Shown here: positions 1 to 64,000 of the stretch, piece after piece
Layout of the letters: every line of letters begins with the position of its first letter
How positions within the stretch are numbered: position 1 is the stretch's first letter
Assembly: GCA_900208305.1 (NCBI GenBank)
Contig: OAPG01000013.1
Span: 558,001-622,000, forward strand
Direction of reading: 5' to 3'
DNA: 64,000 nt
From: Melanopsichium pennsylvanicum
Taxonomy: Eukaryota > Basidiomycota > Ustilaginomycetes > Ustilaginales
The notes under the pieces: model-generated
Seen by the model: only the letters and a program-made list of their open reading frames with translations
Told to the model about the DNA's origin: nothing
The model's database searches: none
Translations under genes and position numbers: made by a program

Positions 1-2444
1 TCTATCGAGAGGAGGAGTTGAAGGCGAGAAAATCTGTTCCAATCCTGGGCTGCAGCACTAGACGAATCCTTCTCCATGGAGGTTATTGTCGTGGCGCTTC
101 GATCCTTGTCATGCTCGGCAACACTGATGCTTTGTAGGGATAAGGACTCGGAACTTTTCGCAGTTGCATTCCAACTATCAGCATCACCACTCCAGGTGAT
201 TCTGTTAACGTCGTGACTTTCTGAGGTCCACGCGTCCTGTCCGGTCGTGTTTGCAAGGCTTGCGAATCCCCCTACATTGACATTTGGGCGGCTCATAAAA
301 TCTTGCACTTCGTCGTCATTTCCATCGTCTCCGATGACATGTTCATCCGGACCGCCAAGGACCTCCTTGCTGAAGTCAATGTATCCATTGTCCGTCGCGG
401 TGCCGTTCTCCGCTGCCACGCCAGGCGTATGCGACTGCTGTGGAGTACTCGCTCCACTCATACTCCTCGCCCCTGCTACTGAGCCCTGTTGCCACCTGAG
501 CGGATTGAGATGGCTCAAACCCGTCCCTGCTGTTCTGATCACCGCGCCACCAACCGCCCCTGCCGCTCGAGGTACAATTGTGACCGGCATCAAGAGCACA
601 TGCTTGAATCCGGTCAGTATGTTCCTTTTTACCTGGCTTGGGTTGTTGCTTGCCAAAAAACCTGCATTCTTCGGCAATCCAGTCTTCCCTATTGTTTCAT
701 TGGTATTTCCAGACACGCTGTTATTTTTGCAGATGTTGATCATCGCGCTCCTCACCCAATCGCGCTCTTCTTGGAGATATTCATCGAGGTGAGCTTCGAA
801 CAATCCCAGCACGATGCCGCGACACTTTGCTGGGGTGACATGCTCAGGATAAAGCGGCTTGACGTTCTCGAGGGCATCCGCGATTTTGAGTGCCTGTGAA
901 AAGGTCGCTGCAACTGCCTGAAGGTAAAGATGGGTATCGACAGATCGTGCTTTGCTGAGGACAGAGTTGATGTAATCTCCGACAACCTCGTTGGCAATGC
1001 GGTTGGCAAATGCGAATAGCACGTGTTGTTCGGGTTGAAAGACGCGGGCAATCAACGAGCCTTGGCTTTGGAGCATTTTGAGTACGTCTGCCATGAAGGC
1101 GTCCATGGCTGTGAAGTCGAGTGACGGACGTGAAGAAGGGCTCGAGGTGATGAAGTTTGCATCGGGCAGATGGGAGATGCTTTTGAAGTGTGCATCGTGC
1201 TTTTCAAGGTGGCTGAGTGCGGCGGCTGAACCAGGACGGTCGAGTAAGGCTGTAAAATCTGTGACCTCGCCACTGTCCACTTGTGTTTGGCTGCCAAAGG
1301 TCCCACGAGCAGAGGGGTCAATGGAAGAGACAGCAAGGTCCCAAATGAGAGTAGCATGTTCGTGCATATCACTTTCGGCGCGCTCCACCGCTTTGCTTAC
1401 ATCCATACCCCTCTGACCTGCACGAAGCGCATCTGTTCGTCGAGCATCAGCGCCTTCGAAGGCGGCCAGGAGCATTCCTTCAAGGTAGTCGGCTGCTTCC
1501 CTGATTGACGCGCGCAATCTCCATTGATCCTGGTCATACGCTTCGGAAGAAGCATCTAGCGCCGTTGAGGTGGTGGATTCTACGCGATGCGGCTTGGCGA
1601 AGTATCCGAGGACACCCGGGCCAGTGAACCGGGCGAGGTTGCAGACCATGTAAGCCTGCGACGATAAGGAAGACAAGCTCGAGTCGGTGAAAATGAGCGA
1701 TGTGGTGGAAGATGTTTCGAAAAGTAGGCTTTGGATAAAGGGCTTGAGCGCTATAGCTATACGTTTGAAAGTCTGGTAAGCCGAGTCCGTGTCTGTGCTG
1801 GGTATTGGTAGCTTGGATTCCGCGTGATAAGAAAAGACGGGCGTTGAAGAGAAGTTCTGCCCATTTTGGCTCGTCTTTGAGGATCCAAACCCACCGAAGC
1901 TACTATCGCCGACAGAGCCAGTGATGGACCCCCCCTCAAAGTCCCCAAAATCGTCGTCATCATCAATGGTGTCAACGCTAGCCATCGATCCATTCGTGCC
2001 GCATGGCGAAACTTTTGAAAGGTCGACGGAGGCGCTGGCGCTATCCTTACGGCTCGAAGGTTGAGCGTCATGCTTGGTTTTGCGATTGGAGGCGGCGACG
2101 GTGGAAAGATCGGGGCTGTATCGAATGCGTCGTTCAGGGATCTGTTTATATTGGAGACACTCGAGCTTATGTGCCCACAGCCGTTCATCAGCAACGAAGC
2201 GAGCTACTGATCGAGCTGACAGTGCACAGCTGGGTAGATCGGAGACTGGAACAAAGCTGAGGATGCGCTGTACTACGGCGGAGGGTAGAGATCCGACAGA
2301 AAACGGGTCGAGTGAAACGTCGTTGATCTTGCACGCCGCACGAGCACGTTCGGAACTATTATCCCGGCCATTGGTCACGGTTGCAAGGCCGATCGATGTA
2401 GAATCTTTCGTTGTCGGAACAAGTGGAGCCCAAATATTGTCCAT
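1..2444 (-). CDS. RCY1: Recyclin-1/Pof6-type F-box exocyst-like protein, 3' end beyond window
   Basis: The minus strand is open from ATG 2444-2442 to the left edge, 814 codons with no stop or needed intron. An F-box lies at residues 53-97 (begins LPSAVVQRILSFVPVSDL). An acidic spacer (DDDDDFGDFEGG) follows. After that comes a long helical region resembling the Sec10-like part of recyclin: a SLSSQAYMVCNLARF stretch, then HLYLQAVAATFSQALKIAD. Recyclins (S. cerevisiae Rcy1, S. pombe Pof6) are F-box proteins that bind Skp1 and act in endosome-to-membrane recycling and at growth sites. The family assignment rests on this F-box plus Sec10-like architecture. The C-terminal end, where a CAAX box can occur, is outside the window. 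Residues after about 590 are Gly/Ser-rich and low in family signal. Confidence 0.75.
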   Translation of the reverse strand, partial: MDNIWAPLVPTTKDSTSIGLATVTNGRDNSSERARAACKINDVSLDPFSVGSLPSAVVQRILSFVPVSDLPSCALSARSVARFVADERLWAHKLECLQYKQIPERRIRYSPDLSTVAASNRKTKHDAQPSSRKDSASASVDLSKVSPCGTNGSMASVDTIDDDDDFGDFEGGSITGSVGDSSFGGFGSSKTSQNGQNFSSTPVFSYHAESKLPIPSTDTDSAYQTFKRIAIALKPFIQSLLFETSSTTSLIFTDSSLSSLSSQAYMVCNLARFTGPGVLGYFAKPHRVESTTSTALDASSEAYDQDQWRLRASIREAADYLEGMLLAAFEGADARRTDALRAGQRGMDVSKAVERAESDMHEHATLIWDLAVSSIDPSARGTFGSQTQVDSGEVTDFTALLDRPGSAAALSHLEKHDAHFKSISHLPDANFITSSPSSRPSLDFTAMDAFMADVLKMLQSQGSLIARVFQPEQHVLFAFANRIANEVVGDYINSVLSKARSVDTHLYLQAVAATFSQALKIADALENVKPLYPEHVTPAKCRGIVLGLFEAHLDEYLQEERDWVRSAMINICKNNSVSGNTNETIGKTGLPKNAGFLASNNPSQVKRNILTGFKHVLLMPVTIVPRAAGAVGGAVIRTAGTGLSHLNPLRWQQGSVAGARSMSGASTPQQSHTPGVAAENGTATDNGYIDFSKEVLGGPDEHVIGDDGNDDEVQDFMSRPNVNVGGFASLANTTGQDAWTSESHDVNRITWSGDADSWNATAKSSESLSLQSISVAEHDKDRSATTITSMEKDSSSAAAQDWNRFSRLQLLLSI

Positions 2445-3349
2445 GATATATGAGAGCAAGTGATTGACCGGTCGCTTTGGACCAAAGACTGCATAGAGGT
2501 GCGTAGACAATAATAGCTTCAATCAAATGTCGGGACGAGTGCTTTTCAGCGCAGTTGCTGATGATCTTGCGGCGTTGTATGCCAGACTGATTTTAGTTAG
2601 ATAGAAAAAAAAGCCATGATGTAGGTGAAGTGTAGTAAGTGGTGTCGAGAAGGTGACAAGGAAAATGGCAACTTATGGGTCGAAAGCAAGATTTGCGTAT
2701 ATTGAGAGGTTTCGAGGGTGAAGTTTATTAATTCTTCCACTTGGCGCGCACGGTCGCAATTGTTCAACCATAATAGGGCCGTTTTAGTCGCAGAAAATGT
2801 CGTCCGACGCGGCTCTTAATCGAGCCGGGTAAGAGTAAGATGGTGGTAGTGTTTTGGTCGTTGATGAGCCGCTTTATTGCTTTCTCCATCGTCATTCAAT
2901 AATAATTTCGTGAGGTACGCAATTCATTTCAATAATCATAGAATCACGTAGATCGAGAATCTAGCTCATTTCAATAAAATAAATCGGCGATCCGACGCTG
3001 GATCGTCACACATAATCGAGAAGACTTGACATGATCAATATGTGGCCATTCTTGATCAAACCACCTTTGGTTCAAGATCAACATGCTGCAATGTTCAATA
3101 TATATGTACACAATATATATATATATATCAAAAGCACATGTATAGCAAGGCAATTGAGAGTGATCACAAGTACAATTGCACACAATTGATACTGACACTA
3201 CATGAGGCAAGCTGGCAAATACAAGTTTTCTTTGATTTGCATATTGGCAGTGAGAATAAGCTAGAGACCCAAACAATGAGTGGCTGCACTGACATCATGG
3301 TCTTGGCCAAGAAGTTGGCCAGTGTTACAGCGACTCAGAATGAGTCCGG
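2445..3349. promoter_or_regulatory. Upstream region of the recyclin gene grading into AT-rich sequence
   Basis: No gene is seen. The first 400 bases after the recyclin ATG hold ordinary CpG-containing sequence and presumably its promoter. From about 2900 the base composition becomes AT-rich. A (TA)n tract at about 3112-3128 sits next to TATATGTACACA. Small ORFs here are low-complexity and resemble nothing I know. Confidence 0.4.
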
Positions 3350-4200
3350 ATGAAACCCCTGATTTTATCAGGTCTCATATTGAGTTCCGGTAAAGGGTGG
3401 GTTTCCAGCTGTTTTCAGTTGGACACTTGCCAGAAGCCGTGGATGGGAACCAGAGGCTGTAGACAGCTGCTACAAGGGTTGGAAGGATCTCTGGCAGGTA
3501 CGGAGGGTCCAGATAACAGGCTCAGTAGGATTTGGGGACAAGCAATAGGCAGCTACTGGCTCTGGTAGCCAGCACTGATAAGCACGGGGGCCAAATCCAG
3601 TGTACACAGGCACAAGGCAGCTAGGGAGGCTAGCTGTCAAAAAGGGGGTCCCTGATCAGAACTTCAAGCAGGGCTTGATAGATATCAGAGGGCATTTGTT
3701 TCAATTGTGGAGGAGCGGAGCTCATCCACTGTATTATTCATTACCTTAGTTATAAATGTTATAAGTTTCTCGGTATCTACTTTTTGTCTCCGCTGCAATC
3801 ACCAGGTATTGCAGCATTACAGTGTTGTGTCTTCCTCATCGGAGGAACCAAACATCCTTGACAGCTGTCAGCACCTCTACTGACACAACAGCACCTCCAC
3901 TGTAGGCAGAACCTCAATTGCGGTGATGGAACCCACACCGTAGCCTCATCAGTCAGTGACCACAGCTCCTAAGTTCCCAGAAGACGTTGCAGACAACAAC
4001 CGACACTTGCGTCAAGAACACTTGTGTATAGTGCAGGCCATACAAACATTCAGACAAGCCGCACTACTGCTGAACAAAGTGTTCACACAGGCTAGTCAAC
4101 TTGGAACGGTTCCAGCAGATCTTGGAACAAAATTGGATAGAAAACGCACTTCCAGCTGGTTTTATTTCAAAACACAATAAAACCCCAGGTTTCATTGGAT
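3350..4200 (+). mobile_element. Possible degenerate retroelement relic
   Basis: This block of about 850 bp begins with ATGAAACCCCTGATTTTAT (3351 on) and ends with a sequence whose reverse complement is ATGAAACCTGGGGTTTTAT (about 4178-4196). It therefore has imperfect inverted ends. Inside are a promoter/leader-like stretch (3720-3900) and a 74-codon frame (3956-4180) reading FPEDVADNNRHLRQEH and onward. That frame is hydrophilic and helical, like the N-terminus of a Gag protein, but I cannot match it to a family. Either a solo-LTR/leader fragment or a small non-autonomous element would fit. Confidence 0.35.
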
Positions 4201-6730
4201 ATTAAATGGAACCCCAAGTTAGGCACATTGGCCCCTGACAGCCAGCTTCAACAACCACAAGCCATCAATTTGGCTCTTGTATGTTAATGTTGTAGGGTCT
4301 GAGCTACCGCACTGCAGCTACAATCACCAAACCTTGTCTTGCTGAACTTTAAGACAGTGTTGCTATTCATCATACAACAATGGATCCAAACCAATTCTCA
4401 ACATATGGCTTCAATGACCTCCCTAATGACATACATCAAGCTCTTGTTACTGCTTCAGATAGTAGTTGCATCTGCAACACAATGATTGATTCACAAGAAA
4501 CACAAGAACTGTTAGACTTGGAGCAAGAGTATGACTCTTAATCAATGTTATCATACGTACCCTCTTTGCAGCACACACCTGTAGATTGTTTGGCATCATC
4601 TCAATGTTTTCCGCATCAACTTTCAACCATGCCAACTTCCACAGATTGTGATTCAATACCACACTGGGATTGATGCTTGATGGAGATCCTTGTCAAGTCT
4701 GTGCTTAGCAAACAATCCAAATCTTTCATGCAGTAATCCTGAACATAATGCTGGCTGGTGTTGGCTAATCACAATCACAGGTATCAGAGTTGGATGGAGA
4801 TGCCTCTCTTGATTGTCATCCCAGAAAGAAGGCCAGGAATACAGTTGATGCTTTTGAAGCATTCACAGAAAGCTTGGAATGGTACTGTTGAGATGATCTG
4901 GACCTGAGGAATTGTTAGCTTTGCCTCCAGTCACCCAAAGCTAATGCTCAAACCCAACTGACACAAAGTTTGTCCAAATCAACAAATAGAGTCTCAGTTC
5001 AATGCTTGCATTGGCAGGATTGAAAGTAAGCTTGATTGCATTGATGGGATTGAAAGTAAGCTCAAGAGAGTGATGAGTGTGCTCAAGACAATGGCAGGGA
5101 TTGCTTTGACAAGGACAGCCACACACCAAGCAGTTTTGATGGCTCCAAGTCCCTATACAATTGGCCATAATCCTCTCCCAATAGATATCAATATTGTAGC
5201 GTATCCATTCTTTCAGACGTAAGTACACCCACTTGGCATCAAAATATGCTCAACAGATCTCAAAGTTGCACAAGCAACCAATAGCATTGCAAATGGTTGA
5301 TACTGTGTACATACAATACACAGTGATACCTCTCACTCCACAACAATCTTGTCTTCATTGTCTGCCATTATTTCTGAGTTCACACCACAGACATCAAAGC
5401 TTGGATCTGGTGTGACCCATGTCCTTTTTGTTTGTCAACTGCCAAAGTACTCCTCAAGCATTGGCACTTTAAAGCCATATTGCATGCTGTTTTGATTTTC
5501 AATCAAGCATGTCTTTGCATTGCAGAGAAGACATGCTATTAACCAATTTTTGAGCAATTAGAGCTGCTACAATCTGTTGTTGCTGTTTGACACAAAATCA
5601 TGGCCATAGCATTGAAACATGGCCAATGGACTGTTGAACCTGAACTCTGAATTTGTTCAGCATACAATTGAAGTCTTTTTTGGTATGCTGAGGTAAATGG
5701 TTGACACTTGTCTTGTAAGAGCAACATCACAAGTTGCCTGGCAGACGATTGTGGGCCAGTGTGAGAAATTTGCTTGGATTTGCAAGATGAATTTCAGACA
5801 CACAAAGCCATGTGGAACAGGATGTTCTTTCATCAAGGGATAGTAATTACTGTAAATAGAACATTGTGACAAGCAAGCTTGCAGCACATGTTTGGCAGCA
5901 TGTTCAACTTGTTAGACCAAGTACTGAAACACTTGATTTTTGATTGGGCAGTGCATGGTAAAATGTGGATATTGGCTGCTCTTGTTAGTATGAGGCAGTG
6001 AGTAGGATTGCAGAGCATGAGGTATTGCAGTGACAGGCACAGGTGTGCACTTTGTCATACTATGTCAGAACCCCCCAATATGAAGTTTATCAAGATTTGC
6101 ATTTCACCTCCCCCCTAACTAAGCATAACCTCACAGCCTTTGAATTGTTTGTGTGATGGCAGATGGTCTTGTTTTAATTGTACATTGGACATCAACATGC
6201 TATAGAATGTTTTAGCAAGAAATGGACTCTTGCATCTGCAATCTAAGCATGCCTGGATACCATTAGAACAAGTGCCTTGCATAAAGTGTATTCACTACCT
6301 TGTCTGGGCTGAGCTGATGACACAAAGGGGCAAGAAGAAGAAAATGGGGAAAGGGGAAGGCAGTGATGAGGCAAAGGATGTTTTCTGTCCTTCTTCTTGA
6401 TCTAGACAAGCAAGCAAGTTTTAGTACTGCAATTTACATAAGATCAGACAACAGCAATGGGAGGGGAAGGAAGTCTTGTTTTATGTTGTATGCTCTTGCC
6501 TTTGCTGAATCAATGTTGAAAACAATTGTTTTGTAGGGGTATCAAAGTGGCTTTGAATGATTTGGCATATAGAAGAGGGTTAATGAATGGATGCTAATTT
6601 GTGTTGTGTTGAGGAATATGGGTTTGCTATACAATATGTTGTGATTGCTGTAATATGCAATGAATGGTATAGTATGGCAAGGTTTTTGATGTTTAACAAT
6701 ATGAAAATGATTGGTCAACATCCAGCAGGC
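4201..6730. repeat. CpG-poor, AT-rich relic region without intact genes
   Basis: No intact gene is found in 2.5 kb. CpG dinucleotides are very rare while TpG and CpA are abundant, as expected of old repeats whose methylated cytosines have decayed. Coding-like remnants survive. One is a 53-codon frame from ATG 4381 (MDPNQFSTYGFNDLPND...). Another, around 5000-5170, reads GRIESKLDCIDGIESKLKRV, a coiled-coil-like pattern. Stops interrupt both. Around 6070-6110 CT-rich tracts occur. I could not assign the parent element. Confidence 0.5.
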
Positions 6731-8472
6731 CACGAGCTTGTTCACGGCTGCAGTGCAAGAAAGACAAGAAAAACCCAGAGACAAAGACACAGAAACCAAA
6801 TAGAAAGAAAAACCGATTGATTGCCTAACTCAAAGGAGTCGCTTGCGAGCTCCCAGCCGTGGCCGTAAGGGACACGGGCGGTCGAGCGTCACACGGAAGC
6901 GAGACAAAGTGTGCGTGAGACCTAACTAACAACGTGAAAAAACATGCAGCGCGTGCAGAGAGGAGGGTAAGTGGAGGGGCGGGGGAATGAAGAAAAAAAA
7001 GGACAGCCTCGGCGAGGTCTGTGTTTTGAGGATGACGGCGAGAAGAGAGAGAGTGTGTGAGGTTACGGCTCAGCTATACTGAACTGGAGCCGTGGCTGAG
7101 CTTGAACTTGGAGCCGAAGCTCAGTGACTGCGGTCCCGGCCAAGCACGTGACCTTTTCCTGGCTATCGACACAAGTGTCCGTTCCTGATACTCTAACAAT
7201 TTGGGTTTGTACATTTACAAAAATCATGCGCATGCGGAAAGGGTTTGTGCGGAGTGCGGAGACCCCTGAACACAAAATTAAAGAATTAAAAAAATAAATA
7301 AATAAATAAAAATTTGGAATGCCGCTTTTATGCCGAATCCGGTTTTGGATGGAACCATGTAGGAGCAGCAGTAGAAGTAGTAAGTAGTATAGTAAAGCAC
7401 CATTTCACTCTATTTCTCACTCTATTTCTCACTCTGTCTGCATTAGGAAAGCAGGCGGAGAAAGATGTTCGAGTATCGGATTGTATTGACTTGAATTTGA
7501 TGCTTTACATACCCACGCATCGTACGTAGCTTTTTCCTACTCGAATTAAGGGCTGAGATAGTGTTGTTGGTCGACACATTATTGCAGCAAACACATGTTT
7601 GATACGAATTCAACCAAAGAACGTGCTTTGGGATACTGAGCAAGACAAGTATGGGACAAGATAATGCTATTATTGATCAGATTTGCTTTGAATCAAATGT
7701 TTTCCGCATCCGAAACAGCCAGAAAGAGTCCAATGTAATGGCGCTTTGATTGCCCCGCCTTTGTTTTCTGGCTGGCTGCGTGCGTGTTCTTTGTGTTGAT
7801 TCATACTCGTCCTCCTCGTCCTCGTCCTCCTCAACCTTAACCTCAACCTCTTCCCTTCCATTTTCGTTATTCTTCTTCTTTGTCTTCAACTCATACAATC
7901 CTCCTTTCCATCTAATTCACACGCTTCCCCACTCTTGGGAGGCCCACATCGCCTTCACCTTCATTCCCCATTGCCTTTCGATACTTTGTATGCGTACCTG
8001 AAACTATTGTCTACAACATTCACCGCAACGTGCATATCTTGATTTTACTCCCACCATCTATACCAATTCAACCCGCCCTCTCAGCTGCCAATTACTTTCC
8101 CCCCCTTTCTCAATCCGGATCTCTTTCTCTCGACTTCAAAACCTTGTTCTGCATCTATTCTATACTACAGTACATCTCTCGTGTCCGCATCCACCTCACC
8201 AACATTTTTTTAGGCCTCATTTCCGTCTTCGGTCTTGTCAGGAACATCACAACTCTCTACTTGCATTTTAGGTGCGACTATCCCTGCTCACGAGCTTATC
8301 GGTTCAAACTGCGATCCTCTTCTCCTCCTCTCTCCGTCCTCCAAGCCAATCATCACCGCCACCACTTGCGCCCATTTCATGCTCATGCTCCACTGAACAT
8401 ATATACTTTGATTCGATAAACTCTCCATTATCACTTTCTTTCCCTCTTCGGTCCACTCTGCACGCCCGCCAC
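6731..8472 (+). promoter_or_regulatory. Upstream region of the HECT_2 gene; return to normal CpG content
   Basis: CpG content rises abruptly at about 6790 (GGCCGTAAGGGACACGGGCG). This marks the right edge of the decayed block. The stretch holds an A/T tract with (AAAT)n at 7285-7312 and a 12-bp repeat (CACTCTATTTCT, about 7407-7436). CT-rich sequence runs from 7800 to 8460, including a TCC/CTCGTC-type run at 7803-7830. Pyrimidine-rich leaders of this kind are common just upstream of fungal start codons. No gene is seen. Confidence 0.4.
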
Positions 8473-11400
8473 ATGGCTACGCTCGAAATGCAGACGCCTC
8501 ACCACCGCCCTACCCCTTCCACTTCCCGTCATTCCACATCCTCGTCCAGTCTACCTCCCGCCCCTTGCTCGCCTACCATCATTCGCACTCCCGACTTTAT
8601 CCTTCTCCCTTCCGTCCCAACCCACGAACCTGAAGACAACCTTCCCAGTCCCCATGCACTTCAGCATCAATTCGCCCTCGCAGCCTTCAGCCACGCCCAA
8701 GCAACACGAAGCCGTCAACAAAATTCGCTACAAGCCTCTTGTTCCGATGAAGCACGCAAATCAACCACCTCGCACACTCATGCCTCGAACATGCAAAACC
8801 TTCACGATAATGACGAGGTCGAGGAGATCGTCGAGCCAGAACCACAATCCTCTCTCGATTGGGACCCAGCCGCAACCCACGATGCGCTTCGTGATATCCG
8901 CAACCAGCAGCTCGAGTCCTTGCAAGCCATCATTCACTCGATCGCAGAATCCCACTTCGAATGCGCTTCCTCTTCTGTTGCACCTGACTCTGAAGTCACT
9001 CAGATTTTAGATGACTTGTTCGCTTCGTTGCGAAGGATTGGCGGTCACAATGCGCCCTTGTCCCCCACCTTTACGCGCTCCTCTGCCGGCGCACACGCTT
9101 TCACTCAGATGTCCGACGTCGACCGTCTCGTTTTGCTCGTTGACACATTGACTTTGGCAAAACGCAACGTCGACCATGCCAGCCAAGCACCATTGCTTGC
9201 CAATCTCACCACTCTCACGTACGCTCTGATGGAATCGGAACGTCGCATGGCAAGAGCCGCAATCGAAAGCCCTCCCCGCACACCTAGAACGCTCAGTTGG
9301 TCCGACCCTTCGCACCGTCGTCGCTCCTCGCTCCAGCCAGCGCAGCACTCGCCCCAGTCGAGTACCCACATGTCTGGCTCTCGTGGCTCCTGGAGCTCGT
9401 TCAACTCGTACGGCTCCCTTCCTACATCCGAGGAAGCTGCGTTTGCTGTCGATCCTGATTCGAGGTCCAAGGAGCACGCATCCGCGGCCAAACTCAAGCG
9501 CTTCGATCTGTCGGCTGAAGCTGGTCTCTTGTTTGCCGTCCCTGAACAGCAGCACATTGATCATGCCATATTCGACATGGCGACCATTCGACAGTCGTCC
9601 AACGCGGTCAACTCTTCAAGCAGCACTACCTTCTCCATCGACACGCTGTATGCGCCACCCTCTGCAGCGCACATTGTGACTCCTCAGTCTCCTCCATCTG
9701 ACCACGCATCGCGCGCTGCTTCGATCGGCGAGCGATCCGACTCCACCGCTCTGCCCAACCGCAAGCGCTTCTCGGTGCAGACCGACAGCGCCGCTAGCAC
9801 TTTACTCCCTGGATACGATGCTGTCAGCCTTGACTCGGCCGACAACAAGATGGCACATGTTCAGCAAGTCGACTCGCCCGAGTCGGACGATTTGCCTCAA
9901 TACCACGCAACGTCGACGTTCTCTGCTGATGTCAAGACGGCCAAATTGCTCGACGCACCGACGTTGCTCGAACGACGTCGTGCCAAGCTCGCAGCTCAGC
10001 ACAGCGCCTACGCAGCAAGGACCCCCCAAGACCTCGCGATGGTCCAAAGCTCCATCGACCGTCTTTCTACGGTCATGCCTCAGCTCGACAATCAGCGTGT
10101 GCTGTCGCCCGAGGAGCAGCGTGAAGCCAAATTGCACCAGATGATCGGCCGCTTGAACGAATGTAATGCAAAACGTCTCGACGATCAACGTAGCAATCCT
10201 CCGAGCTTCAAGCCTTCTCGCCCGGCACCTTTGCCTCAGATCTCGACCAAACCTGTACCTGCTTTGCCTGCCGCCATCCGAATGCAAGCATCCTCTCGCA
10301 CCGCTTCGGTGGCAGAACCCGAGGAGCAAGTGCCAAAGACGCCCACGACGCCCCTTTCAGCGCACAGCAGCTCGGCTTCCTCCCGCCGCAGTTCTTTGCT
10401 TACTGGCGCTTTCGGTCGCAAACTCTCCATTGCCAGTATCGGAAACGCGATTCGTCGTGCGTCGATCTACGACACGACCAAAGTGAAACCCAAGGACACT
10501 TCCAACGAAGCTATCGTGTCTCCAACTCAGGGCAGCAACAACACTGTCCGCAGACGTGCGGCCACTCAAGACTCGCGCACAAAGTACGACATTGCCAACG
10601 AGCTCTCGTCGGTTTTCAATGATGGGAAGCCGCGCAAGACCTCGGCCGGCAACGATGTAGCGAGCGCAGCCAAATTCGCCACACAGACTGGATTTCGAGC
10701 CATGGACTTTGCCGACGATACGCCGCGAGGAAGGGTTGAATACATGAATCCTCGCTCCGACATTGAGATGGAGGACGATTGCTTGCTCGACGACTACTCT
10801 TTTGCTGCGATAGATACGCATACGAGTAACCACAGCAAGTCGATCGTACCCGACTCTCCGCTCAGAAGTCCGATGAGTTGGGTCAGCAGTAGTGACGGCG
10901 CAAGTCTTAGCTCGAGGAGAAGCTCGCACTTGACGAGTAGCAATCCGGCTACTCCTACGTGGCCAAAGAGTCCCTTGACGCCAATCTCTCCCGTGGCATC
11001 CAAGAAGGGTGCTAGTAGCACAAACGGCAAAGCTACTGTGACGTTTGCCGAGAGCACGCTGTTGCAACCACTCGTGGGCAGAAGCAGTTCGACTAGCTTG
11101 CAGTCCCAGTTGCGATACGAGAATCATTATCAAAGTGCAACCTCGTCTGCACTTCACCCTCGTAAGTACCACCTATCTGATGCTCAGGCTGATCCACGTG
11201 AGCTCGAGATTGTTTGTGCTTCATCCATCACCTCTGCCATCGCTACCACTACCACTACCGCTGCCACTGCTGTTTTGGAGGATGCAAATCGTCGTCACGA
11301 TTTGATGGTGTATGCGGTGAATGTACCTGATTACTCGCATCTGGCTGCGTCTCTAGTTGGTAAAAGTTCAAAAGGCAACGCCGCTGACACCAACCCTTGC

Positions 11401-14045
11401 CCGCGTCCTGTCGTCTCTGCTATCTCATCGCCACATCAGTCTAGACGAGATGTTCAGATCAAGGTGGATGTAGAGTACCTGGTCGAAGTTCAACATAGCT
11501 TGGGACACATTTCGGTTTTGTTTTGGTCGTCAGAACAGCGAAAAGGAATGGGATCGGTGGAATTAAAGTATGAATTGGTGAAAGATGATGATGATGATTG
11601 TGATCAAGGTGAAAAGAGTCGAATCTTGCTGCACATTTCACCGGTTGAACCGACGAATGTTTCTGTGTGCATTGGTGCGAATATGTGTGATAAAAGTAGT
11701 GAAATCAACAGCAGTGGTAGAATTAGTGCAAGTGGTAATGACGGTGGCAGAGATGATCAAGTCAAGTGCAAACGAGATCAAGATGACGAGAATGTTGGTG
11801 TGAAGAGTAGTGGTGATGGTGGGGGGTTTCAAATCTTACTTCCAGCAGCTGTGGTGATGGATGCGCAGCAACATTTTGGAAGCATGAGATTGAATTTGGA
11901 TGGATCTGTTTGTAGGTTGAAACTGGGTTTGACTGAATTCGAGCGGAGAGCAGGTGTCGAGGAGAGTAGGGGAGAAGGGATGGCGAATTTCCCTCTTTCT
12001 GCTTTCGAGCTTTCGTCATGTTCTATTCAAGGGTTTTGTTGTTCGGTTTGTCAAAAGGATTCCAAACCGATTCGAACTGGGAATGTGAAAATCAAAAGGC
12101 ATGATGCGGTTGTAGTTAAGTTGGGAAAAAGAAGTGTGAATTGGAAAGCACTACCGAGTGAAGGATGGGAAGAATTGGTTGATGCATGGATGTGTCATGG
12201 AGATCAAAAACTCAATCGAAACCTCACAGAAACCGCTGTCAGGTTTAGTAGCAGACTTGAACATGTGCAAACTTGCATCATTACCAACAAGGATGGAACT
12301 GTCAAAAATGGTGAATCGAACAAAGAATTGATATCTCCAACAATCACAATTTGGGTTGGTGATACATACATGCTCCTTCCCAACAACGTTTTCGATCCAT
12401 CTCTTGTGGACTTTTGTCCAGGTCAGAATGGTCACAAGGTAAGTTTGTTTCCATTTTCTCAATCCGTCCCTCGAACATAAATTTTACCCCCTCGACAAGC
12501 CTTAGAGAGATAGTGCTACATTGTTGATGGTGGTGATGGTGATGGTGATGGTGGGCAAAGTAGAAAAACAAGATGAACGGAACGGCATAGAAAGTCGACA
12601 TACCCTCCCGTCATCCCGCTCTGTGCAAATGCAAAGTGGGAGAGGGAAATGTATCTATGGGTTGTTTCTGACTGATACACCGTTGTCCAAGAACCAAAAC
12701 TCCTTCTCTTCACCTCTTTTTTTTTTCCCTTTCGACTGTTTACGTACCCAAATTGGCTATGCATTTTTCTAGTGCATCCCTTTCCCGTGCTGTCATGCTG
12801 CTACTGCTGCTGCTGCGTTTCTTTCTTTAATCTCTAGCTGTCGCCGAATCTTATCTCTCGCTGTGTCTCGCACCGCCGTTTTCAAACGCGAGAATTGTGT
12901 TTCGGTGCACAAGACCTGTCAAGAGAGAGGAAGCCCAAAATGGCAAACAAGACAGAGGTCGATTAGAAGGTGATTAATAGCAAAGAGTAGGGAGAAGTGG
13001 TCTACTTTTCTTTGGTACGTGGCGATTTGGGTTAAAAGAGGTGGGGTGGGAGGGTTTGCATAGGTCGGAAAGTAAAACACGAACAGAACACAAGCGCACA
13101 CCAAAGATCTTTGGGTGATCTCATAGCTTCTACCCGGCTTAGGCATATTTTTCTTTCCCCCCCGCACAAACACAGTCGACACTCCCCTTCCCCTTTCCTC
13201 CTCTATCACATTATTGGATCTTACTGTCTAATCCCTCTTTGGTGCTAAACCGTTGTCGATCATTCCCATATGCGTTGCTTCGGATGACTGACCACCTTTT
13301 TTTTAATTTTTTTTTTCTTGGTCGTATCTGTGGAATGGGGATCTTGTTTTAGACGGTCATCTGTCAACGCTGTCACAGTGTTCTTGGGGAGATCATGACA
13401 TCGAATTCTAATGAAGATGGAGATGGGGAAATGTCTTGGATGACGGTGAAATTGAGCAAGTACTTGGTTGAACCATTATACAATGCTAACAATGATAACA
13501 AGGATGATGATGATAACGTCTCAATGGAGTTGGTTGGTAGAGATGAAAATAATTGGTTAGGAATCTTATTGTCAGAAATGCAGCATCAAGCAGCTTTGCA
13601 CGGTACAAGACGATTTCACCTCCAGCCCTGCCGTTCATCCTCAGCTGTAGTGGATCAAGAGATTGATAAAGTGGGGATGCTGGAAATGTGGTTGTTTTCA
13701 AAAGCGCGTTTCATCACTTCACTCGACCGTCAATGGTCTATTCTCCACCCTAGCAGTGGTTTTGGTGGTGGTGTTGTTGGAAAAGTTAACATTGAGGATG
13801 GAAAGATTTGGAAGGGTTATCGCGTACTATATAGGCACGTTTCAGGTGTTGACCGCAAAAAAGAAGAAGAAAAAGAAGGGCAAGGGGAAGGAGGAGGAGG
13901 GGAGAGCATAGAAAAGATCCTAGTGCCAAACAAAGTGTATGAGTGGGTTAAGGATGGATTATGGGAGTCCAACACAAGTTTACCCCAAGAGCTCAAGACG
14001 ATCGTTGCAGGATGGAACTGTGCTTACTTGGCAAGGATGGGTTAG
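8473..14045 (+). CDS. Large protein with C-terminal UBE3D/Ipa1-type HECT_2 domain
   Basis: I read two exons, 8473-12438 and 13353-14045, giving 1552 residues. The ATG chosen begins MATLEMQTPHH; upstream in-frame codons are not preceded by a good start. Residues 1 to about 900 are Ser/Thr/Pro-rich and disordered. One charged helical block (ERRRAKLAAQHSAYAARTPQ) is present. The C-terminal 600 residues carry the hallmarks of the HECT-like E2-binding family (human UBE3D, yeast Ipa1). These are LPSEGWEELVDAWMCH at about 1226, WVGDTYMLL at about 1290 and, only after splicing, CQRCHSVLGE at about 1326. Known members bind E2 enzymes, and yeast Ipa1 affects mRNA 3'-end processing. Family members are normally about 400 residues, so the N-terminal extension is unusual. 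Reading through the intron adds 14 codons and a stop at 12480, losing the CxxC motif. Confidence 0.7.
12439..13352 (+). other. 914-bp intron of the HECT_2 gene
   Basis: The donor is AAG/GTAAGT and the acceptor is TTGTTTTAG/ACG, both phase 0. The join restores the family's CxxC motif, which supports it. The length is far above the 70-200 bp of other introns in this window. The interior contains a GGTGAT repeat (about 12524-12555), pyrimidine tracts and no convincing ORF. A nested non-coding transcript or an alternative 3' end is possible but not shown. Confidence 0.75.
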
Positions 14046-14761
14046 ATTTGATTTATTTTACATGATGGTGAGAATGACAGAAATAGTAATTTACGATACG
14101 CCTCTTGGATACAGTACACATCTCGTCGGCAGCGTCATGAATGTAAAAACCACATTATCTCTATTGTATGATCTGAGTGCTGTATGTTGAAAGGGATGGT
14201 GAAACCTTTGCTTGGTTGGCTCTTTTGATCTTAGACAGCTGTCATATTTTGTCGACGATGCAACGCCACTTAACTTAACCTCTTCTCGGCCGCCTGAATC
14301 AAAAATTAAAAATAGATTTCGAATATACTGTTTTTATAGTACAATTTAACATAATGCGATAAGGAAGCTGGAAACAAAACAAAATCACACAAAAAACACA
14401 CACAAACGCGCGCCAGCAAACACACAAAATGCACCAAATCAATTAACTAAAGGCACACATTAATATTAATAATAATAATAATAATAATAATAATCCTTGA
14501 ACCATTCACTCATATCATCTATCCTTGTGAACCTCATCCATCCTTTTTGAACCACATCCATCCTTATATACCTCGGTTCATCATTATACAAAAGTGTTAC
14601 AACAACACTTACAACAAACTACAACCTCAAAATATTGCCCTCCATGGTTATGGCTGCCTGATCACTTCCAATAGCAGATTGACTGCACCACTACAATCTT
14701 TCAACATAATCTCATCTCGATTACGCTCCTCCATCTCGTCGTTGATAACGTGCTTGCCACC
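14046..14761 (+). promoter_or_regulatory. Upstream region of the formin gene with (AAT)n microsatellite
   Basis: No gene is seen between the HECT_2 stop and the formin ATG. An (AAT)n/(TAA)n microsatellite covers about 14462-14493. A CA-rich tract precedes it (14385-14425). ATCCATCC(T) repeats occur near 14520-14570. The start codon context GCCACCATGG is an ideal Kozak sequence. Confidence 0.5.
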
Positions 14762-17700
14762 ATGGATTCTCTATTCGGTCGCAAAAAACGTTCGCGTCAG
14801 TTCAACTCTGATGCTGCAGATAAAGCCATCCCATACGAACGTACCGTCACCACAGCTCGCAATCCCGCTTCAGCAGACAATGCGCTTGCTTCCTCGCAAT
14901 ACCAGCATAATCACCAATATCAAACTAATTCCAGCCCTACCAGCTCCAAACTCTCCATCGGTAACCCTTCCAGCAACCCTACTCTCGGCAGTGGCGTTCA
15001 AAGATCCAGCGCTTACTCTGACGTACCCTATCATCACGACCTCCCTCGTTCTAGACTCGCAAATTCTTCTTCTGCCACTCACAATTCAGAAGATTTCATC
15101 CAATATTCGTCCACGTCAACCATCATCTCCCATTCAAATGCCTCCACCATCTCGTCAACCGCAGGTCTTTCCTCGCATCGTCGTAATCCATCCGGCGCTT
15201 CTTCATCTCGACACGCACTGAGCACCCACGATTCGATCCAATCCAATTCTTCTTTTGCTCCCAATCCCGCTCGTTCTTCCCGCTACACTTCCACCACCAG
15301 TATCGGTAATGAACCCAACACCATTCGATACAATGGTACCATTCACATGCCACAAGACGTCATCAGTCGCATGTCGGTCGCTTCCAACGCTGCTGTAGCC
15401 ACCTACTCGAACACAGACGCGCCATCTGCCAGCACAAGCCATTCCAGCCTCGGCCGCGACTCGTACCAAACCCACCAAACATTGTCATCACACTCTGTCA
15501 AAGCATCCGACTTTGTGTTTCAACGTCCCCCAGACGCCCAAGTCGAACGACTCTTTGCCGAACTCATGGATAAGCGCGATTTCCTCAACGTTCCCGGAGG
15601 AAACCTTTCCGATGAACTCAAAGAGACCGCCAGGCGCAACATGCTCAGTTTCAGCACCGATAAGAAATGGACCTTGGTTTACAATGACAAACTCACCGAA
15701 TGGCACGCTGAAAAGGAACTTGATCGAAATCGTCGTCAACATGCAGCTCAAGTCGGTCCAACCGGAAGTGGTGGCAGCATAATCATCACTCGCAACTCAC
15801 CAGAGTGGTTCATCAAAAAGTTCATGGACGGTACCGTCACCACCAAGCACATTGAATCGCTTGCCGTCACCTTGAGAACGTGTGCCATTGGATGGATTCA
15901 GAATTTCGTCCAAGCAAAAGGTACACCCGTGCTCGCCAGCTTCTTGAGCGGATTGCATGCAAAAGGCATCAAGAACGACAACGACCTCGCCCTCGAATAC
16001 GAAGTGCTCAAGGCGTTTCGATCCTTGTTCAACTCGAAACCGGGTGCCAACGATGCACTCGCTCAACCCAAATGCATCAGTGGCATCACCCACTCGATGA
16101 TTTCGCTCCAACTCACCACTCGCAAGCAGGCCGCCGATATTTTGCTCTTCTTGTGCCACTGGGACAAACCTACAGGTCACCGCCTCGTGCTCAAAGCTTT
16201 TGATGATCTCAAGACGAGCCAGGGAGACCATGGCCGCTTCGATGCGTGGTTTCGCGTGCTCGAACAGACCATCGATGGACGCGGCAAGATGGGTTCCATG
16301 GTCGGCGCTTCTGATGAAGTCAAAAAACTACCCGTGGTCGGACCCCACGAATCCTCGCTCAACGAATACGCCATCAACAATATGTTTCTCATCAACGCCA
16401 TCCTCAATTCCGACATTGTCCCCGAATTCGAGGTGAGGGTGCATCTACGCAATCAGATGGAGGCCAGTGGATTGCAGAGGATTCTCATCAAGATGCGCGC
16501 ATTCAAGAATCCCGATCTCGACGCACAGATCGGCGTGTTCGAAAAGGGTGCCGAGGCGGATCACGAGGATGTGGTCGAGACGTTCAACAAGGAGGTCCTC
16601 ACCGACCTGAGTGATCCCGTAGACGTCTTCCGAGCCATCGTGGGCAAGGTCGAAGGCAGTCGAGCCTACGACTTTTTCCTGTCTGCGCTGCAGCATTTGC
16701 TACTCATTCGACGAGATGGCGATGACCTGGTGCACTACTATCAGCTCATCGATTCCATGGTCACGTCTGTGGTCATGGATCGTAAGGGCGCAGTCGAGGG
16801 AAACGATCTCTCGTCCTTACTCGGCGTCAGTGTCAACAACGTTTTGTCCAGATTCGCCGATCAGGATCACATCAATTCGATGCAGTCCGAGCTCCAGAAA
16901 GCCAAAGCCAAGGCGGCAGCTATGGAACAAGAAAAGCTGGCACTCGAGGCTAAGCTCAAAGCGGGTTCTGATGGTCTCATCGGCAAATTGCAAGAGCAGA
17001 TCGAGAAGCTCGAGGATGACCTTTCGCTCGCCCGAGGTAATGCAGGAGCTGCACGCGAAGAGATGGACGAGATGGAAAAGGCGTACATCGATCGAGTGGT
17101 GGCGCTCGAGATACAGATCCGCGAATTGTACGACATGTTGCGCGAAGCTCAGATGGATGTGAGCGATGTAGCTGCGCCTGGCAAGGGAAGTTTGGATAGG
17201 AAGCAGCTCGTCGACACACTCGAAAAGCAACTCGAAAGGAATAAGACCATTCGCAAACTTGAGGCCAATGCAAGGAAGAACAAGAATGGTGGTGGTGCCA
17301 GTGCTCCCCCTGTGCCGTCCCTACCCGGCGCGACGACGGAAGACGACAGGAGGCGGATCAGCACTTCTGTCCGCAGGCAGTCGAGCTTGGCAAAGCAGGT
17401 CGAGGTGGACGACCACGACGACGACCAAGAGCAAGAGGAAGCACACGATGAAGAAGCTTTGGATCCTGAAGCAGCCAAATGGAAGATCCAGGCCACTTTG
17501 GCGGCAGGTATGGCGCAGAACACCGATTTGGCAAGCAGGATGGTCGACGCGAGGGAATCCAGACGTCGTAAAGTACAAGCTCCTACACCAAAGGATACAC
17601 CCAAGCGCACCTCCCATCCCGCCGTGCGTACGCTGTTGGATGAGATCCGACGTCAGCGAGAAGAAGAGTCGGACTCGGATGACGAGCTCATTGCGGGTAG

Positions 17701-20593
17701 GGGCAAGAAGAAGCCCGTTGCCCTCGCCAGTGTTGCTGAAGGTGATGCCTCGACGGTTTTGGATGCGCTTCCAGTACCGAGTCTTGCACCATCGCCAGTG
17801 CAAGTAGCACCTGTTGGGTTGGCACCGCCCCCACCCCCGCCTCCCCCTCCTCCTCCTCCTCCTCCTCCTCCTCCGCCGCAGATGCTTCCATCCGTTGCAG
17901 CTGGCATTTCAACCGCACAAAAGGGGATGCTGGATTCCGCTGCTATGCCGCCACCGCCGCCGCCTCCACCTCCACCTCCTCCCGCACCGGGAATGGTGCC
18001 AACGTTATCGCAGGCGTCCAGCGCCGACATGCGATCCGCCTTTTCGACACCCGACTCATCCCGTCCAGGTTCGATACTCATCTCGGTGCCAACCACGCCG
18101 GCACCACCCACGGCGCCGCCTCCGCCCGGCTCGGTCGCCGCAGAATCTCCGTCGGTCACCGATGGAGGGTACCGCAACTCGATGCTCAACGTGCGCGCTT
18201 CGTACGCTCCGCTGCATCTTGGGCCGGCCGGTCCCATCGCGGCGCCTCCAGCTCCTGGTGTTGCAGGTTTGTTTGCTAACCACGCCTTGTCGCGCAAGGA
18301 GGTGCTCGCCATGGCTAGTTCCAAGATGAAGCAGCTTCAGTGGGACAAGCTTTCTCCGCAGCATGCGGCCGAGACCATCTTTGGTCAGCACGAGTTGACG
18401 GCGGACGAGGAAAAGCTCGTACAGCAGCTACAGAACCAAGGCCTGTTTGAAGAGATGGAGGAAGACTTCAAGGCCAGGCAGCCTGTCAAGAAGAGTGCGG
18501 CCATGGCCAAGAAGGACAAGATGGAGCTCAAGACGCACCTGTCTTTACAAACGCGACAGGGGATCGAGATGGTGCTCAAGAGGGTCAAGTCAAGTTTGAC
18601 CGACAGTAAGCAGGCTAGTCCTGAAGAAGTTGCTCATCATATTATTAATTGCAACGAAGCCGTGTTGGATCAGAGTTTCCTCACCGAGTTGTTGCGGCAT
18701 TATCCGGAATCTGAAACAAAGGGTCAGTTGGGCGAGTACAGGAATGCTTCGGATGAAGAACTGAGGCTGTTGCATCCAGCGGATAGATTGGTGGTGTTGC
18801 TCATGACGGTTCCTCATCTCAAGGAAAAGGTGAAGGGGTTGTTGTACATGACAAAATACAAGGAAACTTTTGACCTCATCAAGTTGGGCACTGTCAAAGT
18901 TCGAGATGCGTCCGAAGGACTAATCAAGGCAAAAGCTTTCGCTCGACTTTTAAGCCTCATTCTCATGATGGGCAACTACCTCAATTCGACCGGTGTTCAA
19001 GGTGGAGCATTTGGATTCAAGATTTCTTCCATCAACAAGTTGGTGGATACAAAGGCTTCGGATGGTACTACGCTTTTGCACTTTATCGAACGAACCATCT
19101 CGAAATGTTTCCCGGAGGTGGAATCGTTCATGGACGAACTTGCACTTCCAGCCGAAGCATGTCGCGTTCAGCTCTGGGATTTACGAAGAGATTTGGCAGA
19201 ACTTAAATCTGGATCGTTCCAACATCGAAAAGAGTTGGATCGAATTTTGGACGAATCCGAACAGAATTTGGAGGATCCTTATGTTAAGATCATGCTTCCT
19301 TTCCTGAATGATGCTGCATCCGAATTGCAGAGACTCAATGATCAGGTACAATTTACAGAGAGGGTGTACAACGAAGCGCTCAAGTACTTTGGTGAAGGAC
19401 CGGATCCGAAGAAGAGGGGGTTAGGTCAGTTAGCGAATCAGGCGATGAGGACCGAAGACTTTTTCGGTGTTTTCAAGGAGTTTTTGGCGGCGTACAAAAA
19501 GGTGAAAGTGGACAATGTTAGGATTGGAGAACAGAGGTTGTTGGAGGCAAAGAGAAGAGCGGCTGCCGAGGAGAGGGAGAAGGAGAGACAGGAGGCGTTG
19601 GCGAGAAAGGAGGCTGGAGTGGATGATTCCGCCGTGCTCGAGACTCTGTTGGGATCGCTAAGGAGTGGTGGCGGTGGTCCGCATAAGCAGAGGAGAAAAG
19701 CTAGGGAGAGGAGACAGACCAACGCTGCTGCTGCTGCTGCGGCGGCGGCGGCGGCGGGAACAAACGCCGGTACGGTGGGTGGCGTGTCTGAAGATACATC
19801 TGCAGGTGGCGGCAGTGTTATGGTGGGTTCTCAAGCATCTCCTTCGGATGTTGCAGCTGCGATGTTGGCAAAACTGCAAGGTCCAGAGGGAGCGACGGAA
19901 GCCACGCCTAACAGTACTGGTACTAGTAGTAATAGTAGTAGTGCGTTTAGGACGACCAGGAGAAGGGATCGGAGGTCGGGTCGAGACACAATCAATGTTT
20001 CTGGACCTGTTTTGACAAATGCAACTGCTAACAGCAGTAGTGGCAATGCGGGGATGGAAGAGGTGGCTTCACCATCCTTGACATCTACTACAGATGGATC
20101 TCCTTCGTTATCTCAACAAGCTTCTTCTACCACACACACGCCGTCGGCTTCGATCTCGATGTCTTCAACATCTGGATTGCGCGTGTTGGGAGATACAACG
20201 GTTGGTGATTCCACTCTCATGGCTGCATCCTCCTCTTGCTCCTCCTCTTCATTGCAGCACAAAGTCGGTACTTCCGTTCTCGCTGAGAACGTACAAGAAG
20301 ATTACCCTGTGGAGGAGGAAGAGAAAGCGCTTGAATCGGCCGAGTCCGAATACGGAGATGACCACGACGATGATGATGATGGTGATGATGTAGTAGTGGA
20401 TCACACTGGAAAGGTAGAGGAAGGGAAGATTGAAAACGCTCCCAAGGTGTCAAAGAGGAGATCCGGACTAGAGGCAGGTGGTGAAGGAGCAGGAGGATTG
20501 GAAGGAGGAACACCATCGGATTTGGAATGGTTTGATCCCGATTTGTCGGGGTTCAGCATCGCGGGTCAGAGTGTAAAGTCGCAAGCGGAGTAA
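14762..20593 (+). CDS. Diaphanous-related formin (Bni1/Drf-type)
   Basis: This single 1943-residue ORF begins MDSLFGRKK in a perfect Kozak context. Its domain order is that of fungal diaphanous formins. A Ser-rich N-terminus is followed by a GTPase-binding/FH3 region at about 258-640 (DAQVERLFAELMDKRDF...) and a coiled coil at about 700-800. An FH1 proline block sits at about 1020-1125 (runs of 16 or more Pro). The FH2 domain spans about 1180-1580, with LQWDKL and GNYLNSTGVQGGAFGFKISS. A diaphanous autoregulatory domain lies at about 1625-1652 (LETLLGSLRSGG then RRKARERR). FH2 dimers nucleate and elongate actin filaments, FH1 delivers profilin-actin, and Rho-GTPase binding relieves DAD-mediated autoinhibition. 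The tail beyond the DAD adds about 290 low-complexity residues, including a poly-Ala tract and an acidic run. Confidence 0.95.
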   Translation: MDSLFGRKKRSRQFNSDAADKAIPYERTVTTARNPASADNALASSQYQHNHQYQTNSSPTSSKLSIGNPSSNPTLGSGVQRSSAYSDVPYHHDLPRSRLANSSSATHNSEDFIQYSSTSTIISHSNASTISSTAGLSSHRRNPSGASSSRHALSTHDSIQSNSSFAPNPARSSRYTSTTSIGNEPNTIRYNGTIHMPQDVISRMSVASNAAVATYSNTDAPSASTSHSSLGRDSYQTHQTLSSHSVKASDFVFQRPPDAQVERLFAELMDKRDFLNVPGGNLSDELKETARRNMLSFSTDKKWTLVYNDKLTEWHAEKELDRNRRQHAAQVGPTGSGGSIIITRNSPEWFIKKFMDGTVTTKHIESLAVTLRTCAIGWIQNFVQAKGTPVLASFLSGLHAKGIKNDNDLALEYEVLKAFRSLFNSKPGANDALAQPKCISGITHSMISLQLTTRKQAADILLFLCHWDKPTGHRLVLKAFDDLKTSQGDHGRFDAWFRVLEQTIDGRGKMGSMVGASDEVKKLPVVGPHESSLNEYAINNMFLINAILNSDIVPEFEVRVHLRNQMEASGLQRILIKMRAFKNPDLDAQIGVFEKGAEADHEDVVETFNKEVLTDLSDPVDVFRAIVGKVEGSRAYDFFLSALQHLLLIRRDGDDLVHYYQLIDSMVTSVVMDRKGAVEGNDLSSLLGVSVNNVLSRFADQDHINSMQSELQKAKAKAAAMEQEKLALEAKLKAGSDGLIGKLQEQIEKLEDDLSLARGNAGAAREEMDEMEKAYIDRVVALEIQIRELYDMLREAQMDVSDVAAPGKGSLDRKQLVDTLEKQLERNKTIRKLEANARKNKNGGGASAPPVPSLPGATTEDDRRRISTSVRRQSSLAKQVEVDDHDDDQEQEEAHDEEALDPEAAKWKIQATLAAGMAQNTDLASRMVDARESRRRKVQAPTPKDTPKRTSHPAVRTLLDEIRRQREEESDSDDELIAGRGKKKPVALASVAEGDASTVLDALPVPSLAPSPVQVAPVGLAPPPPPPPPPPPPPPPPPPQMLPSVAAGISTAQKGMLDSAAMPPPPPPPPPPPPAPGMVPTLSQASSADMRSAFSTPDSSRPGSILISVPTTPAPPTAPPPPGSVAAESPSVTDGGYRNSMLNVRASYAPLHLGPAGPIAAPPAPGVAGLFANHALSRKEVLAMASSKMKQLQWDKLSPQHAAETIFGQHELTADEEKLVQQLQNQGLFEEMEEDFKARQPVKKSAAMAKKDKMELKTHLSLQTRQGIEMVLKRVKSSLTDSKQASPEEVAHHIINCNEAVLDQSFLTELLRHYPESETKGQLGEYRNASDEELRLLHPADRLVVLLMTVPHLKEKVKGLLYMTKYKETFDLIKLGTVKVRDASEGLIKAKAFARLLSLILMMGNYLNSTGVQGGAFGFKISSINKLVDTKASDGTTLLHFIERTISKCFPEVESFMDELALPAEACRVQLWDLRRDLAELKSGSFQHRKELDRILDESEQNLEDPYVKIMLPFLNDAASELQRLNDQVQFTERVYNEALKYFGEGPDPKKRGLGQLANQAMRTEDFFGVFKEFLAAYKKVKVDNVRIGEQRLLEAKRRAAAEEREKERQEALARKEAGVDDSAVLETLLGSLRSGGGGPHKQRRKARERRQTNAAAAAAAAAAAGTNAGTVGGVSEDTSAGGGSVMVGSQASPSDVAAAMLAKLQGPEGATEATPNSTGTSSNSSSAFRTTRRRDRRSGRDTINVSGPVLTNATANSSSGNAGMEEVASPSLTSTTDGSPSLSQQASSTTHTPSASISMSSTSGLRVLGDTTVGDSTLMAASSSCSSSSLQHKVGTSVLAENVQEDYPVEEEEKALESAESEYGDDHDDDDDGDDVVVDHTGKVEEGKIENAPKVSKRRSGLEAGGEGAGGLEGGTPSDLEWFDPDLSGFSIAGQSVKSQAE

Positions 20594-21120
20594 GGAAACA
20601 CTCTATCTAGCATAGCGTAATAATCTTAACACCTTCCTTCCTTATCAACCGATCCGGGTGGGAGAGATGCAAAGGAACCAGCTTGAAACTACTCAAGTTG
20701 AAGTCTAGATTCTGTGTGTGTCTCTGTGCGTGCAAAGTTTGATTGTCAAGAACTGCCTCGAGTTTGTAAGGGGTAGAATTCATGGCTGTTTAAGCGTGTG
20801 AGTTTGCAGAGTGATGAAACATGCGCAACACAAAATGGCGCTAGAACCTTGAATCGTCTCAATAATGATCTCACAAGCTTGTAAGATTAACAGTACAGAC
20901 AAAGGTATTATTTTATTAAGTAATCATATCGCACCAAAACGCATATGCACACAAACATATGGCGCTCAGGCCAGCACGCACATGTTGACTTTCAGTGTGA
21001 TTCATCTTGTTATCATTATTATTTATCATGATCATCACCCACCACCACCAACTCGTCGTATCCTCATATTCTCTTGGCACCGAGTCAACTTTTCTGTCTA
21101 GAAAAGAATACGGATTCAAG
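20594..21120. other. Formin 3' region and upstream region of the EI24/UreD gene
   Basis: No gene is seen. AT-rich sequence around 20900-21030 includes TTATTATTTATC runs. Two in-frame upstream ATG-containing extensions of the next ORF exist (for example at 21028), but they encode His-rich sequence without family resemblance. Confidence 0.4.
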
Positions 21121-22878
21121 ATGCCACAAGAAACACTTACATTCCCACCACTCTATTGTGTTGTAGGAGCATATCGTCTTGCACACGATGCGGGTTTGTG
21201 GAGACCCATGTGGGCGAAATGTTCTAAAGCCGCAAAACAGGCTGGCATAATCGGCTTGATCTGGGCTATTTTCACTTGGCCTTTTCAAAAACTTTTCGTT
21301 TACTACTTCATGTCCGCCTCAGCCAGCGTCACCGGTTTCAGTGGCTTGTATTCGAAAGTGGTCCAAACCGCTGATATTACCGATGATGGATTACCTTTCA
21401 GAATCCCTGTTCCGAGTCTACAAACGTTTGCAACATTAATGTTTGTATTGGGTCAAGTTCATGCCATCATGGAGTTTTGGTTGAGGAGGAAGTTGAGAGA
21501 GTGTAGGAATACAGCCTATGTTCAGACGGTTAGGAGTAGAGGTAAGGCACCAGATTGGTGGACAGAGTATGTCGAAGAGTTCAAGAACCCTCCAACCGAA
21601 AAGGCGATAAAAGATGCAAAAAAACAAGGATGGTATTTGAAACTCGCTAGTCCCATAGTGAGGTTCTTGATTCTTAAAGGTATGCTTTACTCGCATTCGC
21701 CGGTAAAATTCGCGCTTTTGCGAACCTTGATCCTACTCCTAGATGCTTTCTCTGACACACATATTGACTCTCGCTTCCACTTTTCTCCTTGTTTTTAAAT
21801 GCTTAACCTACCACCGCCGAACACGCTTTTCATGCTTTCGATCTTTTTCTTTGGCCCGGTGGTATGATTTTCAGTGTTTCTCTTGCCCATGGACTTTGTG
21901 CCTTTCTTCGGCATGGCTTTGGGTGCTGCACTTCGATCTCTCACGTACGGTCGATTGGTTCATCAAAGCTTTTTTGAAGCCAAACGAATGTCTCCGTTTC
22001 AGATCGAATTGTGGATTACCGAACGACAAAACGCATACCGCTCGTTTGGCTTTGTCGCCGCACTCATGGAACGTGTGCCTTTGATCGGTATGGTTTTTTC
22101 CATTTCGAACCGTATCGGTGCAGCCATGTGGGCGCATGACTTGGAAAAACGTCAACAAGCTATGCGTGCTTCAATTGCAAACGCTGCCATAGGTTGGTCG
22201 ACCTCAACTTCAAGTTCAACCTGTTCGAATGTACCGCAATTGGAGGAGTACAAGAAGAAACCAACGTTGAAAAAACTGTACAAAAATGCTCAACTTGCAG
22301 ACGAAGCCGTAAGCGAAGATGCAAAAAGTGATGAAGCATATGCAACGTCAGAGACGAGTTTCAACGGTGAGGGTCTAGCAGTTCTCCGTTTCTCCCCTAC
22401 CGATCCGATTTGTATGAATGGTGAAATCAATCATGATGAGAATGGTAAAGCTCAAAGTTTGGGACAAGCCGTATTCTCACACCTTTCGTTCACTTTTCCT
22501 CTGAAACTTATTGCGGCTACGACCAGTTCCAGGAACGCTACGCTCGAAGTTTTGAAGAACAAGGTTGAAAATGGAAATCAACACAATCAAGTTGAGGTTT
22601 TTTCAAAGACGAATTTGGAGGATAGTGATGATGGTAAGAGAAAAGGTGAAGGATTGGAAGCCAAGTTGGGTATGATAGGGGAGAGTATGATGATGAAGCC
22701 GGTTAGTGTTATGTATATTGTAGGATATGGTGGAGGATTAGTTTGTGGAGATAGTATAAATTTGGATGTAGATGTGGGTTCAGGTTGTTCATTAGTTTTA
22801 CTTACACAAGGTAGTACTAAAGTTTTTAAAACTCGAACAAGTCAACCTACAAAAATCATTAGTACAACCACATTCATC

Positions 22879-22915
<37 letters not shown>

Positions 22916-23847
22916 CTACTACTACCACTCAAAGTTTTTCTTCATCTTCTTCTTCTTTACGTGGTGGTGGTATTGGTTTGACTAGTCAAACTTTTCGATA
23001 TTTGATTCGTAAGAATTCAACTTTGGTACTTTTACCTGATCCAGTGACTTGTTTTGCGAATTCGAGGTATGATCAAGTTCAAAGGTTTGATTTACGTTGT
23101 GGTACAACTTCTTCCATGGTGGTTTTGGATTGGATTACTGCTGGTAGAATTTCAGTTTTGGAATCATGCTGTTTTAGGTGTGAAAGTAATGAAGAAAAAT
23201 GGGAGGAGGAGGAGGAGAGAGAGGGGGAAGAAAAAAGGAATGATTGGATTGGGAATGAAAAGATTAGATCAGGTAAGGGATGTGTAGAAAAAGAGGATAG
23301 TTTACCCAAGAGAAAGGGAGAATGGTGGGAATTTGAAATGTATCGTAGTAGGAATGAGGTTCGAATACCTTGTTTCAACAAGAATAATATGGTAGGTATG
23401 AACCATCAACATGAAGTTATTGCTAGGGATGTTGTTTTACTTTCTCAAAATCCAAAAAAAAAACATTCTATCTTGAATAAAACTACTACTAAGGGTTGTA
23501 GTTGTAACAAGGACGAAAACGAATTTTTTTTTTCGGATTTGCAAAGAAGAAATCAACCCTATTCATGTTATGCAACATTACTCTTATCTGGTCAAGACGC
23601 TTTCCCCATCATAAAACTCTTAACTCAAGAATTTCATCAAATTCAAAAACGTCCTTCATCAAAACCCGAATCACTCATTTGGAGTCTAAGTCATCTTGAT
23701 CAAAATTCGAATCAGGGGGATTTGGGTTTGGTTTTGGTAAGAATTGCAGCCAATGATACACAATGTGTACAAACTTGGTTAAAACAAAAATTACAATCTT
23801 TAACCAACATCATCGGTAATCATCTGTTTCGTCAAGCTTTATCATAA
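21121..23847 (+). CDS. EI24/RRT8-like membrane protein fused in frame to urease accessory protein UreD
   Basis: The exons are 21121-21679 and 21875-23847, with donor AAAG/GTATGC and acceptor TTTTCAG (phase 1). The product has 843 residues. The first 300 or so resemble the EI24/RRT8 (outer spore wall) membrane family, with hydrophobic segments such as GLIWAIFTWPFQKLFVYYF, FATLMFVLGQVHAIMEFW and FLLPMDFVPFFGMALGA. From about residue 349 the sequence is UreD: GEGLAVLRF, LSYTYP-like LSFTFPLKL, then LVLLPDPVTCFANSRYDQ and SSMVVLDWITAGR. UreD, with UreF and UreG, loads nickel into urease. A poly-Asn tract ((AAC)n, about 22879-22912) and a Glu-rich loop interrupt the UreD part. No stop codon, good intron or in-frame Met separates the two halves. 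A real fusion, or two genes with an undetected splice, are both possible. Confidence 0.65.
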
Positions 23848-23916
23848 ATCAATAACCAGTCCAATTTCTGCCCAAACTCGTAGTGCAATGTGATTACGAT
23901 AATAATGTTGACAGCA

Positions 23917-26433
23917 TCATGATTGAGAGTAATTCCTTCTTTTTTTCAACAAAGAAGAATTCCATTTGGAACCCAATCCAATTCCCATTTTCAAAACCCT
24001 TCCATCACCCAAATCCTCATTCCCTTTCTCATTCCCATTTTTTTCAACTGACGATGAAGTCATACCTGATTCGCGATCACCGGTTTGTAATGAGAAAGTA
24101 TCTGTCGAGTAAACGTTTTGAACAAAAGGTGAAGATGATGTTGATGGTGTTGAAGACCAAGTAGACGAATTATTATTATTTGCTCCTGGTTGGTGTCGAT
24201 GAGCGTTTTCTACAACACCATTTGAAGCACCGGTTGAGCATGGAAATGGTGTTTGATTATGAACACTATTACCATTCGATGGTATTGAATGATGAGTAGG
24301 ATATTGTGATGGAATCGTCGGATGATGATGATGCCAACCACCGACACTCGAATGAGGTACATAACCTGGCAGAGGGGTTGACATGGGTGACTGCGTTCCC
24401 CACTGTTGCTGTTGTTGTTGCTGTTGGTATTGATATGGATACGCGAATGGATTTGCATACACCCCTAAAGGAGCGCTTCGATTGTTTCCCCCCTTTCCCC
24501 CTCCTCCTCCTCCCACTTTAAACCTTTCCAACCAACCACGGTTACCCAACCTCTTTTTCTTGTTTTCTACCACCCTTTTCTGTCCCAAACCCACCCTTCT
24601 CAACCTCTCCAACCTTCTCAACCCAACCCCCGCTGTCAAAATCACAGCACCAAAAGCTACACCACTAACGCCTGCAAAAGCCCAATCCAATTCTTCCATA
24701 TGACTTTTCAAATTCATCCCAAACAATCCTGCCCACAACGTTCCCGCACTAATTCCCATGGTGGCTATACTCGTCTTGAGATCCAACGCAAGAAGTTTGT
24801 TCCGATTGTTATCCAGAATGAGTTCAACCACTTCTTGAGTGTTGGTAATGTCGTTGTGAAGTTGGGTGGTTTCAGCTACTACTTCTTCCACTTGTTTATC
24901 AAACGATTCTAGTAGTAATTCGAGTTCGTCAATGTTATTTGCCGAGTAGATAGAATCAAAGTCGGAACAAGTCGTTGTTGTTGTTGAGACTGACGATGCG
25001 TTTGAAGCGGAGTTTGTGCAAGCAAGAGGGGAAGAGTTGGATGTTTTTGTACGATTGAGACTATTGGAAGAATTTGCCCCACCATTATCACCAACATCAT
25101 CTTTTTGATGCTTCGATCCAAGTGAGCAAGAAGAAGAAGAAAGATACATCAAGGCCATATCTTCTTCGTTTTCCAACACTTCTACCACTGCATTTTTCAC
25201 CGCTTTTGCCCTACTCAAAAATGCGTTCAACTTCCTACTCACTTGTAACAACGTTCTCAATTTGTCCCTATCTACATCATCGTCCAATTCTTCCAAAACT
25301 CCACTGGTCCAACCTCTAACCACACCTAATTCGATCCGAAGTGCATCTAACACCGATACTAATATACTTTCCAATGCTCGAAATTCGTAAGCCAAACCAC
25401 CTCCTCCCGCGTGTCCCGCGTGTCCCGCATTCCATCCTGTTCCTCCTGTTGTTCCATGATTACCAGTAGACGAATTGTATCCATGAGTATTGTTTCCATG
25501 AGGTCTGAGATTGTGTTGAAGATTGTAAACAAATGCAGAGTGCAATTGTGAATCGGTGGAACCGTACGAATCAAATAGCAACACTTTATCCTTCTTAATC
25601 ATGGCACGAATGTGAAGAATGTTGACAAGAATGCCTTCACGTCGAGCTAAGATGGTGGGCACAAGGTTAGGAACTCGCGAATCAATTTTGCGTAGATCTC
25701 TTGGTTCCAACCCATGATCGGAACAAAGGCGTGATTTTTTAAACACGCCAGACGTCGAAGTGGCAGATCCAGTACTGTCAAAGATGGTACAACGTAGCAT
25801 GATGTCGGGTGAAAGTTGAGTTGTTCCAAGACCGAAGGATGGAGGTGGATAGCTTGAGGTGGAAGCGGACGCAAGTGGTGGTGGGGGCGGCGGTGGTGGT
25901 GATGTGGTGGCGGTGAAAGACGAGGTTGGGGAGGATGAAGGAGAGGAGGAAGAGGAGGAGGTGGTGGTGGTGGTGGAAGAGTTGCGTTTGAATGTATTGA
26001 AAGGCGTGCTTGTCGTGTGAATGATGGCAACGGGATAAGAAAAGCTGGAAGAGTTGGTACGAAGGGCGAGGATAGAAGCATATGGTCTGGCAGACCAAGC
26101 TAGTTGTGGTGCTGTCAAAGCACGACACGTAGACCACAGCTGCGTCGTAGCACTCAGTGATGAGCTTTTAGGACGGCAGCCACAGCGAGTGTTTGGTACT
26201 TGATCACTTTCATCGTCGAGATGATCAAGATCTTGTTGCGTTTCTTTGCCTTTTGCGATGCTGAGATTTGATGTGACACTGGATGTGCTTGGGTGGGCAA
26301 CAACGAGGTTATTTATCGTGTTTGTTAATGTTGAAGTTGATGTGGTGGTGATAATCGACCTGCGTGGGACCACAATGGTGTTGCTCGTAGTCGAAGGAGC
26401 TAAACGTCCGAAAGTCCTTCCAGATGACCTCAT
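23917..26433 (-). CDS. MRS2: Mitochondrial Mg2+ channel, Mrs2/Mfm1 (CorA superfamily)
   Basis: I start the 838-residue ORF at ATG 26433, which begins MRSSGRTFGRLAP and continues into VVPRRSII. This Arg/Ser-rich stretch resembles a mitochondrial targeting peptide. The longer frame upstream lacks an ATG with such features. Family landmarks are LRKIDSRVPNLVPTILARRE and ILVNILHIRAMIKKDKVLLFD. A helical arm follows, then the signature GMN (LWAGLFGMNLKSHMEELDW) between two membrane segments. Mrs2 pentamers conduct Mg2+ across the inner mitochondrial membrane. Compared with yeast Mrs2 (about 470 residues), this protein carries Ser/Thr/Pro-rich insertions and a long His/Gln/Asn-rich C-terminal tail facing the matrix. 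Its stop lies only 69 bp from the stop of the convergent UreD ORF. Confidence 0.93.
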   Translation of the reverse strand: MRSSGRTFGRLAPSTTSNTIVVPRRSIITTTSTSTLTNTINNLVVAHPSTSSVTSNLSIAKGKETQQDLDHLDDESDQVPNTRCGCRPKSSSLSATTQLWSTCRALTAPQLAWSARPYASILALRTNSSSFSYPVAIIHTTSTPFNTFKRNSSTTTTTSSSSSSPSSSPTSSFTATTSPPPPPPPPLASASTSSYPPPSFGLGTTQLSPDIMLRCTIFDSTGSATSTSGVFKKSRLCSDHGLEPRDLRKIDSRVPNLVPTILARREGILVNILHIRAMIKKDKVLLFDSYGSTDSQLHSAFVYNLQHNLRPHGNNTHGYNSSTGNHGTTGGTGWNAGHAGHAGGGGLAYEFRALESILVSVLDALRIELGVVRGWTSGVLEELDDDVDRDKLRTLLQVSRKLNAFLSRAKAVKNAVVEVLENEEDMALMYLSSSSCSLGSKHQKDDVGDNGGANSSNSLNRTKTSNSSPLACTNSASNASSVSTTTTTCSDFDSIYSANNIDELELLLESFDKQVEEVVAETTQLHNDITNTQEVVELILDNNRNKLLALDLKTSIATMGISAGTLWAGLFGMNLKSHMEELDWAFAGVSGVAFGAVILTAGVGLRRLERLRRVGLGQKRVVENKKKRLGNRGWLERFKVGGGGGGKGGNNRSAPLGVYANPFAYPYQYQQQQQQQQWGTQSPMSTPLPGYVPHSSVGGWHHHHPTIPSQYPTHHSIPSNGNSVHNQTPFPCSTGASNGVVENAHRHQPGANNNNSSTWSSTPSTSSSPFVQNVYSTDTFSLQTGDRESGMTSSSVEKNGNEKGNEDLGDGRVLKMGIGLGSKWNSSLLKKRRNYSQS

Positions 26434-26991
26434 AGCCCCGTGATATACCAAGGAGCAACAAAAGATGATGTTGGTGATGAAAAGAGATGGTAGTGTGAGT
26501 ACAAATTGATGTGTGTTTTTTTTTCCTCTAGAAAAGGAAGAAGCAAAAAAGGGTCTCTCTTGTGTTTCGGAAATCGGACGCCACCCGCAAACCTCCACTC
26601 GCCTCAGCTCTGAGCAGAACATCTCTCTTGCCACTTTGCACGTTGCGTCGCCCGTGACCCTTCCAAGATACGAGCACACCACTTGTTCTATCTACTGCAC
26701 TAATCGTTACGTATTTGGCTCATACATAGCTTGACCTTATCGCTTTGGGCTTTGCACTTGGCATCTTACCTCGATCGTCCCACCTGTAAACCTGTTACTA
26801 CTCATATCACACACACACGCTGCAGCATACGTGTTACTAATTTTTATAGTGCATATGGTAAAGATATTTGCATAAAAGGAACTATGTTACAAGACGAGTT
26901 TAACTGTTGTTAGTGTTTTTTTTTTCCCTGACTTATATAGGGCTAGCACATGTAAAGAGACACCCCGAGCTTCGATTGACTGATCCACGCT
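26434..26991. other. Shared region between Mrs2 start and transaldolase 3' end
   Basis: No gene is seen in 558 bp. It should hold the Mrs2 promoter (right of 26433) and the transaldolase 3' UTR (left of 26992). A T-rich run lies at 26517-26530 and a short CA run at 26809-26818. Confidence 0.4.
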
Positions 26992-28148
26992 TTAGAGCTT
27001 CTCGGCGATCATCTGCTCCATGGTGGCACCGTCCTTTGCGAAACCGGCGATACCTTCTGCCAACTTGGTGTTAGCCATGGGGTCCTTGGCGAGGTCGAGC
27101 AAGAAAGCGGCCTGGTCGTTGATGTACGAGACCTTGGGCAACTGTTCGGCGGCCTTTGCATTCTCAACCGACAACTTTTGCTCCACGGGGCCCTGCTTGT
27201 TCTTTAGTTCCTCGAGCAACTTTGGCGAGATGGTCAAAAAGTCGCAACCGGCGAGTTGCTCGATCTCACCAATGTTACGGAAGGAGGCACCCATGACAAT
27301 GGTCTTGTAACCGTGCTGGCGGTAGTAAGTGTAGATCTTCTTGACCGAGAGAACACCGGGGTCCTCGTGCGAAGCGTACTCCTTACCTTCGGCCTTCTTG
27401 TAGTAATCGAGGATACGGCCGACAAAGGGAGAGATGAGGGTGACGTTGGCCTCGGCACATGCGACGGCCTGGTTGAAGCCAAAAAGGAGGGTGAGGTTGC
27501 AGTGAATGTTGTGCTGCGACTCGAGCTCGCGGGCAGCCTGGATACCTTCCCAGGTCGAGGCAATCTTGATGAGAACACGCTCGCGCTTAACACCGAGCGA
27601 CTCGTACAGGGCGATGAGGTGCTTTGCCTTCTCAATGGTGGCTTGCTTGTTGAACGACAGACGTGCGTCGACTTCGGTCGAGACACGACCTGGGATGATC
27701 TTGAGAATTTCGACACCGAAAGCGACGAGAAGACGGTCGGTGGCAAGGTCGAGTTGCTTTGCCTTGTCCGAGGTCTGCTCCTTTGCGTACTTGACGGCAA
27801 CGTCAATTAGACGAGCGTACTTTTCTTGCTTGACGGCAGCAAGGATGAGCGACTGTGAGATGAGAAGGAGAAGAGAAGAGGGAAAGAAGAGGATAAGGGT
27901 GAGTTTTACTGTTTCATAATGATCGCCAGCAAGTCTGATTGTCTAGGCAAGGAGTAGAATTGTGGCGGTAGACTAGACTAGACTATGTGGAAGAATGTTG
28001 CAAAAGAATGTGGTGACGTGATTGGAAAGGTCAAACTTACAGGGTTGGTGGTAGCATCCTGAGGCTTGTAAGCGTCAATGGACTCGAAATCACCCGAGTC
28101 GGAAACGACGGCGGTGTACTGCTTGAGGGAGTCAAGGGCGGAAGACAT
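26992..28148 (-). CDS. TAL1: Transaldolase
   Basis: The exons are 28148-28041 and 27852-26992 (minus strand), separated by a 188-bp intron with donor CCT/GTAAGT and acceptor CTCACAG. The splice joins DATTNP to SLILAAVKQ, which reconstitutes the conserved transaldolase N-terminal motif. The product is 322 residues, the normal length. The Schiff-base lysine lies in [13 protein letters not shown], and [23 protein letters not shown] follows as expected. The enzyme moves a dihydroxyacetone unit between sedoheptulose-7-P/glyceraldehyde-3-P and erythrose-4-P/fructose-6-P in the non-oxidative pentose phosphate pathway, in the cytosol. Codon use is strongly C-ending, suggesting high expression. Confidence 0.97.
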
Positions 28149-28364
28149 TTTAGAGGATAGATCTGACACGGTGGTGGTGTGTTAGAGTGAGAAAGAGAAA
28201 GAAAGAGAGAGAGAGAGAGGGAGAAAGTGGTTCAAATTGGACAATGATGGTTGAGAACAAAGACAGGCGTGATTTTAGATATGATGCGAGACTATATAGG
28301 ATTGGAGTGTAGTTTTCGAGACGTTCGGGCGATGTGAGTGATGGGACGACGTGGGCAGTTGCAC

Positions 28365-28405
<41 letters not shown>

Positions 28406-29668
28406 CTGATCTGGAAGCGATAAAGAAGAACGCACACACAATAATTTGGGGCTTTGATCGCTGACTACGGACAGAGTGTGTGACTGACTGGCGTGATGTT
28501 TGCAAGTGTTAGATGGGAATGGGCAGAAGCGCCCGGGCCACGGTCCGCGATTCGAATGGTTTGGAGAGCCGATTTTTTCGGAAGTGCCAAAAAACAAGTT
28601 AAAAGAAAAAAAAGAAATGAAAAAAGTGGTCGCTTTGGTTACAATTGTGACTGTTTGAATAGCGTGTGACAAAAGGTTGCTTGACTTTCTTCTCAGCAGC
28701 AAATGCGCGTCATCGTTTTCCTTTGCCTTTCCACCTCTTGCTGTCCGCCTCTGCATCTTTCTGCCTTTTCATCCGCTCAATAAGTTCAAAACAATTTTGA
28801 AAAAAAAAAAATCAAATCAAATCAAAGTTAAACCATTTCTTCCGATTTGGTGGCTCAGAATTCGAAATACCACAGAAAAACGTAACAAAACTAAACCATG
28901 AATTATTCATCGTCATCTGGTTTGGTAGATGGTTTTGAATTCAAATTTTCTTGCATCTAGACGCTATGGTTGTGATTTCAAGGGTCTCTCTCCGTCTCTT
29001 TCACCCTAATTCTAGTATATGGCAGCTGACACTTATTCAAACACAGAGCTCTGGCATTTTCAAAAGCGGCATGATAGCGTCACCCTGCTGTTACCCGTCG
29101 CTCTTTTCGTGAAACGCACCTTCCGAACCTCACTATGAAAGAAAAGAAAACTCCTCTCTTCTGACTGCTGTCAAAATAGGACCCTTTCGATGCAGTTTCG
29201 TCCACATGAGCCTTGTGTAAATTACTGTACCATACTAAGTTAGTACTCGAATTCATTGATTCGTTAATTTGCACATCCAACCCAAAACGCCAATTTCATT
29301 TATATTTTATTTTTTGACAGCATGTGCAACGTAGATCGATCACGACATCATAGTGCATTTCACAACATATGTACTGTATTCGTCTCACCTATCACTTTCT
29401 CCCAAGTCAAGTTCTTCTTTCCTCGTTGGAAAAAAAAAGAAAAGCTCAATCATCAAGCACAGTGTATGGAAGCGTGATACTGATCAAAAGTAGAATTACA
29501 TTTTCGAAACACCGATAAAAAAAGGGTAACAAAGAAAGAGAGAGTTGGTTTCGACGAGAAGGAGACCATCGCCAGTGGTTCCGTGTTGTTTGATTGATAA
29601 AGTTGATACAAAAGCAAACTGTAGAGAGGTTGGTGTGTACGTTTCGATAGTGGCGGGTGTTGTTGGAT
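28149..29668. promoter_or_regulatory. Transaldolase promoter and long gene-free stretch with microsatellites
   Basis: On the minus strand a TATATAG element lies at 28293-28299, about 145 bp upstream of the transaldolase ATG. A GA-rich run (28194-28224) and a (TG)15 microsatellite (28373-28402) flank it. From about 28500 to 29668 I see no gene, only A-rich tracts (28800-28810), short repeats (ATCAAATCAAATCAAAG, 28811 on) and AT-rich sequence that should include the cyclophilin 3' UTR. Confidence 0.45.
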
Positions 29669-30480
29669 TCACATCTCGCCGCATTCTATTTATTTGTGTA
29701 GGGTTCAGAAGAGTATATAAAGGCAAACATTGGCATCTTGTCAGTATCGACGTGTCAACACAAGTAATCCCCATCACAATACCCACAATATCCATTTTCC
29801 ACCTCTCTTTAGTTTTGAATGAGAAAAAGTCTCTCCCTCTCTATGTTTGTGTGTGTAGGTATGAAAGAATCATGATGATAATACTTACGAGTCACTCTTA
29901 CAGCCATCTTTGGTCGATTATTTTGTCCAGTTGCAACATTCTCCATCTTTCTCAACGTCAACAGACCTTCGACCACCTTGCCAAACACTACATGTTTTCC
30001 GTCCAAGAATTCGCATTTTTGAGCCGTGATGAAAAACTGACAACCATTCGTTCCTGGCCCTGAATTGGCCATACTTAACAAACCGGCTTGATCGTGTTTG
30101 AGTTGGAAATTTTCATCTTCAAACTTGTCGGCGCCATAGATGCATCTCGAACCGGTTCCATCGGCGTTGATGTAATCACCTCCTTGACACATAAAGTCCT
30201 TGATGATGCGATGAAAGATGGAATTCTTGTAACCTTGAGGCACATGATTGGGTCGAAATTCGCCGGTACAAAGTTGACGAAAGTTTTCGCAAGTTCGTGG
30301 TACAATGTCAGAGAACAGTTCAAATTTGAGTCGTCCGGCAGGTACATCGCCAATGGAAATGTCCATGAAAACGATCGGTCGTCCTTTGGTGCCTGCACCA
30401 GGAATCACAGCAGCAGCAGCAGCAGCAGCAACAGCTGTAGTAGGTTTCGAGGCTGAATTTGTTAATGTCGAGGTCGACAT
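29669..30480 (-). CDS. Cyclophilin H-type peptidyl-prolyl isomerase
   Basis: The exons are 30480-29889 and 29685-29669 (minus strand), 202 residues in total. The last exon encodes only the end of the protein. Splicing converts the frame to finish VRVTQCGEM, the expected C-terminus of cyclophilins of this type. Without it the ORF reads into intron sequence. The 203-bp intron has donor ACTC/GTAAGT and acceptor AAATAG. Residues 1-37 are a Ser/Thr/Ala-rich extension with an Ala run. The catalytic core has [35 protein letters not shown] and [12 protein letters not shown]. CypH is a U4/U6.U5 tri-snRNP component, and that role is inferred by similarity. The position normally Trp in cyclosporin-sensitive cyclophilins (WLDGKH) is Phe here. 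Confidence 0.92.
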
Positions 30481-31358
30481 GACGATATTGCGTTTGCCAA
30501 ACTGGATGTTGGCAAAGTTGCAAGATTGCAAGATTAGAAAGAAAGAAACAAAGAGAGAAACAAAGTTTATCTTAGTAGTGCGAACAAAGTGAAACAAAGG
30601 AATGATTTCGGAATGCGGAAGTGAATCTGCATTCAAACGTCTTACAGCCCGATCGATCTCAACAATGGCAGAAAGATTCGAAAAAAAAATCAAAAATCTA
30701 ATGCTGCAAAATGATGTGGATCGAGATTCGTACGATACATGGCTGAACTTATAGATGCAAACCCTGAGTCGCTTCTGTGGTGAGGTTGACTCACCACACA
30801 ATAGTTCAGAGTGTACTGCACTGTAGCGCATCAATCTTACTCTGTATGCAAAGCGCAGATCAGCCTCACTTGTCGCCTCTGCACCCTGAACCCTCGCACA
30901 ATTTCCTCAATTGCACTTTTGCAGCCAGCCAGTTAGCAATGTATTGTACTGGATTGACGCTTGTTTCTTCTGCTTCTTAGCTTTGACTGTGACCTTGTTT
31001 TTTGTCAATGGAAATTAGTAACTTGTGCTGCTCTGAGGCACCACAAAAAGAAAAGAAGAAATAAAGAAAGAAAAATGCTGTACGGATTCCCAAATCGAAC
31101 CTGACCTTTTTTTTTTTTCTTTTTTTCTTTTTGACCCTTAACCCTCGCTTCGGTTGACCCGATTACAGTACATTTATATATTTATGTGGGTTTGCTCTCA
31201 AAGGAGCACATCAAATTTTGACTCGAATTTGGCTCAAATATTGTTGCTGCTCCGCCTCACTCGACAGAATTGCTCAGAGGTTGCTCGACAATTTTGTGTG
31301 CCTCGTTTGTCTTGCCTGCCTCGTCTGCTGTACTGGGTGGGTGTGATTGTGATTGTGC

Positions 31359-31396
<38 letters not shown>

Positions 31397-31988
31397 ACCC
31401 GACTCTTTTGGCCCTCCTCGCCCCCCAAAAAGCCATCTCCCTTGGTCAAGCTTTTGCCCTCTATTTTTCCCTTGCCTGTAAACGATCTCACCTCACCTCA
31501 TCATCATCATCCACTCTTTTGATATCTGCTTCCGCGCCTCAACTATCTACCCGAATACGTTTGACTTTCTTTGTCTACACCGCAAACGCAGCCCCTAGTC
31601 GCTTTTGACTCTCCATCTCTCACTTTGATCCTAGAAACAACCAAGCCATCGATCGAGCAAGCAAGCAAATCAAGCAAATCAAGCAAATCAAGCAAATCAA
31701 GCAAATCAAGCAAATCAAGCAATCGTGCCTATTGCCGTAACAACAAATCAAACGAGTTCAGCCCAGATCAGCTTACTCTCCGTCCCTTCCGTCTTCTCTT
31801 GGCAAAACTCTTTCCTTCTCAGCAACCCTCGCATCACCTTTGACGCCCTGCATACATCCACAACATTACATATACCCTTACCTCGCCAACTGCGACATTT
31901 GTTTGTGTCTTTCTCTCTCTCCTCTCATCACACCACAAACACAATAACCCCCTTTCCAGCAACAACCAATTCCTTTTTCATAGCAACC
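30481..31988. promoter_or_regulatory. Divergent promoter between cyclophilin and Hal-type kinase
   Basis: This 1.5-kb region lies between two divergent starts and contains no gene I can support. On the kinase side are a (GT)n(GA)n compound microsatellite (about 31363-31396) and a pyrimidine-rich leader. A 9-bp tandem repeat (CAAATCAAG, about six copies, 31664-31720) lies within the likely 5' UTR. The frame upstream of the kinase ATG is open, but it is repeat-derived (SKS repeats) and probably untranslated. T-rich tracts occur at 31108-31131. Confidence 0.45.
31664..31720 (+). repeat. 9-bp tandem repeat CAAATCAAG in kinase leader
   Basis: About six perfect copies of a 9-bp unit lie about 270 bp upstream of the kinase start. 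Being a multiple of three, copy changes would not alter the open upstream frame. Its effect on expression is unknown. Confidence 0.85.
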
Positions 31989-34346
31989 ATGGCCCAAAAC
32001 GTAACACATACCGAAGATGCCACATTAGATGGCGGTAATCCTCCCAAGGAACCTGCGGATATACGTCCTTCCACCGCAACCCCCAAGACAACCAACATCG
32101 GCGCCGCTCCCGCCACAAAAGCTTCCATAGTCCTCGCTAATTGTGAACCCAAGCCACTCATGGCTACCCCTTACTCTGACCGCATTCAAGCCGCCATGCG
32201 CGACGGCAGCGTCCGCATCCCCTCCGAGGAGCGCGAAGTTCGCGCACGCGAGCTGCTCGTCTTCTCCGATAGCGAGACCGAGTCCAATCTCTCGCGTCCT
32301 CCCTCGCCTGACCGCGACCGCTTCCCCAAACATCGTCTCAGCGGTCTCCAGGCCAAAGATCAGACCATCGTCAAGCACGGTCTTGAAGCGGAAGGTCCCG
32401 ACAATCTCGCGGCTCGATTGGAGCTAACACGCGAGAACAGCCCGTACGACATTCGTGCGCACTTGGCCGCACCCAGCTTTGCTGCGGTTGGCAACCAGCT
32501 TGATGCCGCCGCCGCCCCCGCCCCCGCCCCCGCCAACACCACCAACCCTCCCTCCCACGCGTTGTCAAGACGACCTTCGGCTGGCACCCCTGTTCAGGCT
32601 ACTGGCGCTGCTGCAGACGAACGTCCTCGCATTACCTCACGTCCCTCGTCGCCTCCACCGCGCGCCATGTCGCCCAGCAAGGCGACTGCTTCTACCAAGA
32701 TCAGCCACAATACGTTTTCGGCACCCACCAACGCTACGTTTGCCAGCACTCCAGCCCAACGCCCTCAGCCCCCCGTCGAACCTCAGCGTGTACCGTCGAG
32801 CAGCGCCGAGCAAAAGGAAAGGCCCAAGGAAAAGGAGTCCAAGGGCATGTTCCGCCGCATGCTTTCCGGTGCAGCTGGTCATTCGTCCGACAAGGACAAG
32901 TCTGCTGCTGCCGCCGCCGACGCTGCCAGCCCCCATCGTGAGCGCCCATCACCTCGAACCGCTGCGAGCCAGCAGGGCAATGGTCACGTTTCTCCTCTGC
33001 GATCCCCTTCGCTCAGCCGAGGCTCTACTCCTCCCACCAGCCCTCGCAACGAGATGGATGAGCCCGCACTCAATAACGCGTACCAGGCTATGAACATCAT
33101 CAGCCCGCCCACCAGTCAGCCTCCCAGTCGCAATGTCTCGATCAAGCGCAAGGACGGCAAGGATGCTTCCAAAGACGGTGCTAGCGAAGGAAGTCGTCTG
33201 ACAGTGGCAGCACTGCGTGACTGGGATGCCAAAGGCAAGCCCGAAAAGTCCAGCAAGAAGTCGGATCGTGGCAAGGACGGCGACGCCAAATCCACCGCCT
33301 CCTCGACGCTCCGCGATATGATCATGGGCAGTGCGCCCAAACTTTCTCGCCGAGGCTCTAGCGCCAGCCACGGCAACAAGTCCGACGGGGGCAGCAAGAA
33401 GGGTGGCAGCAAGAACGGTGGTAGCACTGCCGGTGGCGAAACCGCGAGTCTGCTCAAAAAGTACGGCGTTTGCGAGAAAGCCGCAATCGGCAAAGGTGCT
33501 ACCGCCGTCGTTCGACTTGCTCACAAGTGGGATCGATCCACAGAGAAGCTCTACGCAGTCAAGGAATTCCGTAAGCGTCGCAAGAATGAGACGGAAAAGG
33601 AATACGTCAAGAAGCTCACCTCAGAATTCTGCATCTCTTCGACCCTTCACCACATCAACATTGTCGAAACGGTGGATCTGGTGCAGGACGAGAACCGACA
33701 CTGGTGTGAGGTCATGGAGTACTGTCCCGGAGGCGATCTGTACGCTGCCATCAAGCGCGGAGGCATGAGTCAGGCCGAAGTGGAGTGCAGCTTCAAGCAG
33801 ATCCTCAACGGCATTGCGTATCTTCATTCGATGGGCGTGGCACATCGAGACATTAAACCGGAGAATCTGCTGCTAGACGGACACGGACATATCAAGATCA
33901 CCGATTTCGGAGTGAGTGACGTCTTCCGCATGTGTTGGGAAAAGTCGACGCATTACTCCAAGGGACTTTGCGGATCCGAACCGTACATCGCGCCGGAGCA
34001 GTTTGAGAAGAAGGAGTACGATGCGAGGTTGGTGGATGTGTGGGCGGCTGCGGTGGTGTTTTACTGCATGCAGTTCCAGGAGCTGCCATGGCGAGTAGCC
34101 AAGATGAGCGATCCCACGTTTAAGGATTATGTGGCGAGCTACGCAACCTCGCCTGCACCTAGTCCCTTGTCCAACCTCAGTCCGAGAGATTGCAGACCAC
34201 TGCTCAAAAAGATGCTCTGCCCAGATCCAAAGCAAAGGTTGTTCATGGATGACGTGCTCAAGGATCCCTGGTTGATGAGTGTCCCCATTTGCGAACAAGG
34301 TGCCAAGAACGATCATACCCATTCGGCCGCTCCTAGTATCAATTAG
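31989..34346 (+). CDS. Ser/Thr protein kinase of the Hal4(Sat4)/Hal5 family
   Basis: I start this 785-residue protein at ATG 31989 ([16 protein letters not shown], context AACCATGG). Residues 1-490 are Ser/Pro/Ala-rich and disordered, with a basic patch rich in Lys. The kinase domain covers about 491-760. It has the glycine loop [13 protein letters not shown], the lysine in [26 protein letters not shown] in KITDFGVSD, and the activation segment [14 protein letters not shown]. The combination [19 protein letters not shown] with [12 protein letters not shown]...[12 protein letters not shown] is characteristic of the fungal NPR/Hal subfamily. In yeast these kinases stabilise plasma-membrane K+ and nutrient transporters and confer salt tolerance. 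The exact orthologue (Hal4, Hal5 or Ppk8-like) is not resolved. Confidence 0.9.
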
Positions 34347-34584
34347 AAACAACAAACCCACTAAGAAACGGGAGCGTGTTCGTAAAATCAAGTTTACTCT
34401 CATCGTTGGCGGTTCCTTTTTTTTTTTTTTGGTTTTGTTTGGATTGATTTTCCCCTTTTTTTTTTTTTTTTTTTCTCTATTCATTTCAATCACATGCATA
34501 TTTTGTTGAATCCAAAGCTATTTGGTAAATGTGCTTTGCAGAACGAGTCTTGAGTAAGTTGGATGTGTGTGTTGTTTAATTTTG

Positions 34585-34587
<3 letters not shown>

Positions 34588-34616
<29 letters not shown>
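34588..34616 (+). repeat. Uninterrupted G29 homopolymer
   Basis: Twenty-nine consecutive G residues are preceded by TTTTGATT and followed by TTTATTTT. It lies about 240 bp downstream of the kinase stop codon, so probably in or just beyond its 3' UTR. The length may be affected by sequencing or assembly. Confidence 0.9.
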
Positions 34617-34618
<2 letters not shown>

Positions 34619-35502
34619 TATTTTATTGGTGAAGGAGTAGAAAAGCAAGGGATTTGGGATGTGAAGAGAGGATAGTTTTGCAAGTTGATTAGAAAAAAAT
34701 TTTCAGAGCTTTGGTGAAAGTTGGATGCTTGTGTTTTGAATTTGGGATGAGTGTGGATGATGTTTTGTTGTGATTTTAGGTAGTTAGTATTGTAACAGTT
34801 GAAAGCTTTTATAAATGGTTTGTAGTAAAAGCAGTGATAAATCCAACAACCATCAGTAAATAAAATGAGACCGGTGATGAAACAATTACTTTCACTTGAT
34901 CTGGATTTTGTTTTTCCTTTTTTTTTGCTTTTACCTCCAGAGCTCGGTACAATATGGCATTCATTCAACTTGCAAATTGGTTTGAAATTCAAGTTCATGA
35001 CTCAACTTTTGAGTCAAGTGATCAGTAGCTGCTTTGGAAGCATTATAAGTGTAATGAACTGATCAAAGTGATGTTGATCACACAAATTCTCCATGAATTG
35101 GTACAAGAGGTGGCAAGTAGTGGTAAAAAAGGTCATGGTGAAGAAACAAAAAAATGCTAGCAGTGTGTATGCATGATCCCAATCTGAAAAAGATTTGGAG
35201 GAAAGGTGTACATCAGATAGTTGATTGGCAGAGAGTGAAGGAATGTATTCAGGATCAAATGTGGTCATGGGACCTTGAATTTTATTGTTGTTAACAAGGA
35301 TGTTTGAGTTTTCCATCTTCATGTTCTGAAATGGTAGATGCAATCAAGACAAGATATTCTTTGCAGGATATGTTGACTTGAATGCTGTTTACCACACTAA
35401 TTTGAGGAATGAAAACAGTATGAATAGAGAAAAAATGTTTAGTAAACCATCACAAGACCAAAGAGGATCACAAAAAAAAAAAACAAAAAAAGGACCACTG
35501 CG

Positions 35503-35643
35503 GTTCTACTCACACAACAAAAGACCCTTTTCCAACCTGAGAGCTATACTCTTTAACAGCCTTGTCCAGCTTGTCCTTTCTCCTTCCACCAATGTAAACT
35601 TTAGCACCATTAGAAGCCAGAGCAAGGAAAGGACCAAGATTTC
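35503..35643 (-). pseudogene. Short-chain dehydrogenase/reductase fragment
   Basis: The minus strand reads NLGPFLALASNGAKVYIGGR and then RKDKLDKAVKEYSSQVGKGSF. This is the Rossmann-fold start of a classical SDR (a glycine-motif remnant, then beta2 with the NADP-type GGRR). A possible intron acceptor (CCCTCCAG) precedes it, and stops follow shortly after. The Gly-rich loop, catalytic Ser-Tyr-Lys and remaining domain are not found nearby. I take it as a relic, embedded in CpG-poor sequence. A spliced gene with short exons cannot be fully excluded. Confidence 0.45.
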
Positions 35644-36636
35644 TGGAGGGAAACAATGATTAATTGAGTCAAAAGGAGTCAAGCAGAGCAAAGGGAGAGG
35701 TTGAATTGAATTCTCATCTTGCGGTTAAAATGCACAAAGTACAAGGACAGGTACAATTAGTGGGAAGGTGCATAAGGGAAGAGAATTGATCGAGGTCAGG
35801 TCAGCCAGGTTACAACTTTGTTTGTATGACATCCTTGCCAACACACTTGGCAATGGCTGGTGGATGAACAAGTCATTGCTCTCTGTCTATTGCTCTGCCT
35901 TGCTTCAATTCCTGTGCACTTGACACCACTTGAATACTGGTTGTCACACACTTTGATCTTGGATTAGTATTTGATTTCAACAGCAATAGTCAGCTGAGCA
36001 CAGAGAGATAGTTGCGCACAAATTGTCAAGAACAGCAGAGCGCCATGAGTTATGTACATACAGTTCATTTAAATGCAAAGAAAGTTGGAAAGTGTATGTT
36101 TGCAAAGTTGGACTTTCAATGTGCATCTGTATGTGTTACGAGACTGTAAAGAATGAAGAATTAAATTGCAGTAATTAATGTTACTCTTGACGTCGGCAAT
36201 CTCTACTGCTGAAATGTAACCACCCGATTGGAATAGATACAAAGAAGAGAATCGGGACAGCTTGCAGATCTCGTACGGGAAAGTAGTCAAATCGCCGTCT
36301 TGTCCGATATGGTTGGTGGAGGTTTGATGCGTTTATGCATAACGCTTTGCTTGTGGCGCTTCAAGAAATTCACCGTCGACTCTGTGTCATGTGCAACAAA
36401 CAACACTATCACAGTAGTACCAACACTTTACTGCCTACTGAATCATACCATACAGATTACAGTAACAACAAGATCCCTGTGTGGTTTGGCTGCTCTGTGT
36501 TTCCCCCCGTGCACGAACCAACTGATACCCCTCAGAACAACAAGCTTTTGCCTCCTTGCCTCCCAATCAACCATCATCATCTCCCCACGAACCAATTCTA
36601 TCCCTCTTTAATCACTCTCCTCAAGTCTATTTCAGA

Positions 36637-37803
36637 ATGTCGCTCCCAACAGGCTCTGGTCCCACCTCGCTTGCCATCAACCCCGTATTCCGTCACGCAC
36701 ATGTTGGCTCCTTCCTTCGCCCAAAGGCCGTTCACGATGCTCGTGCCCAGTTCGCCTCTGGTTCCATCACCTATGACCAACTTCGCCAGGTTGAAGACCG
36801 AGAAATCGCATCTCACGTTCAGGAACTCTTAGCAAACGGTGTTCAGGAGATCACTGACGGAGAATTTCGTCGTGAATATTTCCACCTCGATTTCCTTAAA
36901 CACATTCAAGGTATCACTATTTCGAAAAATACTTTGGAACAGAAGGAAGGTCGTTCACCACCTACTCTTTCCGTCACTGGGAAACTTTGTCATACTCACA
37001 ATATCGAGGTTGACAATTTCCTCTACCTCAAATCGTTGGTTGGCGAAAATGATGTGAATAGGATTAAGATCACTATTCCTTCTCCCACCATGTGTCATTT
37101 TAGGGGTGGTAGGGCTGCGATATCAACCGAGGCTTATCCGGATTTGGAAGAATTCTTTTCGGATTTGGCAAAGGTTTATAGAACCGAGATCGATGCACTT
37201 TATGCTGCTGGTTGTAGGTATATTCAATTGGATGATACTAACTTGGCATATTTGACCGATCAGACTATGCGATCTCAAGCACAATCACGTGGTGAAGATC
37301 TTGAGAAACTTCCGCTCGATTACGCTCGACTCATCAACGCTTGTTTGGCTCTTAAACCAGCAGATATGGTGACTGCCATTCATCTTTGTAAGGGAAATTT
37401 TCGATCTCAATTCTTCGCACAAGGAAGTGAACAAGGTTATAACCCCATCGCACACGTTTTGTTTCAAAATTTGAACGTGAATGCTTTCTTTTTGGAATGG
37501 GAAGATGATAGATCAGGTAAAGATTTTTCGGCTCTTAACTATTTACCCAAGAATAAAGTGGTAGTTTTAGGTTTGGTTAGTAGCAAATTCGCTACTTTGG
37601 AAGAAGAGCAAAATCTTGTAACAAAGATTCATCAAGCAGCTAAAAGCGTTGTAGGGGACAATGGTTTGAAACAACTTGCAATCAGTCCTCAGTGCGGTTT
37701 TAGTTCAACGGTTCATGGTAACGAAATCACAAAGCAAACTCAGTTTGATAAACTTAATCTTTGTAGAAGTGTAGCTCAACGAGTTTGGAACGACACCATT
37801 TAA
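36637..37803 (+). CDS. Cobalamin-independent methionine synthase C-domain family protein (YxjG-like)
   Basis: This 388-residue ORF begins MSLPTGSGPTSLA. Features of the MetE C-terminal (Meth_synt_2) family include FRHAHVGSFLRP, NGVQEITDGEFRREYFHLDF, YIQLDDTNLAYLTD and HLCKGNFRSQFF. Further along are FFLEWEDDRSGKDFSALNYL, a GLVSSKFATLE strand and AISPQCGFSSTVHGN near the end. The last has the Cys of the zinc site. Such single-domain proteins resemble bacterial YxjG/YxjH and act on methyl transfer to homocysteine or related thiols. The methyl donor for the fungal members is not established, and full-length MetE is about 760 residues. No intron is needed. Confidence 0.88.
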   Translation: MSLPTGSGPTSLAINPVFRHAHVGSFLRPKAVHDARAQFASGSITYDQLRQVEDREIASHVQELLANGVQEITDGEFRREYFHLDFLKHIQGITISKNTLEQKEGRSPPTLSVTGKLCHTHNIEVDNFLYLKSLVGENDVNRIKITIPSPTMCHFRGGRAAISTEAYPDLEEFFSDLAKVYRTEIDALYAAGCRYIQLDDTNLAYLTDQTMRSQAQSRGEDLEKLPLDYARLINACLALKPADMVTAIHLCKGNFRSQFFAQGSEQGYNPIAHVLFQNLNVNAFFLEWEDDRSGKDFSALNYLPKNKVVVLGLVSSKFATLEEEQNLVTKIHQAAKSVVGDNGLKQLAISPQCGFSSTVHGNEITKQTQFDKLNLCRSVAQRVWNDTI

Positions 37804-38122
37804 GTGTACAATAATTTCATCTTCCCCAGTCATCATCATTTCACACATTCAGAAAGAAAATTATAATATTCATAAAAAAAAAAAAATAACAGTTCAACCT
37901 CCCCAAATGATATATATATTGCTACTTTCATCAATCCAATCCAATCCAAATCCTTCACTTTCAGTCGATTCCTTCCAAGTCTGCCATTCTTTCTTTGATA
38001 TGCTCAAGGTCATGAATGAATCTTGTTCTGACGATTTTATTTTGAATGGGGGCTCGTATTCGACATTGATTTAAAATGAACCTGAAAACGACACCAGAAT
38101 AGTCATCTCAAACGTGCGACTG
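37804..38122. other. Convergent intergenic region
   Basis: This is 319 bp between two stop codons. It contains an A12 run (about 37875-37887), a TATATATAT stretch (about 37912-37919) and CAATCCAATCCAA repeats. It presumably holds both 3' UTRs, and no gene is seen. Confidence 0.4.
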
Positions 38123-40432
38123 CTAACTTAAAACATGACCACGTAACCTTGTTTCAATAATATTCCTACCCAATCTCAATTCATTCTCTAGATCCGCCAA
38201 TTGTGCCTCACCTTCAACCCTCATCTCCAACGCCGAAGCTTGAGCTTTCATCTGCAACCATTCACCCAATGTCATAGCTCGTTCCGATTCGTCCACTTCC
38301 AACGTCGATAGCTGCTCCAATTGTGATAACGGTATTCTTCCATTACCACTGCTTAGTGTGCTTGTGGGTAGAGCTGAAGAGGAATGAGTCGCACGGATGG
38401 TGGCTTGTGAACCTGTATTCGGTAGCAACGCATCCGAATCAGTCATCTCCACATTGTCGCCATCGGTCGACGCAGCTTCAATTTCGTTTGCGAGAGACCT
38501 AGACTTTGCCGGACCGCGCTTGGTCGACGTGCTGGATGAGGCATGATCAGAGCAGGGTTGAGAGCTACCTGCTCTCGAAGATGCCTTTTTGGAATTCTTG
38601 TTCGAGACGGGGGCAAGTCCGCTTGAAACGTGGCGAGAGGAGCGTCGTTGTCGCTCTGGTTCAGGGTCTGCTTCGGAGCTCATTGATGGGAATACGATCG
38701 GGTCGATGGCCAGAGCAGATGCTTCTTTGGGCGTCTCAACTTCGCGCTTCTTCGATGCAGGTGGTGCAACAGCTTTCGTGGACGCTATGCGCGATCCTGT
38801 CCCAGCGGTTGATGCTTTGCTGGAAGAACGGACGGCTTTGGCACCACGACCGCGCCTTGTTGGCTCCTCAACAGGCTCTTCCCGCTCCTCCTCGACGTCT
38901 GCTTCCGACGCTTCGTGCTCGATGATGGTGTTGTCTTCGGGCATCAGCTCAGCTTCGTCCTCCGCCTCTGGTTCCGTTTCGAGGACCAGCTCCGGCTCTG
39001 GCTCTGGCTCTGGGGCAGGATCCTCTTCTGTTTCCGTTTGATCCAGCTTCTTGTTCTTGGATCGGCTCCTTTTGGGCTTTGCTGGCTGGACCGAATCAGT
39101 CACAGGCTTCGCGGCATCTTCACGTTTAGCTGAAGGGAAAGGGGTGGGATCCGACAGCGCCAGTTCCCGCTCCTCGATGTCCTCCTTATCGGGACGTCTT
39201 GGGATGCGGTTGACATCGCCGTCTGCAGACAGCAGCCCAATAGCCTTCGTAGCTCTTCTGCTGGCTGCACGCGACGGTCGCGCTGCTGTGGCCGTATTCC
39301 CATTGCCTAAGCCAGTCGCGCTTTTTTTCTTGCTGAGGGTCTTGGCTAATTCTTCGACTGCAGGAGATGCTTCTTCTTCGACAGGCTCTTCTGCGGCCTC
39401 TTCTACTTCAGCTTCCTGAGCGGCGGCCTTCCTTTGTGAGACACTACGTGTCTTGCGGCCGCCTTTCTTCGCAGGCACAGCCTCTACGGCGGGCTCTTCC
39501 GTGACATCTTCCTCTGCTGGTGCTTCGGTTTCGGGGGCAGGTGTTCCATCCTGCCCCTCAGACGTCTCTTGCCCGACCTCTTCCTCCTTTGCAGCCAGTA
39601 AGGCAGATTTTTTTGCCTTGCTGACCTTGTTGGATGCTTTCCGTGTAGTAGATGCGACGCGCTTGCCTTTCTTAGGCGCTGCGATGAGTTCGACCTCCTC
39701 TTCGGTGTCCACGCCAGGAGCTGCCTCCTCAGCTACTGGCTCTTCTACCGGCGCTGCATCTTCCGGCTCGCGTAGCTCGCAGTTAAAGAACGCGCACTCG
39801 GGATGTCGTCTCTGATGTTCGTGAATAGGATCGTCAGACTTCTCCCAGCCTCCCAGCGCCTTATGGCAGTAGATGCACTTGGCGTTATCGGGCTCTTCTT
39901 CGTTGGGCGTGAAGAAAAATCCGGCCTCGGCGAGCTTCTTGCTGGTTGGTTTCCAGCCCTTCTTTCCATCATACGGCCACTGTGTACCAAAAGTCTCCTT
40001 TCGCGCTTGCATCATCTCTTTGCTTGTTGGTAAGAGCTCTGCATCCTGCCATATCCATTTGCCGCTTTCTTTGTCAACGATTCCTCGGTCGTGACTGCGA
40101 AAGATACGACACCAGCCATTTCCTGGAATCGCTTCCTCGAGACGAGCGAGAGGGTCGTCGTTCGACTGCCAGTTGGTGATCGTGACGTCAGGGTAGAGGA
40201 AGTGACAGACGGCATCCAGAGCTTCTGATGTTGGAGCATGATAAAATCCATGCTTGGCGAGGAGAGCGGGTGTTGGGATGCCAGAGCTCTTGACACTGCG
40301 TCCGGTGGTGGGATGGGGCCACGATAGGGATGAGGAGGAGGCGGTCATCTTGGTGAACTGCCTCTTCTTGGCTGCTGATGTGGATGTGGAAGTGGTGGAG
40401 AAGGACGCCATTCGCTCTTCTTCGGCGAACAT
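38123..40432 (-). CDS. BIR1: Bir1/survivin-type BIR-domain protein (chromosomal passenger complex)
   Basis: I read 769 residues from ATG 40432 (MFAEEERMASFS). Two BIR domains occupy the N-terminus. BIR2 (about 145-218) has the zinc set C186, C189, H206 and C213 in AKCIYCHKALGGWEKSDDP and EHQRRHPEC. BIR1 (about 8-110) keeps WQSNDDP but has Leu98 where the zinc His belongs, and no clear CxxC pair. The rest is an acidic, Lys/Ser-rich region ending in a helix (LADLENELRLGRNIIETRL). This layout matches fungal Bir1, which anchors Aurora B-INCENP at centromeres. Codons just upstream stay open (PHQRYSAAV) behind a TTCACAG acceptor-like site. A short 5' exon could therefore extend the protein. Confidence 0.9.
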   Translation of the reverse strand: MFAEEERMASFSTTSTSTSAAKKRQFTKMTASSSSLSWPHPTTGRSVKSSGIPTPALLAKHGFYHAPTSEALDAVCHFLYPDVTITNWQSNDDPLARLEEAIPGNGWCRIFRSHDRGIVDKESGKWIWQDAELLPTSKEMMQARKETFGTQWPYDGKKGWKPTSKKLAEAGFFFTPNEEEPDNAKCIYCHKALGGWEKSDDPIHEHQRRHPECAFFNCELREPEDAAPVEEPVAEEAAPGVDTEEEVELIAAPKKGKRVASTTRKASNKVSKAKKSALLAAKEEEVGQETSEGQDGTPAPETEAPAEEDVTEEPAVEAVPAKKGGRKTRSVSQRKAAAQEAEVEEAAEEPVEEEASPAVEELAKTLSKKKSATGLGNGNTATAARPSRAASRRATKAIGLLSADGDVNRIPRRPDKEDIEERELALSDPTPFPSAKREDAAKPVTDSVQPAKPKRSRSKNKKLDQTETEEDPAPEPEPEPELVLETEPEAEDEAELMPEDNTIIEHEASEADVEEEREEPVEEPTRRGRGAKAVRSSSKASTAGTGSRIASTKAVAPPASKKREVETPKEASALAIDPIVFPSMSSEADPEPERQRRSSRHVSSGLAPVSNKNSKKASSRAGSSQPCSDHASSSTSTKRGPAKSRSLANEIEAASTDGDNVEMTDSDALLPNTGSQATIRATHSSSALPTSTLSSGNGRIPLSQLEQLSTLEVDESERAMTLGEWLQMKAQASALEMRVEGEAQLADLENELRLGRNIIETRLRGHVLS

Positions 40433-41012
40433 GACGGCGGCGGAATAGCGCTGATGCGGTTTCTGTGAAGATTAGGTTTGGTATGAGTTTGAAGCGTTGA
40501 TGTGCGTTGGGACTGTAGCCTCGGTGCTGCTATTGCGCTGATTTGAACTTTGCACTGGACCGCAATTCGTGTACAAAGCGTTGCGAGGTCAGTCGATGTC
40601 GAGGGTGCAGCGAAAATGTCGGGAGCACCGTCACGTCAAGACAGTCGGAGAGGGCGCAATGATGACTGAATGTGACTGGCAGTGGCAGTGGCAGTGGTAG
40701 TAGATGATGATGGTGTGACTCAAGTGAAAGCCCTCCTTCGTTACAAGATCGTCTTCTGAGCTGATGCTAGACCGAGTGAGCATGGGACATCGAAGTGGCA
40801 GTCTCACGACAAACATGCATACTTACGCCCAGAGAGGCCAAGTGTTACTTATGCGTGGTTCGCCAAAACTATCGCGCGCCACTGAAGCAACACTTAAGTA
40901 CGAGACTGGCTCACTTGCACTTATAGTTGTTAGACCGGAAGGAAGAAGCGCATCAATTCGCGCACGTGATCCCTCGAGCTATTTGTGTGCTACCAGAAGC
41001 GGATCTGCAGCA
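40433..41012. promoter_or_regulatory. Bir1 upstream region, interrupted by the retrotransposon insertion
   Basis: No gene is seen. The LTR begins 580 bp upstream of the Bir1 ATG, so this stretch is all that remains of the proximal promoter. It contains GTGGCAGTGGCAGTGGTAG-type repeats (40675-40700) and ends with the target duplication CAGCA (41008-41012). Confidence 0.5.
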
Positions 41013-42023
41013 TGTCAGCGGTCGCGTGCCAGAGATCCGAATTCCCGTGAGAAAGCGCGACTCGCCGGATTTCAGTGAATTCCGGCGGTTAAGCTTGGCC
41101 TCAACGGATATCGAAGAGAATCCCGCGAGTGGCGATCTCTCGACAGATATTGGCTGACCGCTGGTGACACTCCGTACAGAGGTAACGCGGCAAGCTCGGA
41201 CGGGGTATTCGGTCGACGCGAGTGTCACGACGTCGACGGGATACTGCTGATGGCTGGGTTAGACCTCAGCCGTCGTTGCCGGTGGAGTTATGAGGGACTG
41301 GTTGTGGTGCCAGGCCCGCGGTTGAGGTTCCGCCTGTAGTTGAGGTGCTACAGCGTCGATTGTGGTGTCGACAACGTCTATACGTTGTTCTCCGTTCACC
41401 GACGGGGACACAGACTATATGGATCGCAATAAATGGTATTGCAATGTGCGACGTGTGAAGAGTATGGTAAGTACGACGTACTGATAACTATGTGTGACTG
41501 AGATATAAGATAGAGTGGATGAGCTTCCGCTCATCCGATAGCGGGGAACAGAGTATTTATATATATGTATCGTGTGCGAGGTCCATCGGTACTGTACAAC
41601 CTGCGTGCGTCGAGCTTGGACCCCCGCACGATAAGACCGCCCCCTAGTCCTTCGGCAGGGTGCTTCCAAGCACGCCCGCGTGCTCCCTCTCCGTTGCCCC
41701 CTGGGCGTCGATTGGCCCACGTGTCGTTCCGGCGTGGCGTTGGTCGCCGCCATCGCAGATGCTCCCCTTGCCATCGATACCTTCGATATCCGGCGAGTCA
41801 CTGCCACTCGCCGAATTCCCGTGAGATCCGTTGAGACCTGCTCTCTCACCGGATTTCGTCCGATTCAACTTCTTGGTCCTGCGCTAACCTTAAATCCCAT
41901 GAGCCCACCAATATCCACCAGATCTCCCTGAGATCCGTCGAGACATGCTCTCCCACCGGATCTCAGCCGATTCAACATCTCTGGTCTGCGCAGACCTCTT
42001 CCTTGGGACCCACTCCCGTGACA
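41013..42023 (-). repeat. 3' LTR (left end of element)
   Basis: This is a 1011-bp LTR, identical in length to its partner. A TATA-like block (TATTTATATATATGTA, 41554-41569) sits in both LTRs, and on the element's strand it reads TACATATATATAAATA. The polypurine tract adjoins its right edge. Small ORFs inside it are duplicated in the other LTR and are not considered genes. Confidence 0.95.
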
Positions 42024-42125
42024 CTACCCCCCCTTCGAGAGCCAAGCTCCGTTGAGGCTTAAATAGGGTCGGCGGGTGTTTCCCCAACTTGTTCTTCCAC
42101 CAACATCGTTCCCCAAACCTTCAAA

Positions 42126-43283
42126 ATGTCGAGCACCTCGAACACTACCCCTTCCGCTGCGTCATTGCGACCAGCGTCGACACAAATGCCTGCCCTCCGG
42201 GCAGAAGAGCCTGTGCGCCGTAGCGCCAGGCTTTGTGAACGAAACCCTGCCGCTCGGGCAGTGGCAACCCCTTCGGCTGTCGGCCTCGAGGCCACAGCTA
42301 CGTCGTCCTCTGCTGCCGGCGAGCAGCCTCTCAAAATTGTCGCTGCCGAGCAGCTCGTCGCGTTGCGGTCGACGCCGCGACCACTAGAACCGTTGTTCCT
42401 GGGGAACAATGCTACGGGGGAGGAGGAGGAGCGGCTGGAGGCAATGGAGGTGGAGGAGTCAGTTGTGGGGAGGGTTAGCGAGGCCGGGGAGGACCCTGTC
42501 GCTCTGCTCGTTGGGCCTCGTGTGCCAAACCACCTCGAGATTGCGCTGTGGGCGGAGTCTTTTATCGCTCCGGTGTTGCTGGTATTCGTGGCGTGCGGGG
42601 CCTGGCCCCCTACTTGGGAGGTATTGGAGGGTTCCGTGACGGCCGGTTGGCTGCATCGTCTGGTCCTCCTTCGACTGACCGAGGGCTGCATGCCTTGGCC
42701 GAGCTGGCAATGCGCCCAATGCGCGAAGCTTGGTATACCGTAAGTACTACTGCTCCCTTCTCCGTTCGATACTCGTGTCCGTTCGATACGCATTGCTGAC
42801 CGCGGTTCTCCCCTTTTTTGTCCCAGTTGTTTTGCGTCGGCTTTCGCTGACGTACTTTCTGCCGGTGGTAAGGGCAGGACTCCGCGCGCTTGTGTGCACT
42901 GCCACCTTGGCGGCCACAAGAAATGCGTGCGTACTGTGAGGGCGTTGCCAACGACGGTATACGCTGGCGACGCTCCCCCTCGCCATCTGCATTGAGGCGA
43001 GCGTGGCGTCGAGCGAGCTCACGTCACTGGAGCGGGAGGTCGAGGATTGGGGGAGGTACGTGGGATCGACCGTGACTCGGATGGTGTGGCGGACCCCCAC
43101 TGGGCGCATGCAATGCGCATCATTTGGTCTGCCTCGCCTCGTAGTTGGCGAGTCCCGGTGCTGACGATGATCGAGGAGTACTTCGATCGTCAGCGGCAAG
43201 TGCGGTCTATGCGCTCGCCATTCGAGGCTCTCGAGCCTTCTTCGGTGCCTGGGCCTTCGTCAGCCCCCGAGTCGGCGGAGTAG
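42126..43283 (+). CDS. Antisense four-exon gene inside the retrotransposon; Zn2Cys6-like protein
   Basis: On the strand opposite gag-pol I read exons 42126-42739, 42827-42926, 42997-43055 and 43145-43283 (303 residues). The introns are 87, 70 and 89 bp. Their donors are GTAAGT, GTGCGT and GTACGT; their acceptors are CCCAG, TTGAG and CGTAG. All three joins keep frame. Splicing brings together QCAQCAKLGIPC and ACVHCHLGGHKKC. The resulting cysteine spacing, CX2CX6C-X20-CX2CX7C, is that of a fungal Zn2Cys6 cluster, though the central linker is longer than usual. The first half spans intron 1, which argues that the intron is real. The N-terminal 200 residues are Ala/Glu-rich with RRSARLCERN. The C-terminus has LEREVEDWG and IEEYFDRQRQVRS. 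A TTAAATAG element lies at 42059-42066. I know no named family. Confidence 0.6.
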
Positions 43284-43721
43284 TCCGTGCCCGCTGGCTG
43301 TGTCGACTTGTTGCAATGGCAGTGCTTCGTTACCCATTGAACCTAGTGTGAGCTTGATTGTGTGACTTCCGGTGTGCAACAGGTGCGACGACTCTGAGAA
43401 ATATACTTGTCAACTCGCGTCGCCCATTAAGGCCTGAGATCCTTTGGATCATGCATTCCTTGGCGAATTTCGTGACTTTTAGGTTCTCGTTACCCCGCAA
43501 TTCTTTTTTTAATTTTTTCTCTGAGATCCGTTGAATTCTGCAGTACTCGGCGGATTTCGTGGAAATTCCCTGAGTCGGGGTCATTGTCCGGATCTCGATT
43601 CCTGCAACCTTCTACCTTCGCCGCTCGACATCGTCCTTGTCGAGCTTCGTCCTTGTCGAGCTTCTCACCATCTTACTCTCCTGTGATGGCATGCATCGCG
43701 GCTCGCAAGCTCCTCTTCGGC
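43284..43721. other. Non-coding spacer between antisense gene and pol 3' end
   Basis: The two genes converge on this 438-bp spacer. It holds two copies of a short palindromic motif described in the findings (about 43435-43495 and 43520-43575), a T-rich tract at 43503-43519, and pyrimidine-rich sequence near the integrase stop. It likely carries both 3' UTRs. Confidence 0.45.
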
Positions 43722-44942
43722 TTAGTGTCTCCGTCCCCCCGCCGATTCCTCATACTCCCGGATGAGGTCTGGGCAGTTGAGACAGTCTGTCGGTTCCCAC
43801 AAGGCTGCCTCCTCGGGGTAGCCCCTCCATTGGACTTTGTACTGCACTTGCCTACCTTGTGTTCGCTTTCCCACGATAGCCTCTACCTCGAATTCTAGAG
43901 TGTCGTCCGGTAGGGGCGGCGTGATTTCAAGTGTGGAGCGCTGTGGGAGTGAGCTCGCCCTTTGAGGCTCGAGCATCGAGACATGGAAAACGTCGTGTAT
44001 GCGCAAACTTGCTGGGAGTTGGAGCCGGTATGCTCTTCTGCCGATTCGTTCGAGGATGGGGAACGGGCCTGCTAACCTTGTGTCGAGTTTGGGACTGGGT
44101 CGAGCTGTCTTCCAGTTCTTTTGGTTGACGTAGACCATGTCTCCAACTTTGAACTCGATGTCCTTACGTTTGCGGTTATATTGCTCAACGGTTCGGCTTT
44201 GAGCGTACCTGATTTGCTCCTGTAGATACTCCGTAAATTCTTTTCTTCGGGTGGCAAACTCTTTTCTCTTGGGGTCGAGCACACCGACTTGTTCTGGGAG
44301 ATCGGGGTGTGACTTTGGATTCCACCCGTAGCAAGCAAAGAAAGGCGAGACTCCTATGCTGCTGTGGACCGTGTTGTTGTAAACGAACTCGGCCATCGGC
44401 AGCCAGGTTACCCAGTTGTCCTGCTCGTAGTTGCAGTACATACGGAGGTACTGCTCGACAACTTGATTGACTCGCTCCGTTTGCCCGTCCGTCTGTGGGT
44501 GGTAGGCTGTGCTGAGCGAGTGGTGGATGACCAGCTTGTCGGTGAACTCTTTCCATGCCGCCGAGACAAATTGTCGGCCGCGGTCTGAGACAATGTGCTC
44601 CGGTACCCCGAAACGGGACATAACTTGGTCTTTGAGCATCTTTGCCGTCTGCTCTGACGTTATTGTCTTGTACGTCGGGGTTAAGATGGCATATTTGGTC
44701 AACCGGTCGACCACTACAAAGATTGAGTCATACCCCTCCGATTTAGGTAACCCTTCAATGAAATCCATCGAGATGGAATTCCAGGGTCTTGACGGCGTCG
44801 ACAGCGGCTGCAAAAGGCCATATGGTCGGTGTCGCGGTGCTTTATATCGAGCGCACACTGGGCAGCTTGCTACATAGTCAGCAACCCATGCCGCCATATT
44901 TGGCCACCAATAATGCCGCCTTGCGAGCTCGAGGGTGGCGTC
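43722..44942 (-). CDS. Integrase with chromodomain (pol 3' part, after an internal stop)
   Basis: This frame continues pol after a TGA at 44945-44943. Its first ATG is at 44897 (391 codons). The zinc-binding HHCC module is split by the stop: HYWWPNM and SCPVCARYKAPRHRP lie here, its first His upstream. The catalytic triad lies in SISMDFIEGLPKSEG, HIVSDRGRQFVSAAW and HPQTDGQTERVNQVVEQYLR. A GPF/Y-like module follows (RLAGPFPILERIGRRAYRLQ). Last comes a chromodomain (VEAIVGKRTQGRQVQYKVQW, RGYPEEAALWEP). Integrase inserts the cDNA. Chromodomains of this class can bind methylated histone H3K9 and steer insertion to heterochromatin. Confidence 0.93.
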   Translation of the reverse strand, partial: DATLELARRHYWWPNMAAWVADYVASCPVCARYKAPRHRPYGLLQPLSTPSRPWNSISMDFIEGLPKSEGYDSIFVVVDRLTKYAILTPTYKTITSEQTAKMLKDQVMSRFGVPEHIVSDRGRQFVSAAWKEFTDKLVIHHSLSTAYHPQTDGQTERVNQVVEQYLRMYCNYEQDNWVTWLPMAEFVYNNTVHSSIGVSPFFACYGWNPKSHPDLPEQVGVLDPKRKEFATRRKEFTEYLQEQIRYAQSRTVEQYNRKRKDIEFKVGDMVYVNQKNWKTARPSPKLDTRLAGPFPILERIGRRAYRLQLPASLRIHDVFHVSMLEPQRASSLPQRSTLEITPPLPDDTLEFEVEAIVGKRTQGRQVQYKVQWRGYPEEAALWEPTDCLNCPDLIREYEESAGGRRH

Positions 44943-47486
44943 TCAACCTGCATGGCCAGCGGTAGCGCCGTTGTGGCATTGGGACATCACCATGTATCTC
45001 AGGTGCTCCACCGAGAGCGAGCGATCCTTTGCTTCGGCGGCACTCCGAGTGTTGCGTTGACCTTTCTTACCTGGTAATGTGACTCGCGGCACCACTAGCC
45101 GACCGTCGCGATACCACAGGCCATGTCTAACTTCGAAAGGTTGCTTCTGATGAAGCTCTGCGAGCTCGGCATCAAGCGGCTGGAAAGTCTTTACAAGTTG
45201 GACCAGCCCTCCCTCCGCAATATCGGACATCGTTGGTTTTAGCATATTTATTTGAGATTCGGCGAGTAGCTCTTTCTTGGCGAATTTTGGTGAAATCCGC
45301 CGAGTTGGGTCCACTCGGCGGTTTTCAAAATCCTCGGCAAATACTTGTGCCGGTAACAGCTGTCGGACGTTGTGTAGGTCTTCTTCTGCGGTCGGCTGCA
45401 TATCACTTCGTCGTGTCAACGCATCTGGCTCTCCCGCTTTATCTCCCGGTCTGTATTGGAGTACAAAGTCGAAGTCAGCAAGTAACACTGACCATCGAGC
45501 CTGCTGACCTGTGATCTTCCGCTGAGACTTGAAGTATTTGAGCGCCTCGTGATCCGTGAGAATAATGAGCTGACTAGGTAGTCCTGCAAGCATGTGCCGC
45601 CAGTGGTTGAGACAGACGACAACAGCGAGGAGTTCCTTGTCATGGATCTTGTAGTTCTTCTCCGCCGATGCCATCTTGCGCGAGTAGAATGCTATTGGGT
45701 GCCATCGTCCGTCGTGCTCTTGTTTGAGTACTCCAGCGAGAGCGAAGTTGCTTGCGTCCGTTTCCAACCGGGTAGGACGATGGTAATCGAAGTGTTTGAG
45801 AACCCCAGCGGTGGTGAACATTTCCACCAGCTTGTGGAAAGCAGCGCGAGCGTCGTCAGGGAGGTCGAACTTCTTGAATCGCTCTGTGGGCTTAACAAGG
45901 GAAGTGAGCGGTCTCGCTATACGTGCAAAGTGAGAGATGAATCTGCGATAGAAGTTGGCAAACCCGAGGAAGCGTTGGATGTCGTGTATAGACTCCGGCA
46001 TCGGCCATTCCTTGATAGTCCTGATCTTGTCGGGGTCCATCTCGATACCTGACGGCTTGATGATATAGCCGAGGAACTCAACAGTATCGGTATGGAACAC
46101 GCACTTCGAGAGTTCGGCGAATAACCGCCATACCTTGAGCCTACTGAGCACCGTCCTGACGTGCTCGATGTGTTCCTTCTCGTTGTCGCTGAAGATCAGG
46201 AAGTCGTCAAGGTATACTACCACGTATACGCCAATGATGTCGCGGTAGATGGTGTTGATGAGCGATTGGAAGTGCGCGGGCGCATTTGCCAACCCGAATG
46301 GCATGACCAGATACTCATACAGTCCGAGTTGAGTTCCAAACGCGGTTTTCCATTCGTCCCCGTCGGCGATCCTAACCAAGTTGTAAGCTGCCTTTAGGTC
46401 CAGCTTGGTATAGATCTTCGCTTTTCGTAGGAGGAACAGCTGCTCCTCGATTAAGGGCAGTGGTGCTCGGTTCTTAACCGTGACCTCGTTGAGACCGCGG
46501 TAGTCTACGCAGAGTCGCAGGCCGCCGTCCTTCTTAGGCACGAAGAGGACGGGGGATCGCGCCGGGCTCTTTGAGGGCCAAATGAATCCCTTCTCGAGAT
46601 TCTCTTCGAGGTACTTCCTCAGCTCGGCCATCTCCTTAGGTCCCTTGAGATATAGCGGACCTTGAGGTGGCGTCAAACTGGGTAGTAGCTCGATGTGCAA
46701 GTCGTGCTTTGTGTGAGGGGGAAGCTTGTCCGCTTCGACCTCGTCGAATACACCCTTGAGGGGGTAGTACGGGGCTGGGATTTCGACGGCAGTGGGAGGC
46801 TCTTCTAGTGTCGTTTCCATCTCTATGCCTTTGTCGCCTCCCGTGGGGACAAAGCCAAACGACGGGAGCGACGTCGGAGGAGCGCTGATTAGCATGACCC
46901 CTATGGGGCCATCCCGTAGTGCCGCCTGGACGAGCTCGTTGGCGTCGACGAACTCGTAGCCATGTACTACTAAGTTTGCTCGAGATTCGGCAGATCGGCC
47001 GGTCTCGGCGGATTTCGGTGAAATCCCTTGAACAACCGCGTCTGACCGGATCTCGTTGGTTTTTCCGAAATCGAGCTGTCCAGTATCCCAATGGACCCTT
47101 GGCTGTAGGCGTCGTAGTTCATCGTACCCCAGGATGAAATCGTAGTCGCTAGCGTCAGCGACGGCGACCTTGAGCATCCCTAGGTGTTGTCCTCCTATGA
47201 CTACGTCGACGTCAGCAGCGCTCGTGATCGTGAGGGAATGTCCGGTCACTCCGTGTACGGTTCTGTTTTTTATGGGTTTTGTGGTTATCGAGTACTTGCG
47301 AACAAACGGAGCTGAAACTATAGACAATGCAGCGCCGGTGTCGGCGAGAATGCTAGCAGGATGGTGGTTGACCGTACCTGCTAGCTCAAGTACTGAGGCA
47401 CCGGAAGCTGCAGAGAAACATAATGAACAATCTTGACATATACAAGGTGATGGCGAAGGCGGTCTTAGAGCGATGCATGCCATCAT
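44943..47486 (-). CDS. Pol polyprotein: protease, reverse transcriptase, RNase H
   Basis: This 847-codon frame runs from ATG 47486 to TGA 44943. The aspartic protease has ILADTGAALSIVS. Reverse transcriptase shows LRLCVDYRGLNEVTVKNR, LVMPFGLANAPAHFQSLIN and the active site VVYLDDFLIF. RNase H has LETDASNFALAGVLKQE and ILTDHEALKYF. The frame ends in GATAGHAG, within the integrase zinc module, at a TGA where family members continue. Pol overlaps gag by an ATGA junction in the -1 frame. Two short palindromic repeats lie inside linkers of this frame (about 46984-47070 and 45250-45310). Confidence 0.95.
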   Translation of the reverse strand: MMACIALRPPSPSPCICQDCSLCFSAASGASVLELAGTVNHHPASILADTGAALSIVSAPFVRKYSITTKPIKNRTVHGVTGHSLTITSAADVDVVIGGQHLGMLKVAVADASDYDFILGYDELRRLQPRVHWDTGQLDFGKTNEIRSDAVVQGISPKSAETGRSAESRANLVVHGYEFVDANELVQAALRDGPIGVMLISAPPTSLPSFGFVPTGGDKGIEMETTLEEPPTAVEIPAPYYPLKGVFDEVEADKLPPHTKHDLHIELLPSLTPPQGPLYLKGPKEMAELRKYLEENLEKGFIWPSKSPARSPVLFVPKKDGGLRLCVDYRGLNEVTVKNRAPLPLIEEQLFLLRKAKIYTKLDLKAAYNLVRIADGDEWKTAFGTQLGLYEYLVMPFGLANAPAHFQSLINTIYRDIIGVYVVVYLDDFLIFSDNEKEHIEHVRTVLSRLKVWRLFAELSKCVFHTDTVEFLGYIIKPSGIEMDPDKIRTIKEWPMPESIHDIQRFLGFANFYRRFISHFARIARPLTSLVKPTERFKKFDLPDDARAAFHKLVEMFTTAGVLKHFDYHRPTRLETDASNFALAGVLKQEHDGRWHPIAFYSRKMASAEKNYKIHDKELLAVVVCLNHWRHMLAGLPSQLIILTDHEALKYFKSQRKITGQQARWSVLLADFDFVLQYRPGDKAGEPDALTRRSDMQPTAEEDLHNVRQLLPAQVFAEDFENRRVDPTRRISPKFAKKELLAESQINMLKPTMSDIAEGGLVQLVKTFQPLDAELAELHQKQPFEVRHGLWYRDGRLVVPRVTLPGKKGQRNTRSAAEAKDRSLSVEHLRYMVMSQCHNGATAGHAG

Positions 47487-48853
47487 TGCATCGCTCCAAG
47501 GTCGTTTCCCTCGTCCTCGTGGTAGGGCTCGCCTGCGTCTTGATCGTCGGCGAAGAGGTTGGGGTCAAAGTGGTCTTCAAGACCGCCATCGTCTTTGCGA
47601 TGGTCTTCAGCTCCGTCTCCTTCCTCTGGTGAGCCGTCCTGTGGTTTCTCCGACTCCAACACCACGTGCGCTCGCATCTGTGGTCCTGATGGTCTAGCCG
47701 GGTAAACCGTTGGCTTGGCGTCTGGACAGTTCCGCTGCCAATGCCCGGTCTTGCCGCAGACCCTACAAGCGTCGCTGTTAAATGTCGTCGGGCCGGGGAC
47801 GACCCTTCGGTCGTCGCGAGGTCTCGGTGGTGCTTCCCGTACCGGCAGCTTCTGTGCCAGATGAGGGGGCAACGGTCGAGAGCCAGTTCTCTGGGGAATG
47901 CCCGGTTCGGTATGAGCAGTCCTGATTGCTGGGGTTGGGGCAAAGCGGACAGCATTCTGCTGATGCCGCATACGCTGGCGATCAATGTCCTCGACCTCCC
48001 GGTACCAGGCCCACTGGTCTTCAGGTGGGTTACGCTCGAACTTCTCCTGAAGTGAGCAAGTAAGGCTCCCTCGGAAGAGGTCGATGACGAACTCAGGGTC
48101 CTCCATGTGGCACTGAGCTGCCAGGTCTCGGAATTGCTCGACATGTCGCGTTGCTGCTCCTGGTGCGTCGGTAATAAGCCTCAACGCTAGGAGTTTGTTG
48201 TAGGCATTGACCCTGTCGCTGCGCTGATTGTACAGCTCCCTGAGTCGAGTGGTGAAGTGGCTCCAATCATGGAAGAGCATCCCTTGACGATGCCGGTTGA
48301 CGCGGAGCTTACCCTTCCACCACTCTCGAGCGGTGCCCTCGAGCTGAGCTGCCGTGTGTAGGATCATCGAAGTATGGTCGTACACACCATTAGCCTTGAA
48401 CCAAGCGTCGGCCTTGAGAATGAAGATATCGATGTCGCGAGTGTCGAGCTTGGGGAATGGAGTCTTGAGGGCAGCGTGGGGCTGAGTGTCCTGTTCACTG
48501 CCAGTGCCGGTCCATGCCCCTGGGGTCACCGGTTTGACATACCGAGGTCCAGTAGGCGTAGCGTACTTTTCTTGGTCGGTGTACGCTTGTCGGTCGAGAA
48601 TGTCGAAGGTGACGGACCGAGGGTGTGGTCTAGTCGCAGGAGTGGGTGTCTCAAGACCACCGAGGTAGGACTCATCCGCCTGCTGCAAGGCTCGACGGGT
48701 CAGGGAGCTTAGATCATGCTCCCTAGCTCGTCGACCAGGGGAGGGAGTCTCCTGTTGGTCAAGCCAAGCCTTGAGGGCGGCATTGTCTACCTGCTGCTGC
48801 TCAAGGAGGGCGATGAGGCGGTCGAGTCTGTCATGTAGTGCAGAGTCGGCCAT
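47483..48853 (-). CDS. Gag polyprotein with CCHC zinc knuckle
   Basis: This is 456 residues from ATG 48853. The N-terminal coiled coil (LHDRLDRLIALLEQQQVDNA) is followed by the retrotransposon Gag core (AREWWKGKLRVNRHR, HDWSHFTTRLRELYNQ) and a basic proline-rich linker. One CCHC knuckle follows, CRVCGKTGHWQRNC. The acidic tail (DGAEDHRKDDGGLED...) ends at a TGA that overlaps the pol ATG. Gag forms the virus-like particle and binds element RNA. Confidence 0.93.
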   Translation of the reverse strand: MADSALHDRLDRLIALLEQQQVDNAALKAWLDQQETPSPGRRAREHDLSSLTRRALQQADESYLGGLETPTPATRPHPRSVTFDILDRQAYTDQEKYATPTGPRYVKPVTPGAWTGTGSEQDTQPHAALKTPFPKLDTRDIDIFILKADAWFKANGVYDHTSMILHTAAQLEGTAREWWKGKLRVNRHRQGMLFHDWSHFTTRLRELYNQRSDRVNAYNKLLALRLITDAPGAATRHVEQFRDLAAQCHMEDPEFVIDLFRGSLTCSLQEKFERNPPEDQWAWYREVEDIDRQRMRHQQNAVRFAPTPAIRTAHTEPGIPQRTGSRPLPPHLAQKLPVREAPPRPRDDRRVVPGPTTFNSDACRVCGKTGHWQRNCPDAKPTVYPARPSGPQMRAHVVLESEKPQDGSPEEGDGAEDHRKDDGGLEDHFDPNLFADDQDAGEPYHEDEGNDLGAMQ

Positions 48854-48893
48854 CTTGGTGAACTTGGGGCGTCGCTTGTACGATCCACTCTAA

Positions 48894-49904
48894 TGTCAGC
48901 GGTCGCGTGCCAGAGATCCGAATTCCCGTGAGAAAGCGCGACTCGCCGGATTTCAGTGAATTCCGGCGGTTAAGCTTGGCCTCAACGGATATTGAAGAGA
49001 ATCCCGCGAGTGGCGATCTCTCGACGGATATCAGCTGACCGCTGGTGACACTCCGTACAGAGGTAACGCGGCAAGCTCGGACGGGGTATTCGGTCAACGT
49101 GAGTGTCACGACGTCGACGGGATACTGCTGATGGCTGGGTTGGACCTCAGCCGTCGTTGCCGGTGGAGTTATGAGGGACTGGTTGTGGTGCCAGGCCCGC
49201 GGTTGAGGTTCCGCCTGTAGTTGAGGTGCTACAGCGTCGATTGTGGTGTCGACGACGTCTATACGTTGTTCTCCGTTCACCGACGGGGACACAGACTATA
49301 TGGATCGCAATAAATGGTATTGCAATGTGCGACGTGTGAAGAGTATGGTAAGTACGACGTACTGATAACTATGTGTGACTGAGATATAAGATAGAGTGGA
49401 TGAGCTTCCGCTCATCCGATAGCGGGGAACAGAGTATTTATATATATGTATCGTGTGCGAGGTCCATCGGTACTGTACGACCTGCGTGCGTCGAGCTTGG
49501 ACCCCCGCACGATAAGACCGCCCCCTAGTCCTTCGGCAGGGTGCTTCCAAGCACGCCCGCGTGCTCCCTCTCCGTTGCCCCCTGGGCGTCGATTGGCCCA
49601 CGTGTCGTTCCGGCGTGGCGTTGGTCGCCGCCATCGCAGATGCTCCCCTTGCCATCGATACCTTCGATATCCGGCGAGTCACTGCCACTCGCCGAATTCC
49701 CGTGAGATCCGTTGAGACCTGCTCTCTCACCGGATTTCGTCCGATTCAACTTCTCGGTCCTGCGCTAACCTTAAATCCCATGAGCCCACCAATATCCACC
49801 AGATCTCCCTGAGATCCGTTGAGACATGCTCTCCCACCGGATCTCAGCCGATTCAACATCTCTGGTCTGCGCAGACCTCTTCCTTGGGACCCACTCCCGT
49901 GACA
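48894..49904 (-). repeat. 5' LTR (right end of element)
   Basis: This is the 1011-bp copy of the LTR, upstream of gag in the element's orientation. It is followed on the minus strand by TTAGAGTGGATCG before the gag ATG at 48853. I could not match a tRNA primer-binding site there, so the priming mode is unknown. Confidence 0.95.
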
Positions 49905-50200
49905 CAGCATTTTTGGAAACCTATGTGTCAGCATAGCGCTTTCACTGCAGAGAAAATTTGAGGGCTCACACACTGTAGAAGGCTGTGTCCCAAGACATCA
50001 AGATCAACAACACAGAGTGCGGTGCAGCCAGATTGTTAAAAGAGAAAGTGCTTTTCAGTGAAGCCAGACTGAATGCAGGTGACCTGTATCCATACCAAAG
50101 CCATATAACTGAAGCCTGTGATGCACCGAATCATCTATATTTCCACTGTCAGGTCATCTGGCTCCTCAAAAAGCAGTAAAACCAGATCAAACAAAAAAAA
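49905..50200. other. Flank right of the element
   Basis: It starts with the target duplication CAGCA (49905-49909) and continues as CpG-poor sequence with a small frame (49985-50179) that resembles nothing. It ends in an A8 run that borders the tandem duplication. Confidence 0.5.
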
Positions 50201-51931
50201 CTATATGGCAAGGAAAGGCATTGCATTGAATTGAATTGGGCCAATCAGACTACAGATTGGCACCAACAGCACAGGCATAGCATGTATGAAAGCATGTCTA
50301 GAGCTACAATATAACATCAATTACTGCAACAGTTGGTGTAGAAGCAAAATCAGTTGGCATAGAAGCAATGAAAGCAATAGTCACCTATCTAGTGGTCAGA
50401 AGGCGGGCTGTCCAGATGGTTGCATAAGCAGTGCAGCAGCACAAGATGAAGACATTGGGCTGCTTTGAAACAAGACACTAAAGAGGTGGCACATCAGTGT
50501 CAGGTCCTCAGCTACACCAAAGAATTGATGTGAGTTAAGGTGATGGATAAGGTTGGTGATGGCAACAAAAAAGTGGTAATCACACATATGCACCTCATTG
50601 CTTTACAAAGATGTGGCCCACCTGGGCATCAGGAAATGAATTGGCTAGCCAGCACTGAGTGGTGAGCGCATAAGAGGTTCTGTGGCAACAACCTGGAACT
50701 TGTTGTAAAGTGCTAGGCAATCTGCTTTGCAAAGCCAGCTCCAAAAGATGCTGGCTCCAATGAGCCATAATCAAAGCCAGGTGACTTGGGTTAGGTGAGG
50801 AGCCATGCAAATCCAGACAATCTGGCTTTGGTCTGGGTTTGAGATCTGACAGCCAGATGATCTGGATTTGGTCTGCATTCCTGATAAAAAAAAAAAACAC
50901 ACTCTTTTTACAATTTGAGTTGCTTTTGGCCGAGTCCCGCGACGAGAGGGTAGCGCAAAAGCCTGCATCTGCTCTGCATCAAGCCAGGACCCTGAAAGAG
51001 GGACTCGAGCACGCAAATGCAGGTCAAGAAGGCTTTCCCTCTGTGCTTGGCTGTCCATAAAAAAACTATATGGCAAGGAAAGGCATTGCATTGAATTGAA
51101 TTGGGCCAATCAGACTACAGATTGGCACCAACAGCACAGGCATAGCATGTATGAAAGCATGTCTAGAGCTACAATATAACATCAATTACTGCAACAGTTG
51201 GTGTAGAAGCAAAATCAGTTGGCATAGAAGCAATGAAAGCAATAGTCACCTATCTAGTGGTCAGAAGGCGGGCTGTCCAGATGGTTGCATAAGCAGTGCA
51301 GCAGCACAAGATGTAGACATTGGGCTGCTTTGAAACAAGACACTAAAGAGGTGGCACATCAGTGTCAGGTCCTCAGCTACACCAAAGAATTGATGTGAGT
51401 TAAGGTGATGGATAAGGTTGGTGATGGCAACAAAAAAGTGGTAATCACACATATGCACCTCATTGCTTTACAAAGATGTGGCCCACCTGGGCATCAGGAA
51501 ATGAATTGGCTAGCCAGCACTGAGTGGTGAGCGCATAAGAGGTTCTGTGGCAACAACCTGGAACTTGTTGTAAAGTGCTAGGCAATCTGCTTTGCAAAGC
51601 CAGCTCCAAAAGATGCTGGCTCCAATGAGCCATAATCAAAGCCAGGTGACTTGGGTTAGGTGAGGAGCCATGCAAATCCAGACAATCTGGCTTTGGTCTG
51701 GGTTTGAGATCTGACAGCCAGATGATCTGGATTCGGTCTGCATTCCTGATAAAAAAAAAAAAAAAAAACACACACTCTTTTTACGATTTGAGTTGCTTTT
51801 GGCCGAGTCCCGCGACGAGAGGGTAGCGCAAAAGCCTGCATCTGCTCTGCATCAAGCCAGGACCCTGAAAGAGGGACTCGAGCACACAAATGCAGGTCAA
51901 GAAGGCTTTCCCTCTGTGCTCGGCCGTCCAT
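50201..51931 (+). repeat. Tandem direct duplication, two units of about 865 bp
   Basis: Unit 1 (50201-51065) and unit 2 (51066-51931) both start CTATATGGCAAGGAAAGG after an A7-A8 run and end GTCCAT. They differ by six substitutions plus a longer A tract and one extra CA in unit 2 (about 51751-51770). Five of the six substitutions are CG versus TG/CA. Most of the unit is CpG-poor; its last 140 bp (GAGTCCCGCGACGAGAGGG...) are CpG-containing. Small ORFs (for example 50286-50468 and 51151-51333) recur in both copies but encode nothing recognisable. No transposon ends are visible. Confidence 0.9.
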
Positions 51932-52251
51932 AGGCTTCTTCCGCCAAACCAACCATCAGAAGCTTACAGCTGTGCGCAACAGGTCGCTTCTTACGCCAAA
52001 GCACGGTCGGGACAGCGCCGACAAGTGTGTAAGCTTGGAAGGGTCACTCAAGGCTCGTGGGAAGAAACGAGCGGATCACAAAGCTCATCAGGATCGGTCC
52101 CGCCGCCTCTGGTCTAGCCGACAGCCTTCAGGTCCCTTTTCGAGGGTTCTTTCATCCGAAGCACCACCTGAACCATCTGCCACATTTCAAGTACTCAGTG
52201 CAACATCACAGGATCCTATCCATCTTGGCGGCGACTGTCCACACTCCGATC
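51932..52251 (+). promoter_or_regulatory. WAPL upstream region
   Basis: This is 320 bp between the duplication and the chosen ATG. The frame of the gene is open back to 52057, but that extension (FFHPKHHLNHLPH...) does not look like WAPL. I treat it as leader. The proximal promoter probably extends into unit 2 of the duplication. Confidence 0.45.
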
Positions 52252-55200
52252 ATGGATCGCCCTTCCTCGCTGCGGCTTAAACAGACAATCACATACGGCA
52301 AACGCAATCAAAGAGCGGGCAGTGCGCACTTGTCGCCAGCTGCTGCGAAGGCTACACTTGCAGCAACATCATCCAGCGGATCCTCCGATGACGATGCTGG
52401 CTCATCCAATCCCCAACGTAGACGTGTAGACAAGACAGACTTGTCGCCGAGGATCAAGTCAAATGGTGCGACCAACGTCAGTCCGAAACATAAGCTACAG
52501 CAACGACCTATCATCGACAACATCTCGCCACAATCAAAGCCCAGCTCAAGAGCGACAAATGGCGCATCGGCTGCCGGTCCAGCTGCAACAACTCCAACTG
52601 GCCTTCGACAAAGCTCATCGTCTCGAGCCGCACTGACCTCAACCTCGCACTCGACTCCACAATCGTTCCCCAGTTTAGGCTCATCCTCCAACGGCCTCAG
52701 CTCCGCCAAGTCGCTTCCACAGCGGCTTCCACAGCGTCCAGCCAGGGCAGCATCTCCCTCAGCTAGCAAATCCGAACGTCGTCCTTCCGCCTGTACTCTT
52801 TCAGCAAAGAGAAGCGCGAGCACGTCCCCTCGCAAGCAATCATCGGTATCGCCAAGCAAACGCGTCGCTCGCTCTCGCACCCCTTCACGACCAGCTCAAG
52901 ATCTTGCCAGCCTCTTTGATGCCATCGAGCCCACTCTGCCTCATCCTCGCAATCCCTTTGCACGCAGCGAAAGCCAGCCTACAGTTCAACTTCACCTCGA
53001 TGACGCTCAAGCTTCATTCGGAGCGGCAGATTCGTTCGCAAACAGCCCTCTCCAGTCGCCCACGCTGCCTTCTATTGGCTTGGAAGATGCTCGACTGCTT
53101 TCTCCTGGCACTCAAAGTAGTCCCTCCAAGCGGCCAAGGATGGCCGACAGAATGGCACCGAGAGCAGAACGCTCGACAAAGTCCAAGGTGGATGAGATCG
53201 CAGAGGCGCTCAACACCTCCAGGAGAGGGTCGCTCCGCCGGACTGAGACAGCCCCTTCCGCGATCTCGGATACAGGCTCAATTGGGCTCTTTGCTTCAGA
53301 CGGCGAGCGACCGAACCCATTCAGAGTCCCGGAAGAGGAGGTCAAGAGCGCACACTTGCCCGATGCTGGATCTGGACGGATCTACACAGCCTCACAAGCT
53401 GACAGTCAATCTCAGGAAGGCGCAAGCTTGGCGCTGGGCGCGCGAAGACTCGCTGGCATCAAGCAAAACTCGGCCACCAACGCCAGACGCACCTATGGCC
53501 TTCAGCGAAGTTTCCTAGCCGACCAGGCAGAAGAAAATCTCCTTTCCGAATCGGCGCCACTTCCAACTTCCAGTGCTGCGTCTAGAACTATGGAAGAGGA
53601 AATCGAAGCAGAGCTCAGGGGCCAAGATGCCACATCGACTCCTTCATATCGTCCATCGGCGCCCGTTGCTTCTCGCCTGCCAGATCCGGCATCTGCAGCG
53701 CCTCGCGAAAGCTACGCTGAGCTTCTCAAGAAGTGGGGTGAAGGGGCCGACGACATCGAATGGGACGAATCGCAGGATCCCACGCTCAATCTCAAATCCA
53801 TCACGTCTCTCCGCTCCCAAGGCGAACTCCGGCGCTTCAACGATGACCTCGAGTACCTGATTTCTGGACTCGACGCTTCTCAAGGCCTGTCGATCCGCAA
53901 AAGTTCGGCTGTGGAGCTCATCCGCCTCCTTTGCGGCAGACCCGACATCGGAAATCTCAACGATGACGCCGACAATGCAGACCAAGATGTTGAGGACCTT
54001 CTTGCCTCGGCCCAGTCCGCCGGTTTCTTACGCAAGCTGAAAGCATCTGATCTCATCACACGGCTGTTCGACCTCTTTAAAGGCGCAGAGGCCGGCGAGG
54101 GCGTTGACGATGTCCTGGATGCTGCCATTGCTGTGTATGTGGCTAAGCTGCTCAAGACGGCTTCGTCCGCCGAAGCTTTGGCGCGGGAACGCTGGTCAGA
54201 TCTGCACGCCACCTTGCGCGAGCTTCTCGCGCGTGCAAGTCGAGCATCACGCCACCGCAAGGATGGCTTCGCTTTGCTTCGTTTGCACGAGCTCAAGCAG
54301 CACAAGATAACAACGAGGTCCGATCGCAAAATCCTGGACGAGCTACAGGCTATCGCCCGCATCTCGAAGCTCTTTGTCTCTGGCGCCAAGAGCTGGACGC
54401 TGCGCAATCTAGTTCTCGCAGCTTGCTGCTCTTTAATTATCCTTCCCCGCCGCCTTTTGACCGAAACCGCGATAAACGATCTGCTCGTCGGCGAGGACGG
54501 AGCAGAGGACCGGACATGTCTCTTCACCTCAGTGCTGAATGTGCTCATATCAGAAGGTGACAAGGCGCAAAAGAGGTTAACAGACTTTGCCAAAGGTCTC
54601 GCGCTTGTATCAGCCGCCGTTGTTGAAGCGATTCCGGACTTGGAGACAGTAGATATCTGCATTCGCTTCCTCGACAAGGGCATGGATGCTCTGTATCTGG
54701 AGCTCGATCAAGCTGTCCCGGCCTCCAACGAGACTCTGAACGCATTGCAGCACCTCATCAGCTTTGCTATTCAAGCGGCGCCATTTGGTGCAAGATCACC
54801 TGCAGAAGACGCGGACTTTGGCCACACTGGCGCTTCGCCGACTCGTGCTTTGCAGGTTCTGTGTGCTCTATTCAAGACGCTTCTGGACCTGAGCCAGGTC
54901 GACGCAAACTGGAGCGAGTCGCTCGCCTCCTCGCGTCCGCTCCAGGCTTCCATCATGCGAGCTTTCTTGCTTAGTCACCGAAGCGCTGTCCGACTTCGTC
55001 AGAAGACCGTCACCATAAATAGCTCAAAACGAAGCAAGGCTAAGTCGCAAGGTCTAAAAAGCGACAGCGACAGCACCTGGAAACTCGACGTAGCGCTGTT
55101 CAACGACGTCGTGCACCTCTCCTTGGCCGTGCTTACCAACCTACTGATCAAGCAGCTCGACAAGGCTCGCGACATCTTGGAGTCCGTCCAGCTGGAACCT

Positions 55201-55716
55201 GGCTGCTGGGGTCGCCGAAGCTGTTTGATATCTTGCACGTGCGAAGATAGATTATATGCACTCAGACTTCTCGCACGTCTCTTCTTTGAGACTCGCATCG
55301 CAGCTGCCAGCGACGACGACAGCGACGCTGCATACCTGTCTAACTCAATCGCCACTGCCATTGCGCAATATGCTGTCGGTGGACCCGCTCGTCTGAAGGC
55401 GTGCCGAGCCGTGCTGGATGTGGAGCTGCCGAGCTCCGAGAGTAAGGGCAGTGGAGGGGTGACAGTGATCAAAGCAGATGGTTTCGAGACGCTTTTGGAT
55501 GCAGTGGAGGAGTTTGCGGTGGTGCATGAGGCCGCGCTGAACGCCGGACGTCTTAGAGCAGTCGAGGCTGTTGTCGGGCAGGACCAAATGCTCGACGATG
55601 GCGAAGAGACGAAGTTGGTCAAAGATGAGGACGAGGGAGATAGCAGCAACCCTGTGGCGATGGAAGCTGGGCAGTTGATTAAAGATTTGGCTGTAACGCT
55701 TCGACAGATGGCGTAG
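52252..55716 (+). CDS. WPL1: WAPL/Wpl1 (Rad61) cohesin-release factor
   Basis: I start this 1154-residue ORF at ATG 52252, which begins MDRPSSLRLKQTITYGKRN. The TYGKR segment is the conserved WAPL N-terminus and supports that start over the longer frame. Residues 20-480 are Ser/Arg-rich and disordered, with SPRK-type sites. The helical WAPL domain runs from about 485 (SYAELLKKWGEGADDIEWDE) to about 1100. It includes GELRRFNDDLEYLISGLD, SSAVELIRLLCGRPD and ISKLFVSGAKSWTLRNL. WAPL with Pds5 opens the Smc3-Scc1 gate and removes cohesin from chromatin. No introns are needed. A 12-residue hydrophilic segment (SSKRSKAKSQGL) interrupts the helical repeats. Confidence 0.92.
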   Translation: MDRPSSLRLKQTITYGKRNQRAGSAHLSPAAAKATLAATSSSGSSDDDAGSSNPQRRRVDKTDLSPRIKSNGATNVSPKHKLQQRPIIDNISPQSKPSSRATNGASAAGPAATTPTGLRQSSSSRAALTSTSHSTPQSFPSLGSSSNGLSSAKSLPQRLPQRPARAASPSASKSERRPSACTLSAKRSASTSPRKQSSVSPSKRVARSRTPSRPAQDLASLFDAIEPTLPHPRNPFARSESQPTVQLHLDDAQASFGAADSFANSPLQSPTLPSIGLEDARLLSPGTQSSPSKRPRMADRMAPRAERSTKSKVDEIAEALNTSRRGSLRRTETAPSAISDTGSIGLFASDGERPNPFRVPEEEVKSAHLPDAGSGRIYTASQADSQSQEGASLALGARRLAGIKQNSATNARRTYGLQRSFLADQAEENLLSESAPLPTSSAASRTMEEEIEAELRGQDATSTPSYRPSAPVASRLPDPASAAPRESYAELLKKWGEGADDIEWDESQDPTLNLKSITSLRSQGELRRFNDDLEYLISGLDASQGLSIRKSSAVELIRLLCGRPDIGNLNDDADNADQDVEDLLASAQSAGFLRKLKASDLITRLFDLFKGAEAGEGVDDVLDAAIAVYVAKLLKTASSAEALARERWSDLHATLRELLARASRASRHRKDGFALLRLHELKQHKITTRSDRKILDELQAIARISKLFVSGAKSWTLRNLVLAACCSLIILPRRLLTETAINDLLVGEDGAEDRTCLFTSVLNVLISEGDKAQKRLTDFAKGLALVSAAVVEAIPDLETVDICIRFLDKGMDALYLELDQAVPASNETLNALQHLISFAIQAAPFGARSPAEDADFGHTGASPTRALQVLCALFKTLLDLSQVDANWSESLASSRPLQASIMRAFLLSHRSAVRLRQKTVTINSSKRSKAKSQGLKSDSDSTWKLDVALFNDVVHLSLAVLTNLLIKQLDKARDILESVQLEPGCWGRRSCLISCTCEDRLYALRLLARLFFETRIAAASDDDSDAAYLSNSIATAIAQYAVGGPARLKACRAVLDVELPSSESKGSGGVTVIKADGFETLLDAVEEFAVVHEAALNAGRLRAVEAVVGQDQMLDDGEETKLVKDEDEGDSSNPVAMEAGQLIKDLAVTLRQMA

Positions 55717-56037
55717 CAAGAGCGAGGACCCAGCATCCATTTGGCTAATGAATTCAAGCCGATTCCGACCTCGAGGTCCATGCGGCTTGAAGTTGACTTT
55801 AGCTTTTGTCGTACCGAGACAGAGATACGCTTACACGTATAAAAGATGCAATGACAAGCTTGTTATCAGGCTCAAAGGGTGCAGCTCGCAGCCACGCATT
55901 TTCTTTTTCGAATTGTTAATGAGGTTTTACACGTTTTAGCGAGCAAATACGGTAGTTGTTTGTTGCGATTTGGTTTGGCGCGATGGATGTTTGTTTTCAT
56001 TTAAAATTGTTTTTTCGACGAGAAATTAAATTTTATT
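55717..56037. other. Convergent intergenic region
   Basis: This is 321 bp between the WAPL stop and the MFS stop. It is AT-rich near 55980-56035 (AATTAAATTTTATTTC), consistent with two 3' UTRs. No gene is seen. Confidence 0.4.
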
Positions 56038-57789
56038 TCATCTTGTTGCTCTAGCCACGAGGCCATCCTTTTCGAGATCGCGGATCATGAGGCAGCAAAG
56101 GGGACCTATCATGCCTAGAAAAGCTAGAATTAACCAGACCAATTGTCCACCTAACCAGCCTCTTGTGACTGAAAGCGCGAATAAGGTATTCGCGAGATAT
56201 GGACCAATGGCTCTTGTGAAACTACTCGACATTTGGGCCAAACTATTCAATGTGCCTAACGCTGTACCTCGAGTGAGATTGGAACATTGATTGACAAGGA
56301 TCATATTACTAGCAAAGGCCATTCCACCGACGACTCTGATTGCGGTAGAAATTAACAAGCATGTCCAAACCAATGTTGTGTACCATTGTTGATCTTCCTG
56401 TGCAGCACCAAGTCCTAAACGAGAGATGAGATTCCCAACGGGCAACAAGATGACGGATAGTGGGAAAGCAAACATACTGAGTTGGTACGTTCTGAGAGTA
56501 CCAACTTTCCTCTGAATCGAAGGGAATAGAAATAGCTGTACTAGCGCTCCACCCAAACCGTTTATGGAAAGTAGGATACCTGTCGAGTCAGAGCTGAAAC
56601 CAACTCCCCCAAGCTTGATAGGTTCGTACAGGTACAGCACCATTAGAGCGTCGAGCGCTACCGAGATGAGGGCGAGGAATGCGTAGCTGATCATGACTTT
56701 TTGGATCTGACCGATCGCAAGAAGCTCCCAGACGCTTGATGTTGGGTGGTCTGGTACGGAATTTGAAGGTAGCGGACAAGTTGAGCGAGGGGGAGTGTGC
56801 GTGGGTGTGTAACCAGAGTGCAAGCTGTGAACGCGAATGCCGCTCGTTGATGCTCTTCTGGCTTTGGGTCTGTGGGATGTCGATGTTGTTTCGTTGGCAA
56901 AAGATATTGCTGAAGAATTATTGTTATTGTTGTTGTTGTCCATCGCGCCGTAGTTGGTGATTCGGTTTGCAGCAACGTTGGATTTCAAAGCAGAAGCATG
57001 AGATTGCTGTCGCGCGGCCTCGGGTCTCTTCTGCTCCCTCTCGCGCTTCTCCACGAGCTCGGGCAGCGTCTCTTCCAACAAGAAGGCTCCCATCACGATA
57101 CTGGCCACGGTGATGGCCGCCGATATCGCACAAGGCAAAAAGAACGGAAATTTCTCCCACAGTCCTCCTAAGCCTGCCCAAGCATGTTTTGCAAAGATAT
57201 CTGGATACTGCTGCGCCGGCTTACTCAGATAACCTCCCAGCAGAGGACCGATGAGACATCCGACTGTCCATGTGAGTGGCAGTAGACTGAACGCTCTCGC
57301 CTGGTTGGTCTCGTCCGTAATCTCGCCCATGACACTCTTGACGATGGCGACGTTGCCATTGGTTGCACCTGCCATGGCTCTGGCTGCAACCGCCCACCAG
57401 AAGGTTTGACTCAAACCGAAGAGCACCGCGCTGCATGCTACACCGGAAAGACCCATGAGAAGAACGGGTTTGCGTCCGATTCTATCGGACAAAGAACCCC
57501 AGTAGAGGATGGTAAGTGTCTGAGATAAAGCAAACAGGGATTCTATGATACCAGCGTAAAAGCCTACACTGGCTTGATCGGAAGTAGCGCCAATAGAGAA
57601 TACCATGTCATTGATAAAGGGGAAGATGATGGTAAAGTTGATCGGTTCGGCTAATCTCATGGTGAGGAGGATAACGATCTTGCGTTTGGGTAAAGAACTT
57701 TGTTTGGTTGGTGTAGGAGAGGGTGAGGTGAGCAGAGGCTCTTGCTCGAAATCATCAGCCCCGTTTGAGAGTGTCTGTTGTTGCGGCAT
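56038..57789 (-). CDS. Major facilitator superfamily transporter (ZIFL-like / DHA1 family)
   Basis: This 583-residue protein starts at ATG 57789 (MPQQQTLSNGADD). About 12 membrane segments are divided by a cytoplasmic loop of about 130 residues rich in His, Ser and Asn. The MFS A-motif is present as GSLSDRIGRKPVLLMG after TM2. The RAMAGATNGNVAIVKSVMGE and TDETNQARAF region matches the fungal ZIFL/YCR023C-like group, as does GPLLGGYLSKPA. These are proton-coupled exporters or vacuolar carriers. The substrate cannot be told from sequence. The N-terminus carries an EQEPLL acidic di-leucine motif, which often directs sorting to vacuoles. Confidence 0.9.
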   Translation of the reverse strand: MPQQQTLSNGADDFEQEPLLTSPSPTPTKQSSLPKRKIVILLTMRLAEPINFTIIFPFINDMVFSIGATSDQASVGFYAGIIESLFALSQTLTILYWGSLSDRIGRKPVLLMGLSGVACSAVLFGLSQTFWWAVAARAMAGATNGNVAIVKSVMGEITDETNQARAFSLLPLTWTVGCLIGPLLGGYLSKPAQQYPDIFAKHAWAGLGGLWEKFPFFLPCAISAAITVASIVMGAFLLEETLPELVEKREREQKRPEAARQQSHASALKSNVAANRITNYGAMDNNNNNNNSSAISFANETTSTSHRPKARRASTSGIRVHSLHSGYTPTHTPPRSTCPLPSNSVPDHPTSSVWELLAIGQIQKVMISYAFLALISVALDALMVLYLYEPIKLGGVGFSSDSTGILLSINGLGGALVQLFLFPSIQRKVGTLRTYQLSMFAFPLSVILLPVGNLISRLGLGAAQEDQQWYTTLVWTCLLISTAIRVVGGMAFASNMILVNQCSNLTRGTALGTLNSLAQMSSSFTRAIGPYLANTLFALSVTRGWLGGQLVWLILAFLGMIGPLCCLMIRDLEKDGLVARATR

Positions 57790-58587
57790 GGTTTATGATA
57801 TCTGTACTGTCTATATCGCAAGTTTATGAAAAAGATTCCGTGATGGAGGCGATGGTTAATGAGGTCGCAAAGGTATGTATATCTACGAAGGATATAAGAC
57901 CATGCTAGGTCTTGTCGTGGAACCGGACCAGCTTTATCGAGATCCCAGCCGCTAGGTTCGTGACTCAGAGTGGAGCTGCAATTGAATGAAAATTGGTGTA
58001 TCTCTGCGACAATCGCTGAATCGACAAGAACAGCGCCCGAGCTTATTTCGTGGTCAACATCAACCACCCAAATTGTCTCGAGTCAGGGGGGTTGGATGCC
58101 TCGTCGAAGAGGGGGGGAAATGGGGGAAGGGGGAAAAGGGAAATCGTGGTGCAGCGGAGGTCTAGTTGCCGAAGACGGAGTTTGTGGTGTAATTCATAGT
58201 TGAACGTGTGGTTGCCGAGAGGTCGAAAGGCATGACTCGTCCTATTGTACTTGCAGATATATGATATGATATTGTTGGACAAGAGGATGAAATTCACCGA
58301 GCAGAGCAGATGTCGTCAGTCGCATGACTCCATGACTCGTGGTTTGCAAAAGGCCGTTCGGCGTCGGCTATCCAATATCCGTGGAATAAAATTTGAGGCT
58401 GTCAAACAAAAATTAAGTTTGGACGGAACTCGGGCTAAATCGCTGAAAAAAAAAAAAGATAAATTAGGGCTTCAAAAATTGGCAAAAAGCGAGGTTGGAA
58501 AATTTCACTCTCGATTCTCAGCCTTTGCTTCTTTCTCACTGTTGACGATTATCATCAATACTCATCTCGACTTAGATCTATGCAGTT
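57790..58587. promoter_or_regulatory. Divergent promoter of MFS transporter and SHQ1
   Basis: This 798-bp region separates two start codons. It contains a GGGGGAAATGGGGG-type purine run (about 58111-58140), an A12 tract (58446-58457) and a pyrimidine-rich leader before SHQ1. An upstream ATG at 58580, out of frame with SHQ1, precedes the SHQ1 ATG by 8 bp. Confidence 0.5.
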
Positions 58588-59955
58588 ATGGAAGGATTCA
58601 GCATCCCACACTATACCATCACACAGGACTCGGAGCATGTTTACATCACCATCACCACCCACAATCCAACAGGCGTGCCTAACATCGCAGTGGAAGGACG
58701 TATTTTTGGGTTTCATCTCGAGCCCTACTATCTCCCTCTCGTCATACCAGACCAGGTGACACGGCCAGCATCGGATGCCGAGACAATACGGCAGGATGGT
58801 TCGAAGTTTCGCGTCACATTGAAAAAGATGAAATCGGGGAAGCAATTCTATGGCCTGGATACACTGCAGCCACAGCTATTGCCGGAAGATGAGCTAAAGC
58901 AGGCGATCAAGGACGCCGAGGAGCAGAAAGGCTTGTTTCAACCGGCCGAGAGTGAGGATGAAGCGGCAAAATTGCTGCTGCAGCAAGCATTGAAGAGTCA
59001 AGGGCTGGTTACGGTCAATGACGATCACGGGGAGGCTGCCATCGACAATGCGTCTGTTCAGCAAGGGAATGTGGCATTGCAAAGCGCTCAGGGGAGATCA
59101 AGCTTTGGATTCGGTTTCCGAGGAGGCTTCACAGGTGAATTGATTCCAGGTGGATGCGCGGACACAAAGCATGTGCTCGAAGTGTCGGATCCGGATGCAG
59201 TCGAGCCAGCACAGAGGGAACAGGCAGCATATAGGTACGAAGAGCAGAGGTGGGATGAGGGTGTTTACATGGACAACTATTTGGATGTTGATGGCGAGCT
59301 GGCACAAGCTCTTGCTTTCAAACCTACCATTCCAGCTGCTACATTATCGACGAATGCAGAGCCATCGACCGAGACTAATCTCGACATTGAGGCCATGACT
59401 CTGATTGTGCAGCTGTTATTTGCTCTGAGCTACGACGAGAGAACCAACCAAGGCGAACCAACGGTCGAGTCCGGATGGACGATCGCTAAGCTCTGCCGTT
59501 GTTTGGCTGCATGTGTACCTGCAAAAACCACAAATTCATCGATTAGATCCCTGGAGGCGGCAGTGGCATGGACACTTGTTGGATGCGTGCGCCGCGCGTT
59601 GACAGTACCTCTGTATCGACACTGGGAGCTGAGCGTAGCTTGCATGCACGATACGCTTGAACGAATTCAAGCAGGCTCGGCACACATTATCAACAGTCTA
59701 GAACAGGTAGCGGCGAGGCTGAAGCAAGGTCAAGATCCGATTCTGTGTCGTCTTTGCCAAGTCTGGCTGGAGCCGTTGCTTGCCCAGCCACTAGACCAAG
59801 CACAGCTGAATCAGCTCGACACTGTCATCTCGAATGTCATGCGAAAGGGAGATGCGGTTACAAAGCACACGGTTGGTGGGGAAAATTGGGATCTAGAGGT
59901 GCTGGAACAGGCGGCCAAGCAGGCATACGAGGATGGCGAGGGTGGATTTGTGTGA
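58588..59955 (+). CDS. SHQ1: SHQ1, box H/ACA snoRNP assembly chaperone
   Basis: This 455-residue ORF starts MEGFSIPHYTITQDSEHVYI. Residues 1-90 form the CS-like domain: the strand pattern QDSEHVYITITTH continues with EGRIFGFHLEPYYLPLVIP. The C-terminal SHQ1 helical domain is at about 210-440, with REQAAYRYEEQRWDEGVYMDNY, LLFALSYDERTNQGEPTVES and GWTIAKLCRCLAACV. SHQ1 binds the Cbf5/dyskerin pseudouridine synthase before assembly and prevents non-specific RNA binding. It is needed for rRNA and telomerase RNP biogenesis. No introns are needed. The linker between domains is acidic and Gln-rich. Confidence 0.93.
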   Translation: MEGFSIPHYTITQDSEHVYITITTHNPTGVPNIAVEGRIFGFHLEPYYLPLVIPDQVTRPASDAETIRQDGSKFRVTLKKMKSGKQFYGLDTLQPQLLPEDELKQAIKDAEEQKGLFQPAESEDEAAKLLLQQALKSQGLVTVNDDHGEAAIDNASVQQGNVALQSAQGRSSFGFGFRGGFTGELIPGGCADTKHVLEVSDPDAVEPAQREQAAYRYEEQRWDEGVYMDNYLDVDGELAQALAFKPTIPAATLSTNAEPSTETNLDIEAMTLIVQLLFALSYDERTNQGEPTVESGWTIAKLCRCLAACVPAKTTNSSIRSLEAAVAWTLVGCVRRALTVPLYRHWELSVACMHDTLERIQAGSAHIINSLEQVAARLKQGQDPILCRLCQVWLEPLLAQPLDQAQLNQLDTVISNVMRKGDAVTKHTVGGENWDLEVLEQAAKQAYEDGEGGFV

Positions 59956-60632
59956 AACACGTGGCGCGAGCTCCATCACATTCGTCTTGTCTCACAGCTA
60001 TTATCACAACTTGATCAGTTCCTACACACAAACACAAACTTACGCACACTTTCTATCTCTGACTGTTGACTGTTGACTGGTGTCTAGTGTCTAGTGTCTG
60101 CTATCTTGTGCGACTTGGCCAGTGCGAAATGGAGAAAAAAAAAAACAAGAACAAAAACAAAAACAAAAAGGGTCCAAAAGAGAGGGGACAGGCACAGACA
60201 CGCCTCGCTTGAATCGAGAAGAAAATGAATAATTTACTGTAAATAAAGCGTATACAGTATGTGTGTGTATTAACCTCATCAACGCGACGCGTCCTAATTT
60301 TGGTTGTTAGTGCAACAACACACCTTTGACAGACGGACAGACCGTATCGAAATAATGCATACCGTATTTGTGGATTGTGGGGCAATCTTGTACCCTGTCG
60401 ATCCCTCTTTCATCCTCATCTTCAACATTAATTTACACCATCCTGCATCAAATAGCATAGACTTCCACACATCAACAAAGCATCATACCATCCTATACTC
60501 ACGTTCGTACAACATTACAAATCCACAAAAAAGAAAAAGAAAGAACCAAAACAAAGCATCAAGCATTCTCCTTTTCACATCCATCTGGTCGCACCGACGA
60601 CTAGCAGCTCAAAAAGCTCGACCTTTGTCACC
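59956..60632 (+). promoter_or_regulatory. SHQ1 3' region and DNMT5 upstream region
   Basis: No gene is seen in 677 bp. Features are GACTGTTGACTG and GTGTCTAGTGTCTAG short repeats (60061-60100), an A-rich tract with AACAAAAAC repeats (60132-60170) and a CpG-containing stretch at 60280-60300. The DNMT5 start context is GTCACCATGG. Confidence 0.45.
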
Positions 60633-63600
60633 ATGGTACCATGTCCTACTCCCAAGCCTAACACATCCAAAAACGCTGCAGAAACTCCTAATCAAGGCAA
60701 GCTCACCTCCTTCTTCACAAGATCAGCTGCAGCCGCCGCCTCTTCGCCTTCCTATTCATCCAATGACTTGGCCTCGTCGCAAGCTTCACCTTCTGCATCC
60801 AGACTTACCAGATCCTCGCCTGTCAAGCAGTCACCTGTAAAGAAGGAGACACTCGCTCGAGCCATCCAAGTCATTTCCGACTTGGAGTCTGAATCCGACT
60901 CTGACTCTGACAACGGTTTTTTCAGAGGAGGACCTAGTCATCGTCGCAAGGCCATGTCCGATAGCGACGATGATTTCAGACCTGAAAAGCACGCCGATAT
61001 TGAAGATGATGAGCACGATCTCGACCTCGACCTTGACCACGACCTCGACCTCGACCTCGATCACGACCATCATGATGATGACGGTGATCTAAGCTCAGAA
61101 CACAAGCTCCAAGACGACGCAGACCATACCGATTCGTCCCGTCAGCACAATATTGAGGATCGTTCTGCCACCCCATCCACAAGCATGCCAGAGACCCCAG
61201 CAGACTCTGATTCTTCAAAATTTGGCTACTTTTTCGGTTCGGAACCCATCGTCGTGCTAGGCGACAAAAAGACCCCTCTAGCACCCATCTCCAACCTGCT
61301 TCGTTCTTCTTCGCAACGTTCCCTCCGCTCAGCTGGTCCCCCCTCAGCTGCGCCTAAAAAGTTGTTCCCCCTCTTCAAAAGCCCGCCTGCCAAGTCGAAA
61401 CCATCCCGAGCGGCTCTCCAAGACGAGCATGACTTCCTCGATGATGACGACGATAACCATGAAAGCTCACGTAAAAAGCGCTCAGCAGCAGCCAAAAATC
61501 GTGCCGGCGCATCTCTTCCCTCCTTCTCCAGCGGAAAAGGCTGGAAGTCCAAGTTTGCACAGCAGCGTCCCTTCCGCAAGATGTCTTTCGTCCCTTCTCC
61601 TGCAGAGATCGCCGACATGCGCACCAAGGTCAAGGAAAAGGCGGAGGCCAATCTATACCCACCTATCCATCATCTCGCCGACATCTTTGGCGACATGATC
61701 GACCGTGCACCAGCTATCCTTGAACTCGCCCAGACGCTCAAGGATCGTCCGTTGCGTGTCGCTACCATGTGCTCTGGAACCGAATCGCCCTTGCTCGCTT
61801 TGGAGCTTATGTGCAGAGCCATCCACGAAAAGCACGGCGTCAGGATCATTGTCGACCATGTCTTCTCCTGTGAGATCGAGCCTTTCAAGCAGGCATACAT
61901 CGAACGCAACTTCTCGCCTCCCATCCTGTTCAGAGACGTCACCGAGCTAGGCGGCACCACAGCTCACACTGCGTATGGTGCGCTGGTCGATGTGCCAGGC
62001 GATGTGGATATCCTCATCGCAGGAACGAGTTGCGTCGACTACTCGCATCTCAACAACAGCAAAAAGGGTCTCAACGATGGTGGTGAGAGTGGACGCACTT
62101 TTAGAGGCATGCTCGAGTGGCTCATGCGTCACAAGCCTACACTCGTCATTCTCGAAAATGTCAAGAATGCTCCCTGGGTGAGTGTCGCCGAAACTATCGT
62201 CGCCGAGGCCGGCTACGATGTTGGGTTCAGTAACACCTTTGATACCAAGAACTATTACATTCCTCACACACGTCAACGAGGTTACCTGCTTGCGTGCAGG
62301 AACAACAAGAACTCTCTTCCGCAGAATTGGGAACTCATCACCAACCTCCTCATGCGTCCCGCATCTAGCCCCCTCGATGCGTTCCTCTTGCCAACCGACG
62401 ATCCCCGTATCCAACGCGTCCGTCGCCAATTCGCACATGGTCAAGGTCTCAGCAAAGGTCGTTCCACCATTGACTGGTCCAAATGTCAATCTCGACACGA
62501 ACGTGCACGTGACGAGGAGGAACTTGGCAAGACGCGCCCGCTCACCGCTTGGGAAGAGGGCGGTACGTGCAAAATGTCGCACGACGGCTGGAACGAGTGG
62601 GCTGTGCGTCAACCTGAACGTGTCACCGATCTGCTCGACATCACCACCCTTCGTTTTGCTGCGCTGGGTCAAGACCCGATCTACAAGTCCAAGATCTGGG
62701 AGCTTTCGCAAAATGTCGATCGTAACGTCGCTGCTTCCAGACCTGGAATTGCTCCCTGTCTCACACCATCTGGCATTCCATTCCTCACATCGAGGGGGGG
62801 TCCTTTGATTGGATTGGAGGCGCTCTCTTTGCAGGGTTTGCCATTGGACGAGCTGCTGCTGACCAGGGAGACGGATGATCAGTTGCAGGATCTGGCGGGT
62901 AACGCCATGAGCTCTACCGTCGTTGGCGCCTGTGTGCTCGCAGCCTTGCTTGTCGGTATGGACGATCTCAAACAGGACGGAGAGAAGAGAAAGGCAGCCA
63001 AGCTCTCGGCCGAGGTCAAGAAAGAGACCGAGCTCAAGAGCACCAGCCAGGTCGTCGACAAGATCGTCGTTGACGAGCACAAAAGCGCGATCGCTCACGA
63101 TGAGCTTCTCGCCGCTCAGCCGCTGGATCTCACCTCGAGCAAGCGCGTTTCGATGCCAAACCTGCTCGCTGCCGCAGTCAACAGTGCCCAGCTGTGCAAT
63201 TGCGAAGGCCGTAGCCGTGTCGTCGACGTTCCTGTCCACCGCTGTGCCGAGTGCGATCACACGGCGTGTGAAACCTGCAAAGGTCGACCTATCCACAGGT
63301 TCATCCCGGATACTCTCACTCGCTCTAAGCCAGATGACTTTGCTCCGCTGCTCAAAAAGGCTCTTCCCATGCGTCTCGAAGCGACAGGTTTGACGAACCA
63401 ACTCATTTCACAGCTCATGAAGGATCTTGCTTTTGCCAGCGATTCTGTGGCCAAGCGATGGAGCAAGCGCGTGGTCGAGGTGCTTGAGAGTGCCGAGTTC
63501 CGTTTCCAGTCCTTGCTCCGACAAAAGATCTGGCAAGCTCAGTTTGCTGCACCGGGTGCACGCCTGGATCTTGTCCTCGATCCCATCGAACCGCACTGGC

Positions 63601-64000
63601 GTATTCTCGTCGATCCTGCCGTCGATGAACCGGCTGGAAGCCCGTTGCGAAAGTTGCTCATCCAGCCCGTTGCGCGCATGCCTCTCGATCCCAGGGCTGC
63701 AGAAGTGGATCTTCTTCACGGCAAATGGGAGCTCTGCCTCCCCACCACCGAGATCGTCACGGTCACAGTCAAGAGCACGGGTCCGCAGGTACAGACGTGG
63801 CAAAGCGCCATGGGTCTTGGTGGCAAGTTTGTTGACAAGTTGCGATACTCTGAAATGCACGTTAGCGTTCCAGACCAAGTCAAGAACCTGTTGGATGCCG
63901 AGATCGATGGTGCCTACGATCTGCTCGAGCAGTGCGGTACTGCTTGTGGTGCCTTGCACGTCAAGAGGGGTGATCGGGATACACCGAACAGAAGAAAGTT
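60633..64000 (+). CDS. DNMT5: DNMT5-type DNA cytosine methyltransferase, 3' part beyond window
   Basis: The frame from ATG 60633 is open to the right edge, 1122 codons. Residues 21-28 (QGKLTSFF) match a PCNA-interaction box. A low-complexity acidic region follows, with Asp-Leu/Asp-His repeats near 130. The methyltransferase domain starts at about 378. Its motif I is MCSGTESPLLALEL, motif IV is GTSCVDYSHLN, motif VI ENV is in ILENVKNAPW, motif VIII is RQRGYL and motif X is GNAMSSTVV. The SCVDYS variant of the usual PCQ loop is typical of DNMT5. A RING-like cluster lies at about 854-880 (CNCEGR, then HRCAECDHTACETCKGR). Family members continue into a SNF2 ATPase, which would lie outside. In Cryptococcus, Dnmt5 is an ATP-dependent maintenance CpG methylase. 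Here no N-terminal chromodomain is visible. Confidence 0.95.
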   Translation, partial: MVPCPTPKPNTSKNAAETPNQGKLTSFFTRSAAAAASSPSYSSNDLASSQASPSASRLTRSSPVKQSPVKKETLARAIQVISDLESESDSDSDNGFFRGGPSHRRKAMSDSDDDFRPEKHADIEDDEHDLDLDLDHDLDLDLDHDHHDDDGDLSSEHKLQDDADHTDSSRQHNIEDRSATPSTSMPETPADSDSSKFGYFFGSEPIVVLGDKKTPLAPISNLLRSSSQRSLRSAGPPSAAPKKLFPLFKSPPAKSKPSRAALQDEHDFLDDDDDNHESSRKKRSAAAKNRAGASLPSFSSGKGWKSKFAQQRPFRKMSFVPSPAEIADMRTKVKEKAEANLYPPIHHLADIFGDMIDRAPAILELAQTLKDRPLRVATMCSGTESPLLALELMCRAIHEKHGVRIIVDHVFSCEIEPFKQAYIERNFSPPILFRDVTELGGTTAHTAYGALVDVPGDVDILIAGTSCVDYSHLNNSKKGLNDGGESGRTFRGMLEWLMRHKPTLVILENVKNAPWVSVAETIVAEAGYDVGFSNTFDTKNYYIPHTRQRGYLLACRNNKNSLPQNWELITNLLMRPASSPLDAFLLPTDDPRIQRVRRQFAHGQGLSKGRSTIDWSKCQSRHERARDEEELGKTRPLTAWEEGGTCKMSHDGWNEWAVRQPERVTDLLDITTLRFAALGQDPIYKSKIWELSQNVDRNVAASRPGIAPCLTPSGIPFLTSRGGPLIGLEALSLQGLPLDELLLTRETDDQLQDLAGNAMSSTVVGACVLAALLVGMDDLKQDGEKRKAAKLSAEVKKETELKSTSQVVDKIVVDEHKSAIAHDELLAAQPLDLTSSKRVSMPNLLAAAVNSAQLCNCEGRSRVVDVPVHRCAECDHTACETCKGRPIHRFIPDTLTRSKPDDFAPLLKKALPMRLEATGLTNQLISQLMKDLAFASDSVAKRWSKRVVEVLESAEFRFQSLLRQKIWQAQFAAPGARLDLVLDPIEPHWRILVDPAVDEPAGSPLRKLLIQPVARMPLDPRAAEVDLLHGKWELCLPTTEIVTVTVKSTGPQVQTWQSAMGLGGKFVDKLRYSEMHVSVPDQVKNLLDAEIDGAYDLLEQCGTACGALHVKRGDRDTPNRRK

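Follow-up and report, generated by a model that had tools for sequence, protein, structure and literature searches.

Why should a retrotransposon carry a spliced gene on the strand opposite gag-pol, and what might that gene do for the element? The question is raised by an LTR retrotransposon in a 64,000-nucleotide stretch of the smut Melanopsichium pennsylvanicum genome (contig C13, positions 558001-622000, hereafter the window). It was approached through comparison with other copies, using own-genome searches that cover the 21.1-Mb genome.

The host element

The complete element occupies positions 41013-49904 on the minus strand, as defined by LTR alignment, flanks and pol domains. It is a chromovirus, with reverse transcriptase (RT), RNase H, an integrase core, a C-terminal chromodomain, and LTRs bordered by a target-site duplication (CAGCA at 41008-41012 and 49905-49909, flanks read directly). 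The 3' LTR (41013-42023, minus strand, TG..CA) and the 5' LTR (48894-49904, minus strand) are about 1011 bp each and approximately 98.9% identical, with 11 mismatches in 1013 aligned bases. A putative polypurine tract (42024-42036, minus strand; plus-strand sequence CTACCCCCCCTTC) abuts the 3' LTR. Pfam places protease, RT and RNase H in the 5' part of pol (44943-47486, minus strand), and the integrase core, SH3_Tf2-1 and chromodomain in the 3' part (43722-44897, minus strand), with E-values of 3.6e-36 for RVT_1, 3.6e-35 for RT_RNaseH, 1.9e-16 for rve and 1.2e-13 for Chromo. Since pol is broken into two frames here, whereas many other copies have an open frame of 1280 codons in a stop-free match, the window copy is decayed.

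Each LTR contains a 72-nt unit twice, 107 nt apart (41819-41890 and 41926-41997; 49700-49771 and 49807-49878), near the antisense gene; this unit is a candidate regulatory repeat. An Rfam scan of 40900-50000 found nothing at gathering level, and a tandem-repeat scan of the same interval gave a single 16-nt array scoring at least 50. The host genes at 31725-40432 encode a protein kinase, a cobalamin-independent methionine synthase-like protein and a BIR-domain protein, and the element is inserted about 580 bp from the start of the BIR ORF.

A two-exon antisense gene

A preliminary description of this locus had placed, in the interval separating pol and the 3' LTR, a gene on the strand opposite gag-pol, starting at 42126 and ending in a stop codon at 43281-43283; comparison of 29 copies bears this out. 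A genome search with 42126-43283 found at least 40 matches, 85-100% identical; of these, 40 were retrieved together with their flanking sequence, and the 29 that were near-full and in a single piece (window copy included) were aligned, the other 11 being left out. The alignment supports two exons on the plus strand, at 42126-42739 (204 codons plus 2 nt) and 42827-43283, and a sole intron between them at 42740-42826 (87 nt in the window copy, GTAAGT..CAG). This is the first intron of the preliminary description, and its splice sites hold across copies: the donor is GTAAGT in 25/29, GTGAGT in three and ATAAGT in one, and the acceptor is CAG in all 29.

The only indels in the exons are 9 or 21 nt long, and those that shift the frame all lie in the intron or the leader. 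Intron length ranges from 70 to 93 nt and falls into the three residue classes modulo 3 in 10, 7 and 12 copies, with the downstream frame still kept, and the alignment shows that splicing is needed to preserve the frame. When the two exons are read through, all 29 copies reach a common stop after 356, 353 or 349 codons. There is no internal stop in 16 copies and at least one in the other 13; an in-frame stop at codon 261 is common to 8/29 (TGA at 42993-42995 in the window copy) and absent from 21/29. The NCBI model MEPE_05597 (P0001), on the contig of copy L016, is the identical two-exon protein.

In the 26 of the 29 copies that have a full integrase, the gene was read as running antisense to gag-pol in the space separating pol from the 3' LTR, convergent with pol. 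Among the remainder, L015 is truncated by the edge of the fetched sequence, L016 matches integrase in part and L028 does not match it. Judged by coordinates, adjoining gene sequence accompanies 31 of 34 integrase copies that are at least 95% identical, a 3' remnant accompanies two, and one has none. The gene is an aORF-3R, being antisense, located between pol and the 3' LTR, and kept in most copies of the family. A TATA-like TTAAATA (42059-42065, plus strand), 67 nt 5' of the antisense ATG and within a block almost invariant among 26 copies, is a candidate core promoter.

The preliminary description had also postulated two further introns and a 303-codon product from four exons, and this part of the model has to be abandoned. 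To arrive at the claimed lengths, one 70-nt intron must be placed at either 42927-42996 or 42944-43013 and another intron at 43056-43144. These stretches behave as coding sequence: dN/dS is 0.35 for 42936-43004, which overlaps both 70-nt candidates, and 0.21 for 43056-43142, and the coding phase, seen as third-position excess in the 29 copies, is continuous through both. Moreover, the extra introns serve to bypass the codon-261 stop that most copies lack. A four-exon frame can indeed be constructed from GT..AG pairs, but with intron 1 fixed there are 945 stop-free GT..AG combinations, so that a path with extra introns is easily found; we give the four-exon gene almost no credence. Chance as the origin of the two-exon frame is excluded by the 29 copies.

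Selection on the reading frame

Segregating sites pile up in third codon positions in exon 1 (chi-square p=3.5e-4) and exon 2 (p=9e-6), the corresponding value for intron 1 being p=0.79. Nei-Gojobori dN/dS is 0.33 for exon 1, 0.15 for 42828-42992 and 0.29 for 42996-43280. Summed over the 29 copies, the gene frame has 4 stops in exon 1 and 10 in exon 2, against 48-105 and 37-98 in the other five frames, although within 42828-42992 alone the other frames hold merely 3-44. One minus-strand frame also has a low dN/dS (0.35-0.45), as an echo of the identical third positions. Along the protein (26 copies), dN/dS is lowest in residues 181-240, which include the six-cysteine part (0.08-0.15), and in residues 91-120 (0.12), and reaches about 1.0 in residues 31-60.

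Comparison of the copies thus shows that the antisense gene is coding and under purifying selection, and we are practically certain that it is a real, selected accessory gene. In the 26 copies with a full integrase, its dN/dS is 0.286 versus 0.278 for integrase and chromodomain. Random decay of the frame beside a conserved gag-pol, the outcome that the preliminary description had named as fatal, is not what is found, since the gene matches integrase. Given the same equality, the role of passenger, which had been proposed as one possibility, is unlikely.

The six-cysteine region

The pattern CX2CX6C-X20-CX2CX7C was correctly recognised in the preliminary description. It comprises residues 196-238 (42711-42926, plus strand), is located wholly in the two true exons, and is split by the intron, which the first CX2CX6C spans. 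Closer to the N-terminus there is a basic stretch, which in the window's family (family 1) mostly reads RRSAR or RRSVR and in a sister family (family 2) RRSAR.

The proposal of a Zn2Cys6-like protein is only partly sustained. In the canonical Zn2Cys6 domain (Gal4-type, PF00172) the spacing is CX2CX6CX5-12CX2CX6-8C, with a linker of 5-12 residues. Both halves of the antisense protein fit, as two CX2CX6-7C units, whereas the linker has 20 residues in family 1 and 18 in family 2 and in Ustilago homologues; halves aside, the sequence lies outside the canonical spacing, and it differs further in having an intron within the domain. The cut-out segment scores 14.3 bits against the Pfam Zn_clus cut-off of 21 (E 0.046, 12 residues aligned), and a Pfam search with whole proteins of families 1 and 2 gave no match. 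Hence the cysteine pattern is zinc-cluster-like, but membership of the Pfam family is not supported.

No PDB entry was matched by sequence. AlphaFold modelling of the annotated 356-aa protein (19 sequences) gave a pLDDT of 41 overall and 60-70 in three or four cysteine-flanking blocks, and the sole PDB match in a fold comparison of this model had an E-value of 9.3; the models are poor, so that structure prediction supports neither metal nor DNA binding. The conserved six-cysteine core of the approximately 356-aa protein is probably metal-binding.

Relatives in a sister family and in Ustilago

At E<=1, two rounds of protein searches yielded 36 and 84 proteins, and those with names belong to M. 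pennsylvanicum and Ustilago species; many of the low-scoring rows in round two align with just 2-20% of the query, perhaps through shared composition. Homologues in Ustilago hordei, U. nuda, U. tritici and Ustilago sp. UG-2017a, represented here by protein sequences alone, and in the sister family have 34-57% local identity. The better Ustilago proteins retain LTEGCMPWPSWQC..C...G..C...HC......C. The six cysteines are complete in 10 of 15 Ustilago rows and part of the region is missing in the other five; P0033 is without the last cysteine, and three gene models (P0034-P0036) stop exactly at the intron start. Protein clusters of 75 and 24 sequences are as expected for a repeated gene. Among viral contigs, 10 pattern matches included no relative.

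The antisense gene of family 2, in the same genome, is 34-41% identical to that of family 1. In a copy on C4 (L058), exon 1 is followed by the intron GTAAGTAG..TTGTAG and exon 2, the intron lying at the same codon and in the same phase as in family 1, and the protein is 39% identical to that of family 1 over 210 aa (E 2e-40). At four places (three on C23, one on C22) family 2 gene sequence stands on the 3' side of an integrase 66-73% identical to that of the window, in convergent orientation. A matching polypurine-like tract precedes the gene in family 2. Sequence comparison shows the antisense gene to be conserved in this sister chromovirus family and in Ustilago. The C4 locus (389900-392200) has lost integrase and kept the antisense gene, and loci on C12 and C13 are similar, with no integrase match nearby; family 2 copies of this kind are possibly non-autonomous elements.

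An island of old diversity

The antisense gene is far more variable than the element that carries it. Nucleotide diversity (pi) in 100-nt windows is 0.07-0.16 across 42100-43300, falls to 0.04-0.05 at 43300-43600 and is 0.01-0.04 in integrase; in the LTR it is mostly 0.02-0.04, with one outer-edge window at 0.11. At 4-fold sites, pi is 0.136 in the gene versus 0.038 in integrase. Within the genome there are 35 full-length RT matches of 95-100% identity among the best 40 of 107 candidates (the next rows being partial or from the sister family at 72%) and 34 full-length gag matches of 96-100%, whereas identity of the antisense gene goes down to 85% in its at least 40 matches. The only non-gene stretch that varies as strongly is a segment of about 20-30 nt ahead of the ATG.

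This excess might be due to a mutational hot spot and not to maintained variation. Convergent transcription could be mutagenic and the copies do decay by CpG deamination, but the distribution of variants makes this explanation a doubtful one. Singletons outside CpG are about equally frequent per site in the gene (0.066), integrase (0.057) and LTR (0.050), whereas shared non-CpG variants reach 0.188 in the gene exons against 0.037 in integrase and 0.055 in the LTR (gene versus integrase, Fisher p=1.5e-8, with copies that are not independent). CpG sites have no excess of shared variants in the gene (p=0.89). Because singleton rates are alike and shared variants are in excess, old variation appears to have been retained, and new mutation not accelerated. 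The copies show that excess old variation is confined to the antisense gene, in an element otherwise almost uniform and with a protein that is constrained.

There are 10 N-terminal types, which recombine with the C-terminal ones, MPSTSNTAT being paired with both C-terminal types. Pairwise distances in the gene and in integrase are barely correlated: Mantel r ranges from -0.07 to 0.20, with p=0.002 for the highest pair that was tested (r=0.17).

One aspect does not fit the simple picture. The ratio of non-synonymous to synonymous variants outside CpG in the gene is 0.87 for singletons and 0.81 for shared variants, against 2.56 expected; in integrase it is 1.62 and 0.32, against 2.93 expected. 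Singletons in the gene are thus constrained like its shared variants, and the latter are less constrained than those of integrase. At CpG sites of the gene the ratio is 1.29-1.37 against 1.57 expected, as in near-neutral decay.

A gene-deleted form of family 2

A 221-nt query spanning the missing gene identified family 2 loci at which the flanks are joined, all locus counts being lower bounds. The gene body is absent at 20 or more loci, 16 of which match at 100% and 4 at 99% over the 221 nt; two lie in tandem on C10. In L052 and L053 the joined ends were read directly, with the deletion scar at L053:3860-4080. Gene sequence lies between separated flanks (94-96% identical) at six or more loci, four of them full-length, with a flank spacing of 1.36 kb on C4, C12, C13 and C23, 0.81 kb at another C23 locus with a shortened gene, and 9 kb at an interrupted one on C22. 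An older C23 copy (281578) has the gene and no flank match. At some of the loci that retain the gene, integrase has been lost or the gene is incomplete.

The antisense gene is thus dispensable for the spread of family 2, or supplied in trans, and the gene-less form has the appearance of a recent burst. The burst is one event, in which a founder effect may have played a part.

Antisense genes in other LTR elements

The antisense gene brtn of Boty, a gypsy element of Botrytis cinerea, reportedly goes back to Zhao et al. 2011. HBZ of the deltaretroviruses is a spliced antisense gene at the 3' end that acts on the element's own transcription; it encodes a bZIP protein of an animal virus, and is an analogy to the smut gene without any relation.

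The available texts describe antisense genes in Boty (PMC7264820, PMC8365987) and in deltaretroviruses (PMC11963269), and antisense ORFs at the corresponding place in the plant elements Retand, Grande and RIRE2 (PMC7264820, PMC11963269). The statement of the preliminary description that none of this structure was known thus needs qualification. Boty is likewise a Ty3/gypsy element of a fungus, with a single antisense gene lying between pol and its 3' LTR (PMC7264820, as far as its available text goes), but it is an ascomycete element, and brtn is likened here by description. Gene23 of maize Grande and the aORF of rice RIRE2 are likewise antisense at the corresponding place, and gene23 is nuclear with its own promoter, according to the accessible part of PMC7264820; the smut gene, likened by description, differs in being spliced and highly variable. 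Retand belongs to a non-chromovirus lineage, and the domain of its TRP28 (PF04195) is absent here, with no Pfam match at E<=1 in two intact copies. The available portion of the Retand text (PMC11963269) contains neither the word intron nor the word zinc. Some fungal chromoviruses are drawn with an unoriented additional ORF of unknown function, a likeness that extends to an extra ORF in a fungal chromovirus and comes from a figure legend alone (PMC2864245).

A literature search, with most subscription journals outside it, found, in titles and abstract starts, no antisense gene in an element of a smut or other basidiomycete, no spliced antisense ORF and none with a local excess of diversity; the words antisense and Ty3 are absent from PMC9603552. 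Antisense ORFs in LTR retrotransposons are already known, while old diversity confined to such an ORF was found described for none in the texts as available.

A possible regulator of its own element

The element carries, antisense between pol and the 3' LTR, a two-exon accessory gene for a protein of about 356 aa with an arginine-rich N-terminus and a six-cysteine core. Antisense transcription would begin at a promoter immediately internal to the 3' LTR, with the TATA-like box at -67. The intron would persist because it sits on a strand never used as genomic RNA; the preliminary description had made the same point, and the presence of intron sequence in 29/29 copies, with a GT donor in 28, is as expected if this strand is not copied. 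The protein might have a nuclear role in regulating the element, most likely as a brake on expression or amplification, which is the step of which we are least sure. To the reading that the antisense accessory gene regulates its own element we assign a probability of roughly 0.55. It is favoured indirectly, by the conservation of the gene, the basic N-terminus, the cysteine core, the LTR-side placement with a conserved leader, the TATA-like box and the gene-less burst, and by analogy with the nuclear Grande gene23, with its own promoter, and Retand TRP28 (PMC7264820, PMC11963269, in their available parts).

The protein might instead be a positive co-factor of transposition, for example by delivering the integration complex to the nucleus or directing it to chromatin. 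A dN/dS equal to that of integrase and presence beside 31 of 34 integrase copies in family 1 fit such a useful function, as does retention of the gene by family 2 loci on C4, C12 and C13 despite loss of integrase (C4 read directly). Against this, the gene-deleted form of family 2 has reached at least 20 near-identical loci, which means that the gene, if not supplied in trans, is not needed there. On balance we consider a co-factor unlikely, yet worth keeping in view.

A regulator of the kind preferred here could also account for the diversity, although this extension is tentative and itself rather unlikely. The antisense gene would be a self/non-self gene encoding a trans-acting repressor, whose variants are kept by negative frequency-dependent selection, as rare types escape resident copies, and reshuffled by template switching; its loss would have released the 20-locus burst. 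What argues against a role in specificity is that the DNA target should vary too, yet the LTR sequence is nearly uniform. If true, such a gene would be the counterpart, in a eukaryotic LTR element, of a phage immunity region.

Capture of a host gene, once, as a passenger is a distinctly less probable origin. The absence of similarity to retroelement domains in Pfam and the canonical intron, as in host genes, agree with it, and the Ustilago homologues, known from proteins alone, may occupy a host locus; however, the gene occupies the identical position in two families whose integrases are about 70% alike, with a sustained dN/dS of 0.29. Still less likely, and by a long way, is that the antisense RNA alone matters, through dsRNA or collision, with the frame incidental. 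The gene is convergent with pol, and antisense transcripts have been proposed as regulators of LTR elements (PMC7264820, available text), but codon-level selection, frame-preserving indels and conserved cysteines are found, and dN/dS contradicts RNA as the sole explanation.

One genome here contains intact and decayed copies as well as a sister family with and without the gene, a coexistence of forms that makes it possible to test what such a gene does. The intron is a clean marker for antisense transcription, and exemplifies the way in which a retroelement can carry along a spliced gene.

Decay of copies and a third family

Across 42066-43343 in the 29 copies, 89 of 145 singletons are C>T or G>A, and 59 of these 89 lie in CpG, which suggests deamination of methylated CpG in element copies. 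RIP-like mutation in anther smuts prefers TCG. Here NCG contexts are generally raised, along with TCT (5/22 sites), and not TCG alone; fungal RIP with a TCG preference was therefore rejected, CpG deamination fitting the singletons better.

An antisense gene is found too in a more distant chromovirus, family 3, whose integrase is about 44% identical; by coordinates it lies, at five pairs, about 0.8 kb beyond integrase on the opposite strand. An exon of this gene was searched with an 86-aa query that includes some adjoining intron, and 38 of 45 matches encode 85-86 of the 86 aa without a stop. The copy at L055:3129-4580 (plus strand; C16:402500-408500) has four exons and three canonical introns, with CX2CX6C-X8-CX2CX7C in a 144-nt exon of its own, and one more copy (L043/L026 overlap, a single locus) agrees with these introns. 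Profile comparison of families 1 and 3 gave no support for kinship (hhalign E 0.39), and AlphaFold modelling of the 47-aa exon alone reached a pLDDT of 60 with no zinc-cluster look. Four NCBI models omit the cysteine exon of family 3. On C15 (L043, L026) a family 3 element is nested inside a family 1 copy, and the NCBI protein P0024 (MEPE_05452) is an annotation chimera that joins part of the antisense protein to a family 3 chromodomain.
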